A stretch of DNA of 64,000 nt from Calliopum simillimum (lineage: Eukaryota; Arthropoda; Insecta; Diptera; Lauxaniidae), in contig OX638372.1 of the NCBI GenBank assembly GCA_951812925.1, positions 88,495,058 to 88,559,057 of the forward strand. The letters are read 5' to 3'. Below the pieces are notes generated by a model. It saw only the letters and a program-made list of their open reading frames with translations. It did not search any database and had not been told where the DNA came from. Positions 1-64,000 of this stretch are shown piece after piece (position 1 is the stretch's first letter; every line of letters begins with the position of its first letter). Both the position numbers and the translations under genes were made by a program.

Positions 1-1749
1 GACACAGATAAAAATGCTGATAACTGCAGCAAAAAGAAATTGAAATATTTAATAAGGGTATTCTTTTAAACGTGTAAAAGCCTCAAAAACCTCTTAAACT
101 CGTAAAACTGTCAAAGTTCGCTTTGATTTCGACAACTATTACAAGTTTACGAGTTTTTCGAGGCATTTAGACGTTTTAAGGAATACCCTCACTATTTTTC
201 TACATGTGTATGTATTTTTTAACTATGTGACGTACCTTCATTTCATCATAGCTGAGCACATTAGCCAAAATAAGTGGTGGTTTTTGGTCCAAGCTTCCTA
301 CCTCTTCGAAACCATCTTCGCCGGTCTCTCCCGACAACAAAAGATATGAATCGCTTAAGTTAAGGAAGGCAACACAACGTTTTTCCAAAAGACGTTGCAC
401 GAAACTCGTTAGAGTGAGTTGCGGGTAAAGTTTTAATTCAACTTCATTTCCTAAAATTTATGAAGTAAAAATTTTCAAACCAAGCTATATTTCAAGGCAG
501 CGTCACATTTAAGGATTCCTGCTTAGCTAGAAAAACAAGGTAAAATAGAGCTTAGCAAAGTTGTAAGAACAAACTTTTTTATAGCATGTAGACTGTTTTT
601 GGTAATTTCTCGCTAATTCTGTACAAGTTTTTACGATCTGGGCATATTGTATGAGGGCCAGATCATCCGGGAAATGGTTTATGTATATCAAAGATGTCAG
701 CGTAGAGTAAAAGTGAGCCAATTTTGATTCGTCTACAACAAATCCAATATTTCAACATTTTCCAAATTTCTCGGAACTACAACACCCATAGAAAATTGGT
801 TTTGTTGTTTTTTTTTTCTATGCAACCAAAATAAAACAAAACCAACTGATGATTCCCTTCTTCCCATCAACTTTGAGTTCGTTTGTTGTGTGTATGAAAA
901 AAAAAAAAACAATTTATCATGGGTGTTGTAATTCCGAGAAATTTGGAAAATATTGAATTATTGTTTCTGTTGTAGACGAGGCAAAATTTTAGGCTGATTG
1001 CGCTTGGCTCAGTGACTTTGAAATGCTGACACACTTGATGTAGGTAGGGTACTCCACCTCCGCTTAGCTAATAGAAGAAAGTGAAGATAGCTGTCTTTCT
1101 TGACAGTCTCCAAAAGGATATAAACCGGCACCTCTAGAGATAAGCCCAGAAGTGATTCAAGCCGAGAGAGTTCACTCAATTTAATAAAATCGACCTATCT
1201 AAGCACTATAGTGATCCTCACTGTTTCAAAAGCGTCACAACTTTCAAATCACCTTCCAAAAAGTCAAATCCCGTGTAAAAAACAAATAACTACAAACTAC
1301 TTTTGTACATGTGCTCACCAAACTGGCATTTGTGTTCTAAAAAAGACAAGTAAAGTCCCAAAACCCGTTCATGAATTATCGGGTAAGCAGAAGCAATTTG
1401 CTTTTTTATTACGTGATGACGTTCCGTGGGCTGCATAATTACACGGCAATTGTTGGTGCCAAACTGAAATGTAAATAAAGCGAGAGAGAAGAGAGAGATT
1501 TTTTTCAAATGCTAATGAGAACACACTCACATCAATGGGGAAATTTGATGATGTTTTGATGAATTCTTGTAAATCAACATTTTCACCGTTAGGCTTTTCG
1601 ACGCTGTTACATTGCTGTAATAGTTTCTTGCCAAACTTTGTTAACTTTATACCGCTACCGGGTTTCGGCCACACTTTTTCAAATTCTGGACCAAATGTTG
1701 ACATGGTCTTGCCACTGGATTGATGTTTTTTACTGAAAAGTTTTCCCAT
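1..1749 (-). pseudogene. Downstream tandem paralogue of the gene at 3671-15537, partial and probably broken
   Basis: This copy matches the gene at 3671-15537 exon by exon. Exon 1 is 1531-1749 (73 codons, starting MGKLFSKK), exon 2 is 1319-1463 (145 nt, the same length as in the other copy), exon 4 is 236-450, and exon 5 begins at 23 and leaves the window. These exons have GT donors and AG acceptors in compatible phases. Exon 3 (about 1215-1290) is degenerate: it keeps a stretch like FVFY..FD..LK but lacks the 5' part of the exon and has a 1-base deletion against the paralogue, so the frame ends early. Exon 4 is one codon shorter than its counterpart. I read this as a duplicated copy that is decaying at exon 3. 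The function is unknown. The alternative is that it is functional with a different exon 3 that I missed. Confidence 0.6.
55..190. mobile_element. Short palindromic MITE in intron 4 of the downstream paralogue
   Basis: The two ends are inverted repeats of about 45 bp with a few mismatches, starting AAGGGTATTC on the left and ending GAATACCCT on the right. The whole element is about 135 bp and has no coding capacity. The same terminal AAGGGTATTC occurs at both ends of the 3.4-kb element at 48961-52332, so the two may belong to one family. Confidence 0.6.
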
Positions 1750-1900
1750 TACTTAAATACTGGTATTATCGGTTGAGACTATTAGTCAGTACAGAAATTT
1801 TTATTGTTGTTATCGTTTCATTTCGGCGAAGCTCTACGCTGAAAACTTTTTAACATTTCTTTGCTGATATACACAGCTGTTAAGTTGTTCCATTTATATA
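1750..1900 (-). promoter_or_regulatory. Upstream region shared by the two tandem paralogues
   Basis: This stretch before the ATG at 1749 is clearly similar to the stretch before the ATG at 15537 (15538-15700). Both contain TTATCGTTT, GCTGAAAACTTTTT and ACAGCTGTTAAGTT in the same order. The duplication that made the two genes therefore carried the proximal promoter with it. I see no convincing TATA box. Confidence 0.45.
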
Positions 1901-3670
1901 AACATACATATGTAGAGTAAAATTGGGTATTGTGGACTATGCGAGCAATGCAGCTTTATGTATATAAATCTTATGTTAACGCCAAATTGCAAAAATATGT
2001 TGCTAAAAATTTAACTTTTAAATTATTGTTTTCAAGACTTCGCCCTCATTGAAATCTTCAAAATAATTTACTGTCCCTTACCATAGTCATGTATAATTTT
2101 TGTTCATAATGATTATAAAATCATGTTAAAGATTTGTGAGCGGTGCCTCGCCCTTTTACAATTCTATATGATTTATTTACATACTTCATATTGGTTCTTA
2201 AATCTAATGTAAGTACCTTCCAATTTTTATCAAGATCTATAAAACCATCTTAGAGAAATTTTTAGTAAATTTTACAAATTTTAAAAAGTGGGCGTCGCAC
2301 TTATTGAATGCTGTCCACTTTTCGTTAATTTTAAAGGACTTATAATTTGCAACTGCCAATGAAATTTTATCAAAATATGTATCTTACATATTTTTTGACT
2401 TATAACATTTAAAGTATTCCACCTGTATGGTGATATTTCGCCCACTTTTATCTCAGAAGTGCTTTAGGTTAATTCCCTGTAATAAGTTTCAGAAATATCA
2501 ATTTACTGATTATCTTTTTATGACGTGATTTTCATCAAAATCGTTAAAACCGCTTTCAAGATATATCTTGAACTCAATTCACAAAATGTTAAAATGTGGG
2601 CGTGACACTCTTTTAATCCCGCCCAGTTTTCGCTCAAAACAAAGTCATTTCATTAGACCTCGACTTGCAAAGTTTCATCAAAATATCTTGTGCAGTTTGC
2701 GAGATATGACTATGACCTGATCAACTTGATAATTTTTGCTACTACCCACACTTTCACAGCCAATATGGTGTTTTTTTTTTTTCAAAAACAGCACTCGGCA
2801 TTCGAAGGAAGACACTTCAACAAAAAAATGGAATGTCCCATATATACTAACTATTATTACGACATGATTTCTGACAATGATTCAATAATACATGTTTTGT
2901 TGAAAATGATAAACATTAAGAAAGGCGTTGATAGTAGCTTCCTGTGTATAAATAATTACATATTAAAAGCTTGGTACATATTTATGAAGTGCAAACTTTT
3001 TTCGAAAGCTTTTCTCTCATAATTGAAATAAAATCTACAACAGAGTGAACACTTTTAAATTCCAAGATATTAATTAAAAACTCAATAGTTTTTATTGCGC
3101 TGAAGCCAAATATACTGAACAAATCAGATGTAGCTGCTTTATTCGTCATGGCAGATGATTTTTAAATATCGTTGTATATTCTCCACTAGTTTGTAATCCC
3201 GTTTTTGATTCTATATGAAAATATTTCAATTGTTTGCCCGGACTGCTACTTTTGATAAGAGTTTCAAAGACCCTATTTGTCTCCTGATTAGATACACTTG
3301 ATGAAATGTTGAATTACCAACAATATGTACATATTTTCCGCATATATTGCATATGTATTACGTCTATGTATTTTTGCTCACATTGCCCGATACCGCTTGA
3401 CCCATTGCCCAAGTCTTCAAATATTCCTTTGGTTTTCGCCATTACAAAGACCGTTAATTTGAAACTAAGTTCATAATTTTATTGTCTCCAATTTTTTTAA
3501 ATTCGGCAAAGGTAACTAAGTATTTAGTTCATTATGCTTTAGAGATATGGCCTTCAGCTCAAATCTCTTTTGTAATAAATTGATGAATACAAAATTAAAA
3601 GTAAAATCTTTTTACATAATATATAACAATAAATATATTGAAACACTTTGGTATTTTTTAAATTTTGTTA
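1901..3670. other. Spacer between the paralogues
   Basis: No gene is recognisable here. At about 1912-1960 there is a diverged copy of the end of the repeat at 7777-8671 (agagtaaaattgggt, then tgtggactatg). From about 2280 to 2700, loosely repeated 'gtgggcg' blocks in AT-rich DNA resemble those at 63090-63440. The open frame at 2690-3022 lies in this repeat-like DNA and looks accidental. Confidence 0.4.
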
Positions 3671-3841
3671 TTATTTGAAGATCCTTTTGGCATATTCTGC
3701 AATGTGGATGACGCCATGTTGTTCCGATGCTATATGCAAATTGGAACCACTGGCCATAAGCGAGTTAATATGTGGATTATGGAGTTCAGTAATTAGCGTA
3801 CTGCACGCAGCAGCAGGATCTCCAGAGCCAGCCAGCGATTT
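3671..3841 (-). CDS. Unknown paralogue gene, exon 7 (last)
   Basis: This exon has 56 codons and a TAA stop at 3671. It begins KSLAGSGDPAAACST after the acceptor TTTGATAG and ends HIAEYAKRIFK. The frame is clean and its composition is unlike the AT-rich surroundings. Confidence 0.7.
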   Translation of the reverse strand, partial: KSLAGSGDPAAACSTLITELHNPHINSLMASGSNLHIASEQHGVIHIAEYAKRIFK

Positions 3842-6800
3842 CTATCAAATACGTACATATAAAAAATTATTACGAAGAAATAATTATGTAATGAGAACTT
3901 GATAACAGATTACACAGGCTGTCTAATTAGAAAAGTTTAATCTACATGTAAACATTCCTTTGCTGTAAGCTGGTTAAAAATGTACATTAGATAGTGTCGA
4001 ATTTGAGGTTCAAACCGACGGTGTCTCAGAAGAACTCTTTAAAATGATAGCTGCATCATGTTTTTTCATCCCGAGAAAAACCAATGAAGTGCTTTCGATT
4101 CTTTTGATGGCCCATGCTGGAAAAGAAACATGTTTTTTGCTCATAATTTTTTTTCTTCACAGAATCAATACCCAAATTTCTTTGAAAAATAAAGATTATG
4201 TCTTACAAAAGCTTTGGCGTCAAAAAATTATAAATTTTTTTGTAGTATAGATAATGTCTGGTTCCGTAAATCAATATTATATAAAATTAACAAAAATCTA
4301 AAACTTTTAAAAAAGTTCACACGTAATCTTTAGAGAATTGCAAACATTTTTTGCCGCATGAAATTTTGTCGTAAACAAAGAAAACAACATTGTCAAAAGT
4401 GCCAGCAACGTGGTTATTTTAACAACGTTGCGACCGAAATTTTTAGCATGGCTCGTTCGTTAATTCCAATTTTTTCCTCTCAACAACAATAAAACTAATA
4501 TTTTTTTCTCTTTTTTAATTTTCAATTTTTGCTTTAAATAAATATTTTTTTGCTTGGTATTGTGGGGATTTGGACCTGAACCCGTCGCGTAATAGATGCG
4601 GACGTTAACGAACTCAGCCACTGCCGTCATTATTGTGAGGTTGACTGAAAGTCTATTTGTTTTGAAATTAGTTTCTACCACGTTCGTGAGTGTTTTTAGC
4701 ACGTTTTGTAGCTGATTTGGATTTTACTACAGTGGCTCACAGCTTATTTCGTGCAGTAATTTTTTTTTAACTTTAAAACACTGTATCTTTAAAACTAATA
4801 CAAATATTATCAAATTTTGAATGCAGGCTTAGACGGAAATGTCTATTGTTAATAATAGGTAGGTAAAAGAAAATCCACATAATTTTATTCCGAGACGCTT
4901 AAGGCGGAAAAAACCGACCGAGCAGGATACATTCAAGTCACAGCTTATTTCGTGCAGATGCTTAATTTCCCTTTGGAGCCAGCGTTTCGCGTTATTTAAT
5001 GAGAATTTTTTTTTCTATGTTCTCTGTGTGGTATTCTCAACCAGTTAAAACATTCAAGAACGTGGTAGACTCATTTAGCAACGCAAGTTATGCTTGGTAT
5101 TGTGGTTATGAGTGCACCAAGCATTTTGCTTGTCGACTGAATCCATTATGAATAACATAACATTTTACAGCTTAAAAATTGAGCTTTTAGTTAAGGATTT
5201 GAAAAAAAATTAAGGAGGGGTTTTTTTTAAATGCAAAACTATTTTAAAATTTGGAAAATTTTTGCGAAAAAATAATGTTTTTAAGTAATATTTTTTTATA
5301 AAAAGTACATCTAAAAATCTATACAATAAGTTACCTAAAATTGTCAATTTACAAAGTTTGACATAAACTAAGAATTTTTTAAAAAACAGCCTTTCTAGGA
5401 AAATAACAAAAATCGCCTGTTTCAAGGACCTTTGTTTTAACAACTAAAAATACTTGAAGTTTTCAGCTGACAGTAAAGCACCTACGAAAAAATTTCTTCA
5501 GACAGAAAATGCTTAGAGTCCTCCAAAGGATACGTGTAAATTTTCTCTTAATTTGTGGAATTTACGTAGGGCCTAACAAAAGTTCGCTTAGTTGGTGTCA
5601 TGCTATAAATTTTTAGTAAATCAAAAAATTGCGTATTATTTGTTATAGTCTTACGATATATCATTTTAATTTTCAGAATGATCGGTCAAAATGGAGAAAA
5701 GAAAACGTAAAACTCGTGAAACAATGTCAGCAGATATTTCAGTGCCAACGCAACAAGAGATTCGGTTTGATTTTTTTTTGGATTTCGACGTAAGTTCAAG
5801 CCTGTGGAAACATTTAGTGAATGCCAAATAGCATTTGAAGTTAATGTGCCATCCCTCGTGACTACTTCAAAGTGGTCCCGAAGATTCCAGACAGGTCATT
5901 TTTCTTTGGAGGACGAACCTCAAGAAGGCCGCCCAAAATCTTTGACTAATTATGCAAGTGTAGCGCTGGTGAAGTCTAAAATTGACGAAGATTCAAGATT
6001 GACCCAGAAAATCATTACTGAGGAACTGGGCTTGAATGCCATGGCTGTATCGCAAAAATTAAAAAATTATCTTGGATACACGAAGAAATCTGCACGATGG
6101 GTTCTTAGAATTTTAAATGATGCTCAAAAAGAGGCACGTAAGCGTTTTGCTAAGTATTTTCTTTAAAAATACAAAAACGGAGAGTCTAACACTTTCAAGA
6201 AAATAGTAACAAATGATGAAGCATGGTTTTAGAAGTACGACCTCGAAACCAAACAACAATCCATGGTATGGAGCCCAGAAGGTGCAAGTCCACCTGTTAA
6301 AGTAAAGCAAAAAAAAGTCAGCAACAAAAGTAATGATGTCAGTTTACTTCACCAGAGAGAAAGTTGTAGCTGCTATTCCTTTGGAAAAAGGTCAGATGGT
6401 TACTGCTAAATGGTATAATGAAACCTGTTTACCAGAAGTTTTCCAAAATTTTTTGGGAAAACGACAAAAAAAGGAGCTACGCCGCTACTTTCTACATCAC
6501 GATAATGCGCCAGCGCACACTGCTGAAAAAACGACAGATTTTATTGCGCTTTCAGGCATCGAAGAAATTCGTCCAGCACCTTATTCCTCAGGTATAGCGC
6601 CTTGTGACTTCTGGTTGTTTCCAAAAATAAAAAAAAATTTGAGAGGAAGAGTCTTCAACAGCAATGAGGAGATAATATATGCGGTTAATGATGAAATTGC
6701 AAAACTGCAAAAAGCCGATTTTGAAGACTGTTTTTCAAAATGGATTTATCGACTTCAAAAATGTATCAAAATAAATGGCGATTACGTTGAAAAAATACAA

Positions 6801-9800
6801 ATAGATGAAGAATAAAGTTATAAATTTAAAAAATTAAATTTAAAAGTTTTTTCAATTCAACTAAGCGAACTTTTGTTAGACCCCTCGTATTTAATTTTTT
6901 TTTGTGTATCAATTTTTAATTATTATAAAATACGTATACTATGGACAATTTCAAGCATTTTATGTCTTATACACATTTTTCGCAAGATTCCTGGTTTCAA
7001 GCCAAGTTGAGTTTCTATTCAGTGAAGATAAAAAGTTAGGAGCAAAAAACATGTTTTTTTTTCCAAAATGGGACTTTAGGAGAATCAAAAGCGCTCTATA
7101 GGTAGAGTTCTTTTAACTTCTGGGATATCGTCGGAATGAATTTTTTTTCTTCATATAACTTTACCTATATTAATGTACTAATACATGTAGTTACTTATGT
7201 GTATAGTTTTTGAGGTACTTACCAACCAAAATTCATTACCAGGTAGAGCGTTGCTGTCCCAAGCATAGCTTACAATAAGCAGCATATTATCTTGCTCTGG
7301 TGATTTCTAAAATAATAAAAATTTTTTATGTGTGAAAATTGTTATTGAAGGTTTTGAGAGGGGTTGGCAGGAAAGAAAGTGCATATGCATATACTGGAGT
7401 AATAAGTTTTTTCCTATTTATTAAATTTATTCCAATTTTTTCAACTTCTTCAAATATATTGAGTTTTTCTACAATTTTAAATTTATCAGGATTCTTGGAA
7501 TGTTTTTTTAGATACTTTGCAAATTTCATCTCTTTAAAATATACCTTCTTTCAATTTCCGAAATGGTCTGAAGTTGTTTATGTGACTGTAGATAAAACAT
7601 TTTACCATAGCAGTAGCTTAGTCGATTTTCAATTTATCATGATTCTGTGCAGGCCCGTGCGCACGGGGGGGTTTTGCGAGTTCAAACCTCCCGAGGAAGG
7701 TATTTTACCCGCATTAAATAAATATTTATGATTTGAAAATATGTATTGAAATAAAATAGAATTAATCAAATAAGTAGAGTAATTTTGGGTAATGTGGACT
7801 ATGCGGGTAATGTGGTGCACCCTTTTATTTCTCATATTAAAGACTGCACAACAATTCTGGTTATTTGTGCACAATAAAAAGCGAAAAACATATTCTTTAC
7901 GCTCTTTGGCTTTTCTATAATGCTAATTATTCGTGTGAAATTCTTAGCATATGCTGTGAGGTCAAGTTGACTTATTTGTAGTACTTGGTGAATAACTAAG
8001 TTACTTTCTCAGAACTCAGTTTTCTAAAATTCAAATAACTCTAATGCAATTGTGGATCTATTATTCAACGAAAAAATGCATTAGCAAGTCTGATTTTACA
8101 TTTCTTTTATATAATCAATGATTATTTCAAAAACGTGATGTATTCGGGTAATGTGGACTACCCCATATTACATACCGTATATCAACTTTTACTACTATTA
8201 CACCTTAAAAAGCTAATTGCATGTGTAGGATACCCGAGTTTGAGTAATGTGGAGTACTATTTTACGTATGATTCGATAACCCTTCTTACTTATTCACATG
8301 TTAGTATGAATTTGGTTTATCTTACCAAAAACTATTATTTAATAAGAATATAAAGCTATTTCATAGCAAATATAATCTTAAAAATTACTACTCGACTTTT
8401 AGTCAACAAAATTTGCGAATAACGGTACTTCTTTAGGAAATGGGCAGGGTGAGCCACATTACCCGACACTTTTCTTTTTCAGCTATTTTTAGGTACTTTC
8501 AATTTAACTGGCCTCACGCTTGAAAATGTTAATATTTTAGTATACAAATTATCAAATAGTAAAAACAATAGAATAACTAATACAAATAAATTGACCAAGC
8601 TTACCTACTACCATTACTTTGGTAGAAATTGGTAAAAAAGAAAAAGGTAACCACATTACCCTAAATTACTCTACTCGTACATACATATAATTTCATTTAT
8701 AATATCACAGTTATTTTGACTATTGCTGCGGGTTAGCTCAATTTTAACCATTTATAAAGGTACAAATTTTTTAAGAAAACTTACTTTGCATTCGCGTTTT
8801 TGCTGCAAATTGGAAAAATAGGAACGCGATTTGTTTTGCCTAATATTTTAAATATTCACAGTTGCTATTGAGCATCACTCGCCAAATTTCCGGCAAAACC
8901 ATAATACGGTCCTTAAAGGATCCCTGGGGTTTCTTCTCGAAAAACTCGGTCAAAACCATTTTGCAATCCACTAAGGAATTCAATTTTCTGCTGTATGGTG
9001 GATACATTAAAACTTCCAAGTCAAGCTCCCTCAGTTTTTGGCGAATGTAGATATATTACAATCAGTGCTGTCGTTTTGAAAAGTTTGAGCGAAGTGAAAT
9101 TTTGTAAAAAGTGAAGTGTTGCGAAGTAAAATTCTGAAAAAGTGAAGTATTAGCGAAGTGAACACAAAAATCACAATTTTATTTATTCAATTCATTCATT
9201 TTTATGCTACACATAACAAAATTTGAAAAATATTTTAAAAAAATAAATAAAAAATACCTTAAGTCAAAAATTTACCGAAATATGGCCGGCCACTCGAACA
9301 TGGAAATTTTGTTTATGTGGTCGAAAAAACGGTTTTACTCAAAACAATGCATCTTACGAAAAAAGTGTTTAAAGCAAAAAATGCTTAGAATAATCCAAGA
9401 AATACGTGTGAATTTTTTTCAGAATTTTTTGGAACTTTTTTAATTTTTTTTTGTGACCAATTTTTTAAAAATTATAAAATGTACCCAAAAATTAAACGTA
9501 TTCTTTGAATGATTCTAAGTATTTTAAGTATTATACACTTTTCTCGTAAGACGCTTTTTTTTTGAGTTAAAAACATTTTTCCGACCACTTAAAAAAAAAT
9601 TAAATGTTCGAGTAGCCATATTTCGGCTAATTTTTCACCTAAAAATTTTATAATGAAGCGTTATAAAGGAAATTTTATCTACTTTTATGATATTCTGCTA
9701 TAGCTTTACCTATCTCTGACCCTAAAACAGTTATAGACAAAAGAGTAAAAAACACAAGAATTCGAAAATTTTGCTTTCTTTTTTTGGTCTATAAACTATT

Positions 9801-12800
9801 TCGATGGCAAATTTAATTCTCTACAAAAAGTTTGCTGTGAAGTATATCGAAATTTTGCTTTGTTCGCTTTGAAAAACATATTACTTTTCAGTCAGGGCAG
9901 GCTTCGGGCATACAAAAAAGTATGTTTCTGAGCTCTCTTAAAAACAATAGACAAATTTTAAGGCAAATTTTGTATTCAAAAAAAAAGTGAAGTGATTTTA
10001 TGAAAGGGGAAGTGGCGAAATGTTTTTGATAAAAAAGGAGCAAAACACTTCAATTGAAGTGTCAGCGACAGCACTGATTACAATTTATATAAATTTTGTT
10101 AATAGTTTCCTCTATACAGTGTTCCTACGTTGTTTTTTTATGAAAAACCCCCCAGAAGCAAATCCTGTGCATAGCCCTGATTCTGTGCATTGAAAGTTTT
10201 GCAAATTTTTCATGAATATCAAAACAGAGTTTGAATTGAAATTAATATTCAGAAATGTACATATTTCCTTGCCAACATATAACTGATAATGATGCCTAGT
10301 ACCATCTTTGTATTAGATTCATGTGAATGATAGTTTAGTCTTCTTTCCTGAAAAAATATTTGAGAAGATCTAAAAAGTAGACAACGGAACGTTATTAGTA
10401 CAAAAACAATAGTAAAAATAGTACTTTTTACCATATTCTTAGCAGAAAACTTACTATATGCCAAAGACTGATTGCCAATACCTTTCCAAAATAGTTCGGT
10501 ACATGAAAATCGATTGGGGAATATCCTAGCTATGGACCATTTTTGTGAGTTTTCTGGGGCAGTTTGAGTAAATTAATTGTTTTGAAGAGTTCAAAAAATC
10601 TACAACTTCTAAACAGTAAAACAGACCTTCTTAATTTTTGGTTCATATGAAAGGTATTTTTTCTTTTTTTCAGTAAAATATGTTTCGGAAGGTCAAAAAA
10701 GTATTTCATGGAGCGTTCTTGTAATTTTAGTACAAAAAAGTTCTAAATATAGTACCTTTTTTCCTTCCTGATTCAATATTTTTCTAAAAATGATCTGAAC
10801 ATGAAAATCGGTTAAGAAATGTCTAAGTTTTGGACAATTATGTGAAGGAGTGTTTGTCGCAATTTGCCGATTTTCCACTTTTTATACCCTCCAAAATGTA
10901 ATTTTTATCGGTTTTGGCATAAAATGAAACCATGCATCTAATTAAATTGAATTTGGAGGGGGTGTGGCAACTTTTCTTATGCTAGTCATGTAATGGCTGT
11001 ATATGTATATTTTGGTTGCATTTTGTTATGTATTGTTCAGTAGTATTGCATGTTTTTTTTTTTTTGTAGGCGTGTCCATTAACCGATTTCGGTCAATTCT
11101 AACCTACCAAGCAAACTTAAATTAAATGTTAAAAATTTAGAAAAAACAGTTTTGCCGATATGACTTTATTCGACTTTATTCACTTACCAATTTTTCTGCT
11201 GGCTTTCGTCCTGATAAAAATGTTTTGATACCACCATTAGGATGTGTTTCACATTTAATGGTACCACCATCTTTAAGATTTTCCCATTCCGTCAAAGAAA
11301 ACCAAGAAAAATGCACCACTGCCACGTGTGGCAAATGCGCCACCAAAACTTCCAAACGTTGTGTAAATGTTTCCAAAAATATCTTTTCCTGGTTGTTATT
11401 TATTTGCCAGACTCCCAAGCCAATTCCAACAACATGAATGAAGGCCTGTTTACCAACAGCAGATGCACGTGCTTCACTTTCCAGCAGCAATGTGTCAAAT
11501 GATAATGTATATCGTTTTTTCATAACAAGGCAATCAAACACTGTGTCGGAAGTTTCAGCGTTCGTAAAACGTGGATTTGGAATAAACTTTTTCATATCGC
11601 TGTATAAAAAATCGTTTTCCTCATAAAATTTCCGCCAAATGTAACGATAATTATTTGCTCTACCATTTAGTGCTGTTCCTTCATTTCCGCCATATCCATT
11701 TTTTTTCGTATTTTGATACTTTGTTATGAGTATGTCCTGCCATTCCATTTGATTTGGTCTTTCAAAACGTCCACCAATGAGACCAATAATAACGCCCTCT
11801 CTTTCGATTTTACTCTTATCAGATTCGATATGGCCGCTATTGTACCGATTACCATCGTTTAAAAATTCGGAATGAGAAGAAACAGATAAAAATGCTGATA
11901 ACTGTAGAAGAAAGGGAATACTTTATATTTCTATCAATTAATTTTTTAAATTATGTCAAGTACCTTCATTTCATCATAGCTGAGTACATTAGCCAAGATA
12001 AGAGGTGGTTTTTGGTGCAAGCTTCCTACCTCTACGAAACCATCTCCTCCGCCTTTCTCTCCAGACAATAAAAGATATGAATCGCTTTCGTTAAGGAAGG
12101 CAATACAACGTTTTTCCAAAAGACGTTGCACGAAACTCGTTAGAGAGAGTTGTGGATAAAGTTTTAATTCAATTTCATTTCCTAAAATTATCAAAGTAAA
12201 TATTATCAAATCTAGCAGTTAGAAACTTCTAAAGCTGCGCTGGGGTAAAATTTCAATTTAATTAAAGGAAAGTAGCTTTTCATTTATATTCGAAGTTCAC
12301 TGATCGTTGCAAAATTTGCCTTGAATTTTTATACCCTACACCCATGGTATATTCACTTTGCCCTTCCGTTTGTAACGCAGAGAAGGAGGCGTGACAGATA
12401 TAGAAAAGTATATATGTATATTCTTGATCAGCGTCACCTCCTGAGACGATATAGCCATGTCCGTCTGTCTGGCTGGCTGGCTGGCTGTGTGTGGAAATAC
12501 ACTTTTTGGGAAAACTGAGCAAGATAATTCAATGAAATTTCGGACAAGAGGACGTGGCACCTCCCATATAAGCAAATGCTTAAAAACGCTATACTGAAAG
12601 CGTTTTTTGAGATATTCGAACCAAATTTTATTTAGACACTAAGAATCATAAATGAAAGCTCTCAACAAAAATTGGGTGAAATTGGACAAGGGGGCGTGGT
12701 ACCTCCCACATAAGCAAAAGTTTCAAAATGCTATACTGAAACAGTTTTTTGAGATAATCCAACTAAACTTCACTCAAATACTAAATACTATAAATGCACG

Positions 12801-15537
12801 CTCTAAGCTAAAACTAGACGAACTCGGACAAGAGGGCGTGGCACCTCCTATATAAGCAAAAGCTTCAAAACGCTTTACTGAAAAAGTTTTTCACTCAGAC
12901 ACTAAAAACTATAAATGCAAGCTCTGAACAAAAACTGGATGAACTCGGACAAGAGGGCGTAGCACCTCCCATATGAGCAAAATTTGAAAAATACTGCAGT
13001 GTAGGGCATTTAATGTTTGGCCAGGCCAAATTTTACACCCTTACTAGTTTTATTTAACGGAGATTCATTATACCCGGAAAAACAAATTACATTTGTTTTC
13101 AGATGTGTAAGTCATTTCACAACTTTTCCCTTCGAAAGCCTACGTATTTCCGTGCTATATAAAAAATTTTTGAGTCTTGATGTAATTCCCCACTTGGAAG
13201 TCTTAGAGAGTAAGTCATTCTCAGTAGACGCAGGTAATAAGTGTTTGGGTTTTCTTGGCACACAAATCCTTTTTTCTTCCCCAGCATTGATAAATATCCG
13301 GCAGTACAAACAACAATGCTCATATGTTTTTCATGTGGTTGTGCTCTTCAAATCTTTGCACAATTTTGAACTATTTTCTGTTATATTGTGGAGGGAATAT
13401 TTTTCAGACTATACGTCAGCTGATAAAAAAGGAGTAATATGTGGGGAATACCCTTAATGTCAAATACAAACGCGGGAAAAGTAAATTATAAGGTTTTTAT
13501 ACTTCGCACACAGGATGCTGGAATTCGAACCGGGGTCCGTGTGGTAGATAGACCTCTAGGCACCTGCCCAATATGATGTAGAGGCATAAAAATTCTATAT
13601 TTACCCACTAGTGCCTAGCGGTGCCATACGGCACCCAAAACTAAGTTATTTCAAAAATTAATTTAAAATTAATCAAAACAAGATACGACTTTAAAAACTA
13701 GATAAGTATGAATTTGGATATTTTTCCAGCTATTGGAAATTGTTTTTTCGTTTGTTTGTGTCAAGTGTTCATGGTAGTCATCGTTATTTGATTGCTTGTT
13801 GGCAGAAAAGTGAAAAATATTTTGATGCCGTATGACTTGAGGTAAGGAATCACCTTTTATCGTTGTTTAGTCATATATTTTGAATCTTTTTGTAAAGGCT
13901 AATGAGTATTTAAAAAAAAAAACCAACAAAATCCGTTTTAAAATAAACGAGTTGTGATTATTTGAAAAACCAAAGTGTTTTACGGCACCGCTGGGTACTG
14001 GCTAGAAATTTTTTTCTGAGTGCCATATGGCATTGCTGGGCATTAGCCAACAATACATTGTGCATGTAAGTGGGTGCTAACTCTCATCATATCACAATTT
14101 GAATGCTTTATTGCATTTACTAACAAGAGTTTCGCCTTAGCAGGATTTAATAATTTAAACATACTATTACTTTTCTCCTTAATTATGCTGTAATCTAAGT
14201 TTATATCTTTATTTTGACTAGTTAGTGATAAACAATATATAATTTAATTATTTGAAGTACATATATGGAAATTTTTTTAATAAAAACAGTAAAATTTTCC
14301 TGTTACATAAAAAAACAAATGTGTATGAATGCCCAGTGGTGCCATATGGCACCCAGTCATTGAGCCGTTCCTAACCAAGACTTAGTAAATTTTTTTTTTA
14401 ATAGACATTGTCTAAGTCCAGGAGGCTAACTCCTGAAAATTTTAGCATCGTATGTACTGTGGTTCTCGTTGGGCATTAATGGGTTAAGCAAATTTTTGTT
14501 TTTTCTACATACTGTCCTTTTTATCCTTCTCTCTTTTGTTAAAAAAATACTTAAATTTTGAAACAGAAATGTCTCCAAACAGAATTAGATATTGGAATGC
14601 TTCCTGCAGCCTAGCAAAAAATTTTTATGGATTCAATTGTGTTTCAATTTAGTAAAAATATATAAATAAGAAAAAGGAAAATAAAAAAGTAAAAATGATT
14701 ACCGCGGTTGGAATCGGACCAGGATCCACGGCACAGAGGTACATAATTTACAAACTTATGTACTGTGTGTATAAAATTTGTCATGTCAGAATTTGATATT
14801 CGAATGCTCACTGCAGTCTTACAAAAAATCATAGTGTTAGCGCTTGTTAACAAGCTCTTTAGAATTGCTTTCTTAAGAAACGCTTCAAATTTTTCCCCTT
14901 GAATAAATACTGTAGTGTTCCTTTCGCAAATCCAGCAACGTTTCTTGTTTCAAAACGCGTCCGAACTTTCAAACCACTTCCCAAAATGTCAAATTCCATA
15001 TAAAAAACAAATGCCCATGTGTATGTATGTTGTTTTGGCCCTATGCACTTCCTAGGAATTACAGCAGAATACATTCATGTATATTGTACTTACCATACCG
15101 GCATTTGTGTTCTAAAAAAGATAAATAAAGTCCCAAAACGCGTTCATGAATTATCGGGTAAACAGAAGCAATTTGTTTTTTTATTATGTGACATCGTTCC
15201 GTGGGCTGGCTGATTACACGGCAATTGTTAGTACCAAACTGAAATGTAAACAAAGCGAGAGAGCGAGAGAGAATTTTTAAAACCCTAATGATAACAGACT
15301 CACTGCAATGGGGAAATTTGATGATGTTTTGATAAATTCTTGCAAATCAACATTGTCACCGTTAGGCTTTTCAACACTTTTACATTGCTGTAATAGTTCC
15401 TCGCCAAATTTTGTTAATTTTATATCGCTACCGGGTTGCGGCCACACTTTTTCAAATTCTGCACCAAATGTTGACATGGTGTAGCTACTGGAGTAATGGT
15501 CAGCTAACTGAGGTTTTTTACTGAGAATTTTTCCCAT
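3671..15537 (-). CDS. Seven-exon gene of unknown function (insect DUF4804-like family, tentative)
   Basis: The join is 15537-15304, 15238-15094, 15040-14897, 12181-11964, 11901-11188, 7306-7223, 3841-3671, about 570 residues. Six exons have GT-AG borders in matching phase. The third has an expected end at 14897 where GG stands in place of GT. Conserved-looking blocks include GRFERPNQMEWQDILIT, YGGNEGTALNGRANNYR, IWRKFYEENDFLYSDMKKF, VVGIGLGVW, VSYAWDSNALPGNEFW and a tail with EQHGVIHIAEY. From memory, this order of blocks recalls the DUF4804 family of dipteran proteins, but I could not check that. No signal peptide or membrane helix is evident. The introns are swollen by a mariner, nested hATs and Helitron-like DNA. 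A second, degenerate copy lies downstream. It is probably a real gene of unknown function; the odd donor leaves open recent decay. Confidence 0.65.
4565..4640 (-). repeat. tRNA-like SINE head fragment
   Basis: On the minus strand a segment resembling a tRNA gene contains GGCTGAGTTCGTTA (A-box-like) and GGTCCAAATCC (B-box-like) about 35 bases apart. No hammerhead core follows it. Confidence 0.4.
4730..4960. mobile_element. One end of a Tc1-like element (IR/DR type)
   Basis: After a TA dinucleotide the sequence starts CAGTGGCTCACAGCTTATTT. The inner part, TCACAGCTTATTTCGTGCAG, returns as a direct repeat about 200 bp further in (4936-4955). That is the arrangement seen in Tc1-like transposons with long ends holding direct repeats. 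The opposite end and a transposase are not found nearby. Confidence 0.5.
5565..6887 (+). mobile_element. Mariner element, full length, inactivated
   Basis: TA target duplications (5563-5564 and 6888-6889) flank imperfect terminal inverted repeats of about 28 bp that share the core CTAACAAAAGTTCGCTTAGT. The 1323-bp length is usual for mariner. It sits in intron 6 of the unknown gene, in opposite orientation to it. Confidence 0.85.
5691..6815 (+). pseudogene. Mariner transposase remnant
   Basis: The frame starts with an ATG (MEKRKRKTRE), shifts near 5790, and has a TAA at 6164 and a TAG at about 6229 just after the first catalytic region (VTNDEAWF). The helix-turn-helix part includes KWSRRFQTGHFSLEDEPQEG. 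The second Asp is in HHDNAPAHTA and the third in IAPCDFWLFP, with 34 residues between them, the D34D spacing of mariner. The usual YSPDL is YSSGI. It cannot make a working enzyme as read. Confidence 0.85.
7223..7306 (-). CDS. Unknown paralogue gene, exon 6
   Basis: This 28-codon exon (phase 0 both ends) encodes KSPEQDNMLLIVSYAWDSN then ALPGNEFWL, flanked by an ATTTTAG acceptor and a TTG/GTAAGT donor. Confidence 0.7.
7777..8671. mobile_element. TIR element with repeated 'gggtaatgtgga' motifs
   Basis: The terminal inverted repeats read GAGTAATTTTGGGTAATGTG on the left and nearly the same inverted on the right, next to TA on both sides. The motif GGTAATGTGGA recurs inside (about 8146 and 8249) and once inverted (8452). 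There is no coding capacity. A lone, diverged end of the same kind lies near 1912. Confidence 0.6.
8840..9049 (-). pseudogene. C-terminal remnant of a mariner transposase
   Basis: On the minus strand an open frame encodes KLRELDLEVLMYPPYSRKLN, then VDCKMVLTEFFEKKP, and ends at a TAG at 8840. The order of blocks (KLREL, PPYS, DCKM, FF.EKP, the IM.LPE segment, W) is that of the mariner C-terminus. The stretch that normally follows PPYS and holds the third catalytic Asp is missing. It belongs to a different mariner lineage from the elements at 5.6 and 24 kb. Confidence 0.7.
9063..10076. mobile_element. Non-autonomous hAT element nested in the older hAT
   Basis: The ends CAGTGCTGTCG are inverted repeats and are flanked by a perfect 8-bp duplication, ATTACAAT, at 9055-9062 and 10077-10084. 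Near both ends the sequence contains repeated 'aagtgaag' blocks. No open frame is convincing. Confidence 0.8.
10188..11187. other. Rest of intron 5 of the unknown gene
   Basis: AT-rich DNA without a recognisable gene. A short piece near 11070 (taggcgtgtccattaaccg) matches the Helitron-like family described at 12328-13047. Confidence 0.4.
11188..11901 (-). CDS. Unknown paralogue gene, exon 5 (largest)
   Basis: This is 238 codons in phase 0 at both ends, from acceptor TTCTACAG to donor TTG/GTAAGT. It starts LSAFLSVSSHSEFLNDGN, a start also seen at 1-23 in the downstream copy. It carries most of the recognisable blocks, including GVIIGLIGGRFERPNQ, KKRYTLSFDTLLLESEARA and VAVVHFSWFSLTEWENLKDG. 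Confidence 0.75.
11964..12181 (-). CDS. Unknown paralogue gene, exon 4
   Basis: The exon runs from a TTTTAG acceptor to an AAG/GTACTTG donor. It encodes NEIELKLYPQLSLTSF, LLEKRCIAFLNESDSYLLLSG and PPLILANVLSYDEMK. The matching exon of the downstream copy is 236-450. Confidence 0.7.
12328..13047 (+). mobile_element. Helitron/DINE-like repeat, copy 1
   Basis: The element starts with a short hairpin around TATACCCTACACCC, then carries a conserved block with the 'gtccgtctgtctggctggct' type of tract. It continues as tandem units of about 115-120 bp that each contain 'gagggcgtggcacctccc' and 'aagcttcaaaacgct', and ends ACACCCTTACTAG. Five copies occur in the window. The CTAG end and internal tandem repeats resemble DINE-1/Helitron-like elements of flies, but the class is an inference. 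Confidence 0.6.
13500..13575 (-). repeat. tRNA-like SINE fragment
   Basis: The minus strand has TGCCTAGAGGTC (A-box-like) and CCCCGGTTCGAATTCC (B-box). It resembles the plus-strand segment at 49672-49738, so the two are probably the same SINE family. Confidence 0.45.
13604..14483. mobile_element. piggyBac-like MITE
   Basis: The left end is CCCACTAGTGCCTAGCGG and the inverted right end is CCCATTAATGCCCAACG. The right flank is TTAA and the left flank TTTA, consistent with a mutated TTAA target site. The inside repeats 'gtgccatatggcac' palindromes (13619, 13981, 14021, 14339). No transposase is present. Confidence 0.6.
14695..14765 (-). repeat. tRNA-like segment
   Basis: The minus strand contains a B-box-like GGTCCGATTCC preceded by a GC-richer stretch in otherwise AT-rich DNA. 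It could be a SINE head remnant. The A-box is unclear. Confidence 0.3.
14897..15040 (-). CDS. Unknown paralogue gene, exon 3 (uncertain 3' border)
   Basis: It starts after the acceptor CATAG with GPKQHTYTWAFVFYMEFDIL. The frame stays open to GTLQYLFKG. The next exon needs one leading base of a codon, and phase fits an end at 14897, but the genome then reads GGAAAA instead of a GT donor. Other GT positions in the right phase are weak. The exon is therefore supported by its content and by similarity to the remnant at 1215-1290, but its end is a guess. Confidence 0.45.
15094..15238 (-). CDS. Unknown paralogue gene, exon 2
   Basis: The acceptor TTTCAG precedes FGTNNCRVI, and the exon continues with PIIHERVLGLYLSFLEHKC to a GTAAGT donor. 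It is 145 nt, phase 0 in and phase 1 out, identical in length to 1319-1463 of the downstream copy. Confidence 0.7.
15304..15537 (-). CDS. Unknown paralogue gene, exon 1
   Basis: The exon has 78 codons starting with an ATG (MGKILSKK). It contains STFGAEFEKVWPQPG and ends NFPIA before a GTGAGT donor, phase 0. The same exon in the downstream copy (1531-1749) lacks five residues near the start but is otherwise alike, which supports the ATG choice. Confidence 0.7.
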
Positions 15538-16284
15538 AACTTGTTGCTGAAATACTGGTTTTATTGGAAGCGGCTGTTGCTGTTATCGTTTAATTTCGGC
15601 AAAGCTTTACGCTGAAAACTTTTTTAACATTTTGTTGCTGATTTACCTACATACACAGCTGTTAAGTTATTGCATTTATGTATATACATTTTATGTATAC
15701 ATTCATATGTATGTATGTAGAGTAACCCAGCGGGAAGATGTAATGTATAGTATGCAAAAAAATAGTGTTTATATCCGTAGTCTATTGATTCAAAAGTCGA
15801 TTATTTTTAACACACGATTTTTTTTCGGAGGGGACAGTACTTCGAATGGACTTTCAAAAAAAAAAAAAAAAAAAAAAAGGCTCGAAAAAGGCAACTTTCG
15901 GATTACTAAAACTAAGGGCCGTTTTCAAAATGTTCAGTTAAAACTTAACTTCCAGATAAACAAAAATGTTGTATGAAATTTAATACTAATTTCACGAACT
16001 TTAGTCATTATTTGCAAGAATCTAAAATTCTATGCATTTTTGGAAGCTAATGCTTCCTTATCGGACGTTTTGAGAGGCAGAGTCTGAACAGCGAAAACAT
16101 GCAACGAAAAAGTGTAACGGATGTTTGCAACGAAAATGCGTCACACATATAAAAATAGAGACGTACTGTATACAAAATACAGTATACAGTATATATGTAT
16201 GTATACATATATATATGTTTATATCAACTGTGTATATACTATACATATATATGTACACCATGTGCTATCGAAAATAAAAATAAG

Positions 16285-16285
16285 T

Positions 16286-16319
<34 letters not shown>

Positions 16320-16320
16320 G
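16285..16320. repeat. GA microsatellite (also at 18321-18357)
   Basis: A run of GA dinucleotides with a GGGA interruption, present at the same place in both tandem units and next to TA-rich microsatellites. Confidence 0.9.
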
Positions 16321-16476
16321 CCCGAGCTGTCGCGCTCATAGGAGAGTCTGTATGTGAAATGTATATATCTATATATATGAGCGCCCCTCTTGCGTTTGAA
16401 AAATTCAAAAAGCAGAAACACTTTTATATCAACTGATGTGTATATACTACATATATTATATATATATATATATTTG

Positions 16477-16714
16477 ATGGCATAAAAGGTGCTCCAAATC
16501 TACACTTGTTTTTCTTATTTGAATCAATTCTCTTATAGCACGTAAAAGTGTGTTTATGGGTCTGTAATTTAATATTATTCGAGGCTTCAGCTGCTGAGAC
16601 AGACACTAATTCATCAATCATATTTATAACATCTTGATCATTGTTCAATAAATTCGATGGAGCATTAGCTTCCAATATCATCGGCCACTCCCCGAGTGCC
16701 ACCTGCCGTTTTTC
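16477..16714 (-). pseudogene. Helitron replicase-like coding fragment, copy 1
   Basis: The minus strand encodes VALGEWPMILEANAPSN, then HKHTFTCYKR and CRFGAPFMPS. A run of the form H.H..TC.K followed by CRFG.P is found in Rep/helicase proteins of Helitrons, in the zinc-finger-like part. Only this piece is present, broken off in TA repeats. Identification rests on that motif alone. Confidence 0.45.
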
Positions 16715-16767
16715 AACTTAGAAAATCATGACAATTAGGATTAGAGAAAAAAACTACTAAGCATGGC

Positions 16768-16817
16768 TATGGTGACATATGTTTCGGTTACCGCCACGTA
16801 ACCATCATCAGACCAAT
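16768..16817 (-). ncRNA. Hammerhead ribozyme motif 1
   Basis: Read on the minus strand: UGGU (16815-16812), the core CUGAUGA (16811-16805), an extra U, stem II GGUUAC with loop GUGGCG and GUAACC (16803-16786), the core GAAA (16785-16782), then CAUAUGUC, and ACCA. The last A of GAAA plus CA can pair with UGU around a two-base loop as a minimal stem III. UGGU pairs with ACCA as stem I. Cleavage would follow the C of GUC at 16774. All invariant core bases of the type I hammerhead are present. The unpaired U after the first core box is unusual and could lower activity. Confidence 0.7.
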
Positions 16818-16885
16818 TTATGTTTTATTTAATTTATTTTAAATTAAATGAAATAACAATTGAAAAGTTTTTGAACTTTTTGTCT

Positions 16886-16965
16886 GAGGCCGGGATTGAA
16901 CTATGAACCTCGAAGTCAATCCCTCTACATAGCGCATTTATCAATGGACTGCGCTATGTACCCTC
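16886..16965 (-). repeat. tRNA-like head upstream of hammerhead 1
   Basis: The minus strand reads ACATAGCGCAGTCCATTG (fits an A-box) and then TAGTTCAATCCCGG (fits a B-box). It lies about 70 bases upstream of the ribozyme in the same orientation, with an AT-rich spacer between. I read it as the Pol III promoter part of a SINE-like element. Confidence 0.55.
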
Positions 16966-17153
16966 AGAATAATTGGTAGCTTAAGTGCCTATATTCATGT
17001 AGTGAGATTTTTGTTCTCTATCCACTTTATCATGTTTAATTTAATGCCAAAATGCCAGTTAAAGTTTTAGTTAAGGCTTAACTGAACATTGTGAAATCGG
17101 CCCTTAATAGGCCCAGCAATTTTGAATACAATATAAAAATTGTAGCTGAGTAT

Positions 17154-17650
17154 TTCTTTGCGTTATCGACCAAGATTCGACTTGACATCTCCGATTTCTA
17201 TGAAAATTGGTGAAAAGTTAGTATTTGACACACATATTACTGTGGTAAAATGATTTTCCGAAATTCCGAAAATTTTCAAGATGGCGGCCATAGGAATTTC
17301 GATCCAGTCTTTGGATACTTCCATATTTGAAAACTTTTAGCTCCTCGAATTCTTAACCGATTTTAATGAAATTTTCAGGGTTTCTGTAGAAAAGTATTAG
17401 CTTTTGAAAAAGAAAAAAAAAAAAATATTTAAAAAAAAAGGTTTAATTTTTGGTCGAAAATTTTTTTTTTCTTTTTCAAAGCCAATTTGGGGCTTTTATA
17501 ACAATTATTTTCCAGCATTCAAAATTGTGGTATGTTTTACGGTTATCAAGTTATGAGTTTTTGAAGTTGTAGAATGTTGTGTTTATCATGAGTCGTTGGT
17601 GCGGGTGCGCTACCACACAGGGCTGCCACCGTCCGGATGGTATGTTTTCT
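17154..17650 (+). repeat. Foldback arm (also at 19192-19690), inverted at 20110-20645
   Basis: The stretch from 'gttatcgaccaagattcgac' to 'ccaccgtccggatgg' is present once in each tandem unit. It appears reversed and complemented at 20110-20645, diverged by small indels. The segment 17640-18090 between is itself a palindrome around 'ccgtccggacgg' with 'taacccattataaccc'-type arms. Together they form a foldback transposon that was cut by the tandem duplication. Confidence 0.75.
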
Positions 17651-18321
17651 CTACAATGAACCTTAGTGAAATTTTTCATAAAATTTTTTAGTGGAATATT
17701 TTAACCCATTAAAACCCAGTTTTTGGATAAAGAGGGCAAAAAGACCCATAAAAACGGGATATAATGGGTTAATATGTTCTAAAAAATTGTTCCTTGCTTG
17801 ATTTCATGTTGAAGAAAAAAACCGTCCGGACGGTGGCAGCCCTGTATGGTACCGCACGCACATAAAGGGGTCGAAAAAATCCATAGAAACGAGTTACAAT
17901 GGGTTAATGTGAAATCAAGCAAGGAACAATTTTTTAGAACATTTTAACTCATTATATCCCGTTTTTATGGGTATTTTGGAACCCTTTATCCAAAAACTTG
18001 GTTATAATGGGTTAAAATATGCCACAAAAAATTTTATGAAAAATTTCACTAAGGTTTACTGAAGAAAAAGTACCATCCGGACGGTGGCAGCCCTTATCGG
18101 ACGTTTTGAGAGGCAGAGTCTGAACAGCGAAAACATGCAACGAAAAAGTGTAACGGATGTTTGCAACGAAAATGCGTCACACATATAAAAATAGAGACGT
18201 ACTGTATACAAAATACAGTATACAGTATATATGTATGTATACATATATATATGTTTATATCAACTGTGTATATACTATACATATATATGTACACCATGTG
18301 CTATCGAAAATAAAAATAAGT

Positions 18322-18355
<34 letters not shown>

Positions 18356-18514
18356 GCCCGAGCTGTCGCGCTCATAGGAGAGTCTGTATGTGAAATGTAT
18401 ATATCTATATATATGAGCGCCCCTCTTGCGTTTGAAAAATTCAAAAAGCAGAAACACTTTTATATCAACTGATGTGTATATACTACATATATTATATATA
18501 TATATATATATTTG

Positions 18515-18752
18515 ATGGCATAAAAGGTGCTCCAAATCTACACTTGTTTTTCTTATTTGAATCAATTCTCTTATAGCACGTAAAAGTGTGTTTATGGGTC
18601 TGTAATTTAATATTATTCGAGGCTTCAGCTGCTGAGACAGACACTAATTCATCAATCATATTTATAACATCTTGATCATTGTTCAATAAATTCGATGGAG
18701 CATTAGCTTCCAATATCATCGGCCACTCCCCGAGTGCCACCTGCCGTTTTTC
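18515..18752 (-). pseudogene. Helitron replicase-like coding fragment, copy 2
   Basis: The duplicate of the fragment at 16477-16714, unchanged at the protein level. Confidence 0.45.
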
Positions 18753-18805
18753 AACTTAGAAAATCATGACAATTAGGATTAGAGAAAAAAACTACTAAGC
18801 ATGGC

Positions 18806-18855
18806 TATGGTGACATATGTTTCGGTTACCGCCACGTAACCATCATCAGACCAAT
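18806..18855 (-). ncRNA. Hammerhead ribozyme motif 2 (duplicate of motif 1)
   Basis: Identical in sequence to motif 1 within the second tandem unit. The predicted cleavage site is after the base at 18812. Confidence 0.7.
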
Positions 18856-18923
18856 TTATGTTTTATTTAATTTATTTTAAATTAAATGAAATAACAATTG
18901 AAAAGTTTTTGAACTTTTTGTCT

Positions 18924-19003
18924 GAGGCCGGGATTGAACTATGAACCTCGAAGTCAATCCCTCTACATAGCGCATTTATCAATGGACTGCGCTATGTACC
19001 CTC
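18924..19003 (-). repeat. tRNA-like head upstream of hammerhead 2
   Basis: Duplicate of the segment at 16886-16965, in the second tandem unit, with the same spacing to the ribozyme motif. Confidence 0.55.
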
Positions 19004-20109
19004 AGAATAATTGGTAGCTTAAGTGCCTATATTCATGTAGTGAGATTTTTGTTCTCTATCCACTTTATCATGTTTAATTTAATGCCAAAATGCCAGTTAA
19101 AGTTTTAGTTAAGGCTTAACTGAACATTGTGAAATCGGCCCTTAATAGGCCCAGCAATTTTGAATACAATATAAAAATTGTAGCTGAGTATTTCTTTGCG
19201 TTATCGACCAAGATTCGACTTGACATCTCCGATTTCTATGAAAATTGGTGAAAAGTTAGTATTTGACACACATATTACTGTGGTAAAATGATTTTCCGAA
19301 ATTCCGAAAATTTTCAAGATGGCGGTCATAGGAATTTCGATCCAGTCTTTGGATACTTCCATATTTGAAAACTTATAGCTCCTCGAATTCTTAACCGATT
19401 TTAATGAAATTTTCAGGGTTTCTGTAGAAAAGTATTAGCTTTTGAAAAAGAAAAAAAAAAAAATATTTAAAAAAAAAGGTTTAATTTTTGGTCGAAAAAT
19501 TTTTTTTTCTTTTTCAAAGCCAATTTGGGGCTTTTATAACAATTATTTTCCAGCATTCAAAATTGTGGTATGTTTTACGGTTATCAAGTTATGAGTTTTT
19601 GAAGTTGTAGAATGTTGTGTTTATCATGAGTCGTTGGTGCGGGTGCGCTACCACACAGGGCTGCCACCGTCCGGATGGTATGTTTTCTCTACAATGAACC
19701 TTAGTGACATTTTTCATAAAATTTTTTAGTGGAATATTTTAACCCATTAAAACCCAGTTTTTGGATAAAGAGGGCAAAAAGACCCATAAAAACGGGATAT
19801 AATGGGTTAATATGTTCTAAAAAATTGTTCCTTGCTTGATTTCATGTTGAAGAAAAAAACCGTCCGGACGGTGGCAGCCCTGTATGGTACCGCACGCACA
19901 TAAAGGGGTCGAAAAAATCCATAGAAACGAGTTACAATGGGTTAATGTGAAATCAAGCAAGGAACAATTTTTTAGAACATTTTAACCCATTATATCCCGT
20001 TTTTATGGGTATTTTGGAACCCTTTATCCAAAAACTTGGTTATAATGGGTTAAAATATGCCACAAAAAATTTTATGAAAAATTTCACTAAGGTTTACTGA
20101 AGAAAAAGT

Positions 20110-20645
20110 ACCATCCGGACGGTGGCAGCCCTGTATGGTAGCGCACCCGCACCAACGACTCATGATAAACACAACATTCTACAATTTCAAAAACTCATTA
20201 CTTTATAACCGCAAAACATACCACAATTTTTAGGACAGGAGAATAATTGTAATAAAATTTGCTTTTAAACAAAAATATTTAAAAAAAAAATAAAAAGGGT
20301 GCTCCAAGCCCCAAATTGGCTTTGAAAACGAAAAAAAATTTTTTTCGACCAAAAAGTAATTTTTTTTTCAGTGAAATTATTTTTTTTTTTTCAAAAGCTC
20401 ATACTTTGCTACAGAAACTCTGAAAATTTCATTAAAATCGGTTAAGAAGCCGAGGAGCTATAAATTTTCATGTATGGGAGTATCCAAAGGCTGGATCGAA
20501 CTTCCTATGGCCGCCACCTTGAAAATTTTCGGAATTTCGGAAAATCATTTTACCACAGTAATATGTGTGTCAAATACTAACTTTTCACCAATTTTCATAG
20601 AAATCGGAGATGTCAAGTCGAATCTTGGTCGATAACGCAAAGAAA
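20110..20645 (-). repeat. Inverted arm of the foldback element
   Basis: Reverse complement of 17154-17650 and 19192-19690, from 'ccatccggacggtggcag' to 'cttggtcgataacgcaaag'. An open frame starting inside it (20610-20936) is repeat-derived and is not called as a gene. Confidence 0.75.
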
Positions 20646-21381
20646 CACTCAGCTGCGGGAATTTGTGGTTTTTATGATTTTTATCCTAAACCTATTACTC
20701 ATGACGTCATTTTACGAAAAACTGTTGCAAAAATCTATTTCGAGTGGGTCTCTTTTACAAATCTGATATTGCCATCGGATAGAAAAATGTTTGAAGCTGA
20801 AGGATTTGAAAATTTTAGCCTATTCGGGCTAGTGGTTTGGTTTTTACAGCCTCTCAAAGTTGAGAAGCTAGTGAAAAAATTTTATTTTTTAGAAAAATTC
20901 TTCATATTTAGGTTGAATACTTTGGCAAACGGTTAAAGGAAAATTATTTTTTCTTTGTGTGGTATCAGCCACTTTTTTAGCTTATGACTTTTTTATTATA
21001 CTACAATAGCTCAATGTGAAAACTTCTTCAAAATCGGTCTGTTAGTTTCCGAGTCAATAAGGAACAAATACACAAACAAACAAAATCTCATTTTCATAAA
21101 TTTTATTTTCGTTTTTTTCTCATAACTTGAAAACTATAAAACTATATAACTCACAAACAACATCTGAAAATGTAAATATTTAAATTTTAAAAGCTTAATG
21201 ATCCAATCCACATACATACGTAAATTGATTCTTGAATGTTTTTTCCACAATTTAAAACTGCAAATACGAGATGATGCGCTACTATAATTTGTTCGAACTG
21301 GAAATGTTGATGCGGGATTTAAGGAATAAAGCGCGTAACTTTTTCGGAAGCTTTTCTCTTATTATTGATATATTGGCGGGG
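20646..21381. other. Repeat-like spacer
   Basis: AT-rich, with no gene seen. About 21010-21115 is an inverted counterpart of 62980-63040 (the 'actcggaaattaactgaccg' type of sequence), so it belongs to a dispersed repeat. Confidence 0.4.
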
Positions 21382-22400
21382 CACAGTGGTCCGAAAGGCT
21401 AATCTAGATGGAATAAAGACATAACTCCAGTTTGGAAGCAGCTAGAAGCCTGAAATTTTCAGCAATGAAATATATTATAGAAAGGGTACTTCACAATAAA
21501 AATGGACGGTATACGTCAAGTCGGCGTGGCGCAACTTGTACATGGTATTAGGTAGAGATCCGATTTTTTAGGGTTTTACTTTATTATGGAAACAGTACTT
21601 TACATCAAAATGAAGGGTGTACATCAAGTGGGCGTGGCACATGCCTTCTTCGTTTTTTTACTGATTTGAAGTTTAGTGAAAATAAAAAATTTTAAAATTA
21701 AAAAATTATTTTTATTTACCTAATCATCATTATAACAAAGCATCAGATGGTTAACACAAACAATTTCAATCTACCTAAATAATTTTCAAATATCTTCTTT
21801 CCTCGCTTCTTGTTAAATTACCCATTATAAAGCTATTTCCGTGCAATAGGTGTGTAACCTAAAAATGCAATAAAAATTGAAGGGGCACCTAGGGGCAGCT
21901 AATTTTTTCTTCATTATTTACATGACAATTCATAGATAAGAGAAACATAAACAGTTTTGCAATATCGATCAATATAGGTAGTTAAAAGTTTAACTAAACT
22001 TTGGGCTACACAAAAAAGTAGTACAAAAATAATACACTTTTTACATTAATTTTTTCTCCCCAAAAAATATTTTAATTGAACACATATTTACAGTAAAATT
22101 AATTCATACCTGATTTAATTTAGGAAAGAAACAATAGTTTAAAAAAGTTTTCTAGTTCACTCACACGAACTCTTCAAAGATACTGCTAAAAATAGACTGT
22201 GGTCTTATAATAACTGCATTGATGCAATTGCTCATGTTTCGATCAACATAGCAAAAAAAAAATAATGCGTAAATGTAAACAAACAATATACCGTTATGAA
22301 CTGTGGTTAATTCTCAATCAACTAGTAAAAAAGTTTCATGCTTTTGAAAAACTAGAAAATTGACTTTATTCCATCTAGATTGACCTTTCGGACCACTGTG
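21382..22400. mobile_element. TIR element with CACAGTGG ends (Transib-like, tentative)
   Basis: The ends CACAGTGGTCCGAAAGG are perfect inverted repeats, followed by a further match around 'atctagatggaataaag'. GGGG borders both sides. CACAGTG is the heptamer seen at the ends of Transib transposons, whose target duplications are GC-rich and 5 bp long; here only four G can be matched. No transposase is present. Confidence 0.5.
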
Positions 22401-23538
22401 GGGGTTTGTAAGTCTTCATTAATATTGAGGTTTGCAAGGACCCCACAGTAATCATCTTAGTACAAAGGTAGATGATTGGCATACAGTATTACACATTTTA
22501 CACATTATTCAATGGAGTCATCTTTTAAACTTTAATAGAATACATCAACGTAAAGACTTGTTTTACAACTCTTGCAATACGGACAAAACTCTACGGAAGC
22601 GGAAGAATTATACGATACTTCGCTATATATGAAATTTTCCTTAATTTTGTTATGCAGACGAAAATACAGGCGTGTGTAACTGTTGTCAAATACATAAATT
22701 GCACTGATCCGAAGAACAAGCTAAAAACAATCTCGTTGTTATTTTGGGAATTTTATTGTATGTAGTAAATTAGACTGGTTCAAAAACATTTTTTTGTTAT
22801 CTATATACAGTTTTCAGCCTGGCACAGTTTTTAAACTTTTTCAAATTCTAAATTCTTTGTTAAAAACCCAATAGCTTTTATTACGAAAAATTTTTTTAAT
22901 TTTTAGATGAATTTATTCTATAGAAATATTAAAAATTTCACTTTTACATAAAGTCTTATCTTAAAATGGTAGATTGACGTTGACATTTCAAAATTATTTC
23001 CTTTATAATCAACTCAACATGGTGGATGATTTTTAAATGTCCATAAGATTTGGAGTTATTGTAATAACTTGATTATGTTTTAATCATTTCGAAGCTAAAG
23101 AGTTACATATTTTGCATATTTATTGTGAAATTTGAAAGTGGCTCCACCAAAATCTCCAAGCGCTGTCTAGAATTTCTAAGAATTAATAATTAAATCAGTA
23201 ATTTTTAAAAGGGGATATGTGTCACTCGGCCGAAAATTGTTTTTTCGCTTTTTTGCTGTTGTGACGATGTCGCTGTATGGTCTATCTTTTTTCTCAGTAT
23301 GCAGATTATGAATTAAAATCAATGTTAGTCAATCCTCACCTTCAAAATTGCATCAAAATAAGAATTACCAGACTTATAAACGTTTTTCCTCAATTTGTCA
23401 CAAGAAAATTTTTGCCACATATCTCCTATTAAAAATTACCGATTCAATTGTTGAAAGATTTGGCCTTTGCACAATAAAACAGTTTATTTTCAGATGAAGA
23501 TTTTAAAATATAAAAGAATATTGAAAACTTGAGCCATA
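22401..23538. other. AT-rich spacer, nothing recognised
   Basis: No gene, clear repeat border or RNA could be identified here. Confidence 0.4.
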
Positions 23539-24791
23539 CGTAGGGCACTACTTATATTTCGGGAACTGCAAATAATAACAAGCATTTTTAATTGAAAATG
23601 GCTTTATTGTTTTTCAAAATATTCCCCTTGATGATCAATACACTTTTGCATTCGTTCAAACCATTTGCCATAACAGTTTTCGGATTCCTCTTGAGACACC
23701 TCCAAAACATGGTTTTTGAACGCTTCAACTTCTTCGGCGCTCGTAAATCGTTGACCACGCACTTAACCTTTCGGGAACAAGAAGAAGTCAAATCAGGACT
23801 GTACGGAGGATGAGTCATCAATTCGATGTTTTGACTGCTCAAAAATTCACCTGTTTCAGCAGATGTGTGAGAGCTCGCATTGTCATGATGGAGAATGATT
23901 CGTCTTCGGGGGTTGGTTTTACGAATTTCTCCGAAGACTTCCGGCAAACAAATGGTCGTGTACCAGTAAGTATTGACCGTCCTACGTTGCTCAAGCGGAA
24001 CAGTGGCCACATGACCCATTCGGCCGAAGAAACAGGCGACCATTTCCTTCGCTGTGATTCTTCCACGAACAACTTTTGTTGGATTTATCCCGTCTTGGAA
24101 TACCCACACTGTCGATTGCTGTTTTGTTTCCGGCTCATATGCATATATCCATGATTCGTCATCTGTCACGATCTTATACACGTCTTTTGAAGCACGACGG
24201 TCGAATTTTTTAATTATTTCCTTACACCAAACGATGCTAGCCTTTTTTTTGAGCGATTGATAAATTATGGGGTTTCCAACGAGAACAAACGTTTTATACA
24301 ACTAAGTGTTCATGCAAAATCGAATGTATTGGAGTGGAACTAATGTGCAAGGATGCCTCTATCCCACAATATACCATATGACGATCTTTCATTATCAGTT
24401 CATGCACAACAACCGATTTTGGACGACCTTCACGGAATCCGTCGGTGACCGAACTCCGACCACAATTGAGTTCACTATACCAACCATATACTGTGGTTTT
24501 GAATGTTGCTTTATCGCCATACAAAGAACGGAGTTCATCGACACATTCTTGTTGACATAATCCACGTCGAAAGTTGTGAAAAATAATCCAACGAAAACCT
24601 TTTTTTGAACTTTCCATTTTTTGGCCAAATTGATTTTCTTAACTCACTGGAAACAAGACAAATAGCACTTGTACATCAAAACGTTGTGAGTACGCTTATG
24701 CTAAAAAATTTCAAACTTTATTATGGTGTTGCCAGATTTTAGCTATTGACATTAGTGTTGCCAGTTCCCGAAATATAAGTAGTGCCCCTCG
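23539..24791 (-). mobile_element. Mariner element, full length, inactivated
   Basis: TA duplications at 23537-23538 and 24792-24793 flank inverted repeats that share GGGCACTACTTATATTTCGG. The length is 1253 bp. It differs in ends and protein from the mariner at 5565-6887. Confidence 0.85.
23588..24617 (-). pseudogene. Mariner transposase remnant with lost third catalytic Asp
   Basis: The N-terminal part (MESSKKGFRWIIFHNFRRG, with QQECVDELRSLYGD) and the remainder are in two frames that shift at about 24300. The first Asp is in VTDDESWIYAYEPETKQQST and the second in ILHHDNASSHTSAE. After PPYSPDL a short deletion runs straight into SRKVKC, removing the residues that would hold the third catalytic Asp. 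The enzyme is therefore dead twice over. Confidence 0.85.
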
Positions 24792-25102
24792 TATAAATTC
24801 AGTTTCTAAGTGAAATAGGATGCTCGATATGAACCAGTCTAATGTGCATACGTATGAAAATTTGAACTGATAAAAAATTTGTATGACACGCGATTAAGAA
24901 GCATGATGACAATTAAAAGAGATATTTATTTAAAAGGTAATAAAAAACATTTGTTTTTTTATCAAAATAAAGTATATTTTATTTGATGAGAGATTCAGCA
25001 TGATTTCACATATGTGGCTGTACTATTTGCCAAAATGATCCGTGCTTAACTTCTTCAATATCTTTTTATTTATTTTTTTAAGATATTTAAAGAAAAAAGG
25101 TT

Positions 25103-25139
25103 TATAAAAGCATGAGATCTATTGATGGCAGTCTCAGTT
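25103..25139 (+). promoter_or_regulatory. Core promoter: TATA box and Initiator of the CBM14-like gene
   Basis: TATAAAAG at 25103-25110 is followed by TCAGTTT, whose A at 25136 lies 33 bases from the first T of the TATA box. TCAGTY is the fly Initiator consensus and this spacing is standard. The predicted 5' leader to the ATG at 25171 is 35 bases. Confidence 0.8.
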
Positions 25140-25170
25140 TTCGGTTTGTATTCGCTTGTAGAAGTAAAAG

Positions 25171-25240
25171 ATGTCTCAAGTTACAAAGAAATTACTGGCA
25201 GCTTGTGTTTTACTGCTAACTTTACAGTTGGCACTATCGG
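25171..25240 (+). CDS. CBM14-like gene, exon 1 (signal peptide)
   Basis: Starts MSQVTKKLLAACVLL. Donor G/GTAAGT after base 25240, phase 1. The ATG is the first one downstream of the predicted transcription start. Confidence 0.8.
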
Positions 25241-28200
25241 GTAAGTTTTCAAATTTTTGTTTATTAAGACCATTGAGCTATTTTTAATTTTTGCATTATT
25301 TTTTTAGCGATACAAAGATCAAACGAAAACTGCTTGGCTGGATCTGCTTGTGGACATAAGTTAAGCTGTAATAAATTCTATGTTTGCGTAGAAGATACTG
25401 AAAACCAAGGGTAAGCAATTATTTTTTGAATAAATAATTACAAGTTGTGGAAAATATAATGTCATTATGTGATTTAACTGGCATTTTGCTAGAAATAAAA
25501 AAATTACACTCAGTGTTCATGGAAAGTTTATCTGAAGATGTAAAATTGCTGAAATTATGTTGAACAAATAAGCTAAATAGGCTTTCAAAACATACTCATA
25601 ATACTACGAGCAAAATTTACACCTTGAAAATGTCTGTTATTCAAGGCAAAGGTTATAAAAAAAAGAGTTATTTGCAAAAACGTGAAACAGACAGAAATTC
25701 AGTCCAAAGAAACCCAAGCTAAAGATAAGATAAGCATTATTCACGTGTTTTGAAGAATTCCTGTTCTTTTTACATCACGTTTAAAATGATTCAACTGTAA
25801 ATAATCTTTTATCTTAACAAGATTGACAGCATTGTAAAGAATAAGTACTAAGGTGATTCAGAAAAGCTTACATATGAACAATATTTCTTTGTTTCATTTC
25901 ATTGGCATTATATAGTCTGTTGGTTTTTCATACATAGTTTGATATATCTTGAGTTAAGTTAAATAAATCAAATTAAGAAAAACCAAAGCCACGAGGTCAA
26001 CGTTTCCACTGTGTTGCTTGGTTTTTTCTAATAATTTGTTATTTTAACATCTTAAAAAGTCACTGAAATTACTACATTTTTTTATTTTAGCTTTAATTGA
26101 GTTGTTTCATTTTTATTTTGAGTTATGAAATACTTGTGTCAAAAATAAAGTTTTTTCATAATATTCACTTGGGAATTTTTGAAATTCAGCATTATAAAGG
26201 CTGAAATAGCATTGCAGTGCTGACAATTTATTTGGTTTTCTATCTAGTTCTAAACTAAACGAAAGTAAAATTTCAAATAAAAATCGAAAAGCTTAGGGTG
26301 TCTCTTGCCGAGTGCAAACGTGTTTTCGGGTGTAGTCGTCGGCGTGTCTTTTCGTTGGAGCCATTTCATGTTGCCTTTTGCAAGGTTATGAAATGTAGAG
26401 ACAAGAAAATTATAACCTTAAAAAAAGAAAAAAATATATTTTAATCAAGAACAATTGTATGTATTATCGACGGAGAGCCAGCGCTTAGCTGACCCTCCTC
26501 TTAGTATCAAAGCTGAATTTTTTTGTGAGTGTTCTTCCATTAGTAGGTATGAACTTCTGTTCTAGTGAATTCCTGAGAGGTGGTGCCTACGTGAGATATC
26601 GGGCGCAAAAGGTCAAGAAAAACAGTTTTTTGCAAATGTCTTGCCAACAGTTATATCTACAAAAAAAATAAGTTCCACAATTTTGTAAATTTCATATCGA
26701 AAAGTGGTGCGAATTGTTTTCGTATGACCTATAGTTTAGGAGATATGGTCAAGTGAAATTGGACTTTCCAACCCAACATATAAAATCCATCATTTTTTTT
26801 CTTCCAGTCGGCCTATTTTTTAGTTTCAAATTATGCACCAAAATTCGAAAGCAATTTTACTGTCGTACAAAAAGTTATTCAGCCACAAAGGTCGAGAAAA
26901 TTAGTATCTCGCTAACGCTTATTTCTACAAAAAAATGGTGCTCCACAATTTTGTAGCTCAGAAAATTTCATATCAAAAAGTAGTGCAAATTATTTTCGTC
27001 GGACCCACAGTTTAGGAGATATCCTATTTTAAGGTATTTTCCGCATACAAGTGTTCATAGTTATATGAATGTTGATTTTCAAAGTACTCTAACTACGCCT
27101 ACGTCATAGAATCATGGCTGATTTTTTTTGTGGGTATTCTTCTAATAACACTAGTTTACAAATGATTAAAATTTTTTTTCCCAGCGAATGCCGTTACTCA
27201 TTTTATATGGAAAATGGGCTGCTGATTCCGAAAATCGCATTTTTTTTTTTTATTTCATGTCGTTTTCGAGATATCGGTCATTTTCGGTTTTTGGACCAAA
27301 AAAAAAAGATAGTTCCACTTAAATACAAATATCTCAAGAACCAATGTTTGTATTCAAACAAATAATATGTCATATTAAAGGTAATTAAATTACCTACAAA
27401 TAATACTCACGTCACTTTTTGGCTGGTTTGTTAGTTTCGATGAAATAAATTGATTTCTGAAAAAAAGAGTATATTTTTCCGAAAAAATTACAAAAATGTC
27501 TAAATCAACTGCAGATTTTTACAAGAAAAAAAAATTTTAAAAATCATTTTGTATTTTTATATCATAGTCTATAAATTTGTTAGGCAAATAAAATACTATT
27601 TAAGAAAATCGATGGAAAAATGCAAAAGTTGTATACGATTCATTGATAAGTTACCAAAATGCGTTTTTCCCTATTTTTCCGTTTTTTTGTAATAAACTGT
27701 TCGAAAATTCGAAACTTTTTGTAAAAGAAATTAGAAAATCCAAAAAATTCTTAAAGAAGGCATTAAAAGGAAATACCCGTGCCTCGCCGTTTTTCTCTAG
27801 CACGTCAGATTTTTTTTTAATCGATTTTTGAAGTTTTTTAATCCACTGTACATGAAAAAACAGAAATAACGCATTCTTGTGTTAAATCGATGCAAATAAC
27901 TAAATGATCCTTACATCTGAGGTGTATCATGTCTTCAGCAAACTTATGCAGGATACTACGCGGAATATTTTTGTAGACAATTTTAACCCTCTCAAACCCC
28001 CACATGTAGGTCAAAATGACCTTCATGTGGGGGTCAAAATGACCCACATGTGAGGGTTTTAGAGGGTTAAAATTTTCTACAAAAATATTCCTCGCAGTAT
28101 CCTGCATAAGTTTACTGAACACATAATACACCTCAGATGTAAGGATCATATAGTTAAATCATCGATTTAACACAAGAATGCGTTATTTCTGTTTTTTCAT

Positions 28201-30973
28201 GTACAGTGGATTAAAAAACTTCAAAAATCGATTAAAAAAAAATCTGACGTGCTAAAGAAAAACGGCGAGGCACAGGTATTTCCTTTTAATGCCTTCTTTA
28301 AGAATTTTTTGGATTTTCTAATTTCTTTTACAAAAAGTTTCAAATTTTCGAACAGTTTATTACAAAAAAACGGAAAAATAGGGAAAAACGCATTTTGGTA
28401 ACTTATCAATGAATTGTATACAACTTTTGCATTTTTCCATCGATTTTCTTAAATAATATCTTATTTTCTTCAGTCTATGATACAAAAAAAAAAATATTAT
28501 AAAAAAGTTATGTCTTCTTGTATAAATTTGAAGTTGAATTTGATTTTTTCTTAATTTTTTCGAAAAAAAAAATTTTTTTTTTTAGAAATCAATTTATTTC
28601 ACCGAAACTAACGAACCAACCAAAAAGTGATGTGGATGTCATTTGTAGGTAATTTAATTACCTTTAATATGACATATTATTTGTTTAAATACAAACATTG
28701 GTTCTTGAGATATTTGTATTTTAATAGAACTATCTTTTTTTTTGGTCCAAAAACCGAAAATGACCGATATCTCGAAAACGACACGAAATAAAAAAAAAAA
28801 AAAAATGCGATTTTCGGAATCAGCAGCCCATTTTCCATATAAAATGAGTAATGGCATTCGCTGGGAATTTTGGCTGTAAACTAGTGTAATGAATTCTAAC
28901 TTTTGTTTTAGTTAAATCGTGAGAGGTGGTGCCTTCGCGTTTTTTATGTACGTACATACATATATATGTGTACATAATATGTATATAAATCCGAGACATT
29001 CTCAAAAATCGTTAAAAAAACTAAAATGTCGAAAAAAAAAACGGCTGGACGTTCGATTTCGCGGTTCCCAGGTTCTGATACTAGAAGGGTCCCCCATAAC
29101 TATCCCCGAAAAAAATCGCGGGTGGTATTTCAAAAAGTTGAAATTTTTTAAAAACCACCGTGTATGACGTAGGCATAGTTATAGTACTTTGAAAATCAAC
29201 ATTCATATTACTATATACACTTGTATGCGGAAAATAGCTTAAAATAGGATATCTCCTAAACTGTGGATCATACGAAAACAACTTGCACCACTTTTTGATA
29301 TGAAATTTTCTGAGCTACAAAATTGTGGAGCACCATTTTTTTGTAAATAGAAATAAGCGTAATCGAGATACTAATTTTCTCGACCTTTGAGCCTGAATAA
29401 CTTTTTGAAACACAGTGAAATTGGTCTCGAATTTTGGTGCATACTTTGGAACTATAAAATAGACCGACTAAAGGAAAAAAAAATGATGGATTTTATATGT
29501 TGGATCGGAAGGTTGAATTTCACTGGACCATATCTCCTAAACTATAGGTCGTACGAAAACAATTAGCACCACTTTGAAAATTTAATGAGCTACAAAATTG
29601 TGGAACTTAATTTTTTGTAGATATAACTGTAAGCGAGATATTTGAAAAAAACTGTATTTCTTGACCTTTTGCGCCCGATATCTCACGAAGGCACCACCTC
29701 TCAGGAATTCACTAGAACAGAAGTTCGTACCTACTAATGGAATGACACTCACAAAAAAATTCAGCTTTGATACTATGAGGAGGGTCAGCTAAGCGCTGGC
29801 TCTTAGTCTATTATCCTGATCTGGAATTATAATTCTACGTGATTCTGCCAATTAATTTTTATATCCAAAACTGATTTGAGGTCGTTTATCAAATTACAAA
29901 TACCAATAAAAGCGGTCTTACCGAACCGCTACTCTGTAAAAATTGATTATTGACAAATTTTGAACTCCGATATCCATAAACTTGAGTTTTTCATTTTACG
30001 ATTTCAAAATGCCATAACACAGTAAGTTTTAAGAGCTTTCCAAAAATCGAGGTGTCATTTTATTCAAAATTGAATGTATTTTGAGAAAACAAAAAAAAAA
30101 AAACGGTTTTTTGTTATGTGAAGATAAGGTATCTTTTCCACTGGACGGTCACAAGTGTTGAAAACCCGCGATATGTTAACAAAATTCAAAATGTTTATAA
30201 TTTCGTTGAATTTTAAAAAATAATAGCGAGAACAATATTATAGCAGTTGAGAATTCTGTGTAAAGAAGGCAACATTTGATATGTCTTTAAAAGTAAATTT
30301 TATTATTATTATTTACCAACTTTCAAAATCGTGGTTTCTTTTACAGCTATCAAGCTATGAGTTTTTGAAGTTGTTTAATGTTGTGTTTCTCATGAGTCGT
30401 TGGTGCACGTGCGCTACCATATAGAGTTGCCACCGTCCAGATGGTATTTTTTTTTCTGTGCCCACTAGTAAAGTTTAGAATATTTTGGAGAATAATTTTA
30501 CCCATTATAACCAAGTTTTTGGCGTGGCACCTCTCATACAAAATGGTGTAGTTCATGCATTATTCAAGGTAATGCAACCAAATTAAATAGTAATTCAGAC
30601 AAGAGGAGACTTCCTATAAAAGCAAAATTATTGAAATTCTGCAGTGTAGGGTATTTTGTAATTTAGCCAGGCCAATTATAACACCCTCGCTTGTTCTTAT
30701 TTTTTATTTTACGCTGACACGCGCTAATTCTAGCAATGTGAAGAACTCCATTTATCTAAATTTATTTTTATGTACATTTTAATAAAATATTAATCTAAGT
30801 GCTTTGAGATCTCTAACTAAAATATTCTTATAAAACATTTACCTAAATTTGTCTGATAAAAAGTATTTCTTTATAATTTTTGCAGCTCGACTTATCGCAT
30901 TATAATGGACTGTCCACCTGGAATGAATTTCAATGGGTGCTACTGTCAAAAGGGCTACGCATGTGTTCCATAA
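25171..30973 (+). CDS. Small secreted eight-cysteine protein, peritrophin-A/CBM14-like
   Basis: The join is 25171-25240, 25308-25410, 30886-30973, giving 86 residues. Residues 1-23 are a signal peptide (KK, then an L/A-rich core ending LALS). The mature part has eight Cys at 32, 38, 44, 50, 67, 76, 78 and 84. The stretches LSCNKFYVCVE and DCPPGMNFNGC match the C..FY.C and CP.G..F....C pattern of peritrophin-A (type 2 chitin-binding) domains, though with short loops and an added Cys pair. It is likely exported and could bind chitin or act as a defence or reproductive peptide; function is not shown by the sequence. All splice borders are GT-AG and the phases agree. Intron 2 is 5.5 kb, mostly a palindromic repeat. 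Confidence 0.8.
25308..25410 (+). CDS. CBM14-like gene, exon 2
   Basis: Acceptor TTTTTTTAG. Encodes AIQRSNENCLAGSACGHKL and CNKFYVCVEDTENQ, with four of the eight Cys. Donor GG/GTAAGC, phase 2. Confidence 0.8.
25411..26471. other. Intron 2 of the CBM14-like gene, left part
   Basis: AT-rich and without recognisable features apart from scattered short A/T runs. Confidence 0.4.
26472..29804. repeat. 3.3-kb palindrome (foldback element) in intron 2
   Basis: The left arm runs from 'agagccagcgcttagctgac' inwards and the right arm is its reverse complement ending at 29804. The centre near 28030 is a smaller perfect palindrome of 'cccacatg' and 'gtcaaaatgacc' units. The arms stay similar over about 1.4 kb. 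The right arm has about 250 extra bases (roughly 28905-29160). Several open frames in the arms appear twice because of the symmetry, so none is called. Confidence 0.9.
30300..30690. repeat. Fragments of known window repeats in intron 2
   Basis: 30330-30470 matches the part of the 2-kb tandem unit around 'gagtcgttggtgc...ccaccgtcc'. 30520-30690 matches the last unit and end of the Helitron-like family ('ctgcagtgtagggtattt', 'gccaggcc'). Confidence 0.55.
30886..30973 (+). CDS. CBM14-like gene, exon 3
   Basis: Acceptor TTTTTGCAG. Encodes STYRIIMDCPPGMNFNGC and YCQKGYACVP, with a TAA at 30971-30973. An AATAAA overlaps the stop codon, and a more likely poly(A) signal (AATAAA) lies near 31190. Confidence 0.8.
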
Positions 30974-31780
30974 ATAAAAACAGCAATGTGATTTCTAGTG
31001 TTGAATTATGTTTATTTTTATTACTTTTTTTATAATTTTATTGCAATATAATTTTTTTTATCTAATTAATTTATGTTTTTATTTTTTATTTAAATTATGA
31101 TTTAACTAACTGTCAGCTCTCCATTTGCATTTCTAGTTTGATGTATTCTATGTATGGTATATTATTTTACAGCATTCTTTTTTAAGTTTTAATAAACTTT
31201 CAAATTCCTGTTTTTTATTATAACTTCAATAAATGTACTTATTTCTTTTTTTAAAATATAAATTTTATACTGTTTATGTTAGAGTCCTATGATGGGTACA
31301 TATTTAAATGTTGATTAAAACTTAATTTGTTCTTTGCTTAAACTTGTTGATCTTTTGTTTGTTAAAAGTATAATTAATAAATAATTAATTAAAAATTAAA
31401 GATAAGACACATACATTTTAAAGAAATTAATTATATCATATTTAAACAACCTAACAGAAAGAGGCATTGAAATGTAACAACTTTGAAATTACATTGCATA
31501 CATAAGTATTTTAGGGCACAAATTTCTGGTTTAAATTTTTAATAATATAAATTTTGTTTGTAATATTAATAAAATAAACTATGAAATAATTATTTTTTTT
31601 TTAGTTTTTTTGTCATTATTAATGATGTTAAAGCAAACGTTATTTTAAAAATATTAATTGCATAACCTAGGGAGTTCATTTTTTTGTATATATAATTTAT
31701 ATATGAAGTTAGTTTATTGACTGTTTTTTATTGCTTGTATAGTACTAATGAAAGTACCAACGCGCTTTTTTTCTAAATTG
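30974..31780. other. 3' region of the CBM14-like gene and AT-rich spacer
   Basis: Extremely AT-rich. It probably holds the 3' UTR up to the AATAAA near 31190. Nothing else was recognised. Confidence 0.4.
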
Positions 31781-31864
31781 AAGTATGATAATTTTATATT
31801 GAACTAATTAAACAGTCATTTTTGCAATTTTTCAACAACAGACGAAAGCAAGTGTTAACATGGA

Positions 31865-31951
31865 AATTGATTACATATGTTTCGGCTACTTCCACATACA
31901 TATTTATATATTTTCATATATAAACATGTACATAGCCTCATCAGATCAGTT
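31865..31951 (-). ncRNA. Hammerhead ribozyme motif 3 (left arm)
   Basis: On the minus strand, UGAU (31948-31945) precedes CUGAUGA (31944-31938). Stem II is GGCUA..UAGCC, extended by a long AU-rich hairpin with a GAAA tetraloop. GAAA (31883-31880) is followed by CAUAUGUA, then AUCA. Stem I is UGAU with AUCA; stem III is a three-pair ACA/UGU with a UA loop. The predicted cut follows the A of GUA at 31872. Every core base fits. Confidence 0.75.
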
Positions 31952-32105
31952 TTTAGTTAAATCTTGCCAGAAACCGTAGCTAGCGTAGCATGTCTCAAAA
32001 CCAGAGTGTGTTACCAACTAACAATTTGGCAATTTTTCACAACAGACGGCGCTAGTGAGCCTTATGTGTTATGCATAATGGCGATCCTGCTCAGAGAGTT
32101 TACTC

Positions 32106-32188
32106 GTGGCCTATAGCACAATCGCTTAAGCACCGCGTTCTCTTTCATTAGAAAACCGGAGTCACGGGTTCGAGTACGGTTTCTGGCA
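32106..32188 (+). repeat. tRNA-like head upstream of hammerhead 4
   Basis: CTATAGCACAATCGCTTAAG fits an A-box region and CGGGTTCGAGTAC fits a B-box. It ends about 17 bases before the stem I strand of the ribozyme and has the same orientation. The spacing of the boxes is longer than in a normal tRNA without an intron, so this is a SINE-type head and not a tRNA gene. Confidence 0.55.
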
Positions 32189-32200
32189 AGATTTAACTAA

Positions 32201-32289
32201 AAACTGATCTGATGAGGCTATGTACATGTTTATATATGAAAATATATAAATATGTATGTGGAAGTAGCCGAAACATATGTAATCAATTT
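32201..32289 (+). ncRNA. Hammerhead ribozyme motif 4 (right arm)
   Basis: AAAC-UGAU (32201-32208), core CUGAUGA (32209-32215), stem II GGCUA (32216-32220) with UAGCC (32265-32269), core GAAA (32270-32273), CAUAUGUA (32274-32281), then AUCA and AUUU. Stem I has four pairs, one mismatch (C.A) and three more A-U pairs. The intervening hairpin UUUAUAUAU/AUAUAUAAA closes with a GAAA tetraloop, giving an exceptionally long stem II. The predicted cut is after 32281. Confidence 0.75.
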
Positions 32290-32929
32290 CCATGTTAACA
32301 CTTGCTTTCGTCTGTTGTTGAAAAATTGCAAAAATGACTGTTTAATTAGTTCAATATAAAATTATCATACTTTAATTTATATACCTATTTATTATTAATG
32401 GACATAAATATGAGGAGCAGGTGAATGAAATAAAACTATTGCATACTTTCACATTTTGTTTGGAAACATTATATAATTTTACCGAAAGTCAAACAAATTT
32501 TTCCAAAAAGATTTATTCTTAAAAAACAATTCAATGCATTTGATCGAAACTCACAGAAAGTTGAATTTCGTCACCTAAATAATACAACTAGGTAACTTCT
32601 AAATTATCATTCTTGGAATTAGTGATTTTTTCCATGGTTTAGTGCACAATCTTGGGTTCTCCATTGCAAATTTATAAGAAAAAAATAAATTAATAAAAGT
32701 CGCAATTCAGTGTAAAATAGGGTGACCAACCATTCACGATTTTGTAGGATAGTATTGGATTTTGCCCTCACGTCCCAGATTCAAAAACGTTCTGGAAATG
32801 TCCCGAATTTCATGTATGTCCTGGAACTGTCCTGGATTTAAGACGGATGCATATTGTAATATCTAATTTATTTTGTTTTATTCTACATCAATTTTAGTTT
32901 ATGGATTACAGCTTTGTCAGTTTTTTGAA

Positions 32930-33650
32930 TTTATTAACAATAGACTATAGATTATGGACCATAGACTATAGATTATGGACCATAGACTATAGACTATGAA
33001 CCATAGACTCTAAAGACTAGATCACAGACCAAATATTATAGACCAAAGACAATAAACAGATCATATGAGGAGTAATTTTTGAAAAGGGCTTATAACCAAA
33101 ACGAGGCAAAAGTAATGTCATAATGTTAATCGCCTGTTATTTTGTTAGAAATTATTAAACTTGGTCTCTGTTTTCAAGAGAAGTTTACTTAATGGCGTAA
33201 GATAACAAGATGATATCGCTCAAATAACCTATTATTATGCCTCGTAATGCGTATGACATTACTTTTGCCTCGTTTAAAAAAACACTCCTCATATATTATA
33301 GAACAGATACCCTAAAGGGCAGATCATAGACCATAGACCATAAAGAACAGATTATAGTCCATATGTTATGAACCATATATTACAAAGGATAAGACAATGA
33401 TTATACATTATGGACCATATACCATAAAATACAGATCATAGACCATATATTTGGACCATAGACCATAAAGGGCAGATCATAGATCATATGTCATGGACCA
33501 TAGCCCGCCCATAAAGAATAGATCATATATTATGGAGCATAGACCATAAAAGAAAGATCATAGACCATAGACTATAAGGGACTGTTTATAGAATATCTAT
33601 TATGGACCATTGACTATAAAGGATAGATCGTAGACCATTTATTGGACTGC
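32930..33650. repeat. Degenerate 'gaccatagactata' minisatellite
   Basis: Short motifs such as ATAGACCATAGACTATAGA and 'aaaggacagatcatagacca' recur many times with variable spacing. One non-repeat interruption runs from about 33060 to 33290. Confidence 0.75.
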
Positions 33651-35876
33651 CCCATCTGTACAAAATATTATTTTCCTGTACCGGGTTGGACCATCAAGAT
33701 AATAGCCAGCGTATATTCAAATTTTCAGAAATCTTAAAATTGCATTATCTCAAAACTAGAAAATTGGAGCTACCTAGTTGTAGTATTAAGAAAACGATAT
33801 GTCCAATGAACTTTGATGAATTTTGTTAAAATTAAAGCAACTATTACAAAATAAGTTTCATTAAAACAGAATACATACATATTTCCATTCTTGGAATTTT
33901 ATTAACTTTTTTTGGTAAAGTTTCGGCCGCTAATTTCGAATCTGGCAATAAATAGTTTTTCTCTATCAGATCTATGATCCAAGTATTCTCTGCTTTAAAA
34001 TGCAAAAAACGCTATTTTCAGACGTATGGCGCACATCTGGCTAGTAGTGTATTTAACTTTTGCCAACGGTGTCGTATAGTAATAGTCTTCATCATAAAAC
34101 CTCATTTTTTTCTTTTTTCAATTGGATCATTATTAGAATAAAGGTTTCTCTACTTGATACAAATTTAATGTAGTGCTTTACATGGAGTTGCGATACCTTT
34201 ACTGGAATAATTGATATCTCGGAAAATGATGATCCAATTAAAAAAAGTTAAAACGCAAAATTTAATGAGAAAAATTAGGGGGCTATTCGTTACCATTTGC
34301 AAAAGTTAATTTGTGCGAAATGGCTCATAAAAGCGTTTGCCCCGCTTTAGAACAAAAATAATTTGGATCTCAGACCTGATGGAGAAAAAATTTTATTAGA
34401 TTCGGATTCAACGACCTCAAACAAATCAAAAAAAAGTTATTGAGATCTCATTCAAAATTTTTTCTTGCAAAGTGTTATGTATAGAGTGTATACTATACAC
34501 TTAAGAATTTGGAAACGATTCGATCTAATCGCTCACCTTTCATTCATATTTATGTACAGTAAAGTATTATAATGAGCTTAATACTTAGAAAGAAGAGTTT
34601 TCAGTAAAGAAGAAATAGTTCATATTTGGAATAGCAACTTTTTTTTTGGGATAAAGAAAGGAAATTGCAATCTCAAATGACATTAACATTGAAAGGTGGT
34701 GGATTAACATAATAAACTGGAACTTTTTCCTTTCTCTTCAAGAAAATAATTTCTATTTGAGAGTGAAAAATAAATGAATATCATAAGTTTATACGCAGCT
34801 TAAATATTTAGTTGAAACTTAAATATCTAAATGTAATTCAAATGATATCATGAAAAAATTCCAAATAATATAGCATACAATTCACAACACAATTAACTTG
34901 TAATGGTTGTTTTCCATAAAGATTAAGTCCAATCATTTTCATTATATTGTTTGAATTCCAAAAAAGCTGCCTTGCTAGAATATAACCTCACCGCGAATGT
35001 TCTAACTCAGCACAATGCAGTATGCAAATTTAGGAGTGAATAGAAATAATTCCCTACAGATTTGATCTGAATTAGGATATGGTATTGAATGGCGTAGCTA
35101 GGGCCAAGATCGCTTCTGAACTTTCTAAGTAATATTTCAAATACTTGTGATAATAGCACCGTTTCAGAGTAGTACTTGAATCCTTAAAGTGGGAGGACCA
35201 GTGACTACGGAAAGAACAATAATGGGGATCCAATGGACCAATCATTTTAATTGCGATTTTTGTAAAGCACAAATGCGCAAGACTTTGTACATGAGTTATG
35301 CCAGAAATGTCGTAAACTTACAACCTGTTTTTCATATTTATAATGAACAAATAAATATAAACTATTGAGTAATAATTATAATAAAAATATACGTAAGTTA
35401 TATTTTAAAAATTTGCATTGAAATGCATTAGACAATATAGTTAGTTATCTGTTAAGTATTCCTTATAAAATTAAAAGAATTTTAGTAAAATATATATTAA
35501 TTTGTAAAAAAAAAAAATTCTAAGTGAAAAGAAAATTAGCATATTATGTTTTGAGATTTTATATTTTAGCTCATATTAGAACTGTGTTAATGTCATACAT
35601 ATATATATGTAAAAAAAACAGTTATCACATGTAAAATTGTTTGCATTTAAAAGCAATTTAAAAATAAACCAAAACCTAAGGCTCAAAATATTCACTTGAT
35701 CTGGTACTCTACTGACTGTCAAGTCCAAACCTTAAGAATTGCTACATGACAAGCGTCATCACATGAAGAATTAATGCAAAGCAGCCATAGAAGTGAAAAG
35801 AAACAGCGAGAATAACTGAGAGTGTTATGCCAACTATGTAGCTATAACTGAAAGCAATGATCAGAAACGTCGAGTA
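33651..35876. other. AT-rich intergenic DNA, nothing recognised
   Basis: No gene, RNA or transposon border could be identified. Confidence 0.4.
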
Positions 35877-37119
35877 AGGAGTATGTCGAAAAAAACTTAT
35901 ACACAGCTCTTAAAAATATATAAGATATTATATTTATTCAAATTATTCATTTTCAATTGTTATTTCTTTCAAAATGGACAGCGAAATAAAAGTACGTGAA
36001 AAAATAATTCAAACTTTTCAAAAAATCCATTGTGGACTTTAAAAAAAAATAGCAACAGATCTCAAGGCTCATCATCACACTGTTTCTAAAGTCATTAAAC
36101 AGTATAAAGAAGACTTAAAAATTGCGCGATAATCTGGATCAGGAAGAAAAAATGGTCCAACAGATATTGGTAAGGCAAAATATGTCGAACAACTCTTTCG
36201 AAGAGCTTCGAACACTTCTGTCAGAAAAGCAGCTCGTGTAGTTAAATGCTCTGATTTTTTTGTGTGCAGAACCAAAGCTAATGCTCTGCTGAAGTCTTAT
36301 AAGGTTCAGAAAGATCCAGATCGCAATGCGGTAAAGAATTTAGAAGCAAAAAAACGAGCTAAAAAATTGAGGTCTAATTTTATAAAAGAAATTTACGTGC
36401 TGTGTGATGGATGATGAAACCTATGTTCTGGCAGACTTTTCACAACTTCCGGGTCATGATTTTTATGTGGCTGATGAACGAGGTAATATTCAGGAGCAAT
36501 ACCGGACAAAAAAGCAAACAAAATTTCCTAAGAAGTTTCTTGCGTGACAAACCATTTGCAGTTGTGGCAAGAGAAGCCAAGCATTTGTGACATCAGGAAC
36601 GATAAATATAGAAATGTATATTAAGAAGTGTCTTTAAAAACGGTTTCTGCTTTTTCTAAAACAGCACAGAGTGCCTCCATATTTCTGGCCCGATTGAGCA
36701 TCATGCCACTATGGAAGAAAGGCCCTTGAGTGGTATGCAAATAATAATGTAAATCTTGTACCATGGGAGGCAAACCCACCCAACTGTCCAGAACTCTGGC
36801 CTGTGGAGAGATATTGGGCGCTCGTGAAAATGGAATTGAAGAACACAGAAAAGTTATCCCAGGACATGTCTGACTTCGAGTGAAAATGGACCGGTTCTTC
36901 CAAAAAGGTAACGGAAACAACTATAAAATCGTTAATGACAGGATTCCCGGAAAAGGTGAATGGATTTATAAATTCCGATTAATATTCCAATATTTTAATG
37001 TTTAATGAATTTCTATAATATAAGTATTAATAAATTCACATATTTTTAAGAATTTTTAAATTGAACGGTTTAAGTTTTATTTAACTTTAAGCGTGTATAA
37101 GTTTTTTCGACACACTCTT
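35877..37119 (+). mobile_element. Tc1/mariner-type element, full length, inactivated
   Basis: TA duplications (35875-35876 and 37120-37121) flank inverted repeats that share GTCGAAAAAACTTATACAC. The length is 1243 bp. Its ends and protein differ from both mariners in the window. Confidence 0.8.
35974..36982 (+). pseudogene. Tc1-like transposase remnant (DD37E-type spacing)
   Basis: It starts MDSEIKVREKIIQTFQK and shows a helix-turn-helix region (HHTVSKVIKQYKED), the first Asp in MDDETYV, the second in PPYFWPD..ASCHYG, and the last acidic residue in CPELWPVERYWALVK. I count 37 residues between the second Asp and the Glu of VERYW. Several in-frame stops and shifts interrupt it (for example the TAA near 36040, the TAG after the FWPD Asp and the TGA near 36880). 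Confidence 0.75.
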
Positions 37120-37824
37120 TAGGTGAAGTAGTTTCAAGATTTTACTCGAAGATTTCAACTACCAATACTAACTATAAGGAGCTGCGCATGAGAAAGAATC
37201 TAAACTATCATTAACCTAAGAGTGTGAAAAACGTTTTTTTCGCTTATATATAAAGTTATGTATTTCTGTCAAAACACTGTCTTTAGGACCTTAAAGCGCA
37301 AGTCTTTCTTTTCCGAATGCCGTTCGGTTTGCTCAAATATATATTTTTTTCATCAAGATATCGCATTTTGAAAATTTTAAGTTTATATCGTATTGGACAC
37401 AATACATTCGCTTATGTAAGTCTTAAAAATGTGATATCTCTTGACGGAAAAAAAAAATTTTTAAACAGTTTCGGAAGAGAAAGACTTGCACTTTAAGATC
37501 CTAAACACAATTTTTTGAGAAAAAAATTTTTGCGTTGATACATAACCTCAAATTTAGGTTAGGATATTTAAAAAACCTGACAAGATAGAGGAATTCCGAC
37601 ACCAGATTCGGAAACCCTGAAACTACGTGAAATGACTACACTCATTCAAAATACATTTTTCAAGTCGAGCTGTGTTATCAAATTACAAATATGTATAAAT
37701 AACAGCTGTCTTATGAAACCCCTACCCTTTTGGACCAAAAATTGACAAACTTTGAACTTCGATTTCTACAAACTTGAGTTTTTCATTTTACGATTTCTAA
37801 ATGCCATAACTCAGTCAATCTTTT

Positions 37825-38320
37825 GGATTTTCAACTGGACCAGGTTAGCGGCAAAAATTATGTGGATGAAAAATAAAGTTTTGGATGTAAAAATTGGTCA
37901 AATTTCTCCAAACTTATACATATAGTTAAGAAATATATAGGAATCATGCCTGTCTTATTTGAGAACTCTTGCGTTGTTTTTTCGACTTATAGCCAGAATT
38001 AGGCAAAATACGTATTTTCCTACACTTTGAGACTTCATATTGCATCCGCCATCTTGGACTTAAGAATACTCAAATATAGACTTCAGATTCACGAAAACCC
38101 CCGAGTGTTGAAATTTACGAAAAAATATTGAAAAAAAATAATTTTACGCCCTTTTTTGGGGCGTGTTACAAAGTCACCATTTTGAAATTTTTTTAAACAC
38201 CACTCGGCTTTCGAAAGCTTTTAATAAACCATTAACTTTGGCATCCAAAACTTTATTTTTAGTACACACAATTTTTGGCCGCAGACATGGTCCAGTTGAC
38301 GTGAAACATGCCACATATAA
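37825..38320. repeat. Copy of the repeat family also seen at 60430-61105
   Basis: Both contain 'caactggaccagg', 'gcatccgccatcttggac', 'caccactcggctttcgaaagc' and 'ggtccagttgacg' in the same order, with the two ends inverted relative to each other. Confidence 0.7.
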
Positions 38321-40203
38321 AAGCGAAAGTTTGTCTCCCAAATGGCTTGACCGATCACCGTGAAAATTTATATGTATAGGATTTCGAGCTTTTGTTTCTG
38401 CGTCATTAGTTTTTTTTTCACTCCGTGGATGTCACAACCAAAAATTTTTGCAAATTTTTTTTTTCGCTTTTTTGTATCTTCTACGCGTTTTACAACAAAT
38501 TTTTTTTCCGTCTTGGGTCCCCCATTGGATATCGGATCCAAAAATTGAAATTAAAATTTTTTCGTGTTTTCTAAGCTTTTCATGACTTTTTACGACATTT
38601 TAGTGTAAAAAATTGTTTTCACCCTAGGGGGTCCCACTTGGATTTCGGACCAAAAATTTTGAAATTTTTTTTTTTGTATTTTGACAAAGAAAAAATAAGC
38701 TGTGCCACACCCTTAAAAAGATGTCACACCTCTGGAACTATTTAAATTACCTAGATGAGATTTGGCGCGTATATAAATTGCAACGGGACAATTTACATTC
38801 TTTGGTTTAATTTAATTGGAGATGCCACGCCCTAGCAATGCACACCCGGAAATGCTAGTAATAAAACTTCGGTTTTTTATTTTATGAAGATAAGGTCCAT
38901 TCCTTTTGCACGGTCACATATGGAATTCATAATGTCAACTTAAAACAACCATAACTTTGAAAGAAAAAACCGTCATTAATCATTAGTAAACCGTTTTGAA
39001 AGGAAAGAATAGTAGTATATGATGCAATAAAAATAGCGGAGCAGAAAATTTGTATACTTCTTCATATATAACGTAAAACCATGTTTTTGGGTTAGGATAT
39101 CTCGAGATAATGATATACCAATTCTGAAGTCGGACTTAGATCTGACGTATAAAATCTTTAATATATAACATTCTTACTACAAAGTGAATATTTTCGCAGA
39201 ACAATATAATTAAATTACTAATATGTATGTAAAAAAGAAAGTATGAACAATTAGTATTGAATTTCTACATTAGAAAAGGTAGCATTTAAATATTCTAAGG
39301 ATGTTAACAAACTTAAAATTTTAAAATACTCAATGAATTTTTATTTTGTTTTGGGAAAGTTTTTTTCTTTTACTATGGTAGTTCACAAAAATTAGTGCTA
39401 TACAATTTATTTGTTTCTAAAAAATTATCAATACATTTTTGTTTTCTTAAGTTTGAACTCTTCTATTCCAATTATATGAGAATTCATAGTTAGTCTGTCT
39501 ATCTGTCTATAAAGCAGTTAAGTTAGAAACACAAGTTGAGCCAGATTTTTTCACTGAAGGTGGAAACACGTTTATTTTAAAATATACAAAATATTCAAAA
39601 AATGTTTGCTAATTAGTAAAGGTATATGTATGTACGTAAGTAGGTATATTTTTGTTTCTTTTCGAAATGTTTAACTTTTTTTAGTTTATGTATTTGCTTT
39701 TCAATTTAATGCAATTAAAATGAAAATTATAAATTATAGCTATTATATTTTTAAACTTATACATACATATGTTTTTTTCAAGTTTATACCTAAAAAAAGT
39801 AATCGGTGTATTAGTTAGCATTTTATATTAAATTCATTTTTATTTTTACTATAAACTTTTTGTTTTTTCAAAATTTCCTTAAATTATGCTAAATGTAATT
39901 TTTATACGCTAATATATGTATGTAATTCTTTTATACTGTTTATAATTTTTTAACTTATGCTTGGTTTTTTTCTATTATTATATATATAACTTAAATGTTA
40001 TACACAATTATATAAATTAATAATGTTTTCTTTCTTTTTTATATTTTAAAATTAAACAGTTGCACTAAAGTTTTACTAAATCTAAAACTAATGTTTCGAT
40101 TGCAATGTAAGAGTTTTTTCTTTGTTTTTTTGGTTTGTTACTTCTTTATGTACTCCCTATATATATGTATATATATATAGCATATACATATATATTTAGT
40201 ATA
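38321..40203. other. AT-rich DNA downstream of norpA
   Basis: No gene recognised. The right part probably includes the end of the norpA long 3' UTR. Confidence 0.4.
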
Positions 40204-40209
40204 TTTATT
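40204..40209 (-). terminator. Poly(A) signal for the long norpA isoform
   Basis: AATAAA on the minus strand, about 110 bases beyond the stop codon at 40317. Confidence 0.5.
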
Positions 40210-40316
40210 AGTTACATGTTGTCCTGTGTGTCCCCGGTTTTAAGTATATATAGAAAATTAATTAATATTTTCATTTATAACTTGATTATGTCTTGTTTTT
40301 TTTGTTAAATGGTTTT

Positions 40317-40385
40317 CTAAGCAAAAAATTCCGATTTGCCTTGTATTTTGTAGGCCTCTTCTTCCATTTTGTACATATCAAGTAG
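40317..40385 (-). CDS. norpA: norpA last exon, INAD-binding tail
   Basis: After a long pyrimidine tract and CAAATTGCAG, 22 codons read [16 protein letters not shown] then KSEFFA and TAG. In Drosophila the NORPA tail ends in a very similar way (EEAYK.QGKTEF.A) and binds INAD PDZ domains. The exon is 8.4 kb from its donor. Confidence 0.93.
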   Translation of the reverse strand, partial: LLDMYKMEEEAYKIQGKSEFFA

Positions 40386-43300
40386 CTGCAATTTGGAGAA
40401 AAAAAAGAAAGAAAAAAGGAGAATATGAAAAAAGAAGCATTTAATCAAGTCGAATTGGTGTATTATATGCAAATTTTTATAAGTAAACAATACCATTGAA
40501 AGTGGGGGTTCTGTGTAAAAGCTTTAATAGAAAGGCATCGATTTTGGTAATTTGTGAGTGAAAAAATATATGCAGTAAAATCAAATTCCGTGACTGTAAA
40601 AGCGACCGAAAGAAAAGAAATATTACATCAAAGAATCCAACTCAATAACCTCATTTCATTGGTTTTATAAAATCATCTTAAAATGATCATAACATTTAAA
40701 AAAAAAAAAAAAATTATAATTGATCATAAGGTATCTTATTACAAAGGAAAAGAGTAGTACTAAATCGTCGGGCTTAAACTACAACTATACAATAATTGCT
40801 CCAGTCTAGTGGATTTTTGGAAATTTAGTGCATCCAATATTTTATGAAAATAAAAAGCAGAAAACTTCAAAATCTCATAAAAAAAACAAATTTCAAACTA
40901 GTAAGGGTGTAACTTCTGGCCTGGCAAAAAAGTAAATACCCTACACTGCAGTATTTTAAAAATTTTGCTTGTATGGGAGGTGCCTCGCCTTCTTGTCCGA
41001 GTTCACTCATTTTTTGTACAGAGCTTGCATTAATTGTTTTTTTGTGTTTGAGTGAAATTTGGTTTGAATATCTCAAAAAACGTTTTCAGTATAGCGTTTT
41101 AAAGCTTTTGCTTACATGGGAGGTGCCACGCCCTCTTGTCCGAATTTGCTCAGTTTGTTTTTAGAGTTTAGTAGTAGTATTTAAGTGTATTTTGGTTGCA
41201 TTGTCGTGAAAAATACTCTTAAAATTGTATTTTAAATATATATTTTGTATGGGCGGTAGGCGTGTCCGTTGACCGGTTTTGCTCATTTTCAATCCCACGA
41301 GCTATCTTTGACGACGGAGGCAGTGTACCAAATTTTATTGAATTATCTTGCTCAGTTTTCCCAAAAAGTGTATATCAACACACAGCCAGCCAGTCAGACA
41401 GACGAACATGGCTATATCGACTCAGGAGGTGACATTGATCAAGAATATATATACTTTTCTATATCCGCCACGCCTCCTTCTCTGCGTTACAAACGGAAGG
41501 ACAAAGTGAATGTACCCTGGGTGTAGGGTATAAAAATTTCAAAGCGTTTTTATCAAAACAAGAATAATGTAGATTAGACCAAAAAATCTTTAAGAGGGTG
41601 TCAAAAAAGTGAGCTGAGACTTTCTTTCAATTTTTTTGAAGGTCATTTAGAGGTGGCGCAACGTCGACTTATGCCAAATCTCGGCTTGGTGCGGTTTTTA
41701 TTTTATAACGATCTCAAAAATGATCGGAATGTGTCGTACGATATATCAAATTTTTTTTCGTGAATCAAGGTATGTACATAAAAAACCTCAAACCCTCTAA
41801 AAACGTTTTTTCCAAGTTTGACCCTACTGTAAAAATCTTAATCTTCATTTTCGATAAAACTTGTCGTTCCAAGGTTACCCATGAAATCACACAATCCAGT
41901 TTTTATGGCTCTTTTTGACTCCTATACATAAAAAAAACTGGGTTATAATGCACGGTGCTTGTGGGAGAATTTAAATAAAATTTTGATGTACCTCGGATTT
42001 TTTTGTAAATTCTTATTATAGATGTCAATAGAAGTTATTCTATGCAAAAAATAAAATTATAGAGGTGGCGCTTTTTTAAAGATAATCCCTTTTCCAATTG
42101 GGGCATTTCCCATACAAAAAAATAAATTTTTTTTTTAACTGCATTAAACAAAAATCAAAATAATCACATTCGATGTGTTTTGCGATGCTTCACGCGAATC
42201 TGACCTCAGAATCGCTCTATTGTATATAGTTTTTGAGATATTCTAATCTAAAAGCCGAAAAAAGTCGTTTTTTGCCATGTTTTGAAGCTATATAACTATG
42301 TAACATATCATTTATTCGTTAAATGTGGTTAAAATACTTGAAAGTCATGATCTTTTCCTTTAAAATCTAATTTAAATTATGATTATATCTTCATGCTTCT
42401 AAGAGATATCGTAGACCGAAATATTGCCTAAACGGGTTTTTTGCACTTTTGTGTCTTTTTAGGTTAGGATATCTTTGACGAAAAAAAAAGATATCAACAT
42501 AATTTAAATAAGGTTTTAAAGGCAAAGATTAGGACTTTAAAGTTGCTTACCAGATTTAACGAAATTAAAATTTCTTTCACATTTTAAACATGTTCAACGA
42601 ACCGACTACTGCTAAATTCAGTCGATTGATACCCCGAGTGTTGTTGTTACGTGTATGGCATACGGCTGAATTTTGAAATGGTCGGTTCGTTGAACATGCT
42701 TAAAATGTGAAAGAAATTTTAATTTCGTTAAATCTGGTAAGCAACTTTAAAGTCCTAATCTTTGCCTTTAAAACCTTATTTAAATTATGTTGATATCTTT
42801 TTTTTCGTCAAAGATATCCTAACCTAAAAAGACACAAAAGTGCAAAAAACCCGTTTAGGCAATATTTCGGTCTACGATATCTCTTAGAAGCATGAAGATA
42901 TAAATATAATTTAAATGAAGTTTTAAAGGAAAAGATTGGAGCTTTCAAGTATTTAAGCTATATTTGACAAATAAATGATATGTTACATAGTTATATAGCT
43001 TCAAAACATGGCAAAAAACGACTTTTTTCGGCTTTTAGATTAGAATATCTCAAAAACTATATACAATAGAGCGATTCTGAGGTCAGATTCGCGTGAAGCA
43101 TCGCAAAACACATCGAATGTGATTACTTTGATTTTTGTTTAATGCAGTTAAAAAAAAAATTTATTTTTTTGTATGGGAAATGCCCCAATTGGAAAAGGGA
43201 TTATCTTTAAAAAAGCGCCACCTCTATAATTTTATTTTTTGCATAGAATAACTTCTATTGACATCTATAATAAGAATTTACAAAAAAATCCGAGGTACAT

Positions 43301-46300
43301 CAAAATTTTATTTAAATTCTCCCACAAGCACCGTGAATGGGTTAAAGTGTTCCACGGAAATATTGTTCAAAAAATTTCACTAGGGGTCACCAAAGGCGAG
43401 AAATCTGTGAAACTTAAGAATAACGCGAAAAAATTTAATAAAATGCAATAAATGAGGAACCAAATTTAATTTCTTCATTTACTCATTATTCTGAAGATTT
43501 AAGCATTTCTCGTCTTTAGCGACCCTTTGTGAAATTTTTCGTAGAACATTTCTGAAGGAAACCTAAATCCATTATAACAGTTTTTTTTTTTTTAAATAGG
43601 GGCCAAAAAGACCCATAAAAATAAGACATAATGGATTAAGATGTCTTAAAAAGTGGTTTATTGTGTGATTTTATGGTGACCTTGGAACAACAAGTTTTAT
43701 CACAAATGAAGATTTAGAGTTTCAGCTAAAATAACAATATGTCATTGATTAATCTTAAAATTTTTATTTTTTTATATACCTTGATTCAAAGCGGCGAAAG
43801 ATTTGATACATTGTGCGATCCATTCAAAGCATTTTTGAGATCGTAATAAATTGAAAACTGCATCATGGCTAGATTTTGCATAAATCGACGTTGCGCCACC
43901 TCTAAATGACCTTGAAAAAAAAATTTTAAAAAAATCTCAGGTCACTGTTTCGACCATCTCTATCAGAGATTTTTGGGCGTAGTCACGGACACGACTGTCC
44001 TGTGGGTGATTTGAATCAAATTTTCGAGTACCCCATTTTTTTACGGAATTCTGTTAAACATCGTGTTTCAACATGTTCTCAATAAAAAATTTTAAAATCC
44101 TTAGAGCACTTCGGAAATGATCGGCTAACGAACGATTTCTTTAGCAGAAGCAAATAAGGATAATTGTGAAAAATATTTCCAAATGAATTTTTTTTTCCGG
44201 AATTGTATTCATTTTAATGAGTCAACAGTTGTTTAGCTTTAATGATTTACTACGAAAAATCCTCATCAATTTTTTTTTCTATTACTCTTGGTTTAGGAGG
44301 TATGTCAATTTAAAAAGTTTTAAGCCTTCGCGATATTTATGTGTTGTACTTTTTAAATTGAGATAACTCTCGTTACCTCAATTCCACAAATTATGTAACT
44401 CCTAAATTATCTTTAATGGGTAAAGTACATAATCTGCTCTAACCAGAGTACTCTAAAGTGACAACATTACGGGTTACCGGACATAGTCCCAACGGACATA
44501 ATCCCCATTTACGAAGTGGTCATTTCGGTCATAATCCCCATTTTGGTCATGGTGGTTATGCCCGCAAATTTTTCCGACATAATCCCAATAGGGGTTGTGT
44601 CCGAAAAATGTAATTAAGATTGAACAAAATTTTTGCAATAATCCATTTAAAAAAATTTTAATAGTGTTGGATGTTATAGACTGATCAGCGGCTGAAGGCC
44701 GCCGCGGAAACGGTACTGGAATTTTTGGGAGTTGTAAATCCTGAGCTGCGGCTGTTGTCAATAACAAAATATCGCTATGGGGACTATGTCCGTTTTTTCC
44801 TGGGGATTATGTCCGCCAATAATTCGGACATAGTCCCCATTTCACGGCACCAACATTACGTAGTAATCATAAAAACAAAAAAGTCTAAGGTCAGTGTAAA
44901 TTCAAATTTCTAAAAATCTTACAATTGATTTTGCTCAAAACTAGAAAATTGTAATATTAAGGTGACGATATAATCTTCAAAAAAAGTTATCAAAGAATCG
45001 TAAATTGTATGAGCAACTATATATTTTGGTAAATATCCGATTGTCCAAAATTATTTTAAACACTGGCTTCGTTTAAGCCCTAATTTTGAGTTAATTTATA
45101 AAAGGACAAAATTTATAAAAGAACTTTTCACTTTCACAAATTACCAGAATATCGACGCCTCATTAATATATTTAGGGGAAATATTCAAATTTTCTAATGC
45201 ATGGATTCAGGTACGAAATGGTATTTACAATACCTGAAGCACAAAAAAAAAATTTTCTTTTTATACTTTTGACCAAACTACCCTACCTTTGTTTTGCTGA
45301 ATATCAATGTGTTGTCAGCAGTTGACATATGACCTTCAATTTTCTTTAACAGACCATTTATGATCAAAAAATGGGCGAAAATGATTAAAAATTACAACTT
45401 TCCAAAAATCAAGTAATAAATTTAAACCATAGGACGTGCGTAATCAGTTGACAGAGTTTTGTATTCTCCTATACTCTTGCTGAGAGCTTAGGGCCAATAT
45501 AACAGTTCTTCATCTAATGCAAACTTTGCGAAAACTTTTATGTGTCCACAGAATTTCCCAATTCTTGGATTTCTTTCCTCAGCAATCTTTTTCTGGTGAT
45601 TTTTGCTATATCATGTGCTCTACTGCTTATGGTTTCCATTTAAGGTCTTAGTGGGAAACTTTGCAGGGTAATTTCTGGAAAGCATGTCCTATTTATCATC
45701 ACTTCCGAAGTTTGATCTCGTTTACTATGGGTATTTGATTGCATTTAAGGTATATAATGGACAAATTGTTAAAACAGAAGGGCTAGATCAATTTTAGACT
45801 AAGCAACTTAAAATTCATAAAGGTAGGGTAGTTTGGTTAAAAGATTATAAAAATTTTATTTTTGTGTGCCGGTGATATTACACTGTTCTAGTTTAACTTA
45901 GTTTTTTTTTTTGACAGATGGGAGAGTGGCCTAATTCATATTCGAGGAATCAATGGTACATACAAATTGTTTTGCTGGAGTAATAAAAATGTCGTATGAG
46001 TAACATTTCAAATACCGAAAATATTGTTTATTTCAATGACGCAAAAATATTGAGCTTTATAATGAATAAATATTCTGGAGAATTTGTCCTCAGACTGCCT
46101 TGTAGTCTCACTGCCGTCTGAGAAAAAATGCAGCAGAATATTTGTTCATGATAAGGCCCACGGACTTTTTTTTACGAGCCAATCGAGCAAAAAGTTTTAT
46201 ACCACTTAATTCCTTGTACACAAATAAGTTACTGAACAGCTTGTCTCACGTCTGTCCAAATATCTAAATATGTCAACAGTGAATCATCCTTAGCTGATTA

Positions 46301-49300
46301 ATTAAAAAAAATCTAATTTATAAAAACTAGAGATAATCTATATTAATTTTAAAAATAAAACTACATTAAGGGCGGTTTACTTTATACAATTTTTGTTTTC
46401 GCTCTTAGAAACAGTTCTATAAACTGAAGTTTACCTTTTATGGGATTTTGGAAAAATATTTAATTTGGTTCTAAATAATTTTCCGTAAGAGAACCATAAA
46501 ATATTGGTCTAAATTAACCACCCTTACACATATGCTTAAACTTTAATCTATAAATCAATATTAATATGAACAAAAAAATGGATTTACTATGGTAAGCACT
46601 AGATAAATTCCAAATATTTTTCTTTTAAAAACAAAAACTCTTTATTTACGAAAGTTGCTAAACAAAAACTAGATATATACTTGAAAATAATGTGGAATTT
46701 TTAAACACATTACTAATCTGTTAATTTTAACAAAAAACACTTAAAAACATCTACCAATTGGAAAAACAACAAGTTTTACAACTCTAAATTTATTATATTA
46801 ATATGTTCATATCAACAAATAACTTATTTCTTAAAAACAAGGTGGTGTACTAACTATAGTAGTAAATAAATATCAAAGAATAAAAATTATCTGTGCAAAG
46901 TTAATGCTCAAAAATGATATCCATAAATATAGCTAAAAAAAAAAATAAATAAAATGAAAACAAAAATTTACTTAAATCATGAGATACGCCCTTGTACCAG
47001 AAACAGAATCATTTATAAGGTGTTAAATTTATAAATAAGTGGTTAGATGGACTGAATTTGGTTTTAGTCGAAAATGGAAAGGACATATGTAAATAAGCTG
47101 TATGAAAATCTTCTGTTTGTAAAAACCGAAGAATAGAATAAATACCACCTGAAACATATCTCTGATTTATTTATTACCTTATCGGGTTTTAGTTTATAGC
47201 TTTGATTTTATAGTTTTCACCGGGTTTTATCGATTAACTATCGCAGAAATAATTCTCAGAAATAATTCTCTTGTATATTGAGTCTTGGTATTGGCCATTA
47301 ATACTTATAGCGTTTTCGTTTCTCAAAAAAATTCTGCAATTTTGTAAGATATCAAATTCCGTGTTGAGAGAGCATTTTATATATGAAAGGAGGGTGGATC
47401 TTAAAATCATCAGTGTCTTAGTCTCAAAAATTTACCAAGACCAAGACTCAAGACTGAGACTGCTTTTGTTTTTAACTACTTTCAAGAGCTGTTGTCACTC
47501 GTAAGTTTAAATTTTAACTGATTGATTCAATTATGGGTTAGCAGCTTCATATGTGGAACATGCAATCCCTCACGAAAAGGCAAGTAGATAGGTTTTTTTT
47601 TTTTTTTTTGAAGGGGGATTGACTAGCTCTCTTGTTTTTGTGCACATATCAAAATCACGGATTGAACTATACTCAAATGATGTTTTTGTAAGATAATTTG
47701 TGGGGGAGTAGACCCTTTCAGCACCCCCCCAAAAAATTCTTGTTCACGAACATATGTACTTCACAGTTCTGGTATCTACTTTATATTAATGATTTAAGCC
47801 TTTAACTGCTGTCACTACTATCAAAAGAAATTATTTACTCAGAAATTCCATTTGTGCCGTAATGAATAGCAAAAGAGAGAAACTCAAATTAATGCTTGTG
47901 CTCAAAAAAGAGAGAAATTGCAAATTGCATGCAATACACTTAAACTTCAATAGATACTTGCTGTGCATACATAAGAGTGAACACTCGAAAACAATGGGGA
48001 AAAGTTAAGTTCATGCAAAATAGGCTCTTTGAGGAAGTAAGACTAATAAGTCTTTTTAAATGCAAAATACCATTCTCTTGTGCTTTTGATAAGGTGAAGT
48101 AATGCAAAAATAGAAGAAGTTTGCGATATATTCGGAATAACTCATTGAATGATATGGAATATTTGTGAGCCATTTATATGACATATAAGACGTTAACATA
48201 TATTTTTTTTTTGTTTTCATTATAATACTTCTGTAACAAAGTTTTGGTAATAAATAAGAGAATTTTTAAATTAACTAAACATTAATTAAAAACACAAAAT
48301 ATTCAACAAAAAATTATATATAAATAAAATTTGAACAAAACACACAGGCGACAACAAATAATTTCTGTATTTTTACCAAAATAACAAAATACTTACTATT
48401 TACATACATACATTTTTTCTAACATTTAAATACCTACCAAACAAAATAATTTTATATTGTAAAATAATTTTTATAATTGACAGTAAAAAAAAACAGTTTA
48501 TAAAATTACAAAAAAATTATGCTAAAAAACATCTAGACAACATTTACATCTATACGAGTATGTAGCTAACAAATAAATATTTACGTGAGTTTTTTTTAAT
48601 TAATTGGTTCTTAAAAAATTTATTTTTTTTTAACTTTACTCTTTACTAGCGTCTACTTTATGTCCGCAAAGTTGTATTTTATTTTTTACTTTAACCAAGT
48701 TTTTAATTTAAGTTTTAAATTATAATTAATTTAATTTTTGCATTGTTCTAAAGTACAGTCTCAATACTGGTTATAGTGTCATTATCCTTGAGTGTTTCAT
48801 TTAGTACCTTTTGCACATCAGTACTAAATTCCTCCACCTGTTTGGTGTGTGCCACTTTGAGTTTTTCCATGGCACGACCTTGTTTAACACCGATTTGCTG
48901 TAATAAAAAATGATATCACATTAAAATTAATGTATATATTGTATTTTAAAAAAATAATAAGGGTATTCGAACAACGCCGTGTATCACATATGAAAGCGAA
49001 GAAAAGTCATTATTTCGTGTCGCGAAAAGGAAGTTTTCGACATTGAGGATATCTAGGTTTAAGTGGCGGCAAATTAGCCACACATAAACCAAAAAGGTCC
49101 ATAGTGATAAGGAGGAAATCTATCTATCTATAAATTTTATTTTCTTGCACGTAAACGCCCAAGGGGAAAAATTTCAAATGCCCCTTAAATCAGCACTTTT
49201 AAAGCGCTTGTTCCCATAGATATCAAGAATCACTTGTACAATTATTTTTTGTAAGCATTCAAATATCAAATTCTGTTCAGAGAGATATGCTGGCTTCAAT

Positions 49301-52300
49301 ATTTGAGTAGTATTTTAAAAAGAGAGACAGAGAAAGAGAACAAAGCATAAAAAAAAAACAAAAATTTATTTTATATACAACTTAAACACAACGTTACACA
49401 AGTTTCCATAAGCCCGTGTTTGATCCCCAGCGCGGGTGAAGTTTTTTATTTTTTATTATATTTTTTTTAAATATATTTTTTTTTTTTATTTAACTATTTT
49501 TTATTTCACTTTTCTTTTTTTCTTCCTCTTATTTATTTACTTTTGGTTAATTGAATTGAAATTGATTACACAATGATTCTATGTAAGGCTGTATGAAGTA
49601 TTCGAATATCAAATTCTATTTGGACAGACAAATGCTTAATATATAAATTTTACACCTCTTCATCATATACATAGGTCAGTGGTGTAGAGGTCTCACAAGT
49701 TACACGGACGGACCCCGGTTGGAATCCTAGTGCGGTCAGTTTGTTTCTTTTTTTTAATTAAGGGAATGCTTATAGCCGCATCTTAAATAAGCGCTTCTAA
49801 AGGCCTTTTTCCGGAAGAATCCGGTAAGCTTCAAAACGCTTACATCCTAGGACATGCAATGTTAAAAAGAAAGAATAGTTCTTATGGAGCGGAAGTGCTT
49901 ATGGCTGGAAAAGAAGCATTTCAGAAAGCCTTTTGAAGCGCTTCTTTTCCTTTTTAATTTTTTATTGGGTCAAAAAGATCCATAAAAACAGGATATAATG
50001 GGTTAAAATGTTCTGAAAAATTTTTTGCTGCGTAATTTCATGGTGACCTTGAAACAACAATTTTCATCCCAAATAAAGATTTAGGGTTTAACAGTAGGGT
50101 TAAATTTCGAAAATAACACAGAGCGACAACAAATTTTTTTATTTCTGACGCCTTAGTTTTGTGAGTTTAATTCAGATTCACCAAGGTCATGCGATACTTT
50201 GGGTATAATTTGTTTGTCACGATTGACTCTATTTTTCCTGATATCCTTTCTTAAAAGTAAAAAAAATTGTTGTTTTGAGGCATATTTGAAGAATTATAAC
50301 ACTCACAGCAAACAATGTAATTAATTTTTGTTAACGTCATCAAAAAGCCATAACCTTCTTCAATAAACCCTACATTTTAACTTTTCCAATTAAATTCTTA
50401 CTTTCCGAGTTATCGCCCATTTCAATTCCATGCAAACAAAACCGCTATATTTGCTTTTCGAGCAAGAATAATATTTTCGTTTTTATGTAGTAAGTCATGA
50501 TTACTTGAAATCGACAGCGAAACTCTTTGCCGTAAAATCAGTGTTGCCCTGTGTAATATATTAAGCATAGATTAGGGAATAAAATGGAATTTTTTTTTTA
50601 ACCAAAGTTTTTAAATTATTATTGAAAATTCCTATTTCAAATGAATAAATAAAAATTTCAGCAAATTCTCCGACTCTGAGAAAATTACACAAAAAATATG
50701 TGGGCACTTTTCACATGTCTATAATAGCTGTTGGTTCAAAAGTTATTAACAATATAGTGATGCCCGTGCAAGTCACATTTCCGTAGTATAGAAAAAAGAG
50801 GCTCTTACGAAAAAAGTGTATTGCATAAGAGGCTTAAAATCGTCCAAAGAATACGTGTGAACTATTTCAACATTTTCTGAGACATTTTAAAATGTTTCAA
50901 AAATTTGCTGAAAGAAAAAAAAAAAAAATTTTAAGAAGTTCCAAAAAATTCCATAAAAACTCTCACGTATTCCTATCCAAGACTAAAAGCATGAAGCTAA
51001 ACGCAAGCAATGACATCACGTTTAAAGCTGGCAGTGATGACATCGGAAACGTCGATAGCTTCACGTATCTAGGCAGCATTATCTCCATGGATGGTGGAGC
51101 AAAAGAGGATATCAACTCAAGAATAGCAAAAGCAAAAGGCGCTTTTGGTCAACTGAACAAAATATGGTCTTCATCTGTTATATCCACCAAAACGAAAGTG
51201 CGCATTTTTGATTCGAATGTGAAATCGGTTTTGTTATATGGGTGCGAAACATGGCTTGTTACTGAGCAACTAACGAACAAGCTGCAAGTATTCGTCAACA
51301 AATGCTTAAGACGTATACTAAAGGTTTGGTGGCCTCGCACTATATCAAATGCCGAGCTACATCAAAAATGCAAACAGAAGGCTATAGCAAACGAGATCAA
51401 GCTGCGCAAATGGGGATGGATTGGTCACACTCTCCGGAAACCACACAGCGAAGTTTGCCGCCAGGCCCTTGATTGAAATCCACAAGGCAGTAGAGGACGT
51501 GGTAGACCCAAAACCAACTGGAAAAGGTCGTTGGAAAAGGAAATCCAAGAATCGGGAAAATCGTGGCAAGAGATCAAAGTCATCGCAAGGGATCGTGACA
51601 AATGGAGAGATTTCATATTGGCCCTATGCTCCTCCTAGGAGTTAAAGGAGAATACATACATACATTCCTTAGACACATTTTATGCCCTCTACTACTGAAA
51701 AAAGACTTGCACGGCATCATTATAAATATTGTTAATAACTTTTGAACCCAATATCTATTACTCCAATTTTTTCTGGGATATAGTTCTTAGACATATGGAA
51801 AGTGCCTACATATTCTTTATAATTTTCTCAAGGGCGAAGAAGTTGCTTATATTTGAATTTATTTATTTGAAGTAGGGATTTTCAATAATAAATTATAAAA
51901 TAACATTAGGAACTGTATTGAAAATCCATAATGTCCTGTTTTTGTGTGTCTGTTTGACCCCTTTTTTTTAAAAAAAATTAATTAACATGAAATGTGTGAG
52001 ATGTAGGATGTAGAGGGTTAAAGTTTTCTACAAAAATATTCCCCTTAAAATGCGCCATAAGTCTTCAGAAGACATGCTATACTTCAGATTTAAGGATCGT
52101 AAAATTTAGTGTGTCGACTCAACACAGTATAGAAAACTTCAACGACCGATTAAAAAAAAAATTCGTACCGATCCAGAAAATCCGAAAACACGTATAAATT
52201 ATTTTTAGGCATATTTTCAGAATACATTGGTTTTTTTCATTTGTGCAACCAAAAAAAAAAAAACTTAAAACTTAAAAATATAAAAAAATACACTAATTTT

Positions 52301-55300
52301 TACACGAAATAAACGATTTTCTTCGAATACCCTTATTAACTATTATGAAATGTTGCCATATCCCTGAAATTTAGTAATAGGTTTTAATAAAGTTTTTTAA
52401 GAATTTTTACAAAACTTCTGTTTAAAAAATTTTTACTCAATTTTGCACATTAATTTTTGCTCTTCTACGCGTAAGTACTTACCTTCTTCTCTTCCATAAA
52501 ACGCTTGATATTATTTTGTCGCTTCTCACGTAAACGACGATCTTTTTCATTTTTCGTCTTCAGTGTTTTATCATTTTGCACCTCTTTGGCTGTATCGGCT
52601 GAGGTTTTAGCTTGCTTGGTATTCAATTCTTTGATATCTCTGAACAAAGAAATTTTAAAAGTTTTTAGTTATTCAATTTGCTTTATTTTCTTTAGATCGA
52701 AGTTTTTAAAAAAAAACTATTTGTGCTAGAAATATTAAATCAGGACTCAAATTCCTTAGCCAGAATGCATTTTTCAACAGTTTCGATTTAAATTGAAAAC
52801 GTTAGCCCAAGCATTAGTGACCAAGTCAAGTTAATTTTGAACCCCCAGAATAGATAATACGTGTCCCATAATTCAAGCAAAGTTTGAATAAGTCGCCATT
52901 TCTGTGGTGAAGTGTTGCCAACCAGCAAAGAACCCCGATTGACAGCTGACAGCTAAAGGTTACTAAAAATGCACTGAAACAGGAGATTTAACGCTGCATC
53001 AAGGAAATTCAGCCACATTTATGCAGAATGGTCATTAAATTGCTATTCTATACATAACCATATTTTATGTACTTTATGTTTTATATTTAATTCAAATCTT
53101 GGGTGTATTATGGGACACCCTTTATAAATTGTAAAGCTATTACTCTTACCTTGCATGACGTTCCTCCAACTGTTTGACTTGCGCTCCCTGCACCGTTAGC
53201 ATTAGTGCCTTCATAGCCTCCTGTGAATCCTGTACATGAGTGCGTAGCATGTCCCATTCTTCTTTTTTATGTTTGGCAATCATATCAGTCCATTGATTTG
53301 TTTGATCGGCGATTGCGTTTTTGATAGCCGAATCATTACGTATTTCGTCTTTGCTGCAAAAATTCATCAAATGTTAGCATTTCTCGAACTTTTGTATCTA
53401 CTCTACTCTAAAGATACTCACCTCTTGCCTTTGATTAATTTATCAATTGCTGCATTTTGCGTCTTTTGCATTGCCATGCGCTCTTTCGTATGTTTTTTCT
53501 TTAATGTATCCAATTCTTTGTTTTGTTTCTTCGCCACCTTCTGAAAGCCCTTTTCACCGCGTAGCGATTCTAATGTTACAGGCTCAAATACTAATGGTGG
53601 TTCTTTCTTCTCCTCTTCTTTGGCTTTACCAGCATCACGTGCTGCACCACCACTTTGCTCCTCAATACCAAGTGCTTTCATTTGTTCATTCTGTTTTGCT
53701 GCCGCACCCGCAAAACCACGCGGATCCGACAACATGGCCATGAAGTCCTCAAAGCCATCAGGTACGTAAATTTTATTTTCGATGTTCACGAACAGCATAG
53801 GCAACGACATGGGGAAATTCGCTTCGGTACGCAGTGAGACGTGACGATAGCCTCCCTGCAGACCATCCAATGGCAAAATACGCTGACCGATCATTTTGCC
53901 ACTCTCTTCATAGACGCCGAAACGCAACACAGCCAGATCGGGCAGTACAACTTTACGGAATACGAATGCATCCTCATTGTAGACGGGATTAAGCCCGTTG
54001 TTAGGCACCAAACGGGTACGGAATTCTTTTTTGACCGTATCGGAAGGCAGACCGTACATATCGACTTCCACATAAGTGCCGACTTTTTTGTCGGACAAAA
54101 ATTGACCGGCTATAATTTTAACTGAACATTGCGCAGCAATAACACCATCGACTGGGGCATCGGCAAAAGGATCAAAATCTTTGTCGGAACGTCGCATGAA
54201 ATCCGGTTTCAGGAGATAACCACAGCCGCCATTATACTCAAATTTGCCCTGATTAAGTTGCATTGGCAGATCGGAGGTTTGGAAGTTAAGTGAGACCATT
54301 TGGCAGCCAGCATTCCAGAAGACTTGCGGCATATAATTGGAAGAATCGGCGCGTGTACCTTTGGGGTAAATGCGCGACATTTGACGTTTATTGTAATTGA
54401 CGAAATCGATGGCATTCTGTTTCAGGTAGTTCATGCCGGCAGATTCGGCAAATGAAGACATATTGTGGGCGATGTTTTTCTCTACAAAAAAAAAGTGATT
54501 GGTTAGTGTTACAGGTTTTTCACTCCAAGCTAAACCTTTTACACATCATATTGTTTTTTTTTTAATCAAATTAAACTTTTTCTTAATCAAATTTAACTTT
54601 TCCCAAATCAAGTTGAACTTTTTCAAATCAAATTGAACTTTTTTCTTATCAAATTAACATTTTTTTAAAGCAAAATAAATTTTTTTAAATCAAATTAAAC
54701 CTTTTCAAAATCAATTTAAACCTTTTACAAATCAAGTTAAACTTTTTCCAAATCAGGTTGACCTTTTCCAAATTAAATTAAACCTTTTTCATATCAAATT
54801 AAACATTTTTAATATCATATTAAACGTTTTTCAAATCGTAATAAGCCTTTCTCAAATCAAAATAAACCGTTTCCAATTAAAATTAAACCTTTTCCAAATC
54901 AAATTATCTTTTTCCAAAGCAAATTAACCTTTTTCCAACTCGCGTTATTAGTTGGAAAAGTTGAAGTTTAATTTGATTTGAAAATAGATCAATATGGTGT
55001 AAAATATGTTTAACTTTAAGTGGAAAGCCTGCATAGTTCTACTTCCGAACACCAAAAATAAATCCTTGACTTACCTATAGCCTTATCAAAACCCTGGAAT
55101 TTGATGGGCTGCGCATAGTTTATCATCGATGATAACCAGGGATGAACATTTGTTGTTGAACCGCTATAATTAGCCGCTGCCGCTTCGCCACCACCTTCGG
55201 CACCAGCACCTTCAGCACCTGGCTCAGCTGGTGCACCTTCCGCAGCTGGTGGCGGTGGCGCTGCTTCCGGTGGCTTACCTGCACTGGCATCTTCTTCGGG

Positions 55301-57197
55301 TTCATCATCTGTTTTAAGTTCACCCTTAAGCCAAAGTTCCAATTCGACTTTTTCGACCTCAGGTTTCATGCGTTTATTTTTAATGAGAATTTTTCGTTTT
55401 AATTTTGAAGGCGGTGGGAGTGGCAAGCCAGGTTCAAGCTATTCAAAAAAGAAATCAATAAAGAAAGATTACAAATTATTGTAAAGTGTTACTACTCACT
55501 GGATGATCTGGCAGGGGTTCTTTCAACAGCAATTCGCCGAAGTTTTCATCACAGTACTTAGCTAATTTATATTGTTGGGCACGATTACAGTGATTCTCAA
55601 AGGATAATATAACCGGATACTCAGAGGCAACAAAAGCACAATCGGCAATAGCCTGTATGCAATCCTATAAGTGGAGTTAATGGAATGAAAATATATAGTG
55701 AGAATCTATGAAATCTATGAAAACCAAAAAAACTTACTTTATATAAGATTTCAGTACAGTAGGCGTGTCCATGCGTTACAATGGGCTCTTCATCTTCACC
55801 TTTACCATTCCAGCAATCCAATTCTACACAACTAAGAGGAAAAGTTATTCGTTGAAATGTTATTGAAATATTGTTAATTTCTTAAATAATTTAAATTGTC
55901 CTTACCGACATCCAGCCAACATTGTTTGTCTATACATTTCTACTGAACTTTTACCACCGATTTGTCTTCCCGAGAGATACGTATTATGCGAGGAATTAAT
56001 ATAGTAATGAGCTAGTGGTTGATCCATATCCATGTAAATATCAAGGCGATCGAGAAATACAGGCGCATTTTCATCGGACATAAGGTAACGTTTTAGACCA
56101 TCAAGTGACATTTGACCTATAATTAAAATTGAAAATTTACAATTTAATGTAAATATCTAAGATTATACATTTTACGTAAGAGTTAGGCAATTTCCAGCGA
56201 AAGAATTGTGTTTAACGCTTGGAACATGTCTCTAAACCACTTTTCTAGCGCGAATAATTTCATGCTGTTTTTGAATTACTTATTCTATTATTGCTAAAAC
56301 TGCTTAATGACATGTATAAGCTTTAAGATGGGCCAATTTGTATGGAAGGAAATTTTCCCGGTCTGGCTCAGCAAAAATGGTAAAATTTGGATAATTTAGA
56401 GAAACTTTGCCAGAGAAAGTTTATATTTATGTCGCAGTTTACCCTCCCCGGAAAAGTTTCCTTAAACTATACAAATTTTACGATTTTCGCTGAGCCAGAC
56501 CGGGAAAAACATTCGACCTGTGCTAATAGACATCTAGGGATCCCGGGCTTAAAAACTAACTAGTAAGGGTTTACCTTTGGCCTAGCCAAACATTAAATAC
56601 CCTACACAGCAGTATTTTGAAAATTTTGCTAATGTGGGAGGTGCCACGCTCTCCAAATTCAACCAGTTTTTTCTCAGAGTTTGCATTTATAGTTCTTAGT
56701 ATTTAAGTGAAATTTGGTTGGATTATCTGAAAAAATATTTTCAGAATAGCGTTTTGAAGCTTTTGCTTATATGGGAGGAGCCACGCACTCTTGTCCGATT
56801 TTGTCCAGTTTTTGCTTAAAGCTTGCATTTATAGTTTTTAGTGTCCGAGTCAAATCTAGTTTGATTATCTCAAAAAACGCTTTCAGTACAGCGTTTTGAA
56901 GCTTTTGCTTATATGAGAGGTGCCACGCTTCTTTTCCGAATTCGACCAGCTTTTTCTCAGAGCTTGCGCTGACAATTCGTAGTATTTATGTGTATTTTGG
57001 TTGCATTGTTGTGAAATATACTCCAAAATTTGCATTTTGAAGATATTTTTTGTATGGGCGGTAGGCGTGTCCGTTGACCGATTTCGCTCATTTTCAATCC
57101 CCCGAGCTAACTTTGACGACGGAGGCTGTGCAGCAAATTTTATTGAATTATCTTGCTTAGTTTTCCCAAAAAGTGTATTTCCACACACAGCCGTTAC

Positions 57198-57253
<56 letters not shown>

Positions 57254-60200
57254 ACGGACGACTCAGGAGGTGACGCTGATCAAGAATATATATACTTTTC
57301 CATATCTGCCACGCCTCCTTCTCTGCTTTACAAACGGAAGGACAAAGTGAATATACCCTAGGTGTAGGGTATAAAAAAACTAATGAAGTGAACTTTTTAT
57401 ACCCTACACCCAGGGTATATTCACTTTGTCCTTCCGTTTGTAGCGCAGAGAAGGAGGCGTGGTAGATATAGAAAAGTATATATATTCTTGATCAGCGTCA
57501 CCTCCTGAGTCGATATAGCCATGTCCGTCTGTCTGGCTGGCTGGCTGGCTGGGTGGCTGGCTGTGTGTTGAAATACACTTTTTGGGAAAACTGAGCAAGA
57601 TATTTCAATGAAATTTGGTACACTGCCTCCGTCATCAAAGTTAGGTCGGGGGATTGAAAATGAGCGAAATCGGTCAACGGACACGCCTACCGCCCATACA
57701 AAAAATATATTCAAAATGCAATTTTTGGAGTATTTTTCACGACAATTCACCCAAAATACGCATAAATACTAAGAATTGTAAGAGCAAGCTTTGAAAAAAA
57801 AACTGAGCAAATTCGGACAAGAGGGCGGGGTACCTCCCATATAAGCAAAAGCTTCAAAACGCTATACTGAAAGCGTTTTATGAGATATTAGAACCAAATT
57901 TGACTTAGACACTAAGAATCATAAATAAAAGCTCTCAACAAAAACTGGGTGAAATCGGACAAGAGGGCGTGGCCCCTCCCATATGAGCAAAAGCTTCAAA
58001 ATGCTATACTGAAAGAGTTTTTTGAGATAATCCAACCAAACTTCACTCAAATACTACAGACTATAAATGCACGCTCTAAGCTAAAACTAAAGGAACTCGG
58101 ACCAGAGGGCGTAGCACCTCCCATATGAGCAAAATTTTAAAAATACTGCAGTGTAGGGTATTTAATATTTGGCCAGGCCAAATTTTACACCCTTACTAGA
58201 TTTATGTTCTTTCCAATACTATTAGCTCCATTTGTCTAAGTTTTCTCTTTCACAAGATATATCACGGTGTCGAGAACTCATTTTAAATCAAATTTTGTAT
58301 AACCCCATTTTTTATTGCATGTTTGCTTTTGAATTTTTTAAAAAGTGGTCGAAAACTGGTATACTTAAAAAAAAAAAAAACACAATAAACCAAAACAAAA
58401 ATAGTTATTTTCGATGAAGTTGTCGGTGTTGAATTCGAATCCGGTCTCAGAATTGCTCTTTCATGTATAATTATTTATATATTCTTATCTAAAAGTTATG
58501 AAACACGATTTTTGAGGAAATATAATGGACATATAGATGTATGTATTCTCCTTTAACTCCTAGGAGGAGCATAGGGCCAATATGAAACATCTCCATTCGT
58601 CGCGATCCCTTGCGATGACTTTGATCTCTTGCCATGACTTTCCCGATTCTTGGATTTCCTTTTCCAGCGACCTTTTCCAGTTGGTTTTAGGTCTACCACG
58701 TGCTCTACTGCATTGTGCATTCCACTCAAGATCCTGGCGACAAACTTCTCTGTGTGGTTTCCGGAGAGTTTGCCTCGTTTGCTATAGCCCTCTGATTGCA
58801 TTTTTGATGTAGCTCGGCATTTGATATAGTGCGAGGCCACCAAATCTTTAGTATACGCCTTAAGCATTTGTTGACGAATGCTTGCAGCTTGTTCGTTAGT
58901 TGTTCAGTAAGGACATATAGAGGACGCACTTAATTGTTTTGCTTTTTATACCCTACACCCAGGGTATATTCACTTTGTCCTTCCGTTTGTAACGCAGAGA
59001 AGGAGGCGTGGCAGATATAGAAAAGTATATATATTCTTGATCAGCGTCACCTCCTGAGTCGATATAGCCATGTCCGTCTGTCTGGCTGGCTGGCTGGGTG
59101 GCTGGCTGGGTGGCTGGCTGGGTGGCTGGCTGTGTGTTGAAATACACTTTTTGGGAAAACTGAGCAATATACTTCAATGAAATTTGGTACACTGCCTCCG
59201 TCGTCAAAGATAGCTCGGGGGATTGAAAATGAGTGAAATCGGTCAACGGACACGCCTACCACCCATACAAAAAATATATTCAAAATGCAATTTTAGGAGT
59301 ATTTTTCACCAAAATACGCATAAATACTAAGAATTGTAAGCGCAAGCTCTAAAAAAAACTGAACGAATTCTGACAAGAGGGCGTAGCCCCTCCTATATAA
59401 GCAAAAGCTTTAAAACGCTATACTGAAAGCGTTTTTTGAGACAATTGAACCCAATTCGACTCAGACACTAAGAATCATAAATAAAGCTCTCAACAAAAAT
59501 TGGGTGAAATCAGACAAGGGGGCGTGGCACCTCCCATATAAGCAAAAGTTTCAAAATGTTATACTGAAAGAGTTTTTTGAGATAATCCAACCAAACTTCA
59601 CTCAAATACTAAAGACTATAATGCACGCTCTAAGCTAAAACTAGACGAACTCGGACAAGAGGGCGTGGCACCTCTTATATAAACAAAAGCTTCAAAACTC
59701 TATACTGAAAATGTTTTTCACTCAGACACTAAAAACTATAAATGCAAACTCTGGACAAAAACTGGGTGAACTCTGACAAGAGAGCGTAGCACCTCCCATA
59801 AGAGCAAAATTTTTAAAATACTGCAGTGTAGGGTATTTAATGTTTGGCCAGGCCAAATTTTACACCCTTACTAGTTTCTATTAAATGCATCGCTTATTAC
59901 TATTCTTCGTCTTCAAAATTTGCTTTGAATTGGTCTTGTATGATTTTGTCTTAAAAAGTTATGGCCACTTTCAAATAATACACGGAAGTTGATTCTCATA
60001 CTTATATTTTTTCGCTCTATGGTGTAAAATGGTAATAGCTTTTTAAAGAAAAAAATATATAAGACCAATTCATAGCTTGTTTTGAAGACAAAGGATAGTA
60101 ATAAGCAATGCATTTAGTAGAACAGAGCAAGACAATTCAATGCGTCCTCTAGATATTCTCAAAAATCGTGGGACTCCTAGACTGGATTCGGATTCAGCAC

Positions 60201-62336
60201 CGCCAAATACATCGAACATGACTATTTTTGTTTTTTTTTTTTTTTTTCGAAATGGTAAACAAAAAATTTTAATTTTTTTGTTATTTTGAACAGATAATGA
60301 TTTACATTAACTAGTAAAAACTCAAAAACATAGAACAGTAAGCTCTCACCACAAAACCACTTGACACGTGATTTGTTGGTAACTAGTTAAAAAATTTTAA
60401 AAATAGTTTTATTTTGTAATTTTTTCCTCAAAAGAAAATATGTATGGGACGTTTCACGTCAACTGGACCAGGTCTGCAGTCAAAAATTGTGTGGGCGAAA
60501 AATAATGTTTTGGATGTCAAAATTTTCGTTTTTTTAAAAGCTTTCGAAAGCCGAGTGGTGTTTACATAAGTTTCAACATGGCGAAAGAGGGCGTTAAATT
60601 ATTTTTTGCAATATATTGGCATAAATTTCATCACTCGGGTATTTTCAAGGTCGCTTATTATGAATCTGAAGTCAGAATTAAATTCTTAAATCCAAGATGG
60701 CGGATGCAAAAAAATAGGAATTCCTAATTTTGTTAAAAGTCGAAAAAATAACGCTAGAGTTCTCAAACTAGGCAGGCATGATTCTTAAATATTTCTTAAC
60801 TCTGTGTGTAAGTTTGGACAAATCCGCTATCTTGGACTTAAGAATTTTCAAATTCTGACTTCAGATTCATTATCAGCGACCCCGAAAACCCCCTAGTGAT
60901 GAAGTTTACGCCAAAATGTTGAAAAAAATAGTTTAACGCCCTCTTTCGGAGTATGTTACAACGTCACCATATTGAAATTTTTTTAAACACCACTCGGCTT
61001 TCGAAAGCTTTTAAAAAAACGAAAACTTTGACATCTAGAACTTTATTTTTCGTCAACACAATTTTTGGCTGAAGACCTGGTCCAGTTGACGAGAAACGTT
61101 TCATATGAAATACTTAAAAAATGGGGTTATATAAAATTTTATTTAAATTGAGTTTTCGACACCGTGATATATATTCTTGGGCTGTGGCACCTTTTGAGTC
61201 GATATTTTTGTCTAGGTCTAGGTCTAAGTTCAAGTGCAAATGTAAGTTTTTTAAGGTGTGGAATAAGGGCCAGCTCGAATTACATATAATATTTTATTAA
61301 TTTTGCCTGAGTTCTTAATCACTCCGTTGTTTTTAACTGTACTGCTTAATTTTGTCAGTGAAGATAACGTTCCTTTTCCTCTGGACGGTCACAAATGTTC
61401 TTCGATGATTGCACTTTTGGGCGCAGAATTGTTCTAGGTGGCAACAAAATATGTGTTCTTAACAATTTCTATTCTTTTCGAATTAATCAGCTCGAGTACT
61501 TCTTCAAATCAATTTTATCAAGATAAAAAAACCTAAAATATGTCTACTGTTTGCGATAATTCTACAATTTAATATTTCTAGTTATTCCCTTTTCTCCACA
61601 ATAATTTTTTCAACTACATTATTTGAAGTTTAAACAAATTGACTTGTTAATTTCATTTCATGTTCTAACTTTCATGAAAAGGAAACAACAGACATTTTAC
61701 AATTCATCAGAATTTAATTTACCAGCTTTCTTGCACTCCTCATTCAGTTCGTAATCGTTGATGATTTCCGTACATCGCTTCTCATCGTAGAGTGGATATA
61801 AAATTTCATTCATTCGCGGATCACGTTGCTTCTCATTCATGAACTGCACAAACTGTCCCATATCAATGACATCCGACTTGCCCTTTGTGCTGCAGCAGAA
61901 AGAAAAATATGATAAAACGATAATACGCCTTATAAATATGGAAAAGTAGTTAGGTAGTCAGTCAGTCAGTTAGTTAGTCGAGGAGCAGGAATTGAATGAG
62001 CGCTGAATAATTTGTATAAACAAACTGGCTTCTTCTTCACCTTCTACTATGTATTCCTGCCTGTCTGTCATTTCCATTTCAACTTCCTTTCATACTTACA
62101 TCGATGTAAAAAGTTCTTCGATATCATTTCTCGGACATACTTTGTGATACAAGGCATAGAATTTGTCAAATGTAAATTCATCTTTGGTCATGGTGGCATT
62201 TTTGTCATCCGGCAGCCCGACATCTTTAAAGCATTGATATACTAACTTTTCAGTTTTGCCAGATGCAAATGTTTTGGCCACAACTTTGATGGGTATTTTA
62301 CCGCCTTTTTCAACAGAGAATGTGAGACGCATCCAA
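40317..62336 (-). CDS. norpA: norpA: phosphoinositide-specific phospholipase C beta (PLCB4 class), N-terminus outside the window
   Basis: The join is 62336-62100, 61889-61723, 56116-55906, 55831-55738, 55664-55500, 55438-55075, 54481-53422, 53353-53150, 52639-52483, 48897-48808, 40385-40317: 938 residues in one frame with GT-AG borders. NORPA cleaves PIP2 to diacylglycerol and IP3 downstream of Gq and is the effector of fly phototransduction in the rhabdomere. Order: EF-hand region, X domain with catalytic His ([16 protein letters not shown]), acidic and Ala/Pro-rich linker, Y domain ([11 protein letters not shown]), C2 ([17 protein letters not shown]), long charged C-terminal coiled-coil that contacts Gq, and a PDZ-binding tail. 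Wording is near that of Drosophila NORPA as I recall it (about 1095 residues). The missing first 155 or so residues (PH domain) lie past 64000. The first exon here begins inside a codon. Confidence 0.95.
40898..41536 (-). mobile_element. Helitron/DINE-like repeat, copy 2
   Basis: Reverse orientation relative to copy 1. Begins at CTAGTAAGGGTGTAA, has two 'gggaggtgcc' units, and ends 'gtgtagggtataaaaa'. Confidence 0.65.
41605..43950. repeat. 2.3-kb palindrome in the last norpA intron
   Basis: Arms of about 1.0-1.2 kb: 'aggtcatttagaggtggcgc' near 41640 is mirrored at about 43895, and 'ttcgttgaacatg' and its inverse border a spacer at about 42613-42684. The arms are close to identical near the centre. 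The right arm has some extra DNA around 43340-43560. Confidence 0.9.
44470..44860. repeat. Cluster of 'ggacataatcccc' motifs
   Basis: CGGACATAGTCCC/CGGACATAATCCCCAT type motifs occur at both ends and in both orientations (at least eight times) around an unrelated middle. It may be a MITE, but the end pair is in the same orientation, so the class is unclear. Confidence 0.5.
45256..45860. repeat. Inverted pair flanking an old RTE fragment
   Basis: 'accaaactaccctacctttg' at about 45275 is mirrored by 'aaaggtagggtagtttggt' at about 45822, with similar flanks. Between them is the RTE remnant listed separately. Confidence 0.55.
45475..45765 (-). pseudogene. Old, degenerate RTE-clade retrotransposon 3' fragment
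   Basis: The nucleotide sequence follows that of the fragment at 58541-58915 (for example 'gggccaatat', 'cccaattcttggatttc', 'catgtgctctactgc', 'ctcgtttactatg') but with many changes and indels, so it is an older insertion of the same family. Confidence 0.6.
45861..48677. other. norpA last intron, remaining part
   Basis: AT-rich. No further gene, exon or transposon border was recognised. Confidence 0.4.
48678..48683 (-). terminator. norpA: Poly(A) signal for the short norpA isoform
   Basis: AATAAA on the minus strand, 65 bases beyond the TAG at 48748. Confidence 0.55.
48748..48897 (-). CDS. norpA: norpA exon: shared coiled-coil end plus alternative short-isoform tail
   Basis: The first 30 codons (48897-48808) encode [14 protein letters not shown] and EEFSTDVQK and are common to both forms. 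A good donor, AAG/GTACTA, follows at 48808. If it is not used, the frame continues for 19 residues ([19 protein letters not shown]) to a TAG at 48748. The end ETVL fits a class I PDZ ligand. Confidence 0.8.
   Translation of the reverse strand, partial: QIGVKQGRAMEKLKVAHTKQVEEFSTDVQKVLNETLKDNDTITSIETVL
49672..49738 (+). repeat. tRNA-like SINE head
   Basis: GTCAGTGGTGTAGAGGTC (A-box region) and CCCCGGTTGGAATCC (B-box). Similar to the minus-strand segment at 13500-13575. No hammerhead follows. Confidence 0.5.
50975..51667 (+). pseudogene. RTE-clade non-LTR retrotransposon, 5'-truncated RT C-terminus
   Basis: Encodes [29 protein letters not shown], then [16 protein letters not shown] and [23 protein letters not shown] at 51474-51476 interrupts just before [15 protein letters not shown], and the frame then continues to a TAG at 51636. 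The [14 protein letters not shown] and ISNAE motifs with an ARDR.KWR end are typical of RTE-type elements. The 3' end is a short 'cata' repeat. Confidence 0.75.
52483..52639 (-). CDS. norpA: norpA exon: C-terminal coiled-coil, part 2
   Basis: Encodes [19 protein letters not shown] and KEKRQN-type basic sequence ending RFMEEKK before GTAAGT. Confidence 0.95.
53150..53353 (-). CDS. norpA: norpA exon: C-terminal coiled-coil, part 1
   Basis: Encodes [19 protein letters not shown] and [19 protein letters not shown]. Phase 2 at both ends. Confidence 0.95.
53422..54481 (-). CDS. norpA: norpA exon: Y domain, C2 domain and start of the C-terminal region
   Basis: 1060 nt. Encodes [38 protein letters not shown], the C2 part with [19 protein letters not shown], and the coiled-coil start with [15 protein letters not shown]. 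Confidence 0.97.
54540..54950. repeat. Minisatellite of about 20-bp units in a norpA intron
   Basis: Around twenty variants of 'aaatcaaattaaacttttt' follow one another between the exons at 55075 and 54481. It fills most of that intron. Confidence 0.85.
55075..55438 (-). CDS. norpA: norpA exon: X-Y linker and start of Y domain
   Basis: Encodes [20 protein letters not shown], then an acidic stretch and an Ala/Pro/Gly/Glu-rich linker (for example [15 protein letters not shown]), then [17 protein letters not shown]. Such acidic linkers are autoinhibitory in PLC beta. Confidence 0.95.
55500..55664 (-). CDS. norpA: norpA exon: rest of the X domain
   Basis: Encodes [19 protein letters not shown] and [18 protein letters not shown]. 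165 nt, phase 0 at both ends, donor GTGAGT. Confidence 0.95.
55738..55831 (-). CDS. norpA: norpA exon: X domain, second catalytic His
   Basis: Encodes [15 protein letters not shown] and [13 protein letters not shown]. Glu and Asp of VELDCW bind Ca2+ in this family. Confidence 0.95.
55906..56116 (-). CDS. norpA: norpA exon: start of the catalytic X domain
   Basis: Encodes [17 protein letters not shown] and [20 protein letters not shown]; the His of SSHNTY is the first catalytic His. The intron before it is 5.6 kb and full of repeats. Confidence 0.95.
56560..57378 (-). mobile_element. Helitron/DINE-like repeat, copy 3
   Basis: From CTAGTAAGGGT to 'gtgtagggtataaaaa', with four tandem units. 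Contains about 14 perfect GCCA repeats at 57200-57253. Head to head with copy 4. Confidence 0.7.
57200..57253. repeat. (GCCA)n microsatellite
   Basis: A perfect tetranucleotide array inside copy 3. The other copies carry two to seven units at the same position, some as GGGTGGCTGGCT variants, so this is an expansion of the element's own sequence. Confidence 0.9.
57394..58199 (+). mobile_element. Helitron/DINE-like repeat, copy 4
   Basis: Starts TTTTTATACCCTACACCC and ends ACACCCTTACTAG. Four tandem units. Forms an inverted pair of about 1.6 kb with copy 3. Confidence 0.7.
58541..58915 (-). pseudogene. RTE-clade retrotransposon 3' fragment, second copy
   Basis: Same family as 50975-51667: [34 protein letters not shown] and, in a shifted frame, [17 protein letters not shown]. 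Strongly 5'-truncated, with the 3' end at the 'gaatacatac' tract. Confidence 0.75.
58943..59874 (+). mobile_element. Helitron/DINE-like repeat, copy 5
   Basis: Same ends as copy 4, with about five tandem units of 'agggcgtggcacctcc' type. The longest copy in the window. Confidence 0.7.
60430..61105. repeat. Foldback repeat in the 5.6-kb norpA intron
   Basis: 'caactggaccaggtctgcag' near 60458 is mirrored by 'agacctggtccagttgacg' near 61073, and 'agctttcgaaagccgagtgg' by its inverse near 60990. A related copy is at 37825-38320. Confidence 0.8.
61723..61889 (-). CDS. norpA: norpA exon: second EF-hand region
   Basis: Encodes [20 protein letters not shown] and [20 protein letters not shown]. Acceptor CTGCAG, donor G/GTAAAT. 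Confidence 0.92.
62100..62336 (-). CDS. norpA: norpA exon: first EF-hand region
   Basis: Starts [17 protein letters not shown], contains [10 protein letters not shown] and [15 protein letters not shown]. Acceptor ATTAG, donor AT/GTAAGT. Confidence 0.92.
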
Positions 62337-64000
62337 CTAATTGTGGGTTAAAGAGAAGAAAAATAAATTCAATGAATTTTAAAGTACAATAGCAAGTTCG
62401 AATAAGGTACATATATAGTATACATAGTAGAAGTATGGAACAGTGACAAGCCCATAAGCGAGAATATGGGTTAAGGAATAAATTCATATTCGAAATAAAT
62501 TTAAGACAATGGTCATGGGATTGTCACTGTTGTTTTTGTCAGGGTTAGAAGTAGTTAGTGACATATAAGAATGAAGATACAGTAATTTAATGGCATGCAA
62601 CTTACCTTCTTGGAAACTTATGCAGACAGAGATCAATGTTTGCAATCAATATATTGCTGTAATTCTTTAATCTTACCTGTAATTTCAGCTTTAAAGCCAA
62701 ACTACGAGAAATTATAGTAATAATAGACCTAGGCTGATAAAATTTGGTACAGATATTTCTTAGATTAGGATAATCTGTGAATATGAAGAAAATCCGTCGA
62801 CGGACACGCCTACCTCCCATATAAAGTAAGGGCGTGTTAAAATTTTTTTTTCAAATTGGGTAAGAATTTCCATTAATTTGACAATGCTGATTTCAAAAAT
62901 TTCATAAATTCTGCGTTATCGTTCACAGTTTTCAAGTTATGAGAAACAAACTAAAATAAATTTTATGAAGAGAGATTTTGTTTGTTTATGTTATTGTTCC
63001 CTATTGACTCGGAAATTAACTGACCGATTTTAAAGAAGCTTTTAAATTATGTTAGTATAAAAAAAGCTAAGTCATAAGCTAAAAAAGTGGGCAGTGCCAC
63101 GACCTCTAAAAAATTAACTAATCATATCTCCAAAACTCTTTAACGCAGATTTGATAATTATGTAAAATCATAAGCGCAAATAATTTTCACTGGAAAAATG
63201 GGTGGGGCCACGCCCTCAAAAAATTAAATTCAACATTTTTTTGACAATATTTGACACAAAAAGATATTATTTGGTGCATATGCTAAAACATTTAGAATAA
63301 ATAATTTCCATTAGAAAAGTGGTCGGAGTCACGCCCCTCTGAATGCTGATTCATCATATCTCAGAAACTGCTTGACGCAGATAGATAAAATCTAGTTCGT
63401 ATGCAAAGGGCATTTGGAGAAATAATTTAAAATTAAAAAATGGGCGGTGTTACGTCCTATGAAAATAAAATTCTTCTTATTATTGACTGCAATGCTTTTC
63501 CAAGGCGGCTTAAAAGGGGGAATAGACGATCAGTTACGAATTCAGAGAACTCTACATATCATCATGTCAATTGTAAACTATCCTATCTCAAAAATCGCAG
63601 TTTTCAAATTTCTTGCTTTATTGCATTACCCCATCAAGAAGATCTTGTGATCAAATTTCACGCTCCTAGCTTTAACGGAAATACTGAAAACGGTCGTAGC
63701 AAAATATTCTAGCTACAAAATATTTGAAAATTTTCATTGAAAACTATCTTCAATTTCAATTTATTTAATTTCAATTTAAATTTTTTTTCAATTTCAATTT
63801 ATTTAATAATAATTGTTCGTATGACAAGAACTTAATTCTTTTTCAATACAAAAGAATAATGGTTTAGAAAAGTAAATAATAATGCTAACATTACTGTCTT
63901 TGTACAAGGTGGCTGATTCGAACTGTTACCAACTTCAGATAGACTTATCTGACAGATGGAACATGACAGCTGTTTAAAAATTGGCATGATGTTAGTTCAT
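62337..64000. other. norpA: norpA intron running out of the window
   Basis: No exon is accepted here. Repeats: 62785-62850 matches part of the Helitron-like family ('gacggacacgcctacc'). 62980-63440 contains 'gtgggcggtgccacgcc' blocks like those near 2280. The open frames at 63440-63712 look accidental. Confidence 0.5.

Follow-up and report, generated by a model that had tools for sequence, protein, structure and literature searches.

The window, that is the whole stretch of 64,000 nt of Calliopum simillimum DNA that was analysed, carries a type I hammerhead motif at 16815-16770 of its minus strand, identified by motif reading, a descriptor search and stem comparison, and the conserved boxes follow one another in the order that the original prediction had given. 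Stem I pairs UGGU (16815-16812) with ACCA (16773-16770), and the core consists of CUGAUGA (16811-16805), one extra U (16804) and GAA (16785-16783). Stem II has 6 bp, GGUUAC/GUAACC (16803-16798 and 16791-16786), stem III is the palindromic ACAUAUGU (16782-16775) and C17 lies at 16774, after which the ribozyme is predicted to cut. All elements that define a type I hammerhead (CUGANGA, stem II, GAAA, U16.1-H17 and an open stem I end) are therefore found in the motif. A type I descriptor (stem I of at least 3, stem II of at least 4 and stem III of at least 2) recovered four distinct sites in the window, whereas 150 dinucleotide shuffles of the window gave 0.047 sites on average; the four are the reported site, a copy at 18849 and an inverted pair at 31944 (minus) and 32209 (plus). 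The folding energy of the reported ribozyme itself is ordinary (z = -0.75). A weak similarity near 7561, considered as a further hammerhead, has no CUGANGA core by eye and was rejected.

Upstream of the ribozyme and in the same direction lies a tRNA-like head (16968-16883, minus), recognised by its fold and its A and B boxes, and its end is 71 nt from CUGAUGA, which bears out the A-box/B-box segment of the original prediction. The fold comprises a 7-bp acceptor-like stem (TCTGAGG/CCTCAGA), a D-arm-like stem and a third stem, with z = -6.1; ARAGORN called no tRNA. The A-box-like sequence TAGCGCAGTCC (16956-16946, minus) and the B-box-like sequence AGTTCAATCCC (16902-16892, minus) each agree at 9 of 11 positions with the consensus strings used here and for all box scores that follow. 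Two T runs read from the same strand accompany the ribozyme: a T4 run between head and ribozyme (16866-16863) and a T7 run (16753-16747), 20 nt past the predicted cut, which is a possible Pol III terminator. Other tRNA-like heads with A and B boxes occur in the window at 13563 (minus), 49672 (plus) and 4620 (minus), by eye with no hammerhead behind them; the sequences upstream of the first two look alike and these may belong to one SINE family. A head candidate at 60634 (minus), whose first and second boxes have one and two mismatches, respectively, was dropped.

The motif belongs to an element that we call family 1, of which the main piece (monomer positions 272-597; 96.9% identity to the monomer of locus L010) lies at 17034-16709 (minus) and a distal piece (monomer 593-661), which ends near the terminus called A below, was mapped at 16041-15972 (minus). 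A 667-bp insert at 16042-16708 separates the two pieces, so the window copy is disrupted and atypical. Self-comparison further revealed a tandem duplication with a first unit at 16056-18094, which carries the family-1 element, and a second unit at 18092-20132; the unit is 2038 bp long and its two copies are 99.66% identical, which corresponds either to a recent segmental duplication or to a duplication in the assembly. The duplicated element was located by monomer mapping at 19072-18747 (minus) and its hammerhead, by descriptor and self-comparison, at 18853-18808 (minus). The family-1 copy was interrupted first and then carried along in the 2038-bp duplication. Inverted 38-bp repeats (15913-15950 and 17069-17106) flank the copy, which may be enclosed in a palindromic transposon. 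A 97-aa frame at 16424-16717, which to us is reminiscent of Helitron proteins, gave nothing in Pfam up to E = 1. Stop-to-stop frames around the window loci amounted to 26 and 6, and the three near the first locus that were put through Pfam contained neither a reverse transcriptase (RT) nor a GIY-YIG domain.

A second family is represented in the window by a head-to-head insertion at 31702-32379 with both ends in place, the left one at the site called B below and the right one at site A, flanked by the direct repeat ATTTATATA. It contains a 205-bp inverted repeat, 99.5% identical between its arms (31774-31978 and 32175-32379), and each arm holds a hammerhead: one at 32205-32285 (plus), with stem I UGAU/AUCA, stem II GGCUAU/GUAGCC and stem III ACAUAUGU, and an inverted copy at 31868-31948 (minus) located by the descriptor and by mapping of the inverted repeat. 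Compared to family 1, stems I and II are different, the extra U is missing and loop II has 42 nt, whereas stem III is the same. The family-2 head lies approximately at 32103-32190 (plus), with an A box at 32114-32124 and a B box at 32167-32177, each 10/11.

Both families were searched for in the genome assembly from which the window comes (690 Mb, 334 contigs). For family 1 there were 1597 first-look candidates, of which the 40 scored yielded 46 matches; for family 2 there were 1534, with 44 matches among the 40 scored. These figures represent best matches and not copy counts; 20 stretches were fetched per family. The head-spacer-ribozyme unit for which the original prediction had proposed such a search proved to be repeated and often in tandem, with one head and one hammerhead per unit, up to 5 hammerheads in a row within one fetched stretch, and unit lengths that are mostly 532-535 bp in family 1 and 573-578 bp in family 2. 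The core bases are conserved across the sampled genome copies that span the ribozyme: the hammerhead core is intact in 62 of 63 such copies of family 2 and in 49 of 51 of family 1, a figure that rises to 50 of 51 when CUGANGA is accepted. The extra U occurs in all 47 pattern-matched hammerheads of the 20 fetched family-1 loci, one of them inside a longer insert, so it is the state of family 1 and no defect of the window copy. Full monomers (24 of family 1 and 30 of family 2, GC 0.34-0.35) are more alike inside an array than between arrays: the substitutions per site are 0.0021 inside and 0.0107 between in family 1, and 0.0006 inside and 0.0026 between in family 2. Rolling-circle reverse transcription is compatible with this within-array likeness, as are a source array that was itself homogeneous and later conversion. 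Variant density in family 1 is lowest in the hammerhead (0.0067 compared to 0.0144-0.0250 in other regions), a difference that gets little weight since the copies were sampled by similarity over that very region. The exact family-1 hammerhead was absent from the prokaryote contigs searched, as was a looser hammerhead pattern from the viral contigs searched.

A third family was met at a single locus (L060, position 2516, minus), adjoining a family-2 insertion; it has another head, near-perfect in its boxes (A box 10/11, B box 11/11), and the stem III ACAUAUGU. Past the ribozyme, families 1 and 3 have a related region (the score was reached by 0 of 300 shuffles) and so do families 2 and 3 (2 of 300), with no significant likeness between families 1 and 2 (128 of 300). 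These relationships, 1 to 3 and 2 to 3, indicate different heads on a common 3' module. The A and B boxes stand at tRNA spacing in all three headed families (9-11 of 11 positions per box; spacing 54, 53 and 43). In the 200 nt upstream of the hammerhead, a pair of A and B boxes was found in 3 of 3 headed families and at none of the 23 hammerhead sites of Penelope-like elements (PLEs) of the same genome that were tested for a head, compared to 83 of 4000 random 200-nt pieces of the window when 4 mismatches at most are allowed and 7 of 4000 when the limit is 2. Families 2 and 3 are the independent cases in this comparison because family 1 was selected beforehand for its head. The hammerhead motif and the tRNA-like head are thus confirmed as real, repeated and linked.

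The ends of the insertions were mapped at 41 loci, namely the 40 fetched stretches plus the family-2 locus of the window. Eight of them are cut by the limits of the fetched stretch (L013, L014, L015, L016, L026, L049, L050 and L067). Among the 33 uncut loci, 23 are head-to-head in one piece (11 of family 1 and 12 of family 2), a share stated over all uncut loci as these two-ended insertions were picked for being head-to-head; eight are one-armed (L009, L022, L023, L057, L061, L064, L066 and L068) and two (L028 and L054) consist of two oppositely oriented pieces about 200 nt apart. The ends fall at two places past the predicted cut, at 121-133 and 150-164 nt in family 1 (11 loci) and at 86-98 and 166-181 nt in family 2 (12 loci), and with sites A and B defined on these same mapped loci, every one of the 23 head-to-head insertions has one end at A and the other at B. 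When the 46 ends were paired at random, 23 mixed pairs out of 23 were obtained in 0 of 20000 trials. This A/B rule holds across the gap in L028 (148, 125) and L054 (86, 170), and the one-armed loci have their outer end near one of the two sites, with L009 (108) as the one exception.

Flush direct repeats of at least 9 bp flank 19 of the 23 head-to-head insertions, whereas 2 of 506 control pairs, in which the two flanks came from different loci, show such repeats; the direct repeat has 4 bp in L051 and 6 bp in L018. The inner (5') ends are variable. In family 2, 12 of 33 are at 264-273 (the random maximum was 7 in 2000 trials), and in family 1 no significant cluster was detected (best 5 of 33 in 12 nt, p = 0.12). 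It is rare for an inner end to lie 6 nt or less from the ribozyme cut (3 of 33 in family 1, 0 of 33 in family 2), so the usual template does not appear to be a cleaved linear monomer. Taken together, the insertions mostly exhibit the Penelope-type structure: head-to-head copies with a tail on one end, tandem units and a short target-site duplication.

PLEs are present in the same genome. A GIY-YIG search produced at least 51 matches (150 of 209 candidates scored), and of 8 proteins scanned four (L083, L074, L079 and L096) match both RT and GIY-YIG, L096 with an RT score slightly below the Pfam cut-off; the remaining ones include one with GIY-YIG only and one with RT only. Two of the three best GIY-YIG matches, L070 and L071 (contigs C183 and C104), are UvrC proteins and, being on small contigs, presumably bacterial, from a contaminant or symbiont. 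The motif CUGANGA-stem II-GAAA was found in 22 of 30 fetched PLE loci, at 23 sites, and all 23 sites have one extra nucleotide before stem II, although these loci partly overlap and represent few families.

Nine hammerhead variants, those of the three headed families and six of PLEs, were aligned by hand. All 54 of 54 stem II cells are paired, and 5 of the 6 stem II positions show two or more pair types. Stem III is palindromic in 9 of 9 variants. Stem I pairs in 31 of 36 cells, and the five cells that fail to pair all belong to PLE variants. Nine sequences (two from family 1, one from family 3 and six from PLEs; family 2 was omitted for its long loop) were also aligned with MAFFT, and one PLE row of that alignment is apparently shifted by a base. 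It gave 94.4% paired stem II cells and a covariation of 1.04 compared to 0.24 (0 of 500 shuffles); the 5 pairs changed on both sides were reached by 161 of 500 shuffles. When two family-3 motifs were cofolded, they formed a dimer through the palindromic stem III; in the family-1 cofold the stem III dimer was not clearly formed. When the RT-start regions of families 1-3 were compared with six stretches from PLEs, no clear match emerged (20 of 300 shuffles for the best). Like the headed elements, the copies of one PLE family (L089-L094 and L098) end, by eye, at either of two sites past the hammerhead; in this PLE family the two sites are roughly 35-40 nt apart.

The covariance-model check proposed along with the original prediction gave a negative result: with Rfam, no family reached its gathering score over the whole window and no hammerhead family was among the matches up to E = 10 in 16000-18000. 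Up to E = 1, no hammerhead was reported for four PLE loci either, nor for L010 and L049, and the family-3 sequence in L060 gave one sub-threshold hammerhead of 24.2 bits (gathering score 48.5). The silence of Rfam on the reported motif therefore says little, since loci with PLE hammerhead motifs are missed as well.

On these grounds, and at a probability that we put at roughly 80%, the headed unit would be a non-autonomous retroelement composed of a tRNA-like head, a hammerhead and a Penelope-type RT-start region, mobilised in trans by a PLE as its putative helper. A unit of 532-578 bp is too short for an ORF with RT and GIY-YIG endonuclease, which excludes an autonomous PLE and sets the headed units apart from the PLEs that encode an endonuclease (EN+). 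As far as the available text of the sources goes, EN+ elements of the Penelope/Poseidon type (Pen2a of A. vaga and PAc of the anole) share with the headed units the minimal type I hammerhead and the tandem or partial-tandem copies (PMC3846280), and EN+ PLEs share the inverted head-to-head copies, the short target-site duplication and the tail between two RT starts (PMC3846280, PMC11167929). The original prediction was right about a type I hammerhead whose stem III is very short, about its union with a tRNA-like head in the same direction and about a mobile element that is repeated. In our best reading, drawn from the arrangement of the copies, the element appears to be retrozyme-like with an insertion mode as in Penelope elements, and it is probably not a classical SINE. 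In this respect the retrozyme and Penelope leads of the original prediction, which had spoken of a SINE-like or retrozyme element, were apt, and the tandem unit and the Penelope-type ends argue against the classical SINE.

The alternative that survives best is a non-LTR retrozyme in the sense of Cervera and de la Peña (2020), i.e., a tandem hammerhead repeat that forms circular RNA and in which the head is incidental; it is compatible with the retroelement reading given above. According to the portions of the literature available, such animal retrozymes are tandem repeats that are short, non-coding and low in GC and that contain type I hammerheads (PMC7229834), PLEs have been proposed as their helpers (PMC7229834, PMC7761336) and short palindromic stems III are typical of hammerheads that act as dimers (PMC7229834, PMC6155905). 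The type I hammerheads in tandem repeats of GC 0.34-0.35 agree with this description, and so does the greater likeness of monomers inside arrays, as rolling-circle reverse transcription would yield. Conversely, the unit of 532-578 bp is outside the range of 150-450 bp given in the available part of PMC7229834, stem III is minimal and PLE-type, and a head is present in all three families seen. On that same partial description, the headed units differ from animal retrozymes by a longer unit, a minimal palindromic stem III, a tRNA-like head and PLE-type ends (PMC7229834), and the terms "Pol III", "polymerase III" and "SINE" are absent from its main text. We consider this retrozyme reading less likely than not.

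A classical tRNA-derived SINE, transcribed by Pol III, mobilised by a LINE and carrying a hammerhead by accident like SMalpha of schistosomes, would account for the A and B boxes of the three families and for the T7 or T5 run that comes soon after the ribozyme in families 1 and 3. However, units in tandem and insertions that are head-to-head and end at A and B resemble PLEs and not LINEs or SINEs, and the T runs lie inside the unit, before the RT starts, so we consider this explanation improbable. The schistosome elements, in the available part of their description, have in common with the headed units a SINE-like nature and a type I hammerhead, whereas PLE-type A/B ends are not mentioned there (PMC8490949).

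These same T runs bear on how the head may function. In the family-1 monomer of L010 and in family 3 a T5 run separates the head from the ribozyme, and in both families the RT starts, mapped as 3' termini, lie beyond the T7 or T5 run that follows the ribozyme. The stretch from head to RT start is thus interrupted by T runs, which argues against one Pol III RNA as template, because a single such RNA must read through them. The head may act as a Pol III promoter, judging from its boxes, but the original statement that the element is Pol III-transcribed and self-cleaving is not upheld in that form, given a T run before the ribozyme and 3' termini beyond it.

For family 2, and by analogy family 1, the 205-bp inverted repeat (99.5% identical, 31774-31978 and 32175-32379) could suggest a MITE-like DNA transposon with hammerheads in its terminal inverted repeats. 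This is very improbable: the inner ends of the arms are variable, the outer ends are unequal across loci (A at one side and B at the other), the units are in tandem and the direct repeats vary in length; the MITE reading of the inverted repeat was rejected for these unequal ends, and the A/B rule largely refutes it. It is hardly credible that genuine PLE-type hammerhead pieces fell by chance near unrelated tRNA-like heads frequent in the genome since, despite the three heads of the window that by eye lack a hammerhead, head and hammerhead occur together in repeated units and in three families with different heads, each at a background rate of about 2% or less.

Under the preferred reading, a non-autonomous element moved by a PLE, a transcript of one or more units would be bound by the PLE protein, which would cut both strands of the target and start reverse transcription inside the RNA from two adjacent start sites, with A serving one strand and B the other. 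The two cDNAs would extend towards the 5' end of the RNA and then be joined head to head. The A/B rule is the pattern of an anole PLE, which cuts and extends the two strands of its target and whose reverse transcription begins at two internal sites; the interval between these sites is the tail (PMC11167929). Multimers would be cut into units by the hammerhead, which probably acts as a dimer held together by its palindromic stem III; the units may form circles, and tandem arrays could result when a circle or a multimer is reverse-transcribed. The tRNA-like head could be a Pol III promoter, the relic of one or a processing signal, as in tRNA-derived SINEs. We give even odds to a broader proposal, that these families are SINE-like parasites of PLEs in which tRNA heads were repeatedly joined to a PLE-type 3' module, meaning the dimer-type hammerhead plus the two RT start sites, and whose insertions record two cDNAs started at A and B.

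In the open-licence literature searched, to the extent that its text is available, no description was found that combines a tRNA-like head, a hammerhead and PLE-type ends. Partial parallels exist. The short nonautonomous Penelope elements of Heliconius are likewise small non-autonomous PLEs in insects, with no tRNA head or hammerhead mentioned in the available part of the source (PMC6685494). Helenus and Ajax, in the accessible portion of their description, also have a region derived from a small-RNA gene and are non-autonomous retroelements that are no classical SINEs, but they differ in being LTR retrotransposons, and the word "hammerhead" appears there once, in the reference list only (PMC10886601). 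The role of PLE hammerheads is called a mystery in the available text of PMC7761336. The proposal of PLEs as retrozyme helpers can now be put to the test with a single protein and a single short RNA, because the headed families are small and repeated, their sampled copies are closely alike and their insertions have PLE-type ends. The A/B rule is moreover natural evidence, from another system, for the two internal start sites that were measured in vitro for the anole PLE (PMC11167929).

The remaining features of the window are of other kinds. A transposase-like ORF at 23588-24301 (minus) matches DDE_3 in Pfam, and another at 5804-6815 (plus) has a weak HTH match in its first frame. Both ORFs are presumably mariner-like. 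An exon of a phospholipase C beta gene lies at 53418-54461 (minus), with a PI-PLC Y domain, a C2 domain and a sub-threshold match to the C-terminal region of PLC-beta, and we take it to be norpA-like.
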